From a virus, in IMG/VR virus record IMGVR_UViG_3300045012_000175, positions 1-38,599 of that record: a stretch of 38,599 nt of DNA; one strand, written 5' to 3'. Positions 1 through 38,599 of the stretch are shown here, in pieces. A program made the position numbers and the translations under genes. Positions within the stretch are counted from its first letter, which is position 1. Each line of letters begins with the position of its first letter. The notes under the pieces were generated by a model. It saw only the letters and a list, made by a program, of their open reading frames with translations, did not search any database and was not told the DNA's origin.

Positions 1-125
1 TGAATAGCTATTCTTGTCCTTTTCTCTTTTTTGATTTTTAAAGGTTTAGCAGGCAAACCTATAATACGGGAAAATATAGTATTAATTCCTCCCGGTGTAA
101 ACTGTTCTTTGTTTATTGTATATAT
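1..125 (-). CDS. Possible partial gene running off the left edge
   Basis: On the minus strand there is an open frame without stops from about position 143 to the window edge. It reads ...IYTINKEQFTPGGINTIF... and continues with a Lys/Arg-rich stretch. No ATG is visible, so the start given (an ATA codon at 125) is only a guess; the frame may instead be a chance open stretch in AT-rich DNA. The residue composition looks plausible for a real N-terminus, but no family is recognised. It would be transcribed away from the HTH-like gene at 227-448, in the same direction. Confidence 0.22.
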   Translation of the reverse strand, partial: MYTINKEQFTPGGINTIFSRIIGLPAKPLKIKKEKRTRIAI

Positions 126-163
126 TTTTAAAAACGATGAATTAAATAACTAATGACAGAGTA

Positions 164-468
164 AAGATAATATCATTTATCACACAATCCAAATAAATCT
201 GCAAGTATTTTTAAAATAGAGTATTTCTACGCGGGTACAGTTTGCGGCACCACGAAATTGATACCTTGGTAATTATATATCCGGTACGCTGTATCAATTT
301 CGCTGTTTGTGTCCTTAGCTTTCTTTATTAGCCGGTCATATTTTACATATACGTACGCGTGCGCTACTCCCACACTGGCAGCATATAGTCTTACTGTCAT
401 TGAACCAGGCGGCAACTCTTTGATTTTTGGGTATTTCGTAACCTTCATGGTGCTAAGATAATATCATT
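164..468. repeat. 14-bp direct repeats flanking the small HTH-like gene
   Basis: AAGATAATATCATT occurs at 164-177 and again at 455-468, on either side of the gene at 227-448. Each copy has a near-palindromic GATAATATC core. The copy at 455-468 lies just upstream of the gene's start and the other just beyond its stop. They could be operator sites for the encoded protein or a trace of cassette insertion. Confidence 0.6.
227..448 (-). CDS. Small HTH-like DNA-binding protein (putative)
   Basis: A 73-residue protein. Residues about 15-42 read as a helix-turn-helix-like segment (GSMTVRLYAASVGVAHAYVY, then a basic helix KYDRLIKKAK), followed by a short strand-rich tail (YRIYNYQGINFVVP). The motif 'MTV--YA---GV---YVY-KY' resembles short HTH proteins of Bacteroidota mobile elements; this is pattern recognition without a search. 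It starts at ATG 448 with no Shine-Dalgarno, as usual in this phylum. It lies next to a 530 bp gene-free stretch full of inverted repeats and is flanked by two copies of a 14-bp repeat, so a regulator that controls itself or the neighbouring region is a reasonable inference. Confidence 0.6.
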   Translation of the reverse strand: MKVTKYPKIKELPPGSMTVRLYAASVGVAHAYVYVKYDRLIKKAKDTNSEIDTAYRIYNYQGINFVVPQTVPA

Positions 469-553
469 AAGCGTATTTACCAAATATTTCTCCATCAACC
501 CATATAATCTTTTCTTAATATATAATTAGTTTAATATCAACGTTCTATATGTC

Positions 554-870
554 TTACTACACTAACTGATTGATTACCAACGCACTATCTCTTCACTGTT
601 AAATGTAGTTACTACATTTTATTTTCTCTTACTACACCTCAAACAATTACCCAGACTGCATTCTAACCACTTTGTAGTAACTGTATTACTAATCTACTAT
701 AGAGCGCTACAACATAGGTATAACTAACAATATACCGTTATATAGCTAATATACCGGTATATTCAAAATACGTATCAAGTTGTATCCCTATATGGAAATT
801 AGTTACTACACAAATACATACTAATTATCAACGCTTTACGTTTTCAGTTTTTCTTATTGTAGTAACTAGT
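554..870. repeat. Iterated TGTAGT-N-ACTACA dyad motif, six sites
   Basis: The fullest copy is a 19-bp perfect inverted repeat with one central base, AAATGTAGTTACTACATTT at 601-619. Shorter or degenerate copies sit at 554-561 (TTACTACA), 629-636 (TTACTACA), 673-685 (TGTAGTAACTGTA), 801-810 (AGTTACTACA) and 858-870 (TGTAGTAACTAGT). The odd-length dyad with a conserved half-site is typical of a site bound by a dimeric HTH protein. Confidence 0.7.
729..763. repeat. AATATACCG repeat with a 16-bp palindrome
   Basis: AATATACCG occurs at 729-737 and 748-756, 19 bp apart. The second copy is the left half of a perfect 16-bp palindrome, AATATACCGGTATATT at 748-763. It lies between copies of the unrelated TGTAGT-N-ACTACA motif, so this stretch may be read by two different binding proteins. 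Confidence 0.55.
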
Positions 871-978
871 TTTTTAGTTATAAGGCCTATTTTCATCAAA
901 TAGGGACGATTATATAAAAATAGTTTTGGAAATAATACCTAATATAGCGAATATTACGCAATCACTAATAATTTACTT

Positions 979-1191
979 ATGCCACGTGAATCTAAAACTA
1001 AAGAAATAGAAAAATGGCTGTTCGGTCAGCAAATAGTATTAATTGAGGTAATATACCCATCATTTAAGACCACATTTGCCGTGTATGCTGAAAGCCCGGA
1101 AATAGCAATTGATAAATTAAAACAGATAAATAAAATGCCGGATTCAGTTGTTATAACACCACTATTTATTGCTCAGAAAATAATCTATTAA
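979..1191 (+). CDS. Hypothetical small protein
   Basis: A 70-residue protein of mixed alpha/beta appearance: a charged N-terminus (PRESKTKEIEKW), a hydrophobic strand segment (QQIVLIEVIYP), a helix EIAIDKLKQINK and a hydrophobic C-terminus. No family is recognised. It is the first gene downstream of the repeat-rich gene-free stretch and would be controlled from there. Its start codon sits inside a 12-of-16 match to the parS consensus (978-993). Confidence 0.55.
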   Translation: MPRESKTKEIEKWLFGQQIVLIEVIYPSFKTTFAVYAESPEIAIDKLKQINKMPDSVVITPLFIAQKIIY

Positions 1192-1264
1192 TCAGCATCC
1201 CATCAATAAATCAGCGTTTATGCCAGTCAGACAAAGCTAAATACTTCAAATAGTTAATGAACCA

Positions 1265-1504
1265 TTGCCCGCAGATTGGGAAGCTGAGTTAAACGGTATT
1301 CACCTGCCAGCACCAACAACAAGACCTTATAATGCTTGCAGATATTCCGCTGAAGAGGCCTGGGATATAATGCACGTAAAAGAGGCTGTCCGCGACGAAT
1401 TAACGTATATTAAACTAATGATGACCTGGCTTAGATGGAAATGCGCTGATGACCTAAAATATCCAACGGATCCACCAAGGTTAATCATTTCACCGCCCGA
1501 ATGA
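1265..1504 (+). CDS. Hypothetical small protein with TTG start
   Basis: A 79-residue frame starting at TTG 1265. The only nearby ATG (1257) is in another frame and gives an 11-residue peptide. Composition supports real coding: four Trp residues and amphipathic helical segments (SAEEAWDIMHVKEAVRDELTYIKL and so on), ending in a Pro-rich tail. No family is recognised. The exact start is uncertain because the frame is open back to a stop at 1238. It sits between the small gene at 979 and the VRR-NUC gene, all on the plus strand. Confidence 0.5.
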   Translation: MPADWEAELNGIHLPAPTTRPYNACRYSAEEAWDIMHVKEAVRDELTYIKLMMTWLRWKCADDLKYPTDPPRLIISPPE

Positions 1505-1554
1505 CGATTTTATATATGGCGTGCTGATCCAAAAAATAGAAAATTTGGCTTTAT

Positions 1555-1923
1555 ATGGCGAGTTCGTTAATAAGTGAAGCCAGGCTCCAATCCGATTGTT
1601 TTTTACACGCGCACAATGAATATCCACAAATTCGCGGACTGCTATTCATGGTTAATAATGAGGTTCCGAAACTTCCATACGAAACAAAGAAACAATGGAT
1701 GCAGAGAGTTAGTAGGCTAAGAGCAATGGGGTTGATACCAGGTGTCTGCGATCTTCTACTCATTTACCCGCTTAATTGTTTTGAATTTAAACTGCCAGGA
1801 GAAACACAAAGCCCGGAACAACAGAGCTTTCAGGCTAAATGTAAGTTGGCTGGTATTCCTTATTTCATTGTGGAGACTTTTGAGCAATGGCAGGAGTTGA
1901 TTCAGAAGATTTTAAAAGCCTAG
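1555..1923 (+). CDS. VRR-NUC domain nuclease
   Basis: A 122-residue single-domain protein of the VRR-NUC family, a PD-(D/E)XK-type nuclease fold found in phage and in eukaryotic FAN1. The core is visible at about residues 58-100: GVCDLLL carries the metal-binding Asp, then FEFK with the Glu-x-Lys pair, then SPEQQSF, then AGIPYFIV. Length and motif order match stand-alone phage VRR-NUC proteins, which are thought to act on branched DNA during replication or recombination. The start at ATG 1555 lacks a Shine-Dalgarno. Its 3' end overlaps the convergent gene at 1865-2335 by 59 bp. Confidence 0.88.
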   Translation: MASSLISEARLQSDCFLHAHNEYPQIRGLLFMVNNEVPKLPYETKKQWMQRVSRLRAMGLIPGVCDLLLIYPLNCFEFKLPGETQSPEQQSFQAKCKLAGIPYFIVETFEQWQELIQKILKA

Positions 1924-2335
1924 CAGCAGCAATATTTAGGTTATTGAGCGCAATTCTGCCTTTATTATTGATCCGCCAACGCCTTCCCCATCCATGTTTG
2001 GCTTTTGTTTCATTAATTAAACCAGATTGTTCGAGCCTTTTAAAGCTGTCATAATAGCGTGAATTATAGGCTTTGTGAAAATTCGTTGTATAATATTCTA
2101 AAACACCCTTTAAGCTAGAAGGCTTTGCAAGCTCGTGGAGCGTGAATAATATTTGCCAATCAAATGGTTGTATTCTGGTTATTTGCCTTCTAATAACCTT
2201 CTGGTAAGCGCTGACATGCTCTAATGTGGTTGGCATGGGCTGTAATTTACTGACATTCCGCGAGTTTATCAATGAGTTATGACAATAATCGCACTCTTTA
2301 ATTGATGTAAGGACAAAATAAAATATTCCACGCAA
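1865..2335 (-). CDS. Winged-helix-like protein
   Basis: A 156-residue frame. The segment from about residue 55 to 130 reads as a winged helix: a helix around DWQILFTLHELA, a recognition-helix-like NSRYYDSFKRLEQSGLI, then a basic wing KAKHGWGRRWRINNKGRIAL. The GLI-----GRRW-I---G pattern is typical of MarR/PadR-like or phage replication-initiator winged helices. The N-terminus is uncertain: residues 1-33 contain a CxxCH pair, and an internal Met at 2236 (PTTLEHVSAYQK) is an alternative start. The gene is convergent with the VRR-NUC gene and overlaps it at the 3' end. It could be a repressor or a replication protein. Confidence 0.55.
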   Translation of the reverse strand: MRGIFYFVLTSIKECDYCHNSLINSRNVSKLQPMPTTLEHVSAYQKVIRRQITRIQPFDWQILFTLHELAKPSSLKGVLEYYTTNFHKAYNSRYYDSFKRLEQSGLINETKAKHGWGRRWRINNKGRIALNNLNIAAARLLKSSESTPAIAQKSPQ

Positions 2336-2591
2336 TTATGGTGGGGTAGGGGAGGGGCTGAAAATCAAGCGATTATAAGTCTATTTAACATAAGATAAGT
2401 TATAAGACGAAATCGGGAATGACTTTGTCTGGCATCGCCCCTCCTTTGTCGCGTCTATGATCCGCGCGTTCCAAGGCTGCTTTTGCGTTTTTTCGAGGCC
2501 ATGGGGTCGCCCAAAGCCATTTCCCAAACGCGAGACGACCCCCTGAGTGAGAGGTATGATACCAGGAAGATACCTATACACTACTGGTTAA
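2336..2591. other. Gene-free stretch upstream of the parS site
   Basis: About 330 bases (2336-2664) lie between divergent genes without a convincing ORF. The stretch is more GC-rich than the 449-978 region. It holds a 7-bp inverted repeat, GGGGTCG at 2503-2509 with CGACCCC at 2536-2542, and on the minus strand an AAAGGAGG sequence (2440-2447) before an 11-codon ORF. It ends in a perfect parS-like site. I see no tRNA. Confidence 0.4.
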
Positions 2592-2607
2592 TGTTTCACG
2601 TGGAACA
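2592..2607. promoter_or_regulatory. parS-like ParB binding site
   Basis: TGTTTCACGTGGAACA; its reverse complement TGTTCCACGTGAAACA matches all 16 positions of the consensus TGTTNCACGTGAAACA for chromosomal ParB/Spo0J. It sits 57 bp upstream of the membrane-protein gene at 2665, in non-coding DNA. No parA or parB gene is visible in the window, so a bound ParB would come from the host or from elsewhere in the phage genome. Confidence 0.75.
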
Positions 2608-2664
2608 AAAATAAATTATTCGGTTGCATATTGCCGTTATATTGAAAAGTGTGTACCTTTAATC

Positions 2665-2916
2665 ATGCGAATCAGCATACTCACCATCATAGCCTATCTA
2701 TTTGCATCAGCGGTGGCAGCGTACTGTTTCATCGAGGTCGGTATCAACGGGATTCTATGCGTTTATATTGCTGGTTTTATAATGGTGCTGCTTAATCCTA
2801 TAATCAAAATATATGAAAGAAGAATTAAGGCGCGAGATAAGCGCCGAGTTAGCCAATGGGTCGAAGATATCTGCCGCATCGGTGAGACGGTTGATGAGGA
2901 AGCATTCGATAAGTAG
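2665..2916 (+). CDS. Small membrane protein with two predicted segments
   Basis: An 83-residue protein. Residues about 4-24 and 28-48 are hydrophobic and would span the membrane, followed by a strongly basic stretch (YERRIKARDKRRVSQW) and an acidic end (ETVDEEAFDK). A short protein with two membrane segments and a charged cytoplasmic tail could be a holin, but nothing specific identifies it. The last 104 bp overlap the next gene (2813-3361) in another frame, so one of the two boundaries may be wrong. It lies directly downstream of the parS-like site. Confidence 0.55.
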   Translation: MRISILTIIAYLFASAVAAYCFIEVGINGILCVYIAGFIMVLLNPIIKIYERRIKARDKRRVSQWVEDICRIGETVDEEAFDK

Positions 2917-3361
2917 AGAGGTGTTGTGGAAGTGTGTGAGAGAAGTGCAGGGAGCGGCGAAAGTAGGCAGAATTGTTGCGACTATTGTTGATGGACAAAC
3001 TTATTATGCGAGGCCTGAATTTATCGGAGAGCGCATACCCGAGAGCGTTATAGAAGAACCGGCGCAGTGGCCGACAACCGCGAAGCAGGACGAGGCACTT
3101 GAGCAGATACTCGATCCTGAGAGGCAGAGTGATTTTATGAAGGTGATGGAAAACATCAGCAAACTATCACCGGCGAAAATACAAGAACACTTTAAACCAA
3201 AAAATCCATTTGCTTTTCTTAGGGCGAGAAGGCAATATAAAATGGAGGTTGGTGAGATGCCTACTGATGAACAATTGATGAATATACAAGCTGGGATAAT
3301 CAGTAACTTACCTGTAATTGAACTCAGTGGCGAGTTACAACAATTAATCCTCAGCTTATGA
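2813..3361 (+). CDS. Hypothetical protein
   Basis: A 182-residue protein not recognised as a known family. The N-terminus (MKEELRREISAELANGSKIS, then VRRLMRKHSISREVLWKCVREVQGAAKVG) is helical and could fold as a small HTH. Two beta-like strands follow (RIVATIVDGQTYYARPEF), then a charged helical C-terminal half. The start at 2813 gives a long overlap with the preceding membrane-protein gene; an internal Met at 2894 shortens it only partly. The stop overlaps the start of the next gene as TTATGA, suggesting translational coupling. Confidence 0.55.
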   Translation: MKEELRREISAELANGSKISAASVRRLMRKHSISREVLWKCVREVQGAAKVGRIVATIVDGQTYYARPEFIGERIPESVIEEPAQWPTTAKQDEALEQILDPERQSDFMKVMENISKLSPAKIQEHFKPKNPFAFLRARRQYKMEVGEMPTDEQLMNIQAGIISNLPVIELSGELQQLILSL

Positions 3362-3744
3362 CAGAGCCGCAGAACTTCGGCAAACTCTCTCCTTTCATCA
3401 CCTTCCAGGATCAGGGCAGGTTCTATATTGCCCAGGTGGCGTTTCCGAATTATTTAGGCGAAGTGCTGAGGGGGGCTGGGATGGCGGAGCTGGATAGCCG
3501 GATAGCGTGGAGTATGGTGGAAGGCTACCGAGTCTATATTGCATTCGCTGGTGTGCTGCAGGTTGGTGGATTACCACTGGAGATGGGATGGAGGGAGCGG
3601 GCTCGTGCAGCGGTGATAGCGATGGCGGAGTGGTATGGACAGAACAGGGTATATGGGAATGGGCTCAAGTGGAGAAGGTGGTTGGTGGATCAGGCAAGCG
3701 AGGTTCATGGTCGCGATTCTGCAAACGGATTGAGTGATTTATGA
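3358..3744 (+). CDS. Hypothetical protein
   Basis: A 128-residue protein whose start overlaps the preceding stop by 4 bp. It shows strand-rich hydrophobic segments (FITFQDQGRFYIAQVAFPNYL, YRVYIAFAGVLQV) and a helical, Trp-containing C-terminal half with basic residues (WYGQNRVYGNGLKWRRWLV). No family is recognised. It is the last plus-strand gene of the left block and converges on the minus-strand gene at 3705-4007, overlapping it by 40 bp. Confidence 0.5.
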   Translation: MTEPQNFGKLSPFITFQDQGRFYIAQVAFPNYLGEVLRGAGMAELDSRIAWSMVEGYRVYIAFAGVLQVGGLPLEMGWRERARAAVIAMAEWYGQNRVYGNGLKWRRWLVDQASEVHGRDSANGLSDL

Positions 3745-4007
3745 ACATAGTTAAGAGATATCTCCATAATTCTGGCAAGCATCCTATAAGATGTTTTCAC
3801 AATAGCCTCGTTTTTATCTTCTGAAATATAAGATTCCCTTATTTGAGATCTTAATTTAAGCGACGTAATAGTAATGTTGCACTGGTATTGATCTTCTACT
3901 ATCATCCCATTAAATGATGGGTGAAATGTTGCCGCATTAAAATCTATATCGCCGGCTATACAAACATCTCTGATTATATTTAAAATGACCTGTCCATCTT
4001 GTTCCAT
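3705..4007 (-). CDS. Hypothetical protein, last gene of the minus operon
   Basis: A 100-residue protein with no recognised family. It begins with a helix (MEQDGQVILNIIRDVCIAG), followed by strand-like segments (QYQCNITITSLKL) and a basic helix near the C-terminus. It lies 8 bp after the glycosyltransferase-like gene at 4016-4651 and is probably co-transcribed with it. It is similar in size to other small unknowns interleaved in this operon (for example 10639-10908), but I see no convincing shared motif. Confidence 0.5.
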   Translation of the reverse strand: MEQDGQVILNIIRDVCIAGDIDFNAATFHPSFNGMIVEDQYQCNITITSLKLRSQIRESYISEDKNEAIVKTSYRMLARIMEISLNYVHKSLNPFAESRP

Positions 4008-4015
4008 AACTTATT

Positions 4016-4651
4016 TTATTGTGGTGATTTTGCTTTCGGAATTTCCCCATACACATCACGTTGGTCTAGGGTAACATTTTTGTCGGTCCATCTGCCGGCG
4101 GTGGAGGAATAGCCCGCAAGCTGGATGGCACACATAGGGTAGATCACGCTACAGGAAAGGCCGGCAACTGCGGCAATATCAATATGTTCATCGTCTGGCA
4201 GCGCGAGAAATTGTTTATATGCCCATTTGAAAAGAATATACGCGTGGAAACCTTCGGGACCGGACATATAGCTGATCTGTAGGAAGTCGTGTTCGGGCAT
4301 TGTTTGTTTAAGTTCACGCAAGCGCTCCATATTCGGTATATTATAAGCTCCGGCCAGTTGCAAGCTGAAGCCGGCTGGTTCGATATGTTTGCACCACTGC
4401 GCGAGGCCGTCGGGGGCGGGGAAATACGCATCTTGCTCGCAAACGCAGGCATAAGGAAGTTCCATATCCAGACAGCGTTGCACAATTTCTTTGTGCGAGG
4501 CGTTGATACTGCCGACGATTGTTTCACGGTAAATTGGCGCGACTGTGTTGATATTGTAGCCCTTGACGCCCTGATCCTGCAGATGTTTCACTACCACGCT
4601 CTCGCGACGTGGATCAATTAAACACCACACTGTCAGACTTTCAGGCTTCAT
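4016..4651 (-). CDS. Glycosyltransferase family 25-like protein
   Basis: A 211-residue protein. Residues about 48-80 resemble GT25 (LPS biosynthesis-type) enzymes: a SH--IV--CL-----PYA-V-EQDAYFP pattern, in which 'EQDA' corresponds to the acidic nucleotide-sugar binding stretch. Further along, SYMSGPEGFHAYILFKWAYKQF resembles the region after the GT-A core where these enzymes read 'G--AY-is---A'. It is one of five glycosyltransferase-like genes in this operon. Acceptor and sugar cannot be read from sequence. Its start overlaps the upstream stop as ATGA (4648-4651). Confidence 0.7.
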   Translation of the reverse strand: MKPESLTVWCLIDPRRESVVVKHLQDQGVKGYNINTVAPIYRETIVGSINASHKEIVQRCLDMELPYACVCEQDAYFPAPDGLAQWCKHIEPAGFSLQLAGAYNIPNMERLRELKQTMPEHDFLQISYMSGPEGFHAYILFKWAYKQFLALPDDEHIDIAAVAGLSCSVIYPMCAIQLAGYSSTAGRWTDKNVTLDQRDVYGEIPKAKSPQ

Positions 4652-5052
4652 TCGACGTTGATGTTTTCGGGTTCGGTGGCTGGTTCGGGTTCCGTATGCT
4701 TGCGAATTTCCTCAATGATCACGATCAGATCTTCCTCTCTCAGCGTCCAAACCGCCGTCAAAAGGTCGGCAATCAATACGTACGAATCCTTCAGAAACTC
4801 CCGTTTGAGCAGCTCCTGAATTTCAGGCGTGGAACGCGGATGGGTTAAGAGGCAGGACTGGACTGAGCGACAGGCCGCCAGAGCGGTGTTCGTTCGAGCC
4901 TTTAGCTCGTGCCTCTGATCTCCTAAGAGAAGCAGCCCGTACTCAGCCACTATCGCACCGATCACCATCATCTTTATCGCGGACGCTTTTTCGGCTATCG
5001 CTTGCTCCGCCACCTGCTGAATCTGTTCTCTGGGCATGAAATTTTCGATCAT
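4648..5052 (-). CDS. Hypothetical helical protein
   Basis: A 134-residue, mostly helical protein. A hydrophobic stretch at about residues 26-43 (IKMMVIGAIVAEYGLLLLGD) could be a membrane segment or a buried helix. The C-terminus is acidic and Pro-rich (EPEPATEPENINVE). No family is recognised. It is coupled by 4-bp ATGA overlaps on both sides, to the Pro-rich gene upstream and the GT25-like gene downstream. Confidence 0.5.
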   Translation of the reverse strand: MIENFMPREQIQQVAEQAIAEKASAIKMMVIGAIVAEYGLLLLGDQRHELKARTNTALAACRSVQSCLLTHPRSTPEIQELLKREFLKDSYVLIADLLTAVWTLREEDLIVIIEEIRKHTEPEPATEPENINVE

Positions 5053-5234
5053 AAATTGTATTTGTCGTATGGTGATTGATTGTCGTACTTAGCTGGCGGC
5101 CTCTGGATCTTTCGCGGCGGATCTGGGACATACACAGGTTCATTTCTGACGCGGTGTTTGCGGGGTGGTGGCGGATCCGGCAATTCCTTGAGCCGGGTTC
5201 CGAACATAGCCTGCTGTACTTGGGTCCGTTTCAT
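5049..5234 (-). CDS. Small proline-rich protein
   Basis: A 61-residue protein, basic and Pro-rich (LPDPPPPRKHRVRNEPVYVP, then PDPPRKIQRPPAKYDNQSPY), likely disordered. I chose Met at 5234 because it makes an ATGA overlap with the upstream methyltransferase stop (5231-5234), matching the rest of the operon; an upstream Met at 5258 adds eight residues. No function is recognised. A basic proline-rich chain like this may be a binding or linker peptide. Confidence 0.5.
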   Translation of the reverse strand: MKRTQVQQAMFGTRLKELPDPPPPRKHRVRNEPVYVPDPPRKIQRPPAKYDNQSPYDKYNL

Positions 5235-5824
5235 AAATAAAATATTGCTGTTTTCCATTTATTGATGCCGTCGTTGTCGGTGTGGCCTTGTTGCTCGAAA
5301 ATCTCCGATTGGTAGGGGCGCATGAGCGCTTCAGCAGCCGAACTCATCCACACATACGACTGTTGCCAGTTATCGGCGATAACTATGCGGGGCCGCGTCC
5401 GAGCCAAGGCAACCGCCAGTTCCAAGCAGTTATCACGCAGAATTCCGTCCACACATATAATATCAGGGTCGCATAATGGTGGAATTGTCAGGTATTCGGC
5501 GGCGCGGTTCTGGTCTCCTTCGTTTATTTCTCTCCATATCAAGGTCGCCTTATGATCAAGATTATTTGCGACGAGCCACTCGCGGATATTATGCAGCCAG
5601 AATCCATTAGTTTCTATCGTGTATACGTGAGCGCAGTGGGCGGCGAGCCATGCTGTTGACCAGCCACCACCGAATTCAAGAACGGTCAGCGCATGCAGCG
5701 GCGCTTCGGTGTCGTCGCGCCATTGTTGTAGGCGGTCCAGCATTCCTTGTGTCCACCAGGGGAAAACGATGCCACTGACTGGATCCACGACTTGCCACTG
5801 TACCAGGTTGTTGATGTCAAGCAT
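5231..5824 (-). CDS. Class I SAM-dependent methyltransferase-like protein
   Basis: About 197 residues from Met 5824. The Rossmann SAM-binding motif I is clear (TVLEFGGGWSTAWLA, about residues 47-61). Next comes the acidic end of strand 2 (VYTIETN, about 69-75), then DIICVDG near residue 119 and VIADNW near residue 150, as in FkbM-like and related small methyltransferases. A longer frame starts at 5935, but Met 5824 is preferred because it overlaps the stop of a real small gene in another frame (5817-5969). The substrate is unknown; an O-methylation of a sugar made by the neighbouring glycosyltransferases is possible. Confidence 0.72.
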   Translation of the reverse strand: MLDINNLVQWQVVDPVSGIVFPWWTQGMLDRLQQWRDDTEAPLHALTVLEFGGGWSTAWLAAHCAHVYTIETNGFWLHNIREWLVANNLDHKATLIWREINEGDQNRAAEYLTIPPLCDPDIICVDGILRDNCLELAVALARTRPRIVIADNWQQSYVWMSSAAEALMRPYQSEIFEQQGHTDNDGINKWKTAIFYL

Positions 5825-5969
5825 GTTTACGGTTGAAGTGTCTTTCGATACTTTTGAGTATTTCTTTTTGCGCATCTGTCGGTTCTGGCAGCGATAAATT
5901 ACTCGCCAGCGGCAACCTATGTGGTTTAGTTTCAAATAATCGCTTCTTCTGTTTTCGCATATGCTTCAT
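5817..5969 (-). CDS. Small basic protein (50 residues)
   Basis: A short gene translating as MKHMRKQKKRLFETK..., then LPLASNLSLPEPTDAQKEIL and ending KSIERHFNRKHA. It has a basic start, a central Pro/Ser linker and a helical end. Support is positional: its ATG overlaps the upstream stop as TAATG (5967-5971) and its TGA overlaps the start of the downstream methyltransferase (ATGCTTGA, 5817-5824). It fills an otherwise empty 140 bp gap in a tightly packed operon. Function unknown. Confidence 0.65.
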   Translation of the reverse strand: MKHMRKQKKRLFETKPHRLPLASNLSLPEPTDAQKEILKSIERHFNRKHA

Positions 5970-6526
5970 TATATTCGTTTTAGTATTGTTAATCCATTAT
6001 TATTTTCATAGTGCCGGTCTATTTGCCAGTCCTGGTGCGCATTAAGGAAGTCTGTAATCGGGCCCATCAACTCTCCTTTGAACGTTTCGGTATCGTGGAA
6101 CGCAAGGTAGCGCGTTGCCTTGGTCCCATGCGCTGCCAGTTCAGCGCTAAGGTGTTCGCGCGTGTGAACCGTGTCGAAAAAGATCATGTCGCACTCCGGA
6201 ATTGGCGCTGTGACTGAGTTGGTGCAGAGGAATTCATATTGAACCCCCAGCCGCTTCGATTCTGAATACACTAGATCCAGGTTGCCTCCCATTGGGTCGT
6301 GATCTTTGTACTGCGAAGGGTGAGCCATGTCAACCGAGATCAGGCGCTTGGGCAAGCCCAGCAGGAGCGCCCAGGTACTGACGATGGACCTAACACCGAG
6401 CTCAACCACAATATCTAACCCATGCGCATACGCACGGAGTGTTGCTATGTGCTGGCAAATGTCGTTGTTACTCTTGACGTAGTACTCAAACAACTCTTCT
6501 GCTGTCTGTGGTTTTTCTTTGCTCAT
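5969..6526 (-). CDS. Class I methyltransferase-like protein (Methyltransf_24/CmcI type)
   Basis: 185 residues from Met 6526 (an upstream Met at 6568 would overlap the previous gene by 83 bp). The motif-I region reads IVVELGVRSIVSTWALLLG (about residues 38-56), followed by LISVDM for strand 2. Then come MIFFDTVHTREHLSAEL, which matches the 'iD--H-ye-v--Dl' signature of the cephalosporin-hydroxylase/Methyltransf_24 group, and LAFHDTETF. The family often methylates sugars or secondary metabolites. Being embedded among glycosyltransferase genes suggests a glycan-tailoring role (inference). Its stop overlaps the next start as TAATG. Confidence 0.72.
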   Translation of the reverse strand: MSKEKPQTAEELFEYYVKSNNDICQHIATLRAYAHGLDIVVELGVRSIVSTWALLLGLPKRLISVDMAHPSQYKDHDPMGGNLDLVYSESKRLGVQYEFLCTNSVTAPIPECDMIFFDTVHTREHLSAELAAHGTKATRYLAFHDTETFKGELMGPITDFLNAHQDWQIDRHYENNNGLTILKRI

Positions 6527-7142
6527 GTAGTATATGCATTTTTTCAATGTCTTTCTCCCGCTCGCCATCGTGAGAGCGAAGGTAGTAGTGGTACGATTTT
6601 TCCTGTAGCTCTATGGCACGTTGCCCCTTGGTCGGCGTGATCCCATGCGCCTGCATCCACTGACCAACAGCTACGTCGTCGATATGTTCGAAACCAAAGT
6701 CTTTCCTATCATCCCCGATCATCAGGTCCACCAGGTCGCGGGAAATGATTGTTCCAGCTCCTGAAACGTACGTCATGTTCACGGTGTTATACGGCTCATT
6801 TTTGTAGTGGCCGATGGCGCCGCAATAAAGACTGTGGCGTGGGAGTGGCTCCAGGAAACGGTACAGTGCCGGAATATCCACATACGCGCCAGTGTTTGTT
6901 TTCATCACATAGTCAAAGTCTTCTGATGAGTGCTCGGTCAAAAAGTCAAGAAACTTCCACAGCATAGCGCCGTATCCTTCCGGCCTCCACCACACCCAGT
7001 CGCCTGGCTGGATGTTTTTGTGGTTGTTGCCCCAGAGGTAATAGACATCGGGGTTGTCTTTGCCCCACGTCTCCCTGATCCCATCAGCCAGAAGCGGATG
7101 CTGCAGCCATTCGGCACAAAGGACGGTGAAGAGGATTTTCAT
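6486..7142 (-). CDS. GT31 (galactosyltransferase)-like protein lacking DxD
   Basis: A 218-residue protein resembling the beta-1,3-galactosyltransferase (GT31) fold, a family better known from eukaryotes. It shows ADGIRETWG near the N-terminus (the R-tW motif), FDYVMKTNTGAYVD at about residues 76-89 where GT31 enzymes have K-DDD-fv, then LYCG, TYVSGAGTIISRDLVDLM (the Y--G-GY--s-d motif), and HIDDVAVGQWM (the E/D-DV--G motif). The DxD metal site reads TNTG, so the usual acidic residues are missing. The enzyme may be inactive, metal-independent or a lectin-like derivative. It overlaps its neighbours on both sides. Confidence 0.75.
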   Translation of the reverse strand: MKILFTVLCAEWLQHPLLADGIRETWGKDNPDVYYLWGNNHKNIQPGDWVWWRPEGYGAMLWKFLDFLTEHSSEDFDYVMKTNTGAYVDIPALYRFLEPLPRHSLYCGAIGHYKNEPYNTVNMTYVSGAGTIISRDLVDLMIGDDRKDFGFEHIDDVAVGQWMQAHGITPTKGQRAIELQEKSYHYYLRSHDGEREKDIEKMHILHEQRKTTDSRRVV

Positions 7143-7375
7143 GGTTCGATGGGCTTTAGATCAGGGACACGTTGTATTAAGAATGATAACCGCTTTTGCT
7201 GTTTTGCTAAAGTATCTAATTCTATGTCACCAGTTTCGGTATTTATTTTAGCTTTTTTACTATATAACGGAATCAGTATAACAGAATTATCTTTCGTGTA
7301 ATGAGCTTTAAATACTGTCGCAGTGTTAGATGCCTCTAATTTCATTATATAAAATTCGCCTTCTTCGATGTTCAT
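7139..7375 (-). CDS. Hypothetical small protein
   Basis: A 78-residue protein with alternating strand-like segments (EFYIMKLEA, TVFKAHYTK, SVILIPLYSK) and a GD-ELDTLAKQQKRL helix near the C-terminus, suggesting a small beta-rich fold. No family is recognised. ATGA overlaps join it to the glycosyltransferase-like genes on both sides (7139-7142 and 7372-7375). It may be an accessory subunit of those enzymes, but only position supports this. Confidence 0.5.
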   Translation of the reverse strand: MNIEEGEFYIMKLEASNTATVFKAHYTKDNSVILIPLYSKKAKINTETGDIELDTLAKQQKRLSFLIQRVPDLKPIEP

Positions 7376-8169
7376 AATAGTTCTTTGTATTTAGTGTGAT
7401 ATTCAAACAACCATTCAAAATCTTCATCCGGATATTGTATTGTCAGCAGCTCTACGATGTTGCTGAACGCTGGTTCCTCATATCCTGGCCGCCAAAGGTG
7501 CGCGTCTAGCAACGTTGGGCCACAGTAACTGCGCCAGTTCACGTCGTCACGATCTGCCCTGTTCATGGCGAATTGAGTGCCGGGTCGGGCGCGGTTTTGA
7601 AACGCTATCGGCTGATCAAACGATAGCTGTCGGTACAGGAGCGATTGATCAAAAGACCATTGATGGCCCCTAAAGTTTTCGCATTCTATTGGTCCCAACT
7701 CTGCGTCAAGGCATTCCTGCAGCGTGCGCCCCTTGATCTTCATCGCCTCGCGCCACCTGCTTACGCGTCCTGAAATATAGCAAACTGGATACTGCTTTTG
7801 CGGTACAAGATCTACGCCGAGAATATTCATATAGTCGTCGTCCGGAAAAACGTCTCTGAACACTATCATATCTGCGTCGGAGGTGATAAGGATGTCGTTT
7901 GGATCAACGATGCCATCTGCTGCCGCGAATAGTCTTCCAACCTGCGCGTACGTAGCCTGCTTATCTTCCGGCGCAATAAATGTAGCACACCAGCCATAAT
8001 TATTAATTTCGAGCGCCTTCATCAGCGCAAAATGTGCGGCTTTACTAATAACAGCCGGGATGATACAAATTGTTCTGATCCCCAGTTTCCCCCAACACCA
8101 CGCAGCTATCGGCACAAAAAAACTATATAGGGGATCGCTGGTAGTTGATATGACTGCGTATTTTTTCAC
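7372..8169 (-). CDS. GT-A-type glycosyltransferase-like protein
   Basis: A 265-residue protein. The nucleotide-sugar binding DxD is seen as ILITSDADMIVFRD (about residues 92-105), with the preceding helical segment that places it in a GT-A fold. A C-terminal region rich in aromatic and His residues (HLWRPGYEEPAFSN) could contribute to the acceptor site. The N-terminus, MKKYAVISTTSDPLYSFFVP, reads as the first beta strand of a Rossmann-like fold; it is not a signal peptide. It lies in the same operon as four other glycosyltransferase-like genes. Sugar and acceptor unknown. Confidence 0.72.
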   Translation of the reverse strand: MKKYAVISTTSDPLYSFFVPIAAWCWGKLGIRTICIIPAVISKAAHFALMKALEINNYGWCATFIAPEDKQATYAQVGRLFAAADGIVDPNDILITSDADMIVFRDVFPDDDYMNILGVDLVPQKQYPVCYISGRVSRWREAMKIKGRTLQECLDAELGPIECENFRGHQWSFDQSLLYRQLSFDQPIAFQNRARPGTQFAMNRADRDDVNWRSYCGPTLLDAHLWRPGYEEPAFSNIVELLTIQYPDEDFEWLFEYHTKYKELL

Positions 8170-8459
8170 CCTATGATTTTGAGTAAGTGAGCTTCGATTT
8201 CATCGAGCATCCTATTGTTGGCGTATATCTCCTGCAACCTGGCTTCGCAAAATTGCGCGAAATCAGTGATGGCCGGATCTTTAGGTTTCTCTACTTGTTC
8301 TGGTTTACGAAGATTGAGGATATCATGCAGCCTTGACTGGATCCGGTTGATAGTGCACTGCTGCGTGCTGAGATAGTCGCTCAAATTCTGCCCGAATTGT
8401 TTTAACATTGGGTTAGACGCTTCCTGTACTGGTGCTGGATTTACTGCTCCTTGATACAT
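8166..8459 (-). CDS. Hypothetical helical protein
   Basis: A 97-residue protein, mainly helical, with heptad-like stretches (LKQFGQNLSDYLSTQQ, then INRIQSRLHDILNL) and a second helical part at the C-terminus (RLQEIYANNRMLDEIEAHLL). It is likely to form a short coiled coil. No family is recognised. Its stop is ATGA-coupled to the glycosyltransferase-like gene at 7372-8169; the gene before it ends 34 bp upstream. Confidence 0.5.
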   Translation of the reverse strand: MYQGAVNPAPVQEASNPMLKQFGQNLSDYLSTQQCTINRIQSRLHDILNLRKPEQVEKPKDPAITDFAQFCEARLQEIYANNRMLDEIEAHLLKIIG

Positions 8460-8493
8460 ATATTTTTATTTTGTGCGCCGGGGTAGCGCGGGT

Positions 8494-9174
8494 TTAAATC
8501 CCCTGTAAAAAAAAGATGACTTCCTCCGGATTATGCTGCGGCCAGTAGGCGACAGCCTCTGTGCTGTATTTGTTGGTGAGCCCCAGTTGATACATTGCCA
8601 GCGAAAAGCAGGACTGATCCTGGCGAAAATGCAAGAAACGTGGATCACTCGACTGGCCATCATGGTTCCGGCTCCCCTTACTCAGGCCACTCTCAACGTA
8701 CGATTTCCACAGACGATAAAGCCGTGCACCATCAGGGTTATCCATTCGAAAGCCGAGAAACCCTCCGGCCCATTCGTTGGCATCAGCTACCTGGTCGCGG
8801 GTTAGGCGTAAGGTGGCCAGCACACTGTCACTGATTGTCTGCCCCAAGTTGTACCCTGTCCTAAAGCAATAGAACCCCTGTTCATCAATGATATCAAATA
8901 TCGTCATCGGTGATTTTACGGCCCAAAAACTTGCATCCACCCAAAGAATGTGAGTGTATCCTGCTTCTATAGCCCAGTCGATGGCACTGATCTTGAATGC
9001 GTACGGGAACTGTTCGTGACTGGGGCTGTTGGGCGGATACTCATTCTTCCATGTATGCCACGGTATCGGAGAGCCCACGAAGTTCAGCGAACGTTCAAGC
9101 CGCTCCACTCCTTTAGCGAACCACTGTCCGTTACCGCAGGAGAGAATGATTGGTCGCGTGTTATTGAGGTCCAT
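8494..9174 (-). CDS. Putative glycosyltransferase (GT-A-like)
   Basis: A 226-residue protein. The key segment is FKISAIDWAIEAGYTHILWVDASFWAVKSP (about residues 60-89), a helix then a strand ending in D-A-S, where GT-A enzymes carry DxD. Later EWAGGFLGFRMD and the C-terminal HFRQDQSCFS resemble the acceptor and 'DQ' motifs of small nucleotide-sugar transferases. The acidic pair is incomplete (DAS), so activity is less sure than for the gene at 7372-8169. Its start overlaps the stop of the GldL-like gene as TAATG. Confidence 0.62.
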   Translation of the reverse strand: MDLNNTRPIILSCGNGQWFAKGVERLERSLNFVGSPIPWHTWKNEYPPNSPSHEQFPYAFKISAIDWAIEAGYTHILWVDASFWAVKSPMTIFDIIDEQGFYCFRTGYNLGQTISDSVLATLRLTRDQVADANEWAGGFLGFRMDNPDGARLYRLWKSYVESGLSKGSRNHDGQSSDPRFLHFRQDQSCFSLAMYQLGLTNKYSTEAVAYWPQHNPEEVIFFLQGI

Positions 9175-9446
9175 TACTTATATATGCGGTTAAGAATAGA
9201 GTTGGTTGTGCGGATTTCTTTCACCACTTCATCATTCGGCTGCGATGGTGCACCTCCAACCTCGGAAGCCTTCGGCGGCGTGAAAGCATAAATCAGAAAG
9301 ATGACACACTCTGATAATAGTCCGGCTGTGAGAGCTGTATCAGCAAAATAGTGGTGTTCAATCTTACCCCAAGCGCCAAAAATAACAATGGCTGCTCCGA
9401 ATGAGAAGCAGAAATTAAGAACGGTCTCTCGTGTGAATCGTTTCAT
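9174..9446 (-). CDS. GldL-like two-segment membrane protein
   Basis: A 90-residue protein with membrane segments at about residues 10-26 and 38-55. The sequence GAAIVIFGAWGKIEHHYFAD, followed by ALTAGLLSECVIFLIYAFTP, closely follows the N-terminal membrane region of GldL, the Bacteroidota T9SS/gliding motor protein. That includes a Lys at the end of segment 1 (K28) and a Glu in segment 2 (E46) at the places of functionally important residues in GldL. GldL is about 215 residues, so only the membrane part is present, with a short tail. It may sit in the host inner membrane and interact with the motor, or serve as a holin-like protein; the first is inference from similarity. Confidence 0.68.
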   Translation of the reverse strand: MKRFTRETVLNFCFSFGAAIVIFGAWGKIEHHYFADTALTAGLLSECVIFLIYAFTPPKASEVGGAPSQPNDEVVKEIRTTNSILNRIYK

Positions 9447-9469
9447 TGTGTGTAGGTTTACGTAGAATT

Positions 9470-9766
9470 CTATCCATGCCAGACGCGTGTTGATTTAAAC
9501 TTGCCTTTAATATTTGCGTGGAAAAATTTTCCTACGCTGTCAACCTGCAACATCGCGTCGAAGATCGAGGGCGGTACCTCGTGGTAGTCCCACACTTCTC
9601 CTGATTTAAACCATACGCGGAGTGTGTTGTCCTGGTGGCCGATATGGCTGATTAATGACGAGGCGACGAGGGTTTGTTTCATTTTACGAGATTTTATTGC
9701 GTTATAAGTAGCTTCAGCGTGAGCGATTATTCCAGTTACTTTTGCGTGTATTACGTTCGGGTCCAT
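9470..9766 (-). CDS. KTSC domain protein
   Basis: A 98-residue protein. Residues about 36-96 match the KTSC domain pattern: SSLISHIGHQDNTLRVWFKS, GEVWDYHEVPPSIFDAMLQV, then SVGKFFHANIKGKF. KTSC domains (named for a Lys-tRNA synthetase-associated form) are common in phage and their role is not settled; a nucleic-acid or RNA-binding role has been suggested. About 35 helical residues precede the domain. The start overlaps the upstream stop as TAATG. Confidence 0.78.
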   Translation of the reverse strand: MDPNVIHAKVTGIIAHAEATYNAIKSRKMKQTLVASSLISHIGHQDNTLRVWFKSGEVWDYHEVPPSIFDAMLQVDSVGKFFHANIKGKFKSTRVWHG

Positions 9767-9975
9767 TATAACTTTTCGAAATATTCGTTTATAAATTTTT
9801 CATCCGCTGATGGCATAACTATACTCACGTAGCCGGTTTTGAAATTTAGTCTGGCTGTAGTATTTGGTTCCGGGCTTAACGATCCAAAAAAGAATCCATC
9901 GGCGCCTTTACCAATCTGGTGTCCCCCTTCAATTTGTAAATCATGTTTTAGTTTATGCGTTTTCTTTGATTCCAT
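9766..9975 (-). CDS. Hypothetical small protein
   Basis: 69 residues from the preferred Met at 9975 (87 if the Met at 10029 is used, which would increase overlap with the GT2 gene to 77 bp). The sequence is basic at first (MESKKTHKLKHDLQIEGGH) and then strand-rich (ARLNFKTGYVSIVMPSADEK) with a short terminal helix. No family is recognised. It lies between the GT2-like gene and the KTSC gene, overlapping both. Confidence 0.48.
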   Translation of the reverse strand: MESKKTHKLKHDLQIEGGHQIGKGADGFFFGSLSPEPNTTARLNFKTGYVSIVMPSADEKFINEYFEKL

Positions 9976-10636
9976 AGCGTTCGTTGTGATTTGTTGATGT
10001 ACGTCTATACAAATAAATTTCCGAATCAATGTGGATCTCTTCTCTCAGCATTGGCCTGATAAGTCTTGCGAAGTCGTGGTCCTCGCCGAAGCGCATATCA
10101 GCAACACCAATGTGGCAGCAATAGTCTCTACGAATCACAGATTTAAAGAAAGGTGTGCGATGAAAATGAAAGCCATCCTCCAATTCTCGGTCGCCTTCGC
10201 CTTCCCAATCAGGATAGCGCAGTGAATGGTTGGATTTCTTGATCACCCCATCCATATCGCAGTGCTCCTGGTAAGTCACGCAATCAGGCCTACTCTCAAG
10301 GGCGTACATAATCTGTGCGAGTGCGGTTTCTGCAACCCAATCATCGCTGTCCCATTGAACCGCGTACAACCCAGATGCGAGGCGGTAGAGGCGGTCGCGT
10401 TTTGTCCCCACGCTGATCTGCCGGTCGTCTTCATAATAATGTAGGCTGATGTTGGGTGAATACCAACCTCCAATCGTAGATCCATCCTCCTTCTTCCCCG
10501 AAAGAAAACCACGGAATTCGGTGGCGTCCGTAAGCTGCATAGCCTGGCGAAGAAATTCTCCTACCAGGCTATCGCAGGCCTGTCTTCTGTCGGGCGTACT
10601 CGGAATTAGTATAGATAGTATTGGGTTAGTAAGCAT
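9953..10636 (-). CDS. GT2-like glycosyltransferase
   Basis: A 227-residue protein of the GT2 (GT-A) type. It begins with the usual first strand and helix (ILSILIPSTPDRRQACDSL). The DxD motif appears as YAVQWDSDDWVAETAL (about residues 91-106), placing the metal-binding acidic residues, and EDHDFARLIRP near residue 193 matches the catalytic 'ED' region. The size fits a single-domain soluble GT2. It belongs to the glycan operon; donor and acceptor unknown. Confidence 0.82.
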   Translation of the reverse strand: MLTNPILSILIPSTPDRRQACDSLVGEFLRQAMQLTDATEFRGFLSGKKEDGSTIGGWYSPNISLHYYEDDRQISVGTKRDRLYRLASGLYAVQWDSDDWVAETALAQIMYALESRPDCVTYQEHCDMDGVIKKSNHSLRYPDWEGEGDRELEDGFHFHRTPFFKSVIRRDYCCHIGVADMRFGEDHDFARLIRPMLREEIHIDSEIYLYRRTSTNHNERYGIKENA

Positions 10637-10638
10637 TA

Positions 10639-10908
10639 TTATTGATTGTCTATGGCTACAATTATCGTTGCTTTATATTTTTGACCTGATGTTTCAAATT
10701 TCATAAGACCATTATTCCCAGGACCGATTCTCTGAGCGAAAATTTCGGCTCCTACGTGAGAATACCAGCCTCTTTCAAAATCGTGAGCTATTTCAGTCAG
10801 ATTCGAAATAGCGGCTTTAACCATGTCATTACCGCGGATCTCATTATACTTAGTAAGGTTATTTATAACCGAAATAATATCATCCTGTTTCTTAAAACCG
10901 TCATTCAT
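10639..10908 (-). CDS. Hypothetical small protein
   Basis: An 89-residue protein, helical in its first 45 residues (MNDGFKKQDDIISVINNLTK..., KAAISNLTEIAHDFERG) and strand-rich at the end (KYKATIIVAIDNQ). No family is recognised. It is coupled by ATGA to the glycosyltransferase-like gene upstream and ends 2 bp before the start of the GT2 gene downstream. Confidence 0.5.
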   Translation of the reverse strand: MNDGFKKQDDIISVINNLTKYNEIRGNDMVKAAISNLTEIAHDFERGWYSHVGAEIFAQRIGPGNNGLMKFETSGQKYKATIIVAIDNQ

Positions 10909-11576
10909 AAATCAAAATTATTTGCCTCGCGTTTTTCGTAATTTAATTTATCTTCTGAATATCCTATCTCCTGCTGCTCGTCGAACATGGCGTCTCGTGG
11001 CAAATGCCCATAAGCCGGATTCATATGAATGCAGATTGGTGTTGGAATAAACAGATAGCGTTCTCTTAAGCGAGCCACCTCTGTTGCCTCGTTGTCGCAG
11101 AACAGCGACTTATACGATGGATGGTAGACGTAATGATCGCGCTGGTAGTAGGCCCTCCCAATCACAGACATTACAGATACTCTCTCTGCTGAATCGCGCT
11201 CAACGAAATGTATAAACCAATCAAGGTCTTCAGGCATGTAGTCCATAATCAGGCGGTCCCAGCCTTTTACGCACATGGCCATATCGTCTGAAAAGGCGAC
11301 AAGAATATCCCAATCAGCGGGGACGCGGTTGAATGCATCGACTTTGCTTTTACTGTAACCGATATCCATCGTCACTTTTATTTCTGGATTTGTCCCCCAA
11401 TATTCTGCTATTTCGCGTCTATACGTTCCTAGCGACAGATCATCCATATCAAGTACTGCATTAACTCGAAAGAGGTTGGGATCTACACAGTTGCCATATA
11501 TTGAAAACAGCCCATCCATGAATCTCTGCGGTCTTCCGCGACTTGGGTATTGTATGAGGATGGGGCGGTGGGTCAT
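10905..11576 (-). CDS. GT-A-type glycosyltransferase-like protein
   Basis: A 223-residue protein starting PILIQYPSRGRPQRFMDGLF, the first strand and 'SRGRP' turn common in small GT2-like enzymes. An acidic pair appears in ILVAFSDDMAMCVKGWDRLI (about residues 91-110), as expected for the metal site, and LFCDNEATEV near residue 155 may be the second acidic motif. The gene directly follows the GroES-like gene with an ATGA overlap (11573-11576). Confidence 0.72.
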   Translation of the reverse strand: MTHRPILIQYPSRGRPQRFMDGLFSIYGNCVDPNLFRVNAVLDMDDLSLGTYRREIAEYWGTNPEIKVTMDIGYSKSKVDAFNRVPADWDILVAFSDDMAMCVKGWDRLIMDYMPEDLDWFIHFVERDSAERVSVMSVIGRAYYQRDHYVYHPSYKSLFCDNEATEVARLRERYLFIPTPICIHMNPAYGHLPRDAMFDEQQEIGYSEDKLNYEKREANNFDL

Positions 11577-11830
11577 ACTACTCCATATATTTCTGATGGA
11601 AGATCACGTAACAAAAGAAACAGTTTGCCATCAATTTCATACTGCACGCCAGCGCCAGCGGGATGAAGGATTTTGTCCTTCGCTTTGCAGTCGCTGTCTG
11701 GGCCAGCTTTCACAACTTCGCTGACCTTGGTTGGACTGTGAGCCGGCGATAGCACCAGCCCTCCTGCCGTTTTCTTTTCAGAGGGTTTCTCCGTTTTGCA
11801 TAGAACCCAATCGTGTTTCATTCGTTTCAT
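11573..11830 (-). CDS. groES: GroES-like co-chaperonin
   Basis: An 85-residue protein of the Cpn10 family. The order is as in GroES: strand DWVLCKTEK, mobile loop KKTAGGLVLSPAHSP (about residues 19-33, where GroES contacts GroEL), strand VSEVVKAGPDS, the KAKDKILHP turn, and the C-terminal GKLFLLLRDLPSEIYGVV. It is about a dozen residues shorter than bacterial GroES (about 97). Phage co-chaperonins such as T4 gp31 replace host GroES so that GroEL can fold large capsid proteins. It is the first gene of the minus-strand operon, facing the virion operon across a 71 bp gap. Confidence 0.88.
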   Translation of the reverse strand: MKRMKHDWVLCKTEKPSEKKTAGGLVLSPAHSPTKVSEVVKAGPDSDCKAKDKILHPAGAGVQYEIDGKLFLLLRDLPSEIYGVV

Positions 11831-11901
11831 TGGACGAAGATAATGTTGAACTTTGAAATAAAAAAATATTTTATTATAATTTATTTATTTATCTTTATCG
11901 C
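11831..11901. promoter_or_regulatory. Divergent promoter region
   Basis: 71 bp, AT-rich, between the GroES-like gene (minus) and the HTH gene (plus). It must contain the promoters of both operons unless they start further inside. On the minus strand TATCTTCG lies about 15-20 bp before the ATG, close to the Bacteroidota -7 element TAnnTTTG. On the plus strand only weak matches (TAATTTAT) can be seen after a TTTG. The assignment is by position. Confidence 0.4.
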
Positions 11902-12090
11902 ATGGAAAAATTAGACAGGGAGATACTGCAGTATTTCGCTGATGGAAAAAAACAATCTGAAATCGCGAGGCTGAAAAAAACTTCTCAGCCAACAATTGCT
12001 ACGCGCATGCGCATTATCAGAGGCATTCTCTCTGCCAAATCCACGCCACACGCTATTGCTATTGCGTTCAGACAAAAACTCATCAAATGA
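11902..12090 (+). CDS. LuxR-type HTH small regulator
   Basis: A 62-residue protein consisting almost entirely of a LuxR/GerE-type helix-turn-helix: LDREILQYFADGKKQSEIAR, then KTSQPTIATRMRIIRGILSA, matching 'L---E-eVL-l-a-G-s--eIA--L--s--TV--h---I--KL'. There is no receiver or ligand domain. It is the first gene of the virion operon and ends with an ATGA overlap with the next gene. A stand-alone HTH at the junction of two divergent operons is a likely switch for one or both (inference). Confidence 0.7.
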   Translation: MEKLDREILQYFADGKKQSEIARLKKTSQPTIATRMRIIRGILSAKSTPHAIAIAFRQKLIK

Positions 12091-12698
12091 TCCAGTGCAC
12101 TCACAACCGCCTGATAATTTCCATCGACACGCAGTTCGCTGATCGGCGTGATATAGGGAACGGTCGCTATCTGTTCATAGAGACGAAATTTAATCCGGAA
12201 GAAAAAGTTTCCCTCACGGCGAAGGTAGAGTCCCTGCCTCGCGCGATAAGGAATGGACCAGGGCAAACCCTCGCGTTGGGCGCCCTGGCTGTGGGGGATA
12301 CGATTATGATACGCTATGATGTACTCGCTGAGACACGCGACCAGCCTGACCGAGATTCGATAAAATACCAGCATCAGATCATGGTTGACGGTGTGCCATT
12401 GTGGTTCTGCGATATCGAGCAGGTGCTGGCGAGGCGCAACGATGGCGCTTGGGAAATGATGAACGATTACGTGATGATTTCTCCAGTGGTGGACGCGACG
12501 GAACAGATCGGGTTGATCATTGTTCCTGAACACTACCGCCGCAAAAGGCTTGAAGGTGTTGGTCGCGTGATCTCAGGTCCCGACTCAGGCGAAATGGTGC
12601 GCTTTGCCAAGAAATTTGCGCAAGAGTACAGTGTAGATGGAGAGCCGATTCTCATCATCCGTGAGCGGTACGTGATGGGCACCGAGGCATCCGCCTAA
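12087..12698 (+). CDS. Protein with two GroES-like folds
   Basis: A 203-residue protein that reads as two Cpn10-like repeats. The first (about residues 8-113) has NRLIISIDTQFADR, a GRYLFIETKFNPEE loop, VGDTIMIRYDV and a C-terminal VDGVPLWFCDIEQVLARR. The second (about 121-200) has NDYVMISPVVDATEQIGLII with the loop VPEHYRRKRLEGVGRVISGP and VDGEPILIIRERYVMG. The order (strand, loop with GL/GR-hydrophobic, 'GD/GP' turn, 'dGe--l-i-e--vl') matches GroES twice. It is adjacent to, and divergent from, a normal single-domain GroES-like gene. It could bind chaperonin as a fused ring or be a structural head protein with this fold; the assignment is by eye. Confidence 0.6.
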   Translation: MIQCTHNRLIISIDTQFADRRDIGNGRYLFIETKFNPEEKVSLTAKVESLPRAIRNGPGQTLALGALAVGDTIMIRYDVLAETRDQPDRDSIKYQHQIMVDGVPLWFCDIEQVLARRNDGAWEMMNDYVMISPVVDATEQIGLIIVPEHYRRKRLEGVGRVISGPDSGEMVRFAKKFAQEYSVDGEPILIIRERYVMGTEASA

Positions 12699-12753
12699 AA
12701 TAATTGCGCAGCTTCCTGATTTATTGTAACTTACCCCGCAAACTACCCAAAAA

Positions 12754-13428
12754 TTGGATTTGCAGGAGATACACAACCGTTTCCTTGGGCTGATCAATAA
12801 ATCGCAAGGGGCGTACTATCCTCCTGGGCAGATTGACGAATGGCTCGATATGGGTCAGATGGCGGTGTTCAATACCTACTATCTTGAATTCGCTAAAAGC
12901 CAACGTATAGCAGACGCTCTGGCGCCTTTCAAAAAGAAATTCACTTTCACTAATGTCACTACTCCAGCAGGCATAGTCACTGTTCCATCGGATTATTTTG
13001 ATGCAATAAGAATCAGTATGATTGTGCAGACGCCGAATGGGCAAGTCCTAACCCGTCCATGCCCGCGCTTGAACGACGACGAGTTGACCGGGCGTATCAA
13101 CTCTCAGATCAAACCACCATCTGTAATGTGGCCAGTGTGCGAAACGATACTTAATTGGAATCTGCAGTTGTACCCAAAACAGCCACAAGCCGGGGAGTTG
13201 GCGTATCTGTCACGACCTGCTATTCCAAACTTCATGTACACAACAACCGGTGGTGTCATCATATACAACCAAGGGCTTAGTACGCAGATGGAGTGGGCAG
13301 ATAAAAATATTGATGAAATCCTGAACCTTGCAATAACATTAGCAGGAGTGAATACCAGGGAACAGGATTTAGTACAGTATGGAGAACAAAAAGAAACGCA
13401 GGACGCTACAAGTCCTGTTAAATCATGA
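12754..13428 (+). CDS. Ring/adaptor-like virion protein (crAss-like type)
   Basis: A 224-residue protein with a likely TTG start (no in-frame ATG until residue 33, yet residues 2-32 form a good helix, LQEIHNRFLGLINKSQGAYY). The middle is strand-rich, and the C-terminus has the ELAYLSRPAIPNF segment, LSTQMEWADKNIDEILNLAI and an 'AGVNTREQDLVQYGEQKE' helix. That pattern recurs in a family found next to the muzzle gene in crAss-like phages. A role in the portal-tail connector is inferred from that and from the position at the head of three similar-sized structural genes. ATGA overlaps the next gene. Confidence 0.6.
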   Translation: MDLQEIHNRFLGLINKSQGAYYPPGQIDEWLDMGQMAVFNTYYLEFAKSQRIADALAPFKKKFTFTNVTTPAGIVTVPSDYFDAIRISMIVQTPNGQVLTRPCPRLNDDELTGRINSQIKPPSVMWPVCETILNWNLQLYPKQPQAGELAYLSRPAIPNFMYTTTGGVIIYNQGLSTQMEWADKNIDEILNLAITLAGVNTREQDLVQYGEQKETQDATSPVKS

Positions 13429-14081
13429 CAACACGAATTTCCATAGCAGAACAGGCCCAGACATGGCTCGGAGGTGGTCAGAACCCGGACGCGCAGAACG
13501 TCCATATCTTGGATCTGATGACGACGATAAACCAGATCGCTAACAAGTTTTTGAAGATGCAAGCGCTTGAAACGTACTCGATGGGAGAAGAAATACCAAG
13601 CGGAGCTGCGATTGGTGAATATAATAATATCCCGGTTGTTAAGTACAACAACGTGAGTTCATCCAAATTGCCAGTATACCCTATCAAGCTAAGAAAGAAC
13701 CTTGGTTTGTTTGAAATATTTCCAACAGGAGATCCGAGCGCATCATTTATAATATTACAGCAGGGTGATCTTGCACTATTGAAAACGCAGCCGTTACTGA
13801 ATGCATTATCAGGACGAATAGGCGCTATACCAAACGGAATGATAATCCAGTATACGAAGGATCTAACGGTTGGGGGTACACTAACTCCGACTGTTACGAT
13901 GAGGTTGGTAGTGCTAGATTTTAATCAATATTCTGACACAGATATTTTGCCAATTGCAGCAGATCAGGAATATGATTTACTGACAGAATTTGTGCGGTTT
14001 TACGGAGGCGAACCGCCGCCAAATAAGATCGTGGATCCGGGAACAAAAGATACTAGAACAGCAGGACAATTAATGGCATGA
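13425..14081 (+). CDS. Ring/adaptor-like virion protein 2
   Basis: A 218-residue protein. A helical N-terminus (TTRISIAEQAQTWLGGGQNP, then ILDLMTTINQIANKFLKMQA) is followed by strand-rich segments (LPVYPIKLRKNLGLFEIFPT) and a C-terminal helix with LLTEFVRFYGGEPPPNKIVD. It is coupled by 4-bp overlaps to the genes on either side, which both look like head-tail connector proteins. No specific family motif is recognised; assigned by context. Confidence 0.5.
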   Translation: MTTRISIAEQAQTWLGGGQNPDAQNVHILDLMTTINQIANKFLKMQALETYSMGEEIPSGAAIGEYNNIPVVKYNNVSSSKLPVYPIKLRKNLGLFEIFPTGDPSASFIILQQGDLALLKTQPLLNALSGRIGAIPNGMIIQYTKDLTVGGTLTPTVTMRLVVLDFNQYSDTDILPIAADQEYDLLTEFVRFYGGEPPPNKIVDPGTKDTRTAGQLMA

Positions 14082-14845
14082 AATTAATAAGCCTTGATCA
14101 AATTGTTATGAGGACGCTGATACACAAGCGCCTGACCAATCATTGGTATTTGGAATTCTTGTCATATGCTGCAGAATGTTTGAGGGAAAAAACATGGGAT
14201 ACTTTTCAAACAACTAAGTCAGTACTGCTCACACTCAACTCATACTACGCCATAACACTTCCATGTGACTTTGAATCAATTGTTGGTGTTGGAATTCAGA
14301 ATGGACAATTCGCGCAACCTGTAACGCAGCGCAATGGAATAAATGACTTATCGAACCTTAACAGTCAGGGACAACCGATTCCGTACGGAACGCTAACGGA
14401 TAGTTCAGATACATTTGATAACTTCCCTTCATTCCCGGGGTACTTTTTATTTCAAAACACCGATTCTTTGGGCGAGAACCTCGGTAGGCTCTATGGCTTA
14501 AACACAGGACTAGTAAACACTTCATACAAATATATTAAAGGTAGAAATCAGATTCAATTCTCTGAAGATTTTCCCGCACAACAGGTAGTGCTTGAATATT
14601 TATATGATGGCGAGTGCCCTGATAATGCTACAAAAGTTCCTTCAGAAGCATTTAAGATGATTCAAACATACATAGACTGGCAATGGAAAGTTGATGCGCG
14701 TAAAAGTAGTCCCGGAGAAGTTATGATGGCAGAAAAGGCATTTTCAAGAGAGTGGAGGTATACTCGTGCGAGGATTGCGAATATAGGACTTGAAGATATT
14801 CGTCAGTCGATACTTAAGAGTTATAATGGCGCAATAAAAACTTAA
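14078..14845 (+). CDS. Ring/adaptor-like virion protein 3
   Basis: A 255-residue protein. The N-terminal pattern SLDQIVMRTLIHKRLTNHWY, with EFLSYAAECLREKTWDTFQT and YYAITLPCDFESIVGVGIQN, is the signature of the crAss-like adaptor/ring protein family. In that family a helix containing 'H-Y--yL-ya---lRe' precedes 'lP-D-v-i--vg'. The C-terminal part (EAFKMIQTYIDWQWKVDARK) is helical. It probably sits between the portal and the muzzle in the virion. It is followed by a 28-nt hairpin and then the muzzle gene. Confidence 0.65.
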   Translation: MKLISLDQIVMRTLIHKRLTNHWYLEFLSYAAECLREKTWDTFQTTKSVLLTLNSYYAITLPCDFESIVGVGIQNGQFAQPVTQRNGINDLSNLNSQGQPIPYGTLTDSSDTFDNFPSFPGYFLFQNTDSLGENLGRLYGLNTGLVNTSYKYIKGRNQIQFSEDFPAQQVVLEYLYDGECPDNATKVPSEAFKMIQTYIDWQWKVDARKSSPGEVMMAEKAFSREWRYTRARIANIGLEDIRQSILKSYNGAIKT

Positions 14846-14873
14846 AAATCCTCACGTGGACACGCAAGGATTT
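14846..14873 (+). other. Hairpin between adaptor and muzzle genes
   Basis: AAATCCT (14846-14852) pairs with AGGATTT (14867-14873), and inside this CGTG (14855-14858) pairs with CACG (14861-14864), with CA/CA mismatches between the two stems and a GA loop. The arm starts immediately after the stop of the adaptor gene. No T-run follows, so it may attenuate or process the transcript instead of ending it. Confidence 0.45.
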
Positions 14874-14925
14874 CCATTAAACATTAACCTAACGAAATGA
14901 TTTCTCAAAAGCTAAGTTAGGGAAT

Positions 14926-17900
14926 ATGCAACAAATAGACCGCAGAGTTTTTAAGGATGGCCAGTTGGATACTGATTCAGGGAGTATATTCCTGGGTCAA
15001 AACTCATGGGTCAATATGAGGGATTTTCGCACTGGCTCGACGGACACTCAGCAGGGAAGGGTGGATTATCTGCAGTCCATCGGGAGTACGATATTGAAGG
15101 TGAACAATGCGCTGCCGCCAACTATTACGACTCCACCCATATGTCTCGGTCATGCGCCTGATTTCCCGTATAAAAGAATTATTTACGCGGTATGGACGCC
15201 GGAGGGCAATAACGGGTGGTTTTGTTATGATATCCCAAGTGATACGGTCTACACTGTGCTGCTTGATGCGCAGGTAACTGGCGGACTTGGATTCGATAAG
15301 TACCATCCAATCCACTCAGCCTTCGTACTCAATCACTGCGTTTACTGGACTGACAATAACCAGCAGCCCCGCCGGGTGAATATTGATGCTGGGATTAAGA
15401 TGAACCAACCCAGCTACAGTACGCCATTCCTCCCATACACTGCCCCACTCGACCCCTCCATTATCAGTTGGATCCGTAGGCAACCCGGTATGCCGCCGAG
15501 TTTTATTAAAATTACACAGACAGTTCCGCCGATAACTACCAATTTTATTGCGCCGGAAGCCTTTCAATTCTGCTACCGGTATGTATATAGAGACTTCGAA
15601 ACAGGCACCCTATCGGCACTCTCTGCTCTCAGCAACTTCAATAGCCTGACAGACACTTTTAACCGTATCGACGTCAGCATTCCGCTACAGGAAAAAATTC
15701 AACAGGATGTTGTGCAGATCGACCTGGTGGCACGGTACCTCATTTCTGGCGTATACTTCATCATCAACTCATGGCAGACATCCGTTCCTGCGGACGCCGC
15801 AGCTATCGCTGCGCATAACGCGGGTACGACTCCGCTCATGTACTCCTTTTATAATGACAAGGTGGGCATCGCGCTTGATTCAGCGTATTCAATAAAGCCG
15901 TATGACAATGTGCCATTGCTTGCAGGAACAGTAGAGGCCGCTAAGAATCGCGGATTCATGGCTGATGTGACACTTGGTTATGATTCGCCGCAGGTCACCT
16001 CCTTAGCAGTCACGCCAAATAATCAAACAGCGAGTAATATCCTCACAGGACGCTGGTTTTTATTTACATTCAACTCCGTATGCGCAGGCGTATCGTCAGG
16101 TACGCAGTCGTACTACCTTTTGGATATCACAAACCTTCCGGATCCAACGACACGCGGTTATTATTACGCCGGATCTGGCGCTGGAATTCCACCATTCCCA
16201 GGATCATACGCATGGACGGGACTGACATTTGTTGGTGCAGGGCTCTTCGATGTTATGAATCATTTTCAGCCTGGGTGCACAAACTCGATACTAGGTTTCG
16301 TCAATCAATCTGCAACTACCACTATCACGGGAGGACCGATACCACCGGCAGTAATCGGAAGCACGGTGTTTAAGACAGATGCTTCTTACCAGGCAGCAGT
16401 GACTTTTTACGACTATTACGGAAGAAAATGCGGCGTTGTTACCAATCCGGGATTGAAAACATATATAGCTGACCGGACGTACAATCAGCTATCCTATACC
16501 GTCGGCATCGACTGGACGCTGAGTAATGCGGCAGCACTGGCCGAAATTCCACCATGGGCGTACTACTATTCTGTTGATTTGAGTAACTGCCTTCGCACGC
16601 GATTTTTCCTGCAGGCACAGGCGCAGTTTATCTGGTATGCTGCTATTGATCCATCTAGCGGGCTAACAACGTTTTCTACCACCACATATGCACCGACGCT
16701 TGCCGGTGTTGCTGTGGACATAAGCGCCTTGGACAGCTTCGGGCAGGGGTACGTATTTGCAAAAGGAGATATATGCAAACTATATTTCCCAAATCCTGTA
16801 GGCGCAACTACACCGAAGTCTGAGTTTCGCCTCTCCATTATAGGCCAGGATAATCAGTTTATTATTTGCCAACTTGCCGATGTGGGAACCGTTGGCGGAA
16901 CAACGCCATATAACGGCGTACCTAGTTTGTTCGAAATATATACCCCATATCAAGCGATACCGGATGAACCATACTTTGAAGTAGGGCAGTTATTTCCGGT
17001 TACTAACCCAGGACTGAGTACCCGCGCCTACAGTGTTATCGCCGGAACTTTCGCCGGAGACGTATATATAATGAACCGAAATAATACAACTCTCGCATTC
17101 CCATCGGCTGGTGAAAATTATGGCGCTGAGAACATGAACCCAAACGATACGTTTTACCTGAACTGGTTTACAAATGCCGGACGTCCGAATTTCGTTGATA
17201 CTATCGGCCAGGTAAATCAAACAGCATCTGGTGCGTATTCGAATACGTTTATCCTGGGATCTAAAATTAACGGATTATCTACGTTCGATTTGTTCAATAC
17301 ATTCGATTTGTCTCCTGATTATGGTACGATCATGAAACTGGTACTGACTAATAAAATACAGTTCACAGGGAGTATCATGCTGGCGATCTGCAGTGGTGGT
17401 GAAACAGCATCACTTTATCTTAATGAAAATGTCATCATAACAACGACCGGGGAAACACTTATTACACAAAGTTCCAGCGTGGTTGGCTATATTAATAACC
17501 TAAAGGGAAGTTACGGGACGCTGAATCCTGAGTCGGTGGTAGAGTTCCGTGGAAACGTATATTGGTACGACGCGCTAAATGGGAAGTATATTCAGTATTC
17601 TGATAGTGGGTTGTTCCCAATCAGCAACTACAAGATGACGAGGTATTGGAAGTTGTTTACGCAGCAGTATAATTCGATGACGCCGGCGCAGATCGAAGCA
17701 CTCGGTTCAAGGCCGTACGTGTTCTCTGGTATAGACCCACACCATGGTGAGCTTCTGGTATCTGTCCCGCGTGTCCTTGCCACGCCGCCCATGGGCTACC
17801 TCGTTGACTACCCCGGAGTGCCGTATCCAGGGGATTTCTGGGATGGGCAGGCGAAGAGTGCGGTGTATAAGATTTCCGCTAATCCGAATAAATGGACAGG

Positions 17901-18384
17901 TTCTTATAGGATGCCAGCGGAGCAGTACGCATACATGGAAGACAATCTGTACGCGTTCTACCAAGGAAACATCTATCTGTGCAATTCCACTACCAGCTTC
18001 GGGAATATTTTCGGTACAGAAGTGTTTCCTGATATCTGTTTTTACTCTAACGCCGCTCCTAACAGTCCGAAGGAATACAACAACGCTGTCCTGCAGGCGA
18101 ATATGGAACCGGTATTCACGCATTTTGCTACGGAATTCCCTACTGTGCAGAGCAGCATCCCGCTGCAGTGGACTGAGACGGAAGGAATCTGGTATGCGCC
18201 GATTTTGCGCGATAGGTTGACCCTGAAGTATGCCGGAGATTATAACGGAGCGATGTTCGGAGGTGACAAAATACGAGGGACTACGATGCAGACTTACATG
18301 CAGTTCGACGCCTCTTTTGGTCTGGTACAGATAAAGTTTTGTAATTTAACATACAACCTGAGTAAAGGACAGGTATATGCGTAA
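14926..18384 (+). CDS. Muzzle/stabilisation-like large tail protein
   Basis: An 1152-residue, beta-strand-rich protein, the third-largest product of a virion gene in the window by role and the second by size. It begins RRVFKDGQLDTDSGSIFLGQ with NSWVNMRDFRTGS, the 'G-l--d------i--g---n--N-rv' entry typical of phage stabilisation/muzzle proteins. Strand repeats rich in aromatic residues follow (WTPEGNNGWFCYDI; VYWYDALNGKYIQYSDSGLF), suggesting beta-propeller or similar modules. It is preceded by three ring/adaptor-like genes, as in crAss-like phages where the muzzle closes the tail. The exact fold cannot be confirmed here. Confidence 0.68.
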   Translation: MQQIDRRVFKDGQLDTDSGSIFLGQNSWVNMRDFRTGSTDTQQGRVDYLQSIGSTILKVNNALPPTITTPPICLGHAPDFPYKRIIYAVWTPEGNNGWFCYDIPSDTVYTVLLDAQVTGGLGFDKYHPIHSAFVLNHCVYWTDNNQQPRRVNIDAGIKMNQPSYSTPFLPYTAPLDPSIISWIRRQPGMPPSFIKITQTVPPITTNFIAPEAFQFCYRYVYRDFETGTLSALSALSNFNSLTDTFNRIDVSIPLQEKIQQDVVQIDLVARYLISGVYFIINSWQTSVPADAAAIAAHNAGTTPLMYSFYNDKVGIALDSAYSIKPYDNVPLLAGTVEAAKNRGFMADVTLGYDSPQVTSLAVTPNNQTASNILTGRWFLFTFNSVCAGVSSGTQSYYLLDITNLPDPTTRGYYYAGSGAGIPPFPGSYAWTGLTFVGAGLFDVMNHFQPGCTNSILGFVNQSATTTITGGPIPPAVIGSTVFKTDASYQAAVTFYDYYGRKCGVVTNPGLKTYIADRTYNQLSYTVGIDWTLSNAAALAEIPPWAYYYSVDLSNCLRTRFFLQAQAQFIWYAAIDPSSGLTTFSTTTYAPTLAGVAVDISALDSFGQGYVFAKGDICKLYFPNPVGATTPKSEFRLSIIGQDNQFIICQLADVGTVGGTTPYNGVPSLFEIYTPYQAIPDEPYFEVGQLFPVTNPGLSTRAYSVIAGTFAGDVYIMNRNNTTLAFPSAGENYGAENMNPNDTFYLNWFTNAGRPNFVDTIGQVNQTASGAYSNTFILGSKINGLSTFDLFNTFDLSPDYGTIMKLVLTNKIQFTGSIMLAICSGGETASLYLNENVIITTTGETLITQSSSVVGYINNLKGSYGTLNPESVVEFRGNVYWYDALNGKYIQYSDSGLFPISNYKMTRYWKLFTQQYNSMTPAQIEALGSRPYVFSGIDPHHGELLVSVPRVLATPPMGYLVDYPGVPYPGDFWDGQAKSAVYKISANPNKWTGSYRMPAEQYAYMEDNLYAFYQGNIYLCNSTTSFGNIFGTEVFPDICFYSNAAPNSPKEYNNAVLQANMEPVFTHFATEFPTVQSSIPLQWTETEGIWYAPILRDRLTLKYAGDYNGAMFGGDKIRGTTMQTYMQFDASFGLVQIKFCNLTYNLSKGQVYA

Positions 18385-18631
18385 TGCCAGCGATGGCGCA
18401 ACGGGTAATATAATGGCGCTAACGGTCTATACAAACGCGCAAGGAGTTCCGGTTTCGGGCGATATCGTCTGGCGGGAAAGACTTATTCATTTGAATGACG
18501 TGTATATGATCAGAGTATGTGGTACTAAAATGGAAGTTATATATAAGGAAAGGCCGGCAGAGAAAATTGTATGTACGCAGCAGGAGATACAGGATATAGT
18601 TAATAGTTTGAATAATGATACACGAGTTTGA
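18377..18631 (+). CDS. Hypothetical small protein
   Basis: 84 residues from ATG 18377, overlapping the muzzle stop by 8 bp; a Met at 18413 (MALTVYTNAQGVPV) is an alternative start that would remove the overlap. It has strand-like segments (IVWRERLIHLNDVYMIRVCG, TKMEVIYKE) and a C-terminal helix (CTQQEIQDIVNSLNN). No family is recognised. It overlaps the next gene by 17 bp. Confidence 0.5.
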   Translation: MRNASDGATGNIMALTVYTNAQGVPVSGDIVWRERLIHLNDVYMIRVCGTKMEVIYKERPAEKIVCTQQEIQDIVNSLNNDTRV

Positions 18632-18824
18632 AAAGCCGGTGTTGGTTGAAACGCCACTTGGGCAAGGATATGTGTGGTATGTGACAGACGGGAAGATGTT
18701 TGAGAATGATTGTTTCACTGTGATACTGATGGAAAGCGGAATTGTGAAGCATTTTACGAGTGAGCAGATAAAGGTGAGTAAAAATTATACGTATGGGATC
18801 GGGATCAACGACAAAGACCGGTAG
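18615..18824 (+). CDS. Hypothetical small protein
   Basis: A 69-residue, strand-rich protein (KPVLVETPLGQGYVWYVTDG, CFTVILMESGIVKHFTSEQI) resembling a small SH3-like barrel, with a short C-terminal tail. No family is recognised. It overlaps the genes on both sides (17 bp and 32 bp) in the virion operon, between the muzzle and the acetyltransferase. Confidence 0.48.
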   Translation: MIHEFEKPVLVETPLGQGYVWYVTDGKMFENDCFTVILMESGIVKHFTSEQIKVSKNYTYGIGINDKDR

Positions 18825-19272
18825 GCTGACAGCCATCCAACTTGCTCCTGTACAGTTCTTTGAGTATATAAAAGAGAGGATTACAACGCAATCCGAAAGG
18901 GCGTATATAGATTCGATTATGATACCTGGAGTGCTTGGGCCGAACCCTATCTATTACACGTTCTGGCTGGGGATTGATCATGTACGCGAACTGATTGTGT
19001 GCGAGGCTTATTTTAAGGGCGAACCAGTGAAGGGAACAGTGGAGATCGGATATCAGGTTGTTAATGGGTTCGAGTATCAGGGATACACGTCGGAAATGGT
19101 TGGGTTGCTGGTGGATGTGGCTCGCGGGATCAGCGAGATAAGGACACTGGAAGCGATAGTAGCCGATTGGAATGTGCACTCAAAGCGAATTTTGGAGAAA
19201 AACGGATTTAAACAAATAGCCAAATCTACGGTGGACGGTATCAGCGTGGGAGTTTGGCACAAAAAAGTATAA
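18793..19272 (+). CDS. GNAT-family acetyltransferase
   Basis: A 159-residue protein with GNAT motifs. GTVEIGYQVVNGFEYQGYTS is the strand-4/motif A region, where 'GYTSEM' occupies the acetyl-CoA pyrophosphate loop. LEAIVADWNVHSKRILEKNG, followed by FKQIAK, is the motif B pattern of RimI/RimJ-type enzymes. Its placement inside the virion operon is unusual: such enzymes acetylate amino groups of proteins, small molecules or sugars. The N-terminus is Gly/Ser-rich and overlaps the preceding gene by 32 bp. Substrate unknown. Confidence 0.75.
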   Translation: MGSGSTTKTGRLTAIQLAPVQFFEYIKERITTQSERAYIDSIMIPGVLGPNPIYYTFWLGIDHVRELIVCEAYFKGEPVKGTVEIGYQVVNGFEYQGYTSEMVGLLVDVARGISEIRTLEAIVADWNVHSKRILEKNGFKQIAKSTVDGISVGVWHKKV

Positions 19273-19273
19273 T

Positions 19274-19852
19274 ATGGCAGCGGTAGCAGGCATAGCAGGC
19301 ATGGCCCTCGGAACGATAGGCACTATCGGGGGTAATTTGGATATGGATAAGGCGCGCCATGCGCTATCAAACTTGGGCAATCAGGATCCCTCGTACGAGA
19401 TCAGCCCAGAGGCGCAAGGGCGTTATAAACTTGCACAGAACCTGCTCAATGCCCAGATGCCAGGCCAGACGCAGATTGAACGCAATATCTATGGCAATCA
19501 GGCTAATGCCGACTACAATATCAATTCAACAGCTACTAACAGCTCTCAGGCGCTGGCTGCAAAAGCCGGCATGCAGGGCAATACAAATCAGAATTTTCAG
19601 AATCTTGGCGTGCAGCAGCGGCAGGATTATTATAATAGGTTAAACAATCTTAATACCGCCCAAGGCGCCATGACAGGTGAAGAAGACAAAGCATATGCCG
19701 ACCGTGTGCGTAAGTGGCAAGACAGTGTGAATATCTTACTTGGCGGAGCGCAGATGAAGCAGAGCGAGTGGCAGAATGTGACAAACCTCGGCGGTATGAT
19801 CGGAAGTATGGGAGGAAGCATGGGAGGTGGTGGCGCGGCCGCAGCAAAATAA
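19274..19852 (+). CDS. Putative internal virion/ejection protein
   Basis: A 192-residue protein. The N-terminus is small-residue-rich and hydrophobic (AAVAGIAGMALGTIGTIGGN), the middle is Gln/Asn-rich and helical, and the end is a Gly-rich stretch (GGMIGSMGGSMGGGGAAAAK). Such composition is common in proteins packaged in the head and ejected with the DNA, whose glycine-rich ends are membrane-active or flexible. No family is recognised; assignment is by composition and by its position before two larger proteins of the same style. It starts 2 bp after the acetyltransferase stop. Confidence 0.45.
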   Translation: MAAVAGIAGMALGTIGTIGGNLDMDKARHALSNLGNQDPSYEISPEAQGRYKLAQNLLNAQMPGQTQIERNIYGNQANADYNINSTATNSSQALAAKAGMQGNTNQNFQNLGVQQRQDYYNRLNNLNTAQGAMTGEEDKAYADRVRKWQDSVNILLGGAQMKQSEWQNVTNLGGMIGSMGGSMGGGGAAAAK

Positions 19853-19860
19853 AGGAGGAT
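19853..19860 (+). promoter_or_regulatory. Strong Shine-Dalgarno (AAAGGAGG)
   Basis: The sequence around the stop of the preceding gene reads TAAAGGAGGATAGTAGATATG, giving a near-perfect anti-16S match about 10 bp before the ATG at 19868. Most genes in the window have A-rich leaders with no such site, in keeping with Bacteroidota, so this gene may be translated by a different rule or at a higher rate. Confidence 0.6.
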
Positions 19861-19867
19861 AGTAGAT

Positions 19868-21478
19868 ATGCCAGAACCGATTTTATCAGGAATAGGAGTG
19901 CCAGGGCCGCTGAATTTCAGTGGCTTCAGCCAAGCTATATCTATAGCGCAGCAGAATAAAATGCTGCGCCAGCGCGAGGCCTTCCAGGCTCAACAGCGGG
20001 AAGAAAACCGCCGCCAGCAGACTGGAGAGTTTATGGAGAGGATGCTGAATGATAAGAATTACCTGTCTGGTACGGACGAAGATCCTGAGATACAGCGTCA
20101 ACTTGGTCAGATTCAAACCAAGGCGTACAGTATGGCTCAGTCTGGTTCGCATGTGCCGGATATAATGAACGGCATCTCGGGCGACCTGTCAAACCTGAAC
20201 CAATACCGGGCGAAGAGTAAGTTCATCGGCAACGAGATTGATCAGAGCGTAGCCCGGATGAAAAACAATAAAGGCATTGATTCTGAACGCCTCGCTATGG
20301 AAGCGAAAAAACAGGCGTTCTATGATATTGATCCAAAGACAGGGGCCGGGACATTGAAGGATGTCAGCAAGATTGATCCGACTACAGACTGGACCAAAGA
20401 GGCGCTCGATGCACACCCTGACATCGCAAATTTCAAAGGCCTTGACGATTACATCAAGGGATTGCCACAGCAACAGGGTAGTGAAAATATTACGACTCAG
20501 TTAACGCCGAAGGGAAAGCCGCAGGTGAACCAGTTCGATGTGAAGCGCCCATACTATATGGACTGGGATAAGAATGACGATGGAACTCCAAAGACTGATA
20601 ATCAGGGTGTACCGACTGGTATGGTACCGAAGTTTCAGAATATTCATGGTGATGCGGATCCTGTTACAGGTCAAGCGCCAGTTATCGGGCGCGGGGTGAC
20701 CGATGAGGTATACAACCAGATTTTGGGTGACAACCCAGAGGTGGCCTACGCCCTGCGTGCCCAGCAGCAAAAAGATATGCCAGGCGTTGACTACCGCGAC
20801 CCAAAGGCGCAGCTTTATATGAAGCAGCATTTGTATGACGAACTGCAGTCCCGCAACAACACGTATTATAAGAAGGTAGAAAAAACCGGGACGAGTCCTG
20901 AACAACAGCAGGAGACGGACCAGGAGCAGATAAATCTCAGCGCGAATAAATCATCAGCATCAACTACTGCAAGACTGAATGCCGAAAGAAGAGATAGGCA
21001 ATTGCACCCCGAAGATTACGAACCAACTGGCGGAGATGCACCTAAAGAACGTCCAATTGATTCGATCCTAAAGATTGTCTCCGGCACAACACCGGTTGAT
21101 GGTAAAGGGCAGGTCGGCATTTTGCCATATATCGCTAAAGGCGAAATTAAGGTTGGGCCGAAAGCATCAGACGTGGTTGACGACGCTAAGTTTGATACCA
21201 ATACCGGCGATTTGATAGTAAAGAAAGGCGGAAAACAGCAGGTGATTCCGCAGGCTCAGATGGGACAATTTCTCAGACAGATCGGAGTTTACAATGGGAT
21301 GAGTCCTTCGGAGCTGAGAGGGTTACTCGATAAATATGGCTATAAGAATGGTGCGTTCGGTGGATTCCAGCCTAAGCCTCCTCCGACATGGCAACAACGT
21401 GGGTCGCAGGTGCTGAATGATAGGATGGGAGGCGGTAGTCTTGGCGTTCCTTCACCGCAACAACTGGGAGCAAAATGA
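19868..21478 (+). CDS. Large internal virion protein (putative)
   Basis: A 536-residue protein. It has a helical, Gln/Arg-rich start (IAQQNKMLRQREAFQAQQRE), a long hydrophilic middle with Asp/Gly loops, a Gln-rich stretch near residues 340-365, a strand-rich section (VGPKASDVVDDAKFDTNTGD, LIVKKGGKQQVIPQ) and a Pro/Gly-rich tail. The low-complexity, hydrophilic, non-membrane character fits proteins stored inside the head. It is one of few genes here with a strong Shine-Dalgarno. The stop overlaps the next gene by 4 bp. No family is recognised. Confidence 0.45.
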   Translation: MPEPILSGIGVPGPLNFSGFSQAISIAQQNKMLRQREAFQAQQREENRRQQTGEFMERMLNDKNYLSGTDEDPEIQRQLGQIQTKAYSMAQSGSHVPDIMNGISGDLSNLNQYRAKSKFIGNEIDQSVARMKNNKGIDSERLAMEAKKQAFYDIDPKTGAGTLKDVSKIDPTTDWTKEALDAHPDIANFKGLDDYIKGLPQQQGSENITTQLTPKGKPQVNQFDVKRPYYMDWDKNDDGTPKTDNQGVPTGMVPKFQNIHGDADPVTGQAPVIGRGVTDEVYNQILGDNPEVAYALRAQQQKDMPGVDYRDPKAQLYMKQHLYDELQSRNNTYYKKVEKTGTSPEQQQETDQEQINLSANKSSASTTARLNAERRDRQLHPEDYEPTGGDAPKERPIDSILKIVSGTTPVDGKGQVGILPYIAKGEIKVGPKASDVVDDAKFDTNTGDLIVKKGGKQQVIPQAQMGQFLRQIGVYNGMSPSELRGLLDKYGYKNGAFGGFQPKPPPTWQQRGSQVLNDRMGGGSLGVPSPQQLGAK

Positions 21479-21747
21479 TGACCCCTCAGACGATACCATA
21501 TCCGCAATGGCTTGATTATCTGGAGCATTTTCTGGAAGTGAATCCTGAAGCGCAGTCAAAGGAACTATTTCGCAGGTTCCCAGAGTTACGAGGCAGTGAG
21601 GATGTTTTGGATGCAGCATACGCTCATATAATGGCACTCAAGAATGAAGGACTGAGTCTGGTTGATCTTCGAACCATGTTTCCAGAGCTATACAGACCTA
21701 AAATGAATTGGTGGCATAAGATAATACAATGGATGAGAAAGACTTAG
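21475..21747 (+). CDS. Small helical protein, paralogue of the next gene's N-terminus
   Basis: A 90-residue protein. Residues about 17-73 (HFLEVNPEAQSKELFRRFPE, then SEDVLDAAYAHIMALKNEGL, then LRTMFPELYR) align with residues 12-64 of the 745-residue protein that starts at 21729 (FLNKNPQASSADVMKAFPAV, then TADAVFGYAHGLEQGNSPKK, then LQGLFPELFA). Both end in 'FPELY/FPELF'. The two genes overlap by 19 bp. It is therefore a stand-alone copy of the small helical domain that begins the polyvalent protein, perhaps a partner or a packaging adaptor. Confidence 0.62.
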   Translation: MMTPQTIPYPQWLDYLEHFLEVNPEAQSKELFRRFPELRGSEDVLDAAYAHIMALKNEGLSLVDLRTMFPELYRPKMNWWHKIIQWMRKT

Positions 21748-23966
21748 CAGCGATAATGGATTTCCTGAATAAGAATCCGCAAGCGTCCTCAGCGGACGTG
21801 ATGAAGGCATTTCCTGCCGTGAAAGACGAAAAGACCGCTGACGCTGTATTCGGATATGCGCATGGGCTTGAACAGGGGAATTCACCGAAGAAGCTGCAGG
21901 GGTTGTTTCCGGAGTTGTTTGCACAACCTACAGCACACCAGGCAGCAATTAAAGACGCCACAAATACACTAAATTCCGCCTATGCGTCACCAGCCGGAGA
22001 TAAAGCTATCGACTACCTTAATAAGCAAGCGCACGATATGGCGTTTTACAATTCGCGCCAACAACAACTTCAGGGCCAGGACGCAACCGCTCGTCAGGTA
22101 CTTGCACCACCAATGCTGCATCAGACGGCCCAAACCATGCGTGATCAATACCGCCAAGATAATCCTGACCCAACGAGAGAAACGATTGCTGCTATCGGGC
22201 ATCTTGATCCAACGCAGCAAGGCGATCTCAATGCCGCAACATACCTCAAGGATCGCCAGAGTGATGGTGACAGGCAGAAGCAACTCGCTAACGCAGCCGC
22301 GATTAAGAAAGGCGACCTAATGTACAACGTACATACTGGCGCACTCACAAAACCTCTCGACCCACTTGAGTCAATCGCTTACGGATGGAACCAGAGAAAA
22401 CAGTCTATGGCTGGGTATGATACGCTCACCAACAGCCCTGATGCTGACGTAAAGACCTATCTCAACAATCAGGTAGCAAAAAAAGATCCCGATGAGCCTC
22501 AGCCGAAACCATATAACTGGGGTACACTCACATCAGGTATTGGTTCTGAAGCAATCCCGACATCTAAAATGATTATAGCAGGCGCTGCTGCAACAGCTAC
22601 CGGAAACCCTGAACTCGCTCCTGCCGCAGCAGCACTAGCAACATCGAGCGAATACTACAAACGTAATTACCACGACAGTATGGTACGTGTATATGCTGAT
22701 GCGAAGCAAAAAGGTATGAGCGATGATCAGGCCTTGGCATACGCGCGTCCGATAGCCGAGAAAGATGCAGAACTGAGTGTTGTGCAAAATGCAGCTATGA
22801 CAGCAGCAGGCGCAAGACTCGGAATGGGAGATGAAGGTTATGAGGCGTTTAATCAGCCTGGCGTAAAGAAAGTACTTGGGACAGCTATTAATAATATGGG
22901 TAAGTTCGGTAAGAACGCGCTCAAAGAAGGAACGGCTATGGGCGCATTGTCTGCTGGCGTGCAAGGTCAGGAGAATATAAATGAAGGTAAGAATACTACA
23001 GACAACATGCTCGAAGCTGGCGAAATGGGTGGAGTTATGCCAGTCGCGCTCGGCCTGATGATTCATGCTCCTAAGGAAATTATTTCAGGCCATGGTTTGA
23101 ATGTTGTAAAGCAAGCACTAACCCAGGTGCCGACCGAAGCAATTAATAGCGAGCTTGGATCTATGGTACAGGACGGCAGCATCACGCCAGATAAAGCCAT
23201 GGACATTACAAAGGCTATTGCTGATCATAAAGCGAAAGACGCGGCGATTCCACCGTCCGTTAAAGACCCTGAAGCGCGTGTTCAGATTCAGGATAAACTC
23301 GATAAGCGCGCCGTCCTCCAGAAGCAACTCGAAACGTCCGCTGAACCATATCACGAAGCCATTAAAGAAAAAATAGCAAATATTGACACAGACATACAGG
23401 CTATCCCTGCAAAAGTACGTGAACAACAAAAAGCCGATGAGGCCGAACCTAAAACTACACAAAATGCCGTTCCAAAGCAAAGCCCAGATGCGGTATCTGT
23501 TTCTAAAGAACCCGGCGCTGGCCAAGAGGTGGGCAGCGGAACAGAAGGTAGAGGGCAAATCGTTCAAGAAAATGCCGGAGCACAAAACACCGAAAAAACC
23601 ATAAGCAATGAACAAGCCACAACCACAAGCCAAAGCAGCACCAAACTTTCAGACAGGAATGGTGAACCCAGCAATGCTGGCGGGAAAGAAAAAGAAGGGC
23701 CGCAAGCCGCAGAAGCCACTAACGCCAATGCCACAGCCACCGGCGAGCCAGGCGACGGACGGATATTAAACTTCCGAACGCCGGACGAAGTGGATAGGAT
23801 CATGCGTCAGGATATTCCGAAGGAGTCCAGGAACGCCCAGGTTGATGTGGCTTCCGTGGATCCAAAGACCGGAGAGGAAACGACCGAGCAGGCGCCTGCT
23901 CGCCGGGTGCATATAGACCTGAAGCGGCAGTATAAAATACTCGATAAAATACTCGGATGCTTGTAA
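21729..23966 (+). CDS. Polyvalent internal virion protein A (745 residues)
   Basis: A 745-residue protein with no enzyme motif that I can identify. It starts with the small helical domain shared with the preceding gene. Long helical segments follow. Around residues 265-300 (TLTSGIGSEAIPTSKMIIAG, AAATATGNPELAPAAAALAT) there is a small-residue-rich, possibly membrane-active stretch, with a further AAMTAAGARLG repeat later. From about residue 535 the chain becomes charged and disordered; residues about 579-625 also carry an overlapping small gene in the +1 frame. It ends with a 12-bp tandem repeat in its DNA. Polyvalent virion proteins of this type are ejected into the host with the DNA. Confidence 0.5.
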   Translation: MDEKDLAAIMDFLNKNPQASSADVMKAFPAVKDEKTADAVFGYAHGLEQGNSPKKLQGLFPELFAQPTAHQAAIKDATNTLNSAYASPAGDKAIDYLNKQAHDMAFYNSRQQQLQGQDATARQVLAPPMLHQTAQTMRDQYRQDNPDPTRETIAAIGHLDPTQQGDLNAATYLKDRQSDGDRQKQLANAAAIKKGDLMYNVHTGALTKPLDPLESIAYGWNQRKQSMAGYDTLTNSPDADVKTYLNNQVAKKDPDEPQPKPYNWGTLTSGIGSEAIPTSKMIIAGAAATATGNPELAPAAAALATSSEYYKRNYHDSMVRVYADAKQKGMSDDQALAYARPIAEKDAELSVVQNAAMTAAGARLGMGDEGYEAFNQPGVKKVLGTAINNMGKFGKNALKEGTAMGALSAGVQGQENINEGKNTTDNMLEAGEMGGVMPVALGLMIHAPKEIISGHGLNVVKQALTQVPTEAINSELGSMVQDGSITPDKAMDITKAIADHKAKDAAIPPSVKDPEARVQIQDKLDKRAVLQKQLETSAEPYHEAIKEKIANIDTDIQAIPAKVREQQKADEAEPKTTQNAVPKQSPDAVSVSKEPGAGQEVGSGTEGRGQIVQENAGAQNTEKTISNEQATTTSQSSTKLSDRNGEPSNAGGKEKEGPQAAEATNANATATGEPGDGRILNFRTPDEVDRIMRQDIPKESRNAQVDVASVDPKTGEETTEQAPARRVHIDLKRQYKILDKILGCL
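23464..23604 (+). CDS. Overprinted small gene, MPFxSKAQ family
   Basis: A 46-residue frame inside the gene at 21729-23966, in the +1 frame. It begins MPFQSKAQMRYLFLKNPALA and continues KRWAAEQ..., ending in a Lys/Pro-rich tail. This matches a very common group of short phage and bacterial proteins that begin MPFKSKAQ-R-LFA---P-(I/L)A--WA and end in K-LP-. The host frame here is a low-complexity disordered linker, so the conserved coding is in the alternative frame. The ATG at 23464 follows an A-rich leader (ACACAAAATG). Function of the family is not known to me. Confidence 0.72.
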   Translation: MPFQSKAQMRYLFLKNPALAKRWAAEQKVEGKSFKKMPEHKTPKKP

Positions 23967-23988
23967 CCACGATTTGAGATGCTTGTAA
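23932..23988. repeat. Tandem and direct repeats at the 745-residue gene's end
   Basis: ATAAAATACTCG occurs twice in tandem (23932-23943 and 23944-23955). Immediately after, GATGCTTGTAA occurs at 23956-23966, covering the stop codon of the polyvalent gene, and again at 23978-23988, covering the ATG of the next gene, with starts 22 bp apart. Such repeats at a gene boundary suggest slippage, duplication or a recombination junction. Confidence 0.6.
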
Positions 23989-24512
23989 AAGGAAAACATA
24001 CCGGAGTTGACGAGATCATGGAGATCGAAGACCTTCGGGCGGAGCTTTCAGGACTCAGGAGTCAGTATGCTGTAGGGTCGCTGGCAGATTTGATTGAAAC
24101 ATTGAATGATAATCTGGAGAAACTGGTGGATAAGCCAGAAGCGCCGACGCCTGTATTCTACGATAAAGATCTTGGAAGCGCGATAGTGACTGGGATAACG
24201 AAACTCGTAGCCGGCATGCGGCAAACTATCGACCTTTCGCCGCTCATCGCTGAGATAGCGAAACAGAATAAGGCAATCCTGGATCTGATGGGACGCAAGC
24301 CTGAGAAGCAGGATGATTCAAGATATCACGAACTACTCAAACTGACGTTGGCCGCGATTGCAAAGAACAACGAATTTATGCAGGCTTTGCTCAGTCGACC
24401 GCAACAGGCTGCAGCGGCGCCAATTGTGAATCTCTCAAAGGCTACAGAATGGGAATTCTATACTGAAAAAGATAAATACGGTAATTTTAAAACGAAAGCT
24501 AAAGGAAAATAA
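23979..24512 (+). CDS. Hypothetical helical virion protein
   Basis: A 177-residue, mostly helical protein (LRAELSGLRSQYAVGSLADL, IETLNDNLEKLVDKPE; LIAEIAKQNKAILDLMG; ELLKLTLAAIAKNNEFMQAL) with Pro/Ala-rich linkers and a basic C-terminus (TEKDKYGNFKTKAKGK). The heptad spacing suggests coiled coils. It is the first of a cassette placed between the two polyvalent genes, just before a fibre-like gene, and could be its anchor or chaperone (inference). Its stop overlaps the next start by 1 bp (TAATG). Confidence 0.45.
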   Translation: MLVKGKHTGVDEIMEIEDLRAELSGLRSQYAVGSLADLIETLNDNLEKLVDKPEAPTPVFYDKDLGSAIVTGITKLVAGMRQTIDLSPLIAEIAKQNKAILDLMGRKPEKQDDSRYHELLKLTLAAIAKNNEFMQALLSRPQQAAAAPIVNLSKATEWEFYTEKDKYGNFKTKAKGK

Positions 24513-25612
24513 TGAGTGATAATACGCAGTTAAACGCGCCGACGAGTACTGGGGATGTGATTTCAACAGACGATCTTGGTACTGCTAAAGTTCAGAATAC
24601 TAAAGTAGTGTTCGGTGCGGATGGAACTATGACCAGAGTAACGCCGGGAACACCGTTACCTGTTGATCCAAGTGGTGTTACTTCGCCTGTTTCTGCCGCT
24701 GCTTTACCATTACCGGCTAATGCTGCACAAGAGACGGGAGGAAATCTTGCTGCCATACTTGCTAAATTAATTTCGTCACCGGCTACTTCAGCAAATCAAG
24801 CAACAGAGATAGCGGGACTTGCTGCTATTTTAACTCAACTTCAGAGTCTTCTTTCGGTAGCAGTAAGTAATTTTCCTGGAACGCAGCCGGTTAGTGGAAC
24901 TCTTACCGTTCAGCAAGCAACAGGATCGAATCTTCATGTCGTTGTCGATTCAGGAGTCATAACATCCATTACCAATGCACTTCCAGCCGGAACAAATGTA
25001 ATAGGCCATGTCATTGTAGATTCAATAACAGGAAGTATAGCAATCACAGCAGCATCATTGCCATTGCCAGCTAACGCGGCACAGGAAACGGGTGGTAATT
25101 TAGCCGCAATAAAGTCGGATACTGACAAGATCCCCTCACAGGGACAGGCACTAGCAGCAGCTTCTATGCCAGTGGTATTGACTGCTATTCAGCAGGCGGC
25201 ACTAACACCGCCAGCAGCGATTACCAACTATGCAAATGAAGCTGGTGGAAATCTTGCAGCTATCAAAGCAGATACAGATAAAATTCCAAGCCAAGGACAG
25301 GCAGCAATGGCAGCAAGTACGCCCGTTGTAATAGCAAGTAACCAAAGTTCCATCCCTGTAACAGTAGGGAATTTCCCAGCTACCCAACCCGTAAGTGATA
25401 CAGCAGTAGTCGTAGATTCAGATACAAATTATACAGAAGGAAGCCAGTCAAATCTAACGGTTACGGCTAGTGGAAAACTTAGAATAAAATGGGATGATGA
25501 GCAAAGGCGCAACCAGGAATTAATGCTAATAGAAATTCAGAAACAGACTTTAGTACAAATGTTTATAAACGAACCTTATTCTGGGAGCAGATACGGGGTA
25601 GAAATCAGATAA
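24512..25612 (+). CDS. Repetitive fibre-like virion protein
   Basis: A 366-residue, Ala/Thr/Ser/Val-rich protein with internal repeats. 'PLPANAAQETGGNLAAI' appears at about residues 66-82 and again at about 185-201, with a third degenerate copy (NYANEAGGNLAAIKADTDKI). 'SNFPGTQPVS' and 'GNFPATQPVS', and 'SDTDKIPSQGQA' and 'ADTDKIPSQGQA', are further pairs. Such repeats occur in phage fibre or appendage proteins found in many environmental virus contigs. The last 65 residues, with charged helix KWDDEQRRNQELMLIEIQKQ, look like a trimerising or attachment end. It may face the host surface. Confidence 0.6.
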   Translation: MSDNTQLNAPTSTGDVISTDDLGTAKVQNTKVVFGADGTMTRVTPGTPLPVDPSGVTSPVSAAALPLPANAAQETGGNLAAILAKLISSPATSANQATEIAGLAAILTQLQSLLSVAVSNFPGTQPVSGTLTVQQATGSNLHVVVDSGVITSITNALPAGTNVIGHVIVDSITGSIAITAASLPLPANAAQETGGNLAAIKSDTDKIPSQGQALAAASMPVVLTAIQQAALTPPAAITNYANEAGGNLAAIKADTDKIPSQGQAAMAASTPVVIASNQSSIPVTVGNFPATQPVSDTAVVVDSDTNYTEGSQSNLTVTASGKLRIKWDDEQRRNQELMLIEIQKQTLVQMFINEPYSGSRYGVEIR

Positions 25613-25637
25613 TTCATTAACCATAAAATAAAAAACA

Positions 25638-26315
25638 ATGTTATCAGAAGTAAGAACCGGCCTCATCATATCCTCAGATGGAGCGGTAAACCCAGCTCGA
25701 AGTGATAAAACAGGAGCTATAATTGTAGCGGATGGTCATGGTCGGTTTTTAGAGCCAGCTATTAGAAATGCTCTCTTTTCCTCTGGTATGACGATTACGT
25801 CTATATCCAACGCTACGTTTTCTACTGGTACTTTAGGAGCAACAGCTACACCGATTATCGGAATATGGAATCCTTTGGGTAGTGGCAAAAACTGTGTTAT
25901 TCTTCAGGTAAGAGTACAGATTATCAATACCGCACTACAGGTTACAGGTGCAGGTGCTTTAGTATGGTGTACATCTACCGGACAGAATGCGATCACTACC
26001 GGCATCACTCCTTTGAACAGATTTTCACTTGCTACCTCTGGTTCAGTAGCTAAAGGTTTTGCTGGCACAGCTTTGACAGGTTTGTCAGGTAACTTAACTG
26101 TTCAAGAAGCTGCCGCATTAGGGGGTCTTGTATCCAACCTATCAACTCTGCAGACAGCAGCAGGTTTGATACCAACGATGCCATCATTTTTGGATAATAT
26201 TGATGGCGGTTTTGTAGTGCCTCCTGGTGGTGTGATAGCCTTGTTATGTACTACTAATCCACCAGTAGCGATCAGTGCAGCAAGTTCTATTTTATGGGAA
26301 GAAATAGCCGCATAA
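25638..26315 (+). CDS. Beta-rich appendage/decoration-like protein
   Basis: A 225-residue protein, Gly/Thr/Ala-rich and strand-rich (IIGIWNPLGSGKNCVILQVR, ALVWCTSTGQNAITTGITPL, FVVPPGGVIALLCTTNPPVA). It resembles jelly-roll-type decorative or fibre proteins of environmental podoviruses, in which 'W(N)P-gSGkn--I--v' is a recurring start. It follows the repetitive fibre-like gene by 25 bp and belongs to the same cassette. A role on the virion surface is inferred. Confidence 0.5.
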   Translation: MLSEVRTGLIISSDGAVNPARSDKTGAIIVADGHGRFLEPAIRNALFSSGMTITSISNATFSTGTLGATATPIIGIWNPLGSGKNCVILQVRVQIINTALQVTGAGALVWCTSTGQNAITTGITPLNRFSLATSGSVAKGFAGTALTGLSGNLTVQEAAALGGLVSNLSTLQTAAGLIPTMPSFLDNIDGGFVVPPGGVIALLCTTNPPVAISAASSILWEEIAA

Positions 26316-26318
26316 TGT

Positions 26319-26495
26319 ATGTTATTATGGTTAATGAATCTTGGATTTGCAGGTGGTACACAATTTATTCCATCATCCCCGCCTCCACCAGTAAGTCAGT
26401 CGGGGGATGGTGTCAGAAAACACGAAAATCATTTAGACGACGATTATGAAGCTATACATCAAATGTTAAATGCCTTTCTTATATGCCAGGATTAG
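26319..26495 (+). CDS. Small protein (58 residues)
   Basis: Starting at ATG 26319 (or 26334), the frame reads MLLWLMNLGFAGGTQFIPSS, then PPPPVSQSG, then DDDYEAIHQMLNAFLICQD. It has a hydrophobic start, a Pro/Ser/Gly linker and an acidic helical end. It fills the gap between the appendage-like gene (ends 26315) and the 1533-residue gene (starts 26483), overlapping the latter by 13 bp. No family is recognised. Coding character is good for its length. Confidence 0.55.
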   Translation: MLLWLMNLGFAGGTQFIPSSPPPPVSQSGDGVRKHENHLDDDYEAIHQMLNAFLICQD

Positions 26496-29400
26496 GCCCA
26501 TGTGCAGGTAAGAGCCCACTCGGGGCTGACGAACAGAAGTATCTGCTCGATGAGTCCGCGCGCCATCAGAAGAACGGGCTGTCAGTAGAAGATGCAGACA
26601 GGCAGGCCGTTCGTGAATTCCAGCATAAAACACTCGATTCGCTGCAGGATATTTACCGCCAGATTGGTATTAAAGGCCATGAACCGGCAGCACCGGCAGC
26701 GGCTGAACCAGGTGCTGATGTACTTGAGGCGAGACACGCCAATACCGAACACGACGAGCAGCAGATTGTATCAGGACAGAACAAGCTCGGCCTCAGTGAC
26801 CTTGGTAAGAAGGATGCCGCAGCGTTGCGTGATCAGGTCCAAGCCGATCATGCGCCCACCAAAATAATTTCCTCTGACCTCCCTCGTTCAAAAGAAACGG
26901 CAGATATTGTTGCCGATGGTAAGATACCTGTTGAAACAAGGCCGGAGTTGCGATCTTGGGATCTCGGTAAGTTCGGTGGCATGAAAGACGCTGAATTTAA
27001 GCCTGAACAAAAGTATTTCGTCGAGCATCCGGACGCTACCGAGCATAATGGGAAGACGCTGGGCGAGAGCTTCAACCAATACAAAGACCGCGTTATCCAG
27101 GCGCGCCAGAATGTTGACGATCCGGACGCTATGTTAATCAATCACTCTAACAACATGGCTATCTGGGATGCATACCAGAAAAATGGCGGTAAGTGGGACG
27201 AAACCGCAGCCAAGGACTACCTCGCATCAAAGACGCCAGAGCCAGCGACGCTGCATTCCACACCAGAAGAAGAAGCAACGGCCAGCGCGGTGAAGGCCGG
27301 AAAAATTCCCGATTCAGAAATCAAAAAAGCTATAACCGATGAAATCACATCCCGCAGCGGTGTTCAGCCACGCGATCAGCGGCAACCAGGACATGATGAA
27401 GCTAATGGAAAAGTACGACGCGCCAACGAAAAAACGGATAATGAGGGGAGCGCTCGTGCGTCTGTCGAAGGGAAAACCGCTGGAGCAGAACCCGAAACAG
27501 GAGGCGCCAGAGTATCCGCCGATACAGGCGCCGCAGACAAAGCTCATATAGAGTTTGAGAAGGAAGTCGAAGCCGCATTTGCCGGCGGTCGAGTGAAAGG
27601 AAAAGTCATCACCGACGAAGGCAACCGCGTATGGATTGAGGCTAAGGATGGGACGAAGTACCCGGTTGCGAAGAAGGATATTCTGAAGAGTGGTGAATCT
27701 GTGCTGGATAAGTATCCGAAGGCGAAGCTGGGGGAGCAGGGGGAGAGCGCGGCGGTTACACCAAAAGCATATTCAGACCCTGGGCGGGCATTAGAAACTA
27801 TTCGCACTGAGACTCCAGATCTTAAACGCGCAGCAGATTTCCTTGAACCAATACTGCGCGGCAAGAAAAATATCAGTATAGAGAATGTAGAAGGATTAAA
27901 GGATCCACGCTCAGGTGCAGCAGCACTGGGCCTTGCTCATCCTGACGGGCGCATCCAGGTTGATTTTGCAGCCCATCGTTCCATGGATGACGCGCACCAA
28001 ACGATTGTCCATGAGTTATTGCACCAAGCAACTAGGACAGAGATCGAGACAAACCCGGCGTTCAAACAAGAGGTGTCAGGGCTACTCAACGATATTCGAA
28101 AAGCTATGAAGCTACCTGTTGGCAATACAGGGGATGTAATGATCCCGGCTTTGGTAGAACGCGGCGTTATCCCTGCAGAAAAATATGGAGCCAGTAATGA
28201 GCATGAGGTAATTGCGGAAGTATTCTCTAATCCGAAGTTCCGATCAATGCTGGAAGACATGAAAGCTCCTGACGCGCCAAAAGAGAATATGCTGCAGCGG
28301 GTGGTTAAATCCATTGTGCGGTTTTTCAATCGCAAATATGACGCTCTGCAAAATGTCAAAGGCCGTATATCGGCAACCGATATGGCTGACCATTTGATGC
28401 AACTTACTGAAGGAACGGTTAAAGCCGCTGGGACGAAGGGCGACGCACTTGCGCTCGCAGCCGGCCTAAATCCTGAAGAACAGGCAGCGGCAAATTTTAT
28501 AAAGCGGGCGCCGGATAGCATGAGCGATGGAGAGCTGGGGGATATCCTTGAAAAGCATTCTGGATTGGATCGGCCAACTATCAACCAACTTATCAACGAT
28601 CACCGTGAAACGCTTGGTGCCGGAGACGATCCTGAAGCCATGGTCAAACGCGCACTTGAAATCGGCAAGCAAACTTACGCTCAGAGCAAACGCGACCCCT
28701 TAGCGCCAAAAATGCCAGCGGATACACCGAGCACGATGAACAAACTCTCGCGTTGGTTCGGTGGACGCCAAGATGAAGTGACTGATGTAAAGTCAATTAT
28801 CAGGACGAACAAAGGACAGGAAGAGCACGATCTGAATGCAATCTACAAGGCCAGTAATGACCTAAGAGATATGTGGAATAAGAAAAGTCGGGAGCAGCAA
28901 CTGGCATTTCAGCTTATGATGCAGAAACCGGGACTCCTGAAAAATCAACCAATGGAAGTGCAGGCTGCCGCAGAAGCATATAGAAAACGCTTCGATGCGA
29001 GTTTCGACATGATTCAGTCTGTGGCTCCGAAAGCGTCATACCTTGAAGATTATTTTCCCGGCTTTTGGAAGAAACCAGATCAGGTAAGGAATTTCTTTGC
29101 CGACGCTGTGAGTAAATCGCCATTGGAAGGCAGTAAGAGTTTCCTCAAGCAGAAATTCTTCGATACTATTCTGGATGGTCTGCGCAAAGGCTACAAACCG
29201 ATCACGTACAACCCAGAAGAAATGGTACGTCTGGCAGAAGCGAATGCCTACAAATTTAAGACCGCGCACGATATTTTGTCTGATATGAAGGATAAAGGAT
29301 TGCTCCAGTATAGCATCGGTAAAGGCGATATTCCAAATGGATGGCAGACGATAAAAGACCCATTGTTTCAGCGTATGAGTCTCTACCTCGATCCGAAAAC

Positions 29401-31084
29401 TGGCGATCCCGAGATGGCCAAAGGCGCATATTACATGCCTCCGGAAGTAGCGAAGCTGATCAACGACTACCAAAGCCCCGGCCTCCGTGGCCCGGCAAAG
29501 ACAGTGATTCAAACATACAACAACATAAAAAATACTTTCCAGCTTGGCGTCGGAGGATTCCACTTTGTTACCACAGCTATTGATAATGCTGTGACAGGAA
29601 CGAGTATCGGGCTGCAGAAATTGAGTCACGGAAACATCCTCGGTGGAATCGGAGAACTGGCGAAGTCAGCCTCCTTCATCCCAACAACAGTCGAGTCTCT
29701 CTATAAGGGCTTCAAAGCCGTCAAGGACTACAACTCCGGCAAGATGACCGACGATGTTCAGAGTTTGATTGATGCAAATGCGCGTGTTGGGAAACAGCGC
29801 ATGTATACTCTCGACGCGCAATATAATATGAAGAAGGCCTGGGGCCAGATGCTTGCCAATAAAGATGCACGCCAGATCCTTCCGTTCCTCGGCAATAGCG
29901 CTATGTATCTGCCGGAAGCCATAAATAAGCCACTCATGGAACGGTGGGTACCGGCGCTGAAGGTTGGTGGCTACCTCAGATCGTTGAAGTCTGAAATAGA
30001 GGCACGTCCGAATATGACTCCGGAGGAACTACAAAGTGCAAAAGAGAAAATCTGGGATTCCATGGATGACAGGCTCGGTCAGGTTGTGTATGATAATGTA
30101 TTCATGAATAAATCATACAAAGACCTTGCATTTATGGCTATCAGGTCTGCAGGTTGGACTGGCGGTACAATCAGATCTGCAGTAAAAGGGGCTGCGGAGA
30201 TTCCACTATCCGCATCGAGACTGGTGAAGGGCGAAGGTATCACTCAACGCACGGCCTACATGCTGGCACTTCCACTCACCGTCGGTTTCTTTGGCGCGGC
30301 GTATCATTATATGAATACCGGACAAGCGCCGGACTCCCTGGAAGACTACTTCTACCCAAAAGACGGAACGAAAAATCCGGATGGAACGGACCACAGAGTT
30401 ACGCTGCCATCGTATATGAAGGATTATATAAGTTATGGGAATAAGCCAGTGGAAACGCTCATGCACAAGACCAGTCCGATAGTGAACGACGCTGTTGAAC
30501 TGTATCAGAATAAAGATTTTTACGGCGTGCAGATAGCGAACCCAAAAGATCCTATGTATATGCGTGGACTCGAACGACTCGAATACGAGGCAAAAACAAT
30601 GGTCCCATTCTCATTTAAGAGTCAGCCATACACCAATCCAACGCCAAAGCAGCGTATCGAGCAGGGCTTTGGACTCTTGCACGCTCCAGTAACAGCAGAA
30701 CGAACCGACACGCAGAACGCCATCAGTAAAGCATATGTTGATCAGATGGGTCATGAAGCAGAAGGCAAAACACAGGCGGATCTTGAAAAACAGGTTGCGC
30801 GTAAGCATCTCCGTGAGTTCCTGTTTAATGGTGGAGAGTATGACGACGCAGATCCTGAGATGAAGAAAAAGGCCGATATTAGTGACAAGGCGCTTACTAC
30901 GTTTATTAAGGAGGGGAAAATGGATCCGTACGAAAGGTACTTCTCGCATTTAAAGTCCGACACTAAAATTGAATTATATAAGCAGATGAAACCTGCTGAT
31001 AAAGAAAAATATATTCAATACATGCCAAAGGACTGGGAGAATCCGGATGAGCCGACTAACTCACAAATAGTACCACTCAAATGA
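26483..31084 (+). CDS. Polyvalent protein B: histidine phosphatase plus metallopeptidase
   Basis: A 1533-residue multidomain protein. Residues about 80-235 form a histidine phosphatase (phosphoglycerate mutase-like) domain: RHANTEH (catalytic R84, H85), SSDLPRSKET (R135), RSWDLGKFGG, and INHSNN (H221). Residues 355-405 form a small beta domain. Residues about 450-620 form a zincin metallopeptidase with HELLH at 510-514 and a downstream EHEVIAEVFSNP (E575/E579 as likely third ligand). The rest is helical with hydrophobic stretches near 1010-1080 and 1250-1270, and a DYFYPKDGT segment typical of phage large polyvalent proteins. It is probably packaged and delivered into the host cytoplasm. Confidence 0.78.
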   Translation: MPGLGPCAGKSPLGADEQKYLLDESARHQKNGLSVEDADRQAVREFQHKTLDSLQDIYRQIGIKGHEPAAPAAAEPGADVLEARHANTEHDEQQIVSGQNKLGLSDLGKKDAAALRDQVQADHAPTKIISSDLPRSKETADIVADGKIPVETRPELRSWDLGKFGGMKDAEFKPEQKYFVEHPDATEHNGKTLGESFNQYKDRVIQARQNVDDPDAMLINHSNNMAIWDAYQKNGGKWDETAAKDYLASKTPEPATLHSTPEEEATASAVKAGKIPDSEIKKAITDEITSRSGVQPRDQRQPGHDEANGKVRRANEKTDNEGSARASVEGKTAGAEPETGGARVSADTGAADKAHIEFEKEVEAAFAGGRVKGKVITDEGNRVWIEAKDGTKYPVAKKDILKSGESVLDKYPKAKLGEQGESAAVTPKAYSDPGRALETIRTETPDLKRAADFLEPILRGKKNISIENVEGLKDPRSGAAALGLAHPDGRIQVDFAAHRSMDDAHQTIVHELLHQATRTEIETNPAFKQEVSGLLNDIRKAMKLPVGNTGDVMIPALVERGVIPAEKYGASNEHEVIAEVFSNPKFRSMLEDMKAPDAPKENMLQRVVKSIVRFFNRKYDALQNVKGRISATDMADHLMQLTEGTVKAAGTKGDALALAAGLNPEEQAAANFIKRAPDSMSDGELGDILEKHSGLDRPTINQLINDHRETLGAGDDPEAMVKRALEIGKQTYAQSKRDPLAPKMPADTPSTMNKLSRWFGGRQDEVTDVKSIIRTNKGQEEHDLNAIYKASNDLRDMWNKKSREQQLAFQLMMQKPGLLKNQPMEVQAAAEAYRKRFDASFDMIQSVAPKASYLEDYFPGFWKKPDQVRNFFADAVSKSPLEGSKSFLKQKFFDTILDGLRKGYKPITYNPEEMVRLAEANAYKFKTAHDILSDMKDKGLLQYSIGKGDIPNGWQTIKDPLFQRMSLYLDPKTGDPEMAKGAYYMPPEVAKLINDYQSPGLRGPAKTVIQTYNNIKNTFQLGVGGFHFVTTAIDNAVTGTSIGLQKLSHGNILGGIGELAKSASFIPTTVESLYKGFKAVKDYNSGKMTDDVQSLIDANARVGKQRMYTLDAQYNMKKAWGQMLANKDARQILPFLGNSAMYLPEAINKPLMERWVPALKVGGYLRSLKSEIEARPNMTPEELQSAKEKIWDSMDDRLGQVVYDNVFMNKSYKDLAFMAIRSAGWTGGTIRSAVKGAAEIPLSASRLVKGEGITQRTAYMLALPLTVGFFGAAYHYMNTGQAPDSLEDYFYPKDGTKNPDGTDHRVTLPSYMKDYISYGNKPVETLMHKTSPIVNDAVELYQNKDFYGVQIANPKDPMYMRGLERLEYEAKTMVPFSFKSQPYTNPTPKQRIEQGFGLLHAPVTAERTDTQNAISKAYVDQMGHEAEGKTQADLEKQVARKHLREFLFNGGEYDDADPEMKKKADISDKALTTFIKEGKMDPYERYFSHLKSDTKIELYKQMKPADKEKYIQYMPKDWENPDEPTNSQIVPLK
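27339..27551 (+). CDS. Overprinted small gene inside polyvalent B
   Basis: A 70-residue frame (+1 relative to the 1533-residue gene). Part of it reads GNQDMMKLMEKYDAPTKKRI, then MRGALVRLSKGKPLEQ, a well-formed helical, basic sequence with a clear Pro-rich end (APEYPPIQAPQTK). The host frame over the same bases is a disordered linker (DNEGSARASVEGKTAGAEPE) between the histidine phosphatase and the next domain. A start at 27339 or at the ATG pair 27393/27396 is possible. I cannot name the family, so this is less certain than the overprinted gene at 23464. Confidence 0.5.
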   Translation: MKSHPAAVFSHAISGNQDMMKLMEKYDAPTKKRIMRGALVRLSKGKPLEQNPKQEAPEYPPIQAPQTKLI

Positions 31085-31656
31085 AACAAACAGAATATAC
31101 AGATAAGAGATTTGGTAGCCTGACGTTCAATCCGGTGATTGATGAGCCGATGCTGGAGGCGTATCCGAAACTCCACGAGATCGTTGATCCGATGTGGCTT
31201 GATGACGAGTTTATTGATCAACTACTTCGCTATATCATCTTGCTATACGATCCAGCCTCACCATTGATTCGTGAAGAAAGTGATCTCAATCATCGCCGTG
31301 CTATCGCCATTGAAGTTGCAAATATTGATAACACCGATCTTATTGATCAACTTAATGAATACATTCATCCATTCATCAGCGAGCTTGCGTATAATTATTT
31401 AAAGAGATTTGGAAAATCAAAGGAATTCGCAATACTCATAGCGCTTGAGTTTAAATTTTGGGAAGCTATTAAAATGACGATGACTCCTATTTACGGGGAC
31501 AACAGCAAGCAGCAGCTTGAAGGAATTCAAAAAAAGCAGCTAGTAGCCAGTGAGCTTGATAAGGATATTAAAGGAATTGAGACTTACAGAAAAGCATTCT
31601 TTGGAGAAGAGCTTTACGAAGTAGTCAAGAAAAAGAAATTATACCCAACGATATAA
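31081..31656 (+). CDS. Putative terminase small subunit candidate
   Basis: A 191-residue helical protein directly upstream of terL, with an ATGA overlap with the polyvalent gene and only 1 bp between its stop and the terL start. Helices include FISELAYNYLKRFGKSKEFA, EFKFWEAIKMTMTPIYGD and a long charged C-terminal helix (QLEGIQKKQLVASELDKDIK). The position and size suit a DNA-recognising small terminase, but there is no clear HTH motif, so the assignment rests on position. Confidence 0.42.
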   Translation: MKQTEYTDKRFGSLTFNPVIDEPMLEAYPKLHEIVDPMWLDDEFIDQLLRYIILLYDPASPLIREESDLNHRRAIAIEVANIDNTDLIDQLNEYIHPFISELAYNYLKRFGKSKEFAILIALEFKFWEAIKMTMTPIYGDNSKQQLEGIQKKQLVASELDKDIKGIETYRKAFFGEELYEVVKKKKLYPTI

Positions 31657-31657
31657 T

Positions 31658-33691
31658 ATGTACGGAGAAATAAAAGGTGGGACGAAATATGTGATTATGG
31701 ATGCGTTCAACGTTCCCATGGATTGTTGGGTGCCACCGGTTGGGTATGGTATTGATTCTATTACAGGCAAACTTGAGAAGACAGATATCATAAAGAGATC
31801 TACGAAAACAAAAGATCAATATTGGGAACGCGAGGACTTGCCTGATTGGTATGATAAAAAAAGAGAACTCGAAGAAATTAAGCAGCAAACAGTTCCTGAT
31901 TACACAGATCCTGATTGTGAAAAAATCAGGGAATCACACTGGCGCAGAAGATTGCGCGGTTGTTGGTTCTACAACGATGGTGTTCCGACATACATTACCG
32001 GCTTGCATTGGTTGGTGGTTAACTGGTGGAAATTCCAGGGGAAATATTTTGATTTCCGTATTCCAAACATGGAGTTTTTTTATTTCCTGCAGTACTGTAT
32101 TGAAGATCCGCATTGTCTCGGAACAATTGAAATAACAAAAAGAAAAGAAGGGAAGACGGCTAGGGCTGGCGCATTCATATATGAATACATTTCACGTACA
32201 TCAGCAAAACATGGAGGCATCCAGTCTAAAACAGATCCAGATGCCAAGGAAGTTTTTTTAAAAGCAGTGCGTGATCCGTGGAGAAAACTTCCACATTTCT
32301 TTAAGCCAAAATATGATACATCAAAGGGTACGGCCCCAGATACTGAACTCCGTTTCTTCAATCCATCTAAAAGAGGCAGACCAAAACTTATCTCAGAAAA
32401 AGAAGAAGAGGCGCTAGAATCTTTTATCAACTTTGAATCGAGAAAAGAAGGTGCTTACGATGGCCCAGAATTGCACCGGTATGTATCTGATGAGGCTGGG
32501 AAATTAAAAGACGTTTCAATTTTAAAAAGACATAGCGTTGTTCAATTCTGCTCAGAGGTAGATGGGGAATACGTGGGGGTTCAATTGTACACAACAACAG
32601 TCGAGGAAATGGAGTCTGGGGGCAGCGAATTTTTACAGTTAGTAAAAATGAGTGACAGGAGAAAACTGGATGCAAACGGAAGAACAGCATCAGGGCTATA
32701 TCCGTATTTCCTCGCAGCATTCAGAACTCTTTATTATAATATATACGGTAAACCAGACGAAGAAAAAGCGAAGATTTATTATATGAACACTCGCGCATCT
32801 CTTCAATCAAGGCCACGCGAGTTGTCATCTTTCATCAGGAAAAATCCATTCACGCTTTCTGAAGCATTCCGTGTTGATGGAGAAAAGTGTTTGTACGATT
32901 CGGAAAAATTAAATAATCGCCGTGATTGGCTTTCATGGCACGATAATATTACAGAGCAAGGGAATTTCGCGTGGATAGAACCAGGTAACATCGCAAAAGG
33001 AGTTCGGTGGGAAGCGTCAAAAAACGGACGTTTTGAAATTGCCTATACCCTAAAAGAAAGTGAAGCAAATCGCATTCTCGTTTCGGGTGATCAATTCGCG
33101 CCAAACAATAATCATGCTTTTACTATGGGATGCGATCCTTATAAGTTTAAAGATAGTGAGGATAGTCGTAGGTCTGATTGCGCAGCATTCGTATATCAGA
33201 AATTTAATATTCAGGAAGAGTTAAAGGAATATAATGACGCTTTTGTTTGTAAGTACAAATATCGTGCATCGTCAACAGGAATGCAGTATGATGATATTTT
33301 GAAGATGTGTGTATACTATGGGTGTCAAGTTTTATTTGAAATAAATATCGGAACTGCGCCACTCGATTATTTCGGTACTAAAAAATGCGGGGCTTTTTGT
33401 ATGAAATTACCCGGAGAAAAGGAAGCAGGCATATATACTGACGGTCAGGGACAAGTACTATCGCAGTTATGCGATCTGACAGAATCATGGATTGATTCAA
33501 GTTGTGATAAGTTATTGTTTATTGATCTATGTGACGACTGGCTTGAATTCAATCCGGCAAAAACTACTAAATTCGACTGTGCGATGGCAGCAGGATTTGC
33601 CCTTATCGCATGCAAGAAAAAATATAAAATAAAAGACGAATCCTTGAACAATGAAGTAACTAATTTCTTCAGACAACACGTAGCATCATGA
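31658..33691 (+). CDS. terL: Terminase large subunit
   Basis: A 677-residue packaging ATPase/nuclease. The Walker A-like loop is ITKRKEGKTAR (residues about 159-169, K166-T167), the Walker B is LHRYVSDEAGK (D278, E279), and QLYTTTVEEMESGG (about 309-322) is the coupling motif. The C-terminal RNase H-like nuclease has FTMGCDPYKF (D493), QVLFEIN (E561) and TTKFDCAMAAG (D640). It moves DNA into the prohead through the portal and cuts the concatemer. The start is TATAATATG after the upstream stop; the stop overlaps the portal start by ATGA. Confidence 0.92.
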   Translation: MYGEIKGGTKYVIMDAFNVPMDCWVPPVGYGIDSITGKLEKTDIIKRSTKTKDQYWEREDLPDWYDKKRELEEIKQQTVPDYTDPDCEKIRESHWRRRLRGCWFYNDGVPTYITGLHWLVVNWWKFQGKYFDFRIPNMEFFYFLQYCIEDPHCLGTIEITKRKEGKTARAGAFIYEYISRTSAKHGGIQSKTDPDAKEVFLKAVRDPWRKLPHFFKPKYDTSKGTAPDTELRFFNPSKRGRPKLISEKEEEALESFINFESRKEGAYDGPELHRYVSDEAGKLKDVSILKRHSVVQFCSEVDGEYVGVQLYTTTVEEMESGGSEFLQLVKMSDRRKLDANGRTASGLYPYFLAAFRTLYYNIYGKPDEEKAKIYYMNTRASLQSRPRELSSFIRKNPFTLSEAFRVDGEKCLYDSEKLNNRRDWLSWHDNITEQGNFAWIEPGNIAKGVRWEASKNGRFEIAYTLKESEANRILVSGDQFAPNNNHAFTMGCDPYKFKDSEDSRRSDCAAFVYQKFNIQEELKEYNDAFVCKYKYRASSTGMQYDDILKMCVYYGCQVLFEINIGTAPLDYFGTKKCGAFCMKLPGEKEAGIYTDGQGQVLSQLCDLTESWIDSSCDKLLFIDLCDDWLEFNPAKTTKFDCAMAAGFALIACKKKYKIKDESLNNEVTNFFRQHVAS

Positions 33692-36006
33692 TACCCGAAG
33701 CAAAATCAGAATCAGAGAAAGCCAGTTTATCTACGTTCCCACTCGATAGCATCGACCCTGCGAAGAAGGATGGTACGTGGGGATTGGCTTGGGCTAAGGC
33801 CGCTTACTACAATTTCCAGTATTTCGTGCCAAGAACTTGCTTCTACAACTCTGCTGACAAATACGAGGAACTTCGCCTGTACGCGCTCGGACAAGTTCCA
33901 ATTAACAAATTCAAAAAAATGTTCGGCGTGGACGAACAGACAAACCTCTCCTGGCTGAATATCAACTGGACACCTCCGCATGCTATTGGTACGATCAGAG
34001 ATATCGCCATTTCAAGAATGTGCCAGCAGGAATACGATATTGTTGCCACCCCCATCGACCCGATGGCAAAGTCTGACGCTGATGCGCTGTATGCTGCACT
34101 TCGCGCAAGAGTGGCGATCAGAGAACAGGCGCAAAAAACAAACCCACAACTCGCGCAGCATCCAATGGTGCAGGCACGTCCTGGTGAACCGATGGATGAA
34201 GAGGAATTGAATATGCGGCTAGAATTCGGAGAACAATTCAATCGCAGCAAGGACGCCGAGCAGGCCATCAAACTCGGCATGTACGAGAATAACGAACACA
34301 ATTTGCGCCGTGGTTGGTACGAGGATTTTTTCGACGTTGGTGTGAGTGGATATATTGAATGGCTGGATAAGACGACGAACAAACCGAAAGCTGAAAAGAT
34401 TAATCCTGAATCTTTCATCACATCCTATTCACGATTTAACGACTTCCGAGATCTCAGGTATGCGGGACCGATAGTCGATATGGATATTACTGATCTTGCC
34501 ATGATTCGCAACAAAGACGGCGAACCGACATTCACCGATCAGCAACTTGAAATGATGGCCAGCGACGTCGCCGGACGCTGGGGAAATCCGCAGATACTCG
34601 GGAGATCCAGTTACTACTTCAAGGGCTTCGACAGATTTAAAGTAAAAGTGCTGAAGCTACGCTGGAAATCCTACAATGACTATTACTATAATGAATGGAG
34701 AGATAAAACAGATAACCCACAGTTTGAGTTCAAGAACTATTCGACCGCGCAGAATTCGAAGAGAAAGTACCCATCCAAAAGAGTTGAAGTGGCATACGAA
34801 ATTAGTTGGGTAGTAGGAACAGATTACTATTTTGATTTCGGTCTAATGGAAAATCAGTCCCGATCAGCGGACCCGACAAAGAAAGGCGCTGTCTCATTGG
34901 GGATCAAACTCTTTGCTCCAAACTTTTACGAAATGAGAGCAGAGGCTATGATGGAAAGATTACTGCCGATCATGGATCAGTACCTCATGAACTGGTATAG
35001 GATTCAGAATCTGAAAAACCGAATGATACCCAGTGGTTGGTGGATTGATCTTGATGCTCTTGAATCAGCCGCGCTCACCAAAGGCGGCAAAAAAATGACT
35101 GCACTGGAATTGCTAGATATGTTCTTCCAGACAGGAGTGCTAGTTGGACGAAGCAAGGACATTATGGGCGATACGAATGTCAATTATAAACCAGTTATCC
35201 CCATACAGAATTCTATGTTTCAGGACTTAGTAGCGCTGTTCCAGGATATGGGAGGCCAATTGATGTCAATGAAACAGACCGTTGGACTAAACGACGTAAC
35301 GGATGCTACGACGCCTCCTGAAAGAATGCTCGTGCCAGGTATTGAATCAGCGAATCAGGGAACGAATAACGCGCTATATCCTATGCAGTTTGGAGAGAAA
35401 CATCTCTACCAGCAACTGGCAAACGATATTATGATCCGTACCCAACAGGGACTGCAGAAAGGTGGTGTATCCGGCTGGGGACCGTCGCTTGGAAGTAACA
35501 CACTGAAATTCATCGAAGTTGATAAAGGACTTGCGCTCAGAAATTTCGGTATCATGCTCGAAGAAAAGCCCTCTGACGATCAGCGCATGTTCCTGATACA
35601 GCAATTCCAGCCTGACCTGATGAATGGGACACTCGACGTATCTGATTGCATTGTCGTAATGAATACCTACAATACCAAACAGGCTGCGATGTATCTGAGT
35701 TGGAAAGTGAAGAAAAATAAGCAACAGGTGCAGCAGAATGCCATGATGAATTCTCAGCAGCAGATTCAGGGATCGCAGCAGACCGTACAGATGACGCAGC
35801 AGTTTGAGATACAGTTGCAACAGTTGAAAGATCAGGCGGCACAGAGTAAGGCGGAAATGATGAAGGAAATGGATGTCAGGATTGCTCAAATTAAAGCGGA
35901 TGCTATGGAAAGTAAAGGGCATCTGGATAATCTAGCCAAGGTCAGCGTGCAGCAGTTGGCCAATCAGGCAAAGGCACAACCGGAGACAGCACCGATGACA
36001 CCGTAG
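33688..36006 (+). CDS. Portal protein
   Basis: A 772-residue protein immediately after terL. It begins with an N-terminal arm and YYNFQYFVPRTCFYNSADKY, then LRLYALGQVPINKFKKMFGV and SWLNINWTPPHAIGTIRDIA, the pattern of crAss-like portal vertices. The middle holds the clip and stem regions (MMERLLPIMDQYLMNWYRIQ). From about residue 670 the chain is a Gln-rich coiled coil (QQIQGSQQTVQMTQQFEIQL). Length and position match portals of this phage type (about 770-800). Twelve copies would form the DNA entry ring. Confidence 0.85.
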   Translation: MIPEAKSESEKASLSTFPLDSIDPAKKDGTWGLAWAKAAYYNFQYFVPRTCFYNSADKYEELRLYALGQVPINKFKKMFGVDEQTNLSWLNINWTPPHAIGTIRDIAISRMCQQEYDIVATPIDPMAKSDADALYAALRARVAIREQAQKTNPQLAQHPMVQARPGEPMDEEELNMRLEFGEQFNRSKDAEQAIKLGMYENNEHNLRRGWYEDFFDVGVSGYIEWLDKTTNKPKAEKINPESFITSYSRFNDFRDLRYAGPIVDMDITDLAMIRNKDGEPTFTDQQLEMMASDVAGRWGNPQILGRSSYYFKGFDRFKVKVLKLRWKSYNDYYYNEWRDKTDNPQFEFKNYSTAQNSKRKYPSKRVEVAYEISWVVGTDYYFDFGLMENQSRSADPTKKGAVSLGIKLFAPNFYEMRAEAMMERLLPIMDQYLMNWYRIQNLKNRMIPSGWWIDLDALESAALTKGGKKMTALELLDMFFQTGVLVGRSKDIMGDTNVNYKPVIPIQNSMFQDLVALFQDMGGQLMSMKQTVGLNDVTDATTPPERMLVPGIESANQGTNNALYPMQFGEKHLYQQLANDIMIRTQQGLQKGGVSGWGPSLGSNTLKFIEVDKGLALRNFGIMLEEKPSDDQRMFLIQQFQPDLMNGTLDVSDCIVVMNTYNTKQAAMYLSWKVKKNKQQVQQNAMMNSQQQIQGSQQTVQMTQQFEIQLQQLKDQAAQSKAEMMKEMDVRIAQIKADAMESKGHLDNLAKVSVQQLANQAKAQPETAPMTP

Positions 36007-36062
36007 GAGAAAGATTTGGAAGTATCAATTACGGAGTTTAACTTGCTATTCAGGAATGACGC

Positions 36063-36105
36063 CCGCGAAAAAATTTAACTATTCTATTCCTAAATTTTTT
36101 CGCGG
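36063..36105 (+). terminator. Strong hairpin terminator after the portal gene
   Basis: CCGCGAAAAAATTTA (36063-36077) is followed by a 13-base loop and the exact complement TAAATTTTTTCGCGG (36091-36105), giving a 15-bp perfect stem. It lies 57 bases after the portal stop and before the next gene. There is no separate T-run after the stem, but the 3' arm contains six Ts. It is the best terminator candidate in the window and could work in both directions. Confidence 0.7.
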
Positions 36106-36154
36106 AACCATTATCGTTCATAGACATTAGATTTGTTTACTATAACGCTATATT

Positions 36155-36481
36155 ATGTCACTTAGCTTGGCCGGGCACAGGGGTGGATTTTTTAAGTTTT
36201 ACTTTAAAAAAATCCACGAAGGATTAGCAAAGAGCGTAGGGTATTTATTTTTCAGAAGGAAGACGGAGCCGAAGGCGACGAAAAGTGACAGATACCAAGA
36301 GCTTATGAATCAAGTCTACGATCCTAAAACAGTTGATAAATTTAAACGTTTATTTTCAATTCAGCAGCCTCTTGATCTCAATATCGAGTTTATCCCAAAG
36401 GATTTGCAGATCTATAGCGGCATTGCTAAAGCTGTCGAGCATCTTCTTCCGCAAACCGGCAGAGTAGCCGGCGAATCCTAA
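36155..36481 (+). CDS. Hypothetical protein downstream of the terminator
   Basis: A 108-residue frame starting 20 bases after TAGATTTG (36128-36135), which matches the Bacteroidota -7 element TAnnTTTG. Its first part is basic and aromatic (GGFFKFYFKKIHEGLAKSVG); the later part (DPKTVDKFKRLFSIQQPLDL) reads as ordinary coding sequence. An internal Met at 36305 is an alternative start, because the first part lies over a hairpin (36183-36217). Its last 126 bp are antisense to the minus-strand gene at 36356-36667. One of the two may be spurious, or they are a convergent overlapping pair. Confidence 0.4.
   Translation: MSLSLAGHRGGFFKFYFKKIHEGLAKSVGYLFFRRKTEPKATKSDRYQELMNQVYDPKTVDKFKRLFSIQQPLDLNIEFIPKDLQIYSGIAKAVEHLLPQTGRVAGES
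36183..36217 (+). other. A/T-rich hairpin within the 36155 frame
   Basis: GTGGATTTTTT (36183-36193) pairs perfectly with AAAAAATCCAC (36207-36217) across 13 bases; a one-base slip lets the stem extend with AA/TT. It is the second strong hairpin within 120 bp of the portal terminator. It could be part of a structured leader RNA or a second terminator, which would question the start of the ORF at 36155. Confidence 0.5.
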
Positions 36482-36667
36482 GCCTACCGGAAAGCGTACC
36501 ATAATCCCGCATTCAGATTTTCCCTCTTCAGAGTCAATCTCATCTTTCAATGGCATTAGCCTTCCAATGATATAATCCTTTATCACTTTAAGGTATATTA
36601 GCCCCTCCATTGGTAAGCGATTAGCTATTGTGGGGTCTTTCACTAATGACTCGAAGGCTATCTGCAT
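36356..36667 (-). CDS. Hypothetical protein, minus strand
   Basis: A 103-residue frame and the only minus-strand gene candidate to the right of 11830. It reads FESLVKDPTIANRLPMEGLI, then YLKVIKDYIIGRLMPLKDEI and an amphipathic C-terminal part, with good protein-like composition. No family is recognised. It overlaps the plus-strand frame at 36155-36481 by 126 bp at the 3' ends. The ATG at 36667 lies in the divergent region upstream of the scaffold-like gene. Confidence 0.45.
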   Translation of the reverse strand: MQIAFESLVKDPTIANRLPMEGLIYLKVIKDYIIGRLMPLKDEIDSEEGKSECGIMVRFPVGLGFAGYSAGLRKKMLDSFSNAAIDLQILWDKLDIEIKRLLN

Positions 36668-36908
36668 TTCCTCCCCAAGTTACATCGCGTCAGCAAAACA
36701 GAAGCGTGGGCCAAAAATAAATATTGTAGCGGCTATTTGACATAAAATTACGTTATGGTAAACCTGCTATTTTGATGAACGATAATGGAAGTTATTCCTG
36801 CATAGGATATATGGCGAGCGACAGCGAGCCGGTCCCACGATCGCCTTTTGCGAAAATAATTTTGGTAGTGACGCGCGAATTATTCAACTTTACCTAACCC
36901 ATTGAATT
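36668..36908. promoter_or_regulatory. Divergent gap upstream of the scaffold-like gene
   Basis: About 240 bases between the minus-strand gene at 36356-36667 and the plus-strand gene at 36909. TAATTTTG at 36857-36864 matches TAnnTTTG and could be the -7 element of a promoter for the scaffold and capsid genes; no matching TTTG lies 19-21 bp upstream. A 40-codon ORF (36775-36897) lies here but is unsupported. Confidence 0.4.
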
Positions 36909-38126
36909 ATGTCATTTAATTACAGGCTATTCAGAGCGCCAGAAGATGTAGCTCCAGCAGCACTTACAACCGACAACTCTATTGTTGCGGCAATGGCCAA
37001 ATCAGCAGTACTTGTAGAACCCGGAGGAACTTTCTCCGGTCAGGATATAAAGTTAGAGCCACCGACCAGCGGTGCGCCAGCAGCCCCCGCGAACGAGACG
37101 TCCGCCACGCCAGCAGCGCAAGCAGCCCCGGCAGCTCCACAAGCACAGACACCCCCAACTCAGCAGGCATCCCCCGCTCAGGCGAATCAGCCCCCAGCAC
37201 CAGCAGCACAAACACTCAGTTGGCAGGACATTTTAAAAGAACAACCAGTTACCGATGTACTAAAGGCTATTGGCCTTGATGACGCGGCGGTTAAATTTCT
37301 TAATGGAAGAAAAACCATCGACCCAAAAATCGCTGGCCTGATCTCTCATTATGAAGCAAAGGGAGACGTAAAGCCTTACTTTGAGGCTCTTACGATGGAT
37401 TATTCGAAGATGAGCGACCAGGACGTGATGAGACGTCACCTCCAGGCCAAGTATTCGAATCTTACACCGGAAGAATTCGAGGAACTTTACAGGGATGAAG
37501 TAATCGACAGATACAAACTTGATCCGGATATGTACGACGAAAAACAGCGCAAGCTGGGTACGATCCGCCTGAAGGCAGATGCTGGTGAGCCGAGAGCGGC
37601 GATGCTGGCAAAGCAGCAGGAATTACTACTGAGCCCACCTCCCGAAGCGCAGGTACCACAGGAATTACTAGATTATCAGCTAAAAGATAAAGCTGGAAAA
37701 GAGGCTCAGGAAGCATACACAGGTATGCTTACGAATTCTCCCCAGTTCAAAGATATTGTTCAGCAAAAGAAGATCGTGATTGGAGAAGGAGAGGAAGCGT
37801 ATAACTATGCGCTCGACAACCCAGAAGAAACGCTGGCTCCGTTAATTAATACCCAAAAGTGGTATGAGCTTATGTTTAATCCGGATGACACTCCCCGCAT
37901 TGGTACACAGACTCTTATTGCTGCTATCGCCAGAGATCCAGTAAAATTCCTCGCTGATTACGGGAAGCATCACCAGGCAATCGGAGCGAGCAGAGCTCTT
38001 GCGCCTATAAATAATGCTTCTCCCGCTCAGGGTACTCCTGCTCGAGATGGCAATGCGCCGCTTGAACCCGTCGCCGAAATGGCAAAAAATGGTCGTTTAG
38101 TTACCGGTGGAGCTGGTTGGAATTAA
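36909..38126 (+). CDS. Scaffold-like protein
   Basis: A 405-residue protein between portal and capsid genes, where scaffolds usually lie. Residues about 55-105 are an Ala/Pro/Gln-rich disordered linker (AAPAAPQAQTPPTQQASPAQ). The following two thirds are acidic and helical (MDYSKMSDQDVMRRHLQAKY; TPEEFEELYRDEVIDRYKLD), ending in a Pro/Gly-rich tail. Acidic, helical and low-complexity composition fits assembly scaffolds, which are removed before maturation. No protease motif is visible within it. Confidence 0.6.
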   Translation: MSFNYRLFRAPEDVAPAALTTDNSIVAAMAKSAVLVEPGGTFSGQDIKLEPPTSGAPAAPANETSATPAAQAAPAAPQAQTPPTQQASPAQANQPPAPAAQTLSWQDILKEQPVTDVLKAIGLDDAAVKFLNGRKTIDPKIAGLISHYEAKGDVKPYFEALTMDYSKMSDQDVMRRHLQAKYSNLTPEEFEELYRDEVIDRYKLDPDMYDEKQRKLGTIRLKADAGEPRAAMLAKQQELLLSPPPEAQVPQELLDYQLKDKAGKEAQEAYTGMLTNSPQFKDIVQQKKIVIGEGEEAYNYALDNPEETLAPLINTQKWYELMFNPDDTPRIGTQTLIAAIARDPVKFLADYGKHHQAIGASRALAPINNASPAQGTPARDGNAPLEPVAEMAKNGRLVTGGAGWN

Positions 38127-38177
38127 TAGGTACGAGGGCCACTGTCCTCTATTTACTAACCAATCAATATACCCAAA

Positions 38178-38599
38178 ATGGCATTCTCTCAGGGGGCGTT
38201 AAACAAACAATTCGTCTCCGCAATCCAGTTCCTCGACCAAAGGGACATCAACCCAAACCTTATTGACGTAACCCGTGATAAGTATTTCATTAATATAATG
38301 AAGTTGATTGGTCGAACAAAGGAAACAAAAGTCCCATTATATAACTACTTCACAAATAACGATATCTTCGCTGATTCCACAGTATCCTCTGTTTCAGCAG
38401 GCCAAGGTACTGCCATCATAACCATAGTGCTTACGGCAGGTACTTCCGGGTACGCTCGTCCAGGCGACCTGGCAATATTCTCGAATGTCAATAACCTGCA
38501 GTCTGGTATCAGGCAGGTAGCCTGGGTTTTGACCGTTACGCAGGCATCAGCAGGTGACACCGTTAAACTGCAGTCTGTTGCCAACAACCCACTCTATGC
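38178..38599 (+). CDS. Major capsid protein, N-terminal part (runs off the edge)
   Basis: The frame from ATG 38178 is open to the end of the window (140 complete codons). It begins MAFSQGALNKQFVSAIQFLD, then RDINPNLIDVTRDKYFINIM, then RPGDLAIFSNV. The N-arm helix followed by strands, the position after a scaffold-like gene and its place in the TerL-portal-scaffold order point to the HK97-type major capsid protein of a crAss-like phage. The folding core is outside the window, so this call rests on gene order and N-terminal pattern. Confidence 0.75.
   Translation, partial: MAFSQGALNKQFVSAIQFLDQRDINPNLIDVTRDKYFINIMKLIGRTKETKVPLYNYFTNNDIFADSTVSSVSAGQGTAIITIVLTAGTSGYARPGDLAIFSNVNNLQSGIRQVAWVLTVTQASAGDTVKLQSVANNPLY

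Follow-up and report, generated by a model that had tools for sequence, protein, structure and literature searches.

Organization of the operon

The window, that is the whole 38,599-nucleotide stretch analysed (positions 1 to 38,599 of IMG/VR record IMGVR_UViG_3300045012_000175), comes from a podovirus-like relative of Cellulophaga phi38:1, whose host is probably a member of the Chitinophagales (Bacteroidota). The plus strand carries the virion genes, and the contig ends inside a probable major capsid gene. The minus strand carries an operon led by groES, as an earlier note on this DNA had recognized (Table 1). That note had also placed nineteen genes within 4016-11830; the overlapping minus-strand arrangement holds, with eighteen genes tiling this interval and the nineteenth lying beyond it. 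Genes cover 99.2% of 3705-11830. The 4-base overlaps comprise seven ATGA and one GTGA, there are three 1-base overlaps, and most joins read ATGA or TAATG. The operon is real, far beyond chance: eight open stretches of at least 190 codons are found on the minus strand and none on the plus strand, and 300 dinucleotide-preserving shuffles averaged 0.05 and never exceeded 2. The intergenic stretch separating the operon from the virion genes is likely a promoter region, and its best promoter-like match lies at 11853-11880 on the plus strand. A syntenic relative in the Chitinophagaceae LY-5 genome has the same virion genes without the glycan operon, so that the operon is accessory.

Table 1. Genes and other features of the operon and of the facing virion region
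Feature	Position	Strand	Basis
groES, co-chaperonin, first operon gene	11573..11830	-	Pfam Cpn10 29.3 bits, above curated cut-off
A, glycosyltransferase, first of A-B-C cassette	10905..11576	-	PHROG glycosyltransferase 14945, 1.8e-9
Small protein, 89 aa	10639..10908	-	ATGA overlap with A
B, GT2-like glycosyltransferase, cassette gene 2	9953..10636	-	PHROG 8858, 2.5e-20
Small protein, ~69 aa, start codon uncertain	9766..9975	-	Open frame overlapping B end
KTSC-domain protein	9470..9766	-	Pfam KTSC 1.5e-16
GldL N-terminal mini-protein, two transmembrane helices	9174..9446	-	Pfam GldL_N 2.3e-17; PDB 6ys8 GldL 3.8e-6
C, putative GT8-like glycosyltransferase, cassette gene 3	8494..9174	-	Family of 33 ORFs
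Small protein, 97 aa	8166..8459	-	GTGA overlap with D
D, putative GT-A glycosyltransferase	7372..8169	-	SDAD motif only, without family match
Small protein, 78 aa	7139..7375	-	ATGA overlaps at both ends
E, GT31-like galactosyltransferase fold	6486..7142	-	Pfam Galactosyl_T 1.7e-5, above cut-off
F, RMNT/CmcI-like O-methyltransferase	5969..6526	-	Pfam RMNT_CmcI 0.009
Small protein, 50 aa	5817..5969	-	1-base overlap with F
G, Methyltransf_24-like methyltransferase (weak)	5231..5824	-	Pfam 0.11, motif EFGGGWST
Small protein, 61 aa	5049..5234	-	ATGA overlaps
Protein, 134 aa	4648..5052	-	ATGA overlaps
H, GT25-like glycosyltransferase	4016..4651	-	Pfam Glyco_transf_25 2.8e-4, just below cut-off
Protein, 100 aa, probable last gene	3705..4007	-	Start 8 bases past H
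A+T-rich divergent intergenic stretch, operon/virion genes	11834..11901		Sequence
GroES-like protein opening virion gene block	12087..12698	+	PHROG co-chaperonin GroES 8.1e-6; syntenic in LY-5
Virion block: structural proteins, TerL, portal	12754..38126	+	PHROG matches; collinear stretches in LY-5
TerL	31658-33691	+	Within virion block, PHROG match
Portal	33688-36006	+	Within virion block, PHROG match

The enzymes of the operon

Six proteins resemble glycosyltransferases (A, B, C, D, E and H), one more than the earlier note had counted, and the two methyltransferases that it had named, F and G, do resemble such enzymes, if only weakly. A homolog of F (1.2e-33) lies ~0.6 kb past an A/B gene in another phage locus (L176). 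C and D found no family match of their own in Pfam and PHROG searches, and AlphaFold2 run without alignments gave unusable models for both (pLDDT 43 and 38, respectively). DDD is the metal motif of GT31 enzymes; in E its place reads KTNTGAY, which makes the activity of this protein doubtful. Hydropathy analysis detected clear hydrophobic stretches only in the GldL fragment and the 134-aa protein, with H and F barely exceeding 1.6; no glycosyltransferase has a clear transmembrane helix, and these proteins are thus soluble. Family searches recognized no flippase, polymerase or lipid-carrier glycosyltransferase among the operon proteins, including the membrane flippase and bactoprenol glycosyltransferase families of gtrABC-type serotype conversion. 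Since no sugar-nucleotide synthesis gene was recognized here either and E lacks the metal motif, the defined oligosaccharide suggested in the earlier note is something we infer.

A recurrent three-gene cassette

Single-protein searches returned no relatives of A, C, D and E in viral_contigs, nor of C in genome_contigs; C and D had no match in 395 Bacteroidota genomes, in a search run without a positive control, and A, C, D, E, F, G and H had none in 50,697 phage records at 1e-3. Relatives of the cassette were reached only via an alignment of B with two actinophage glycosyltransferases. As a cassette we defined co-directional A, B and C homologs that keep this order and fit into ~4.3 kb, an arrangement that the source phage shows over 3.1 kb. 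The three genes are present in 29 other IMG/VR loci, which form nine clusters at 50% A identity and span 2.0-4.3 kb; the order is A-B-C in 26 of the 29. C never occurs without A among the loci found, and homologs of A adjoin B in 41 fetched loci.

The D..DD and SDD motifs are invariant in the A family, D-x-DD and GED are conserved in the B family, and the C family (33 ORFs including that of the source phage) has invariant positions W.D(S) and R(H)(D). The catalytic-type residues of all three proteins are kept across very diverged relatives. One C-family member matches GT8 at 1.1e-4, a profile of C against the PDB retrieved no solved glycosyltransferase, and this GT8-like family appears to be undescribed. 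The sole PDB match of the A profile is dolichol-phosphate mannose synthase, at 0.084.

Genes around the cassette in other phages

The comparison of operon content across phages proposed in the earlier note reveals which genes travel together: A, B and C do, in company with methyltransferases and head genes. Among the 88 proteins encoded around the cassette in ten A-B-C loci are members of portal, terminase, head-protease and head families, and 10 are FkbM methyltransferases. In unrelated phages several copies of the cassette immediately precede terminase and portal genes, often together with FkbM methyltransferases, and in three loci (L158, L213 and L223) the portal gene follows ~1.4-2.8 kb past C. 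PDB sequence searches settled no identity for the large genes adjoining the cassette in L206 and L218. In two other relatives (L021 and L022) glycosyltransferase or sugar genes adjoin TerL, and in L038/L094 a gene combining GT25 and oxygenase lies downstream of a collagen-like fibre. Because relatives have such fibres, we weighed an acceptor of this type for the source phage and rejected it, as the window holds no G-X-Y run of six triplets. The link between cassette and head genes is not exclusive, since the A family is placed among replication genes in actinophages Blueeyedbeauty and Mimi.

What does the operon modify?

Of the three targets among which the earlier note did not choose, virion proteins are better supported than DNA or the host surface, without the matter being settled. 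We propose, at a probability of roughly 0.6, that the operon O-glycosylates a virion protein in the cytoplasm, the glycan being short and methylated. Its location beside virion genes, on which that note had remarked, acquires weight because in other phages the core recurs together with methyltransferase and head genes. On this view the operon serves its podovirus-like Bacteroidota phage as an accessory module for glycan synthesis, whose soluble cytoplasmic glycosyltransferases would draw on host nucleotide sugars and build a short O-linked glycan stepwise on at least one virion protein during assembly. One or two methyltransferases may then cap the sugar hydroxyls. A-B-C would constitute a portable core and D, E, H, F and G lineage-specific extensions, while groES at the head of the operon might assist these late proteins in folding. 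We counted against this proposal that D is recognized by its motif only, that G is weak and that the metal motif of E is lost.

We also counted against it that lipopolysaccharide is a substrate of the GT25 and GT31 families and of soluble peripheral glycosyltransferases, which could mean that the operon decorates the lipopolysaccharide core or another surface glycan, altering receptors and blocking superinfection. The GldL fragment fits a possible exclusion theme, as it could block the gliding motor, components of which some phages need for adsorption (PMC13288928). We regard this explanation as unlikely: no membrane glycosyltransferase, flippase, lipid-carrier glycosyltransferase or O-antigen polymerase was recognized in the operon, and copies of the cassette in unrelated phages repeatedly adjoin terminase, portal and head genes.

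Glycosylation of phage DNA bases, a hypermodification that would confer restriction resistance, is in our view very improbable. Phage DNA glycosyltransferases are diverse, according to the account of Pyle et al. 2024 given in PMC12619734; members of the A family do sit among replication genes in actinophages, and the contig is only part of the genome, from which DNA-metabolism genes that would point elsewhere may be missing. The well-known route, proposed for Thanatos (PMC12838424), nevertheless starts from a hydroxymethylated base, the product of a thymidylate-synthase-type enzyme, and no such gene (PF00303) is present in the window or in any of 39 relatives, of which three are complete genomes, an absence that lowers this explanation but does not exclude it, the window being a fragment. 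Six glycosyltransferases also exceed the complement of DNA-sugar pathways, which, to our knowledge, use fewer. An operon that largely no longer makes glycan, consisting of degenerate glycosyltransferase-like scaffolds or decoys in what is mainly a host-takeover gene collection, would accommodate the missing DDD motif of E, the weak relationship of D, F and G to enzymes, and the GldL fragment and KTSC protein, which have no obvious glycan role. The preserved residues of A, B and C are hard to reconcile with such decay, and we consider it very unlikely.

What are the implications of virion glycosylation by a portable core? That a three-gene cassette recurs next to the head genes of many unrelated phages suggests a frequent phage habit of dressing their own particles in a tailor-made sugar. 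Glycosylated particles have so far been reported for a few mycobacteriophages; if many unrelated environmental phages have a fixed-order cassette next to their head genes, glycosylation of particles would be widespread in nature. Particle stability, surface adsorption and antibody recognition could all be affected by a glycan coat. A bolder scenario, which we deem quite unlikely, is that A-B-C is a widespread unnamed cassette by which many unrelated tailed phages equip a head protein with a specific methylated glycan, that C represents a new GT8-like family, and that the GldL mimic of the operon jams the gliding/type IX secretion motor. If so, one transcript would coat new virions and close the cell to rivals.

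Comparison with known systems

The related phage L188 (IMGVR_UViG_3300022908_000001), for which no description was found in the searchable literature, encodes A, B and C on one strand at 25-34% identity, ~5 kb ahead of a TerL that resembles that of the source phage (28%, 1e-37), with a probable GroES-like gene in between. Here A and B are fused, a second B is present, and three further genes between cassette and TerL read as two methyltransferases and a glycosyltransferase; unlike in the source phage, the cassette lies on the virion strand and D, E and H are absent. Gordonia phage Sixama has a B-type glycosyltransferase inside its virion block, where gp91-gp92 lie between the capsid and major tail protein genes, but with two glycosyltransferases only and no methyltransferase. 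A functional precedent is the mycobacteriophage Che8 gp108-gp110 cluster, which is reported to glycosylate capsid and tail proteins (Freeman et al. 2023, as cited in PMC12363180 and PMC12619734) and whose gp110 is reported to be essential for capsid glycosylation (PMC12363180). B is homologous to the N-terminal glycosyltransferase domain of gp108 (27.6%, 2e-17 in a small database; 1e-9 by tblastn against all phages), and H, just below cut-off, and gp110 both match GT25. With virion glycosylation by such a cluster already reported, the earlier note's reading of the operon as a candidate undescribed system is not supported as it stood. The operon and the Che8 cluster are both multi-gene, soluble and phage-encoded, and the GT2, Methyltransf_24 and GT25 domains of the Che8 cluster are the combination found in B, G and H; the operon differs in its six glycosyltransferase-like and two methyltransferase-like proteins, its Bacteroidota host, the groES gene at its head and its orientation opposed to the virion genes.

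RESULTS

Eight open stretches on the minus strand of the operon region reach 190 codons or longer, where shuffled sequence yields 0.05 on average; the operon is 99.2% coding and its junctions are mostly overlaps. The long groES-led minus-strand operon described in the earlier note is thus real and far beyond chance. It diverges from the virion block, which opens with a short helix-turn-helix gene and then a GroES-like gene, and the A+T-rich space between them contains one good promoter-like match. Two distinct GroES-like genes are separated by no more than 260 bases and read from opposite strands. Of the two, the longer has counterparts that precede TerL in phages of Cellulophaga, Flavobacterium and Maribacter.

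Features of the operon and the virion block
Feature	Coordinates	Strand	Remarks
Operon	11830 to 3705	-	from groES
groES	11573-11830	-	GroES-like
A	10905-11576	-	glycosyltransferase-like, profile-supported
B	9953-10636	-	glycosyltransferase-like, profile-supported
GldL N-terminal fragment	9174-9446	-	90 aa, two-helix part, without cytoplasmic part
C	8494-9174	-	invariant tryptophan-aspartate and arginine positions in family; one member matches GT8
D	7372-8169	-	DAD motif, no further support
E	6486-7142	-	glycosyltransferase-like, above Pfam cut-off
F	5969-6526	-	weak methyltransferase match
G	5231-5824	-	weak methyltransferase match
H	4016-4651	-	glycosyltransferase-like, just below Pfam cut-off
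Helix-turn-helix gene	11902-12090	+	opens virion block
Longer GroES-like gene	12087-12698	+	second in virion block
Structural proteins, TerL, portal	12754-36006		all within this range (PHROG matches)
GNAT acetyltransferase	18793-19272	+	inserted within virion block; missing at the equivalent place in LY-5
Virion-block protein	26483-31084	+	1,533 aa; His_Phos_1 histidine-phosphatase domain, 6.1e-23

Of the proposed glycosyltransferase-like genes, A, B, E and H are backed by profiles, and C is a putative one through its family. D has a DAD motif. E, aligned by eye with GT31, carries KTNTG where the metal motif belongs. The two methyltransferase-like genes are weak when taken singly, but a homolog of F (1.2e-33) adjoins an A/B gene in another locus (L176).

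The window, a virus record of 38,599 bases, encodes a terminase 24-28% identical to those of Cellulophaga, Flavobacterium, Maribacter and Tenacibaculum phages, Pervagoviridae and Elemovirus among them. By its position, the gene cut by the contig end is probably the major capsid gene. A related virus region in the Chitinophagaceae isolate LY-5 (TerL 43%, portal 33%) keeps the order of the genes at 12087-19852. This region, syntenic with the window, belongs to a bacterial genome scaffold (JAQGEF010000007.1) and probably represents a prophage or an integrated relative. None of the operon genes has a convincing counterpart in this LY-5 relative; there, the position upstream of the GroES-like gene is taken by a minus-strand homolog of window 36909-38126. 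On this comparison the operon is accessory. In the annotated stretches considered, the relatives phi38:1, elemo and Panino have no listed glycosyltransferase.

GldL belongs to the motor that drives type IX secretion and gliding. The operon's fragment of it matches solved GldL (6ys8, 3.8e-6) and is 50% identical to LY-5 GldL over 60 residues; it was not found among the 39 relatives searched, and one uncultured phage record gave a weak match. Together with the related virus region, the LY-5 GldL match suggests a Chitinophagales host. The fragment may act as a poison subunit, a dominant-negative block of the motor, with superinfection exclusion a possible consequence. Gliding proteins are reported to matter in phage adsorption (PMC13288928).

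B was aligned with gp108 of mycobacteriophage Che8 and gp91 of Gordonia phage Sixama, and a search of IMG/VR with this alignment yielded 80 loci, in which strong homologs of A and C are also present. The earlier note proposed comparing operon content across related phages to see which genes travel together; in the loci collected here, A, B and C co-occur in 29, in A-B-C order in 26, within 2.0-4.3 kb. Grouping the 29 by A at 50% identity gives nine clusters. C is always accompanied by A; since the loci were gathered via B, the lack of A without B carries no evidential weight. Neighbours in ten A-B-C loci include portal, terminase, head maturation protease and head protein families, FkbM methyltransferase being the commonest Pfam family, and in three loci (L158, L213, L223) the distance from C to the portal gene that follows it is 1.4 to 2.8 kb. 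A 73-kb contig (L188) with a TerL related to that of the window phage carries a fused A/B gene, a second B and C, and after them three genes, a probable GroES-like gene and TerL; the three genes, like the GroES-like one, are named from sequence reading, as two methyltransferases and one glycosyltransferase. Actinophages carry the A family as well, there among replication genes and perhaps with another acceptor. In Streptomyces phage Blueeyedbeauty and Arthrobacter phage Mimi it stands there beside a second glycosyltransferase and a nucleotidyltransferase.

Other glycan genes adjoin TerL in two related contigs, each with two GT2 genes and one (L022) also with a DegT aminotransferase and an RmlD-like gene. 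In a third relative, IMGVR_UViG_3300017772_000165 (L038 8576-15277, L094 496-3314), a collagen-like, lysine-rich fibre of 2,233 aa is followed by a single gene joining GT4, GT25 and 2-oxoglutarate oxygenase-like domains, then a sulfotransferase; the set resembles a phage counterpart of the collagen pathway that hydroxylates and glycosylates lysine. These arrangements place glycan modules repeatedly among virion genes in the lineage, though in only 3 of the 39 relatives searched for GT25 and GT2, many records being fragments.

DISCUSSION

What might the operon make? The best reading of our analysis is that a virion protein would be glycosylated stepwise in the cytoplasm from nucleotide sugars of the host, and then O-methylated. 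Glycosylation of phage DNA is weakened as an alternative, as thymidylate-synthase-type genes were found neither in the window (a fragment) nor in the 39 relatives, and modification of the host surface is made less likely by operon proteins among which no membrane glycosyltransferase or flippase was recognised. The link to virion glycosylation has a limit in the occurrence of the A family among actinophage replication genes.

Glycosylation of a virion protein is favoured mainly by the Che8 precedent, where gp108, a homolog of B, also bears a methyltransferase domain, and gp110 is a GT25 protein reported as essential for capsid glycosylation in a passage of PMC12363180 citing Freeman et al. 2023. 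The operon would thus work like a virion glycosylation cluster, homology to such a cluster being established for B and the product predicted. The suggestion of an undescribed system is narrowed accordingly: a virion glycosylation cluster homologous in B has been reported, and the widespread A-B-C core cassette is, as far as could be found, unnamed.

Follow-up and report, generated by a model that had tools for sequence, protein, structure and literature searches.

A 90-residue protein encoded by an environmental phage contains a two-helix hairpin with homology to GldL, which forms the ring of the type 9 secretion system (T9SS) and gliding motor. The gene, termed mini-gldL here, was found in the window (the whole stretch of DNA analysed, 38,599 bases), which is the complete IMG/VR virus record IMGVR_UViG_3300045012_000175; the record is classed as linear and thus may be a fragment. 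Genes for a terminase large subunit (31658–33691, plus strand; phrog_6681, E = 1.3e-63; tblastn matches in 87 phage records) and a portal protein (33688–36006, plus strand; phrog_6547, E = 5.5e-66) are present in this same virus record, and mini-GldL is therefore phage-borne. The terminase matches those of Flavobacterium, Cellulophaga, Tenacibaculum and Maribacter phages (27–28% identity among the matches listed) and, on sequence comparison, places the phage near the Flavobacterium/Cellulophaga phages.

The mini-gldL gene (9174–9446, minus strand) starts with ATG and encodes a GldL_N hairpin followed by a short tail, as judged from the open reading frame, Pfam, TIGR03513, phmmer and AlphaFold2. 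Its stop codon overlaps by 1 nt the start codon of the downstream gene (8494–9174, minus strand), whose 226-residue product has no family match in Pfam or PHROGs. The upstream gene (9470–9766, minus strand), 23 nt away, encodes a 98-residue KTSC domain protein (Pfam, E = 1.5e-16), and a phage GroES (Cpn10; 11573–11830, minus strand; Pfam E = 8.6e-7; phrog_3188) is located in the same minus-strand run. The annotation of the window places no gldK, gldM or gldN among the neighbours of mini-gldL, and GldM_1st was not found in the record. Dense glycosyltransferase- and methyltransferase-like genes occupy 4016–11576 (minus strand), with matches to Galactosyl_T (25 bits), Glyco_transf_25 (21 bits, below cut-off) and PHROGs glycosyltransferases; they possibly serve to change surface or virion sugars. 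Elsewhere, a 1533-residue protein of the structural region (26483–31084, plus strand) has a His_Phos_1 domain at residues 83–211 (E = 6e-23), and a GNAT acetyltransferase gene (18793–19272, plus strand; Acetyltransf_3, E = 1e-8) sits amid the structural genes. No lysis gene was recognised in the record with Pfam or PHROGs, and the record is perhaps incomplete. A candidate for the holin of this phage is an 83-residue protein (2665–2916, plus strand) that has two helices and a strongly basic tail and matches no family.

Homology and predicted structure

The sole Pfam match of the 90-residue protein is GldL_N (PF22827), which covers residues 14–60 with 63.4 bits (E = 2.3e-17), well above the curated cut-off of 24. 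TIGR03513, which describes full-length GldL, scores 47.1 bits and so falls below its cut-off of 68.3, as expected because the protein is a fragment of GldL. Five GldL/PorL sequences of solved structure match in phmmer, from 3.8e-6. Using a hidden Markov model (HMM) of 91 bacterial GldLs, the protein scored 71.1 bits; the best of the shuffled hairpins reached 8.7 (1000 made, 906 scored). No PHROGs family matches the protein. In the alignment of the GldL family, Lys-28, His-31 and Glu-46 pair with invariant GldL positions.

The AlphaFold2 model (mean pLDDT 77.6) is a hairpin with a tail helix. Transmembrane helix 1 comprises residues 6–30 (9357–9431, minus strand), supported by hydropathy, and contains Lys-28 (codon 9363–9365); His-31 (9354–9356, minus strand), aligned with the conserved GldL histidine, follows it. 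Helix 2 is formed by residues 35–55 (9282–9344, minus strand) and contains Glu-46 (codon 9309–9311), which aligns with Glu-49 of Flavobacterium johnsoniae GldL. The predicted tail helix spans residues 72–89 (9180–9233, minus strand). Hydropathy alone identifies hydrophobic segments at 9–27 and 37–55. The top nine PDB matches of the model are all GldL/PorL chains (probability 0.99–1.00; TM-score up to 0.87, normalised to target length); their E-values are 4e-3 or weaker since the hairpin chain is short. Nothing in the viral fold library matched at E ≤ 0.001.

The preliminary description had proposed that the two membrane segments copy the motor region of GldL, with a lysine ending the first and a glutamate in the second. 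Both the GldL_N score and the matches to solved GldL/PorL sequences and folds bear this out, and the two residues are where it put them, aligned with conserved GldL residues. Its view of the protein as a GldL reduced to the membrane part also holds, in that most of the cytoplasmic domain is gone. Mini-GldL thus has in common with GldL/PorL (PDB 7sau, 7sat, 7sax and 6ys8; PF22827; TIGR03513) the two-helix hairpin and the Lys/His/Glu set, and differs in size (the bacterial GldLs used here have around 200–400 residues), in being phage-borne and in having no gldK, gldM or gldN neighbours. Class II holins have two helices and both ends in the cytoplasm. A holin topology, which had been named as evidence against kinship with GldL, does not discriminate because GldL too has two helices with both ends cytoplasmic; the two transmembrane helices predicted here by AlphaFold2 and hydropathy would fit either family.

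Bacterial relatives

The protein matches 88 of 395 genomes sampled from a single phylum, the one to which the named Nafulsella locus (L060) belongs, and PF22827 matches 96 of 395 genomes drawn from the same phylum. The nearest matches, 50–59% identical over around 58 residues, come from full-length gldL within a single family, in which 140 of the 147 genomes match. The homology to GldL, together with these nearest GldLs, supports the earlier suggestion that the protein itself names Bacteroidota as the host phylum. Glu-59 of F. johnsoniae GldL is described as required for adhesin movement and dispensable for secretion (PMC8986121); the equivalent position is Leu in the nearest GldL type and Thr (Thr-56) in the phage protein.

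The bacterial matches examined included no recognisable short GldL copy of the phage type. Short-frame matches in two genomes (G523 and G469) were rejected as ordinary gldL genes adjacent to gldK/gldM, interrupted where an assembly gap or the end of a contig fell; the others examined were either small hairpins with weak scores or GldL-like frames of greater length. We note seven chromosomal Bacteroidota loci (L090, L091, L092, L094 and L121–L123) encoding hairpin proteins of 57–96 residues. These resemble mini-GldL in being short and in having the GldL-like GA..K..H motif; they differ in being chromosomal, in scoring only around 20–33 bits (with GldL_N or the window protein) and in missing much of the GldL signature.

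Phage relatives and their gene context

Scans of the viral_contigs collection with the window protein alone or with a broad alignment found nothing. When the query combined the hairpin of the window protein with six closely related GldLs, two further short copies emerged, and scans seeded with the phage copies yielded further relatives. In all, 22 IMG/VR contigs beyond the window carry short GldL-like proteins of 87–146 residues, which with that of the window amount to 14 distinct proteins. PF22827 scored above its cut-off in all four relatives tested (87.2, 67.8, 75.2 and 72.9 bits). One of the two short copies, of 100 residues (L126/L135), is on a contig whose open reading frames, read by eye, include sheath-like and capsid-like genes and where, GldL apart, no compared window gene has a match; the other, of 87 residues (L127/L136), is on a 65.9-kb phage record that has the terminase (39–44% identity) and portal (35%) most similar to those of the window. 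The mini-gldL gene is carried by at least two phage types, at different gene positions. No isolate in the phages collection was found to carry a mini-GldL. The sole strong match there, MT839621.1 (L002, 1–10524), deposited in GenBank as 'Bacteriophage sp.', was rejected as mislabelled; its GldK-, GldL-, GldM- and GldN-like frames make up a bacterial T9SS operon, GldL being identified by PF22827 and the others by eye.

The remaining copies are of a longer form (131–146 residues, plus one 115-residue frame with an ambiguous residue) consisting of hairpin and tail; the model of a 144-residue member is of low confidence (pLDDT 66). Aligned to the HMM of the 91 bacterial GldLs, the hairpin is joined to the C-terminus with much of the GldL middle missing. 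All ten distinct tails score as diverged GldL C-termini, with none of 500 shuffles reaching the score. The tail of the window protein gave no significant score (23 of 500 shuffles as high), and the other two short copies gave 33 and 9 of 500, thus the three shortest proteins show no clear pass. It follows that the longer form is GldL minus much of its cytoplasmic domain, while the short form is proven to be GldL in its hairpin only. Lys and Glu are kept in all 13 distinct phage proteins aligned and His in 11, with Asn in the other two (L162 was left out of the alignment); most longer-form copies also retain Glu or Asp at the Glu-59 position. Simple Nei–Gojobori counts, which are rough, cover mostly 55 codons and come from pairs that share sequences, gave dN/dS of 0.02–0.17 for the longer-form hairpin (10 pairs) and 0.38–0.81 for the tails (finite in 9 of 10). 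The longer-form hairpin is under purifying selection. Between the hairpins of the window and L135, the differences by codon position (18/15/40) are biased to the third.

In 17 of the 22 contigs mini-gldL is directly upstream of a holin gene, with a spacing of −1 to +2 nt. These holins are homologous to that of L139 (phmmer E at most 6.3e-20), and the assignment relies on phrog_3427 (98 bits) and PF11351 (27.5 bits). Many of these contigs are nearly identical to one another, and together the 17 represent 8 distinct mini-GldLs; where the terminase is covered, it is around 28–30% identical to that of the window. The GTA_holin_3TM/phrog_3427 holins are, like mini-GldL, small membrane proteins and are of a different family. 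Two contigs (L146 and L165) have the order groEL–mini-gldL–groES, in which mini-gldL overlaps the ends of both genes (L146 8436–10638, plus strand); in L146 it is apart from an M15 endolysin and holin-like pair. The remaining three contigs (L135, L136 and L162) have neither arrangement. GldM_1st (PF12081), the motor axle, and the T9SS cargo domain Por_Secre_tail were each found in 0 of 10 mini-gldL phage records; as several of these are fragments, such absence is weak for each single record. A scan of viral_contigs for the GldM N-terminus gave 76 pattern matches and no confirmed relative.

In the tree, the three short copies group with GAW-type GldLs and the longer copies lie elsewhere, requiring at least three changes. 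A single phage clade appears in 0% of 200 bootstrap trees and is borderline in the AU test (p = 0.049); the three short copies as one clade are not rejected (p = 0.45). Since the AU result is borderline, the alignment has 68 columns and the bacterial sample was picked by similarity searches, separate captures of GldL by phages are likely, not proven.

Possible function

The preliminary description had suggested that the protein enters the host motor and blocks or redirects it, which is plausible and fits published biology. We favour, at slightly less than even likelihood, the reading that mini-GldL is an uncoupling or poison subunit that joins the GldLM motor of the host and halts secretion and gliding, on which many phages rely for adsorption. 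Its two helices would insert into the inner membrane of the host; the hairpin, by which GldL contacts both GldL and GldM, is retained, so the protein could co-assemble with the host GldL pentamer ring and GldM axle. GldL and GldM are described as meeting through their transmembrane helices, GldL Glu-49 being essential (PMC8986121), and GldM Arg-9 as pairing with this residue (PMC12239597). Mixed or all-phage rings might then be unanchored or blocked, uncoupling the motor, since mini-GldL is without most of the cytoplasmic tail, the long GldL tail being described as a proposed anchor (PMC9389320) and the PorL tail as bound by the regulator PorX (PMC5005315). A tail-poor hairpin should enter the ring yet escape anchoring and regulation, and this is why uncoupling is favoured. 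The fold and GldL_N matches, the conservation of Lys/His/Glu, the selection on the hairpin, the truncated tail, the recurrence in phages and the failure to detect GldM are all consistent with it. The likely result would be loss of T9SS secretion and gliding, presumably late in infection, and with it the loss of surface structures needed by competing phages, from which the phage may benefit; an idle proton leak perhaps aids lysis. F. columnare gldM, gldK, gldN and sprA mutants are reported to be phage resistant (PMC9233685), and gld or spr mutations to confer phage resistance (PMC9233685, PMC13288928).

Four observations count against uncoupling. No isolate in the phages collection carries the gene. 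The longer form retains the GldL C-terminus, so it might instead function as a normal part of the motor. A gene for superinfection exclusion might be anticipated to act early, yet the holin-linked copies look late. The strongest objection to reading mini-GldL purely in terms of the T9SS is the holin adjacency, seen in 17 of the 22 contigs, which points equally to lysis. The GldL hairpin could have been recruited as a holin partner or as a proton leak, reducing the membrane potential and setting the time at which the holin opens, with no need to contact the host motor. The end of mini-gldL within −1 to +2 nt of the holin start, the small size and holin-like two-helix topology, and the conserved ionisable residues would all suit such a role. 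The relatives, however, already have a separate holin next door, L146 has the gene between groEL and groES away from its endolysin and holin-like pair, and in the window it sits in the glycosyltransferase-like run with no lysis gene recognised beside it. Neither the window protein nor those of L126, L127, L139 and L146 match a holin family in Pfam or PHROGs. We consider this role rather unlikely.

Less probable again is that mini-GldL is an active hairpin that keeps or tunes T9SS secretion or gliding, for example for envelope functions or spread of progeny. The retained Lys, His and Glu, and the Glu or Asp at the Glu-59 position in most longer-form copies, agree with an active subunit, and some phages are described as encoding T9SS cargo (Cryophage, PMC7468147), which like mini-GldL is proposed to work via the host T9SS. 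The Cryophage genes, though, encode cargo proteins (PMC7468147), whereas mini-GldL is homologous to a motor part; the failure to detect GldM or the cargo domain in any of the 10 records, and the loss of most of the proposed anchoring and regulatory tail, argue against a supplementary role. It is very improbable that the gene is a functionless host fragment, left by transduction or an assembly chimera, even though no phage relative of the window copy was recognised at an equal gene position: the frame is intact and within an operon, its hairpin differs from that of L135 mostly at third positions, and the gene recurs in 22 further contigs, with purifying selection in the longer form. Our ranking is thus an uncoupling or poison subunit above a lysis accessory, and this above a motor supplement. 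More tentatively, Bacteroidota phages may have captured GldL repeatedly and cut it to the proton-channel hairpin and a stub, which would act as a clutch in the host GldLM ring, uncoupling torque, excluding rivals and draining the proton gradient, hence the link with holins.

We found no description of phage-encoded GldL or gliding genes in the literature covered, which is weak evidence since most subscription papers lie outside that coverage. Mini-GldLs appear to be an overlooked gene family of environmental phages, the short form having no matching PHROGs family. As natural minimal GldL hairpins, they offer a test of the tail as the anchor of the 5:2 motor and of which residues are sufficient for assembly. 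If the uncoupling reading is true, mini-GldL would give phages a means to antagonise or modulate the T9SS and gliding motor, on which the adsorption of Flavobacterium and Cellulophaga phages has been shown to depend.

Follow-up and report, generated by a model that had tools for sequence, protein, structure and literature searches.

The question raised by this locus is whether one and the same stretch of phage DNA, positions 23464-23604 of a 38,599-base IMG/VR viral record (the whole of which is called the window here), serves to encode two different proteins. A complete open reading frame of 46 codons, from ATG to TAA, is located there on the plus strand, entirely within an open reading frame of 745 residues and in phase +1 of this longer host gene (Table 1). 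The product of the small frame is MPFQSKAQMRYLFLKNPALAKRWAAEQKVEGKSFKKMPEHKTPKKP, and the host residues across the nested stretch are NAVPKQSPDAVSVSKEPGAGQEVGSGTEGRGQIVQENAGAQNTEKTI. A previous reading, made from the sequence alone, had proposed a conserved small phage gene in this place, and its coordinates, frame and product proved to be correct. With a probability of about 85%, we consider this stretch to be truly dual-coding: the longer gene harbours, in its +1 frame, a small phage gene that is conserved. In relatives, the pattern of selection demonstrates dual coding, and for the window itself codon choice and initiation context make it very likely.

Table 1. Coordinates of the nested gene, its host gene and other features of the window that are referred to in the text.
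Feature	Position	Strand	Basis and remarks
Nested gene, 46 residues, phrog_1375 family (MPF[KQ]SKAQ-type)	23464..23604	+	ORF list, profile match
Host gene, 745 residues	21729..23966	+	Frame -1 relative to the nested gene; polyvalent-like via weak similarity to class-2 hosts
Helical-looking segment, host residues 462-559	23112..23405	+	Weak collinear similarity to the segment preceding the nested gene in class-2 hosts
A-rich initiation-like stretch before the nested ATG	23446..23463	+	61% A; A at -3, -12 and -13
Terminase large subunit	31658..33691	+	phrog_6681, E 1.3e-63; used for phage placement
Portal protein	33688..36006	+	phrog_6547, E 5.5e-66; used for phage placement
Post-portal gene, 405 residues	36909..38126	+	Remote homologue of the class-1 host gene, E 8.5e-6; without nested gene

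The small product belongs to a known family. A profile search assigned it to phrog_1375 of PHROGs v4, which is listed there as being of unknown function, with an E-value of 1.2e-4 (residues 3-45 against positions 17-60 of the 70 in the profile). In a second profile search (E 7.8e-6) it was the sole match to the family in the record. The 'MPFKSKAQ' group recognized by the sequence-only reading thus corresponds to phrog_1375, and homologues of the product, for which a database search had been suggested, do exist. No match to the product was found in Pfam or NCBIfam, and a literature search yielded no paper mentioning MPFKSKAQ or phrog_1375. The product is small and basic, the MPF[KQ]S..Q motif stands at the start codon, and both the MPFKSKAQ-type N-terminus and the basic tail are shared with the family. 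An AlphaFold2 model with two helices (residues 6-15 and 17-30; mean pLDDT 77, pTM 0.42) predicts a short helical hairpin followed by this tail.

Free-standing members of phrog_1375 are independent genes, several of them just downstream of the portal or terminase gene, whereas the window copy is situated inside another gene and about 10 kb upstream of the portal gene. Adjacency to portal or terminase is a habit of the family rather than a defining feature. At free-standing loci, 7 of the 10 upstream genes tested match portal, head-tail adaptor or terminase families, and in Mycobacterium phage Indlulamithi the copy is found directly behind the portal gene. Because the free-standing members reside in modules for the head and for packaging, in the vicinity of portal or terminase, the most likely role of the product is in virion assembly or packaging, as judged solely from the neighbourhood of these free copies.

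A degenerate DNA pattern for MPF[KQ]SKAQxRYLF is present in 52 IMG/VR contigs, and a looser pattern gave more. Against these 52 viral contigs, the tight MPFKSKAQxRYLF pattern was found in none of about 85,000 bacterial and archaeal genomes, suggesting that the carriers are mostly virulent phages. Among the matches listed from a profile scan, 123 copies are embedded in a long open reading frame in the same phase, one in the other phase, and 52 are not nested; these counts include near-duplicates, and the search patterns favour this subfamily. Once contig-edge cases are removed, 121 nested and 39 truly free-standing copies remain among the matches listed. Two copies that were first counted as free (L145 and L082) are nested copies of the class 1 described below that are truncated at the end of their contig. 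Over the full length of the small gene, its frame +2 is open in all 121 nested copies and in none of the 39 free ones, while the chance of such openness is usually below 1%. The long frame is also coding on both sides of the overlap, as indicated by the third-position excess in class 1.

The single copy in the other phase (L126) is read as a class-1 copy with an indel, in which the family tail is lost after residue 27. In the window and in several other hosts it is the other phase that is easier to keep open by chance, so that the common phase cannot be put down simply to codon make-up. Two further observations concern class 1. Its host genes contain many +1-frame ATGs (1495) and very few +2-frame ATGs (9), a bias that may limit the phase available for nesting. 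Furthermore, one nested gene (L171, 3791-3931, minus strand) lacks about 12 middle residues, and both frames are open across the shortened part.

The host genes fall into two classes. In class 1, comprising about 107 loci among the matches listed, the nested gene is located near the N-terminus of a gene of about 400 residues behind the portal gene. In class 2, it lies within a giant gene of polyvalent-like character, some 450-1100 residues from the N-terminus. Similarity between the two classes of hosts is limited to the nested stretch, in which [NDH]A[VI]xxxx..., the frame-shifted image of MPFKSKAQ, is read in all hosts. The class-2 phages, elemo and Panino all possess a clear homologue of the class-1 host after the portal gene (E 7e-70 to 3e-79), and in the class-2 records and elemo the sole family copy is found in the giant gene, not in the post-portal gene. 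Each of 27 whole records contains exactly one family copy. Thus, a single-copy gene sits in different host genes among related phages.

In Flavobacterium phage elemo (NC_055853.1), a family member at 52379-52507 is contained in gp18 (48718-59802). This copy, which belongs to class 2, again lies within a giant structural gene in the phase seen elsewhere, and is unannotated. Its host gene is 3694 residues long, and its product (MPFKSKAQMKACYSQDNPKW...) is only a distant relative of that in the window. The uncultured podovirus ctfjg026 has a copy at the same place, in a host that is only 23% identical to gp18. No copy could be detected in Cellulophaga phages phi38:1, phi19:3 and phi18:3, Tenacibaculum phage Gundel_1 or Maribacter phage Panino. 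Since isolated relatives (phi38:1, Gundel_1, phi19:3) do without the gene, it is not essential to the whole group.

The window host gene had been called polyvalent in the sequence-only reading. Neither a significant Pfam nor a significant PHROG domain is present in its 745 residues, so that the several recognizable enzymatic domains of a polyvalent protein are not seen, and what is retained of the label is a weak similarity to the class-2 giants. Homology to class-2 hosts outside the nested stretch is weak: the segment of residues 462-559 aligns with an E-value of 0.004, the best score against more than 2000 shuffled decoys, and a BLASTP alignment with one class-2 host (L055; E 2.6e-4) includes the nested stretch. 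A minus-strand match between window positions 23118-23648 and another contig (L034) was rejected as an antisense image of the small gene; it reveals no host homologue.

With about 745 residues, the window host is much shorter than the class-2 hosts (1000-3700 residues), and past the nested gene it adds only about 120 low-complexity residues. Both features would suit an artefactual long frame, in which the true end of the 745-residue gene lies upstream of 23464 and the small gene simply follows it as an ordinary gene. However, when the small protein is kept and its codons are reshuffled, the long frame is stop-free by chance in only about 1-2% of cases, and the actual frame stays open for another 362 nt. 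In class 2 and elemo, moreover, the long frames extend beyond the nested gene by hundreds to thousands of codons. An artefact of this kind is very unlikely.

Openness of the +1 frame is in itself not informative. In 32% of synonymous reshuffles of the host stretch, in which the host amino acids are kept, this frame is stop-free by chance, and openness was therefore rejected as evidence of a gene. The score of the frame against the family is more telling. By an HMM built without the window sequence, the nested frame scores 65.5 bits, as compared to a best value of 37.3 among 60,000 open reshuffles that preserve the host protein. The codon choice of the host gene therefore exceeds the needs of the host protein, in favour of the small protein.

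It could be imagined that only one frame is functional, and that the resemblance to phrog_1375 is a by-product of a conserved linker motif in the host, or that the gene in the window is a dead relic. Every nested host reads a similar motif at this place ([NDH]A[VI][QP]...), so that host conservation could carry the small frame, and the window phage lacks close relatives for testing, none having been found for the 745-residue host in viral or genome contigs. Against this explanation stand the reshuffles, the best of which fall far below the real score, and the existence of homologues that are free-standing and have no host at all. In relatives, too, the signature of selection points to the small frame, with frozen third positions in the host and the most change at third positions of the small frame. 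One functional frame is thus an unlikely explanation.

This signature is most apparent in class 1, for which 89 distinct hosts were compared in 424 pairs. Differences at 4-fold sites of the host amount to 5.6% inside the nested gene, 38% upstream and 40% downstream. Divergence at host codon positions 1, 2 and 3 is.221,.114 and.117 inside, vs.202,.120 and.376 downstream. The drop is seen in 38 of the 39 disjoint pairs (median 0 vs 0.289, Wilcoxon p 2.5e-11); in the disjoint pairs, changes that leave the small protein unaltered reach 2.05 times the share expected under neutrality, and the others about 0.6. The third-position excess of the host is also present upstream, which indicates that the host gene is already coding before the nested gene. 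As to the long frame, no constraint on its amino acids is seen across the overlap other than openness and the usual rate of change, and it behaves as a tolerant linker, in agreement with the low-complexity linker described by the sequence-only reading.

Synonymous change in the long frame is likewise suppressed over the overlap in class 2. Between two of its hosts (L028 and L055), 0 of 19 4-fold sites differ inside the nested gene, as against 53% upstream; the most closely related class-2 pairs differ too little to strengthen the case. For elemo vs ctfjg026 the values are 0 of 9 inside and 59-61% outside. The claim that the conserved signal resides in the short frame is borne out by the freezing of host third positions in both classes, and codon-level conservation is not confined to the long frame. 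A comparison of 4-fold change in the small frame between nested and free copies is confounded by overall divergence and was dropped as proof.

The start codon provides a further argument. Since the small frame is always in +1 of the host, a single programmed +1 frameshift on the long gene could also explain the arrangement, resulting in a truncated host protein with a tail from the small frame and no separate protein. However, in the matches scanned a start codon directly precedes the PF motif or, once, stands one codon before it. At least 147 contigs have the motif with ATG, and when the motif was searched with a first base other than A, the 7 hits were 5 GTG, 1 TTG and 1 ATG one codon earlier. 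The start codon belongs to the motif, which speaks for separate initiation rather than for a frameshift. Upstream there is also an embedded context resembling that of initiation sites, and the free-standing members are complete genes. A frameshift is therefore highly improbable.

As for this context, Flavobacterium johnsoniae does without Shine-Dalgarno sequences, and positions -3, -6, -12 and -13 tune initiation (PMC6847099). A Shine-Dalgarno-like site is found in 0 of 107 loci of class 1. The number of A residues at the four positions averages 3.13 before the nested ATGs of class 1, vs 1.62 for other +1-frame ATGs (p 6e-32), and 2.27 vs 1.45 in class 2 (p 0.005). In the window, three of the four positions are A, and the A content of the region from -18 to -1 is higher than that of all 28 other +1-frame ATGs of the host gene. 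By analogy, this resembles a Bacteroidota-type initiation context. Ribosomes on the 745-residue gene would read the nested bases as a tolerant, disordered linker, and the basic 46-residue protein would arise from independent initiation at the AUG inside this gene (23464), where the context is rich in A, weakly structured and of the Bacteroidota type. We infer translation in the window phage, this mode of initiation and a host among the Bacteroidota.

How the nesting came about is a separate matter. The sequence-only reading had proposed that the polyvalent gene grew through an older small gene. Dual coding has held up, in relatives through the signature of selection and in the window through codon choice, and growth through the small gene is not established. 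A free-standing copy in this position, as predicted for relatives, was not encountered: in distant relatives the gene is nested, in the same phase, and free-standing copies were found only in other phages. For class 1, where the gene is still at its usual place after the portal gene, plausible routes are expansion of the long gene through the small one, or extension of the start of a downstream gene across it. For the window and class 2, either relocation of the gene or a separate nesting event has to be assumed; a tree of the 46-residue family, with about 50 columns, is too short for counting nesting events. A rather speculative and on balance doubtful possibility is that the nested gene travels as a dual-coding cassette: a copy without stops in its second frame could land in the disordered linker of an unrelated gene, add an in-frame linker to it and stay a gene. 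If true, this would explain why a single-copy gene switches host gene among related phages with its phase kept constant. The constant phase across non-homologous hosts fits a cassette carrying both frames, although the independent hosts are so few that the coincidence cannot count as strong evidence.

In tailed phages, most of the known nested genes come from lysis cassettes. Spanin partners work together, whereas the host gene of the phrog_1375 copy differs between phages. In cases of classic overprinting, it is the short or younger frame that is new; in the present family, in contrast, the short frame is widespread and the long frame forms the variable layer. The spanin gene Rz1 of phage lambda is embedded in the +1 frame of Rz with a start of its own, and such genes are often missed by annotation (PMC6139136). 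The gene described here likewise lies wholly inside a longer gene, in the +1 frame and with its own start. Unlike in Rz1, no lipoprotein signal is apparent, and a product without cysteine cannot contain a lipobox. A survey of spanins encountered no family with both embedded and non-embedded members (PMC6139136), while phrog_1375 has both. Overprinting in which two proteins are made from one stretch, one of them disordered, is common in viruses (PMC7017920), and the arrangement proposed here would be of this kind.

This small family from the head module comprises free-standing as well as nested copies, the latter in no fewer than two non-homologous host genes and in the same phase. In its nested form, it spans a large group of marine and freshwater phages that are related to elemo and to crAss-like phages. 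As the free form can be used as an outgroup, the family offers a natural experiment on the beginnings of dual coding. The coding in two layers is very probably real and is of a kind overlooked by annotation pipelines; the family yields a specific rule for gene callers, and the copy in gp18 is missing even from the annotation of the cultured phage elemo. Furthermore, a conserved motif in phage linkers that are otherwise unrelated, [ND]AxQxQSTxExxV, is explained as the frame-shifted image of the nested gene.

The terminase and portal proteins of the window are distantly related (about 25-27% identity) to those of Flavobacterium elemo phages, Cellulophaga phages and Maribacter phage Panino, and in a portal tree the branch of the window is too long for placement. 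A protein of 1152 residues (14926-18384, plus strand) matches the crAss muzzle protein PF25731 with an E-value of 4.9e-5, below the cut-off of Pfam, hinting at a crAss-like podovirus. Four bases past the stop of the nested gene, a second open reading frame of 53 residues begins in the same frame (23608-23769, plus strand). It has no family match and no counterpart behind the nested gene in relatives, and probably owes its openness to the low-complexity linker of the host. Among the structural genes, a GNAT acetyltransferase-like gene (PF13302, E 1e-8) is found at 18793-19272 on the plus strand. A 1533-residue protein (26483-31084, plus strand), for which no close relative was found in viral contigs, has an N-terminal histidine phosphatase domain (PF00300, E 6e-23). 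It also contains a VHELLH motif resembling that of zinc peptidases and is similar to a class-2 host (L074) over a short stretch.
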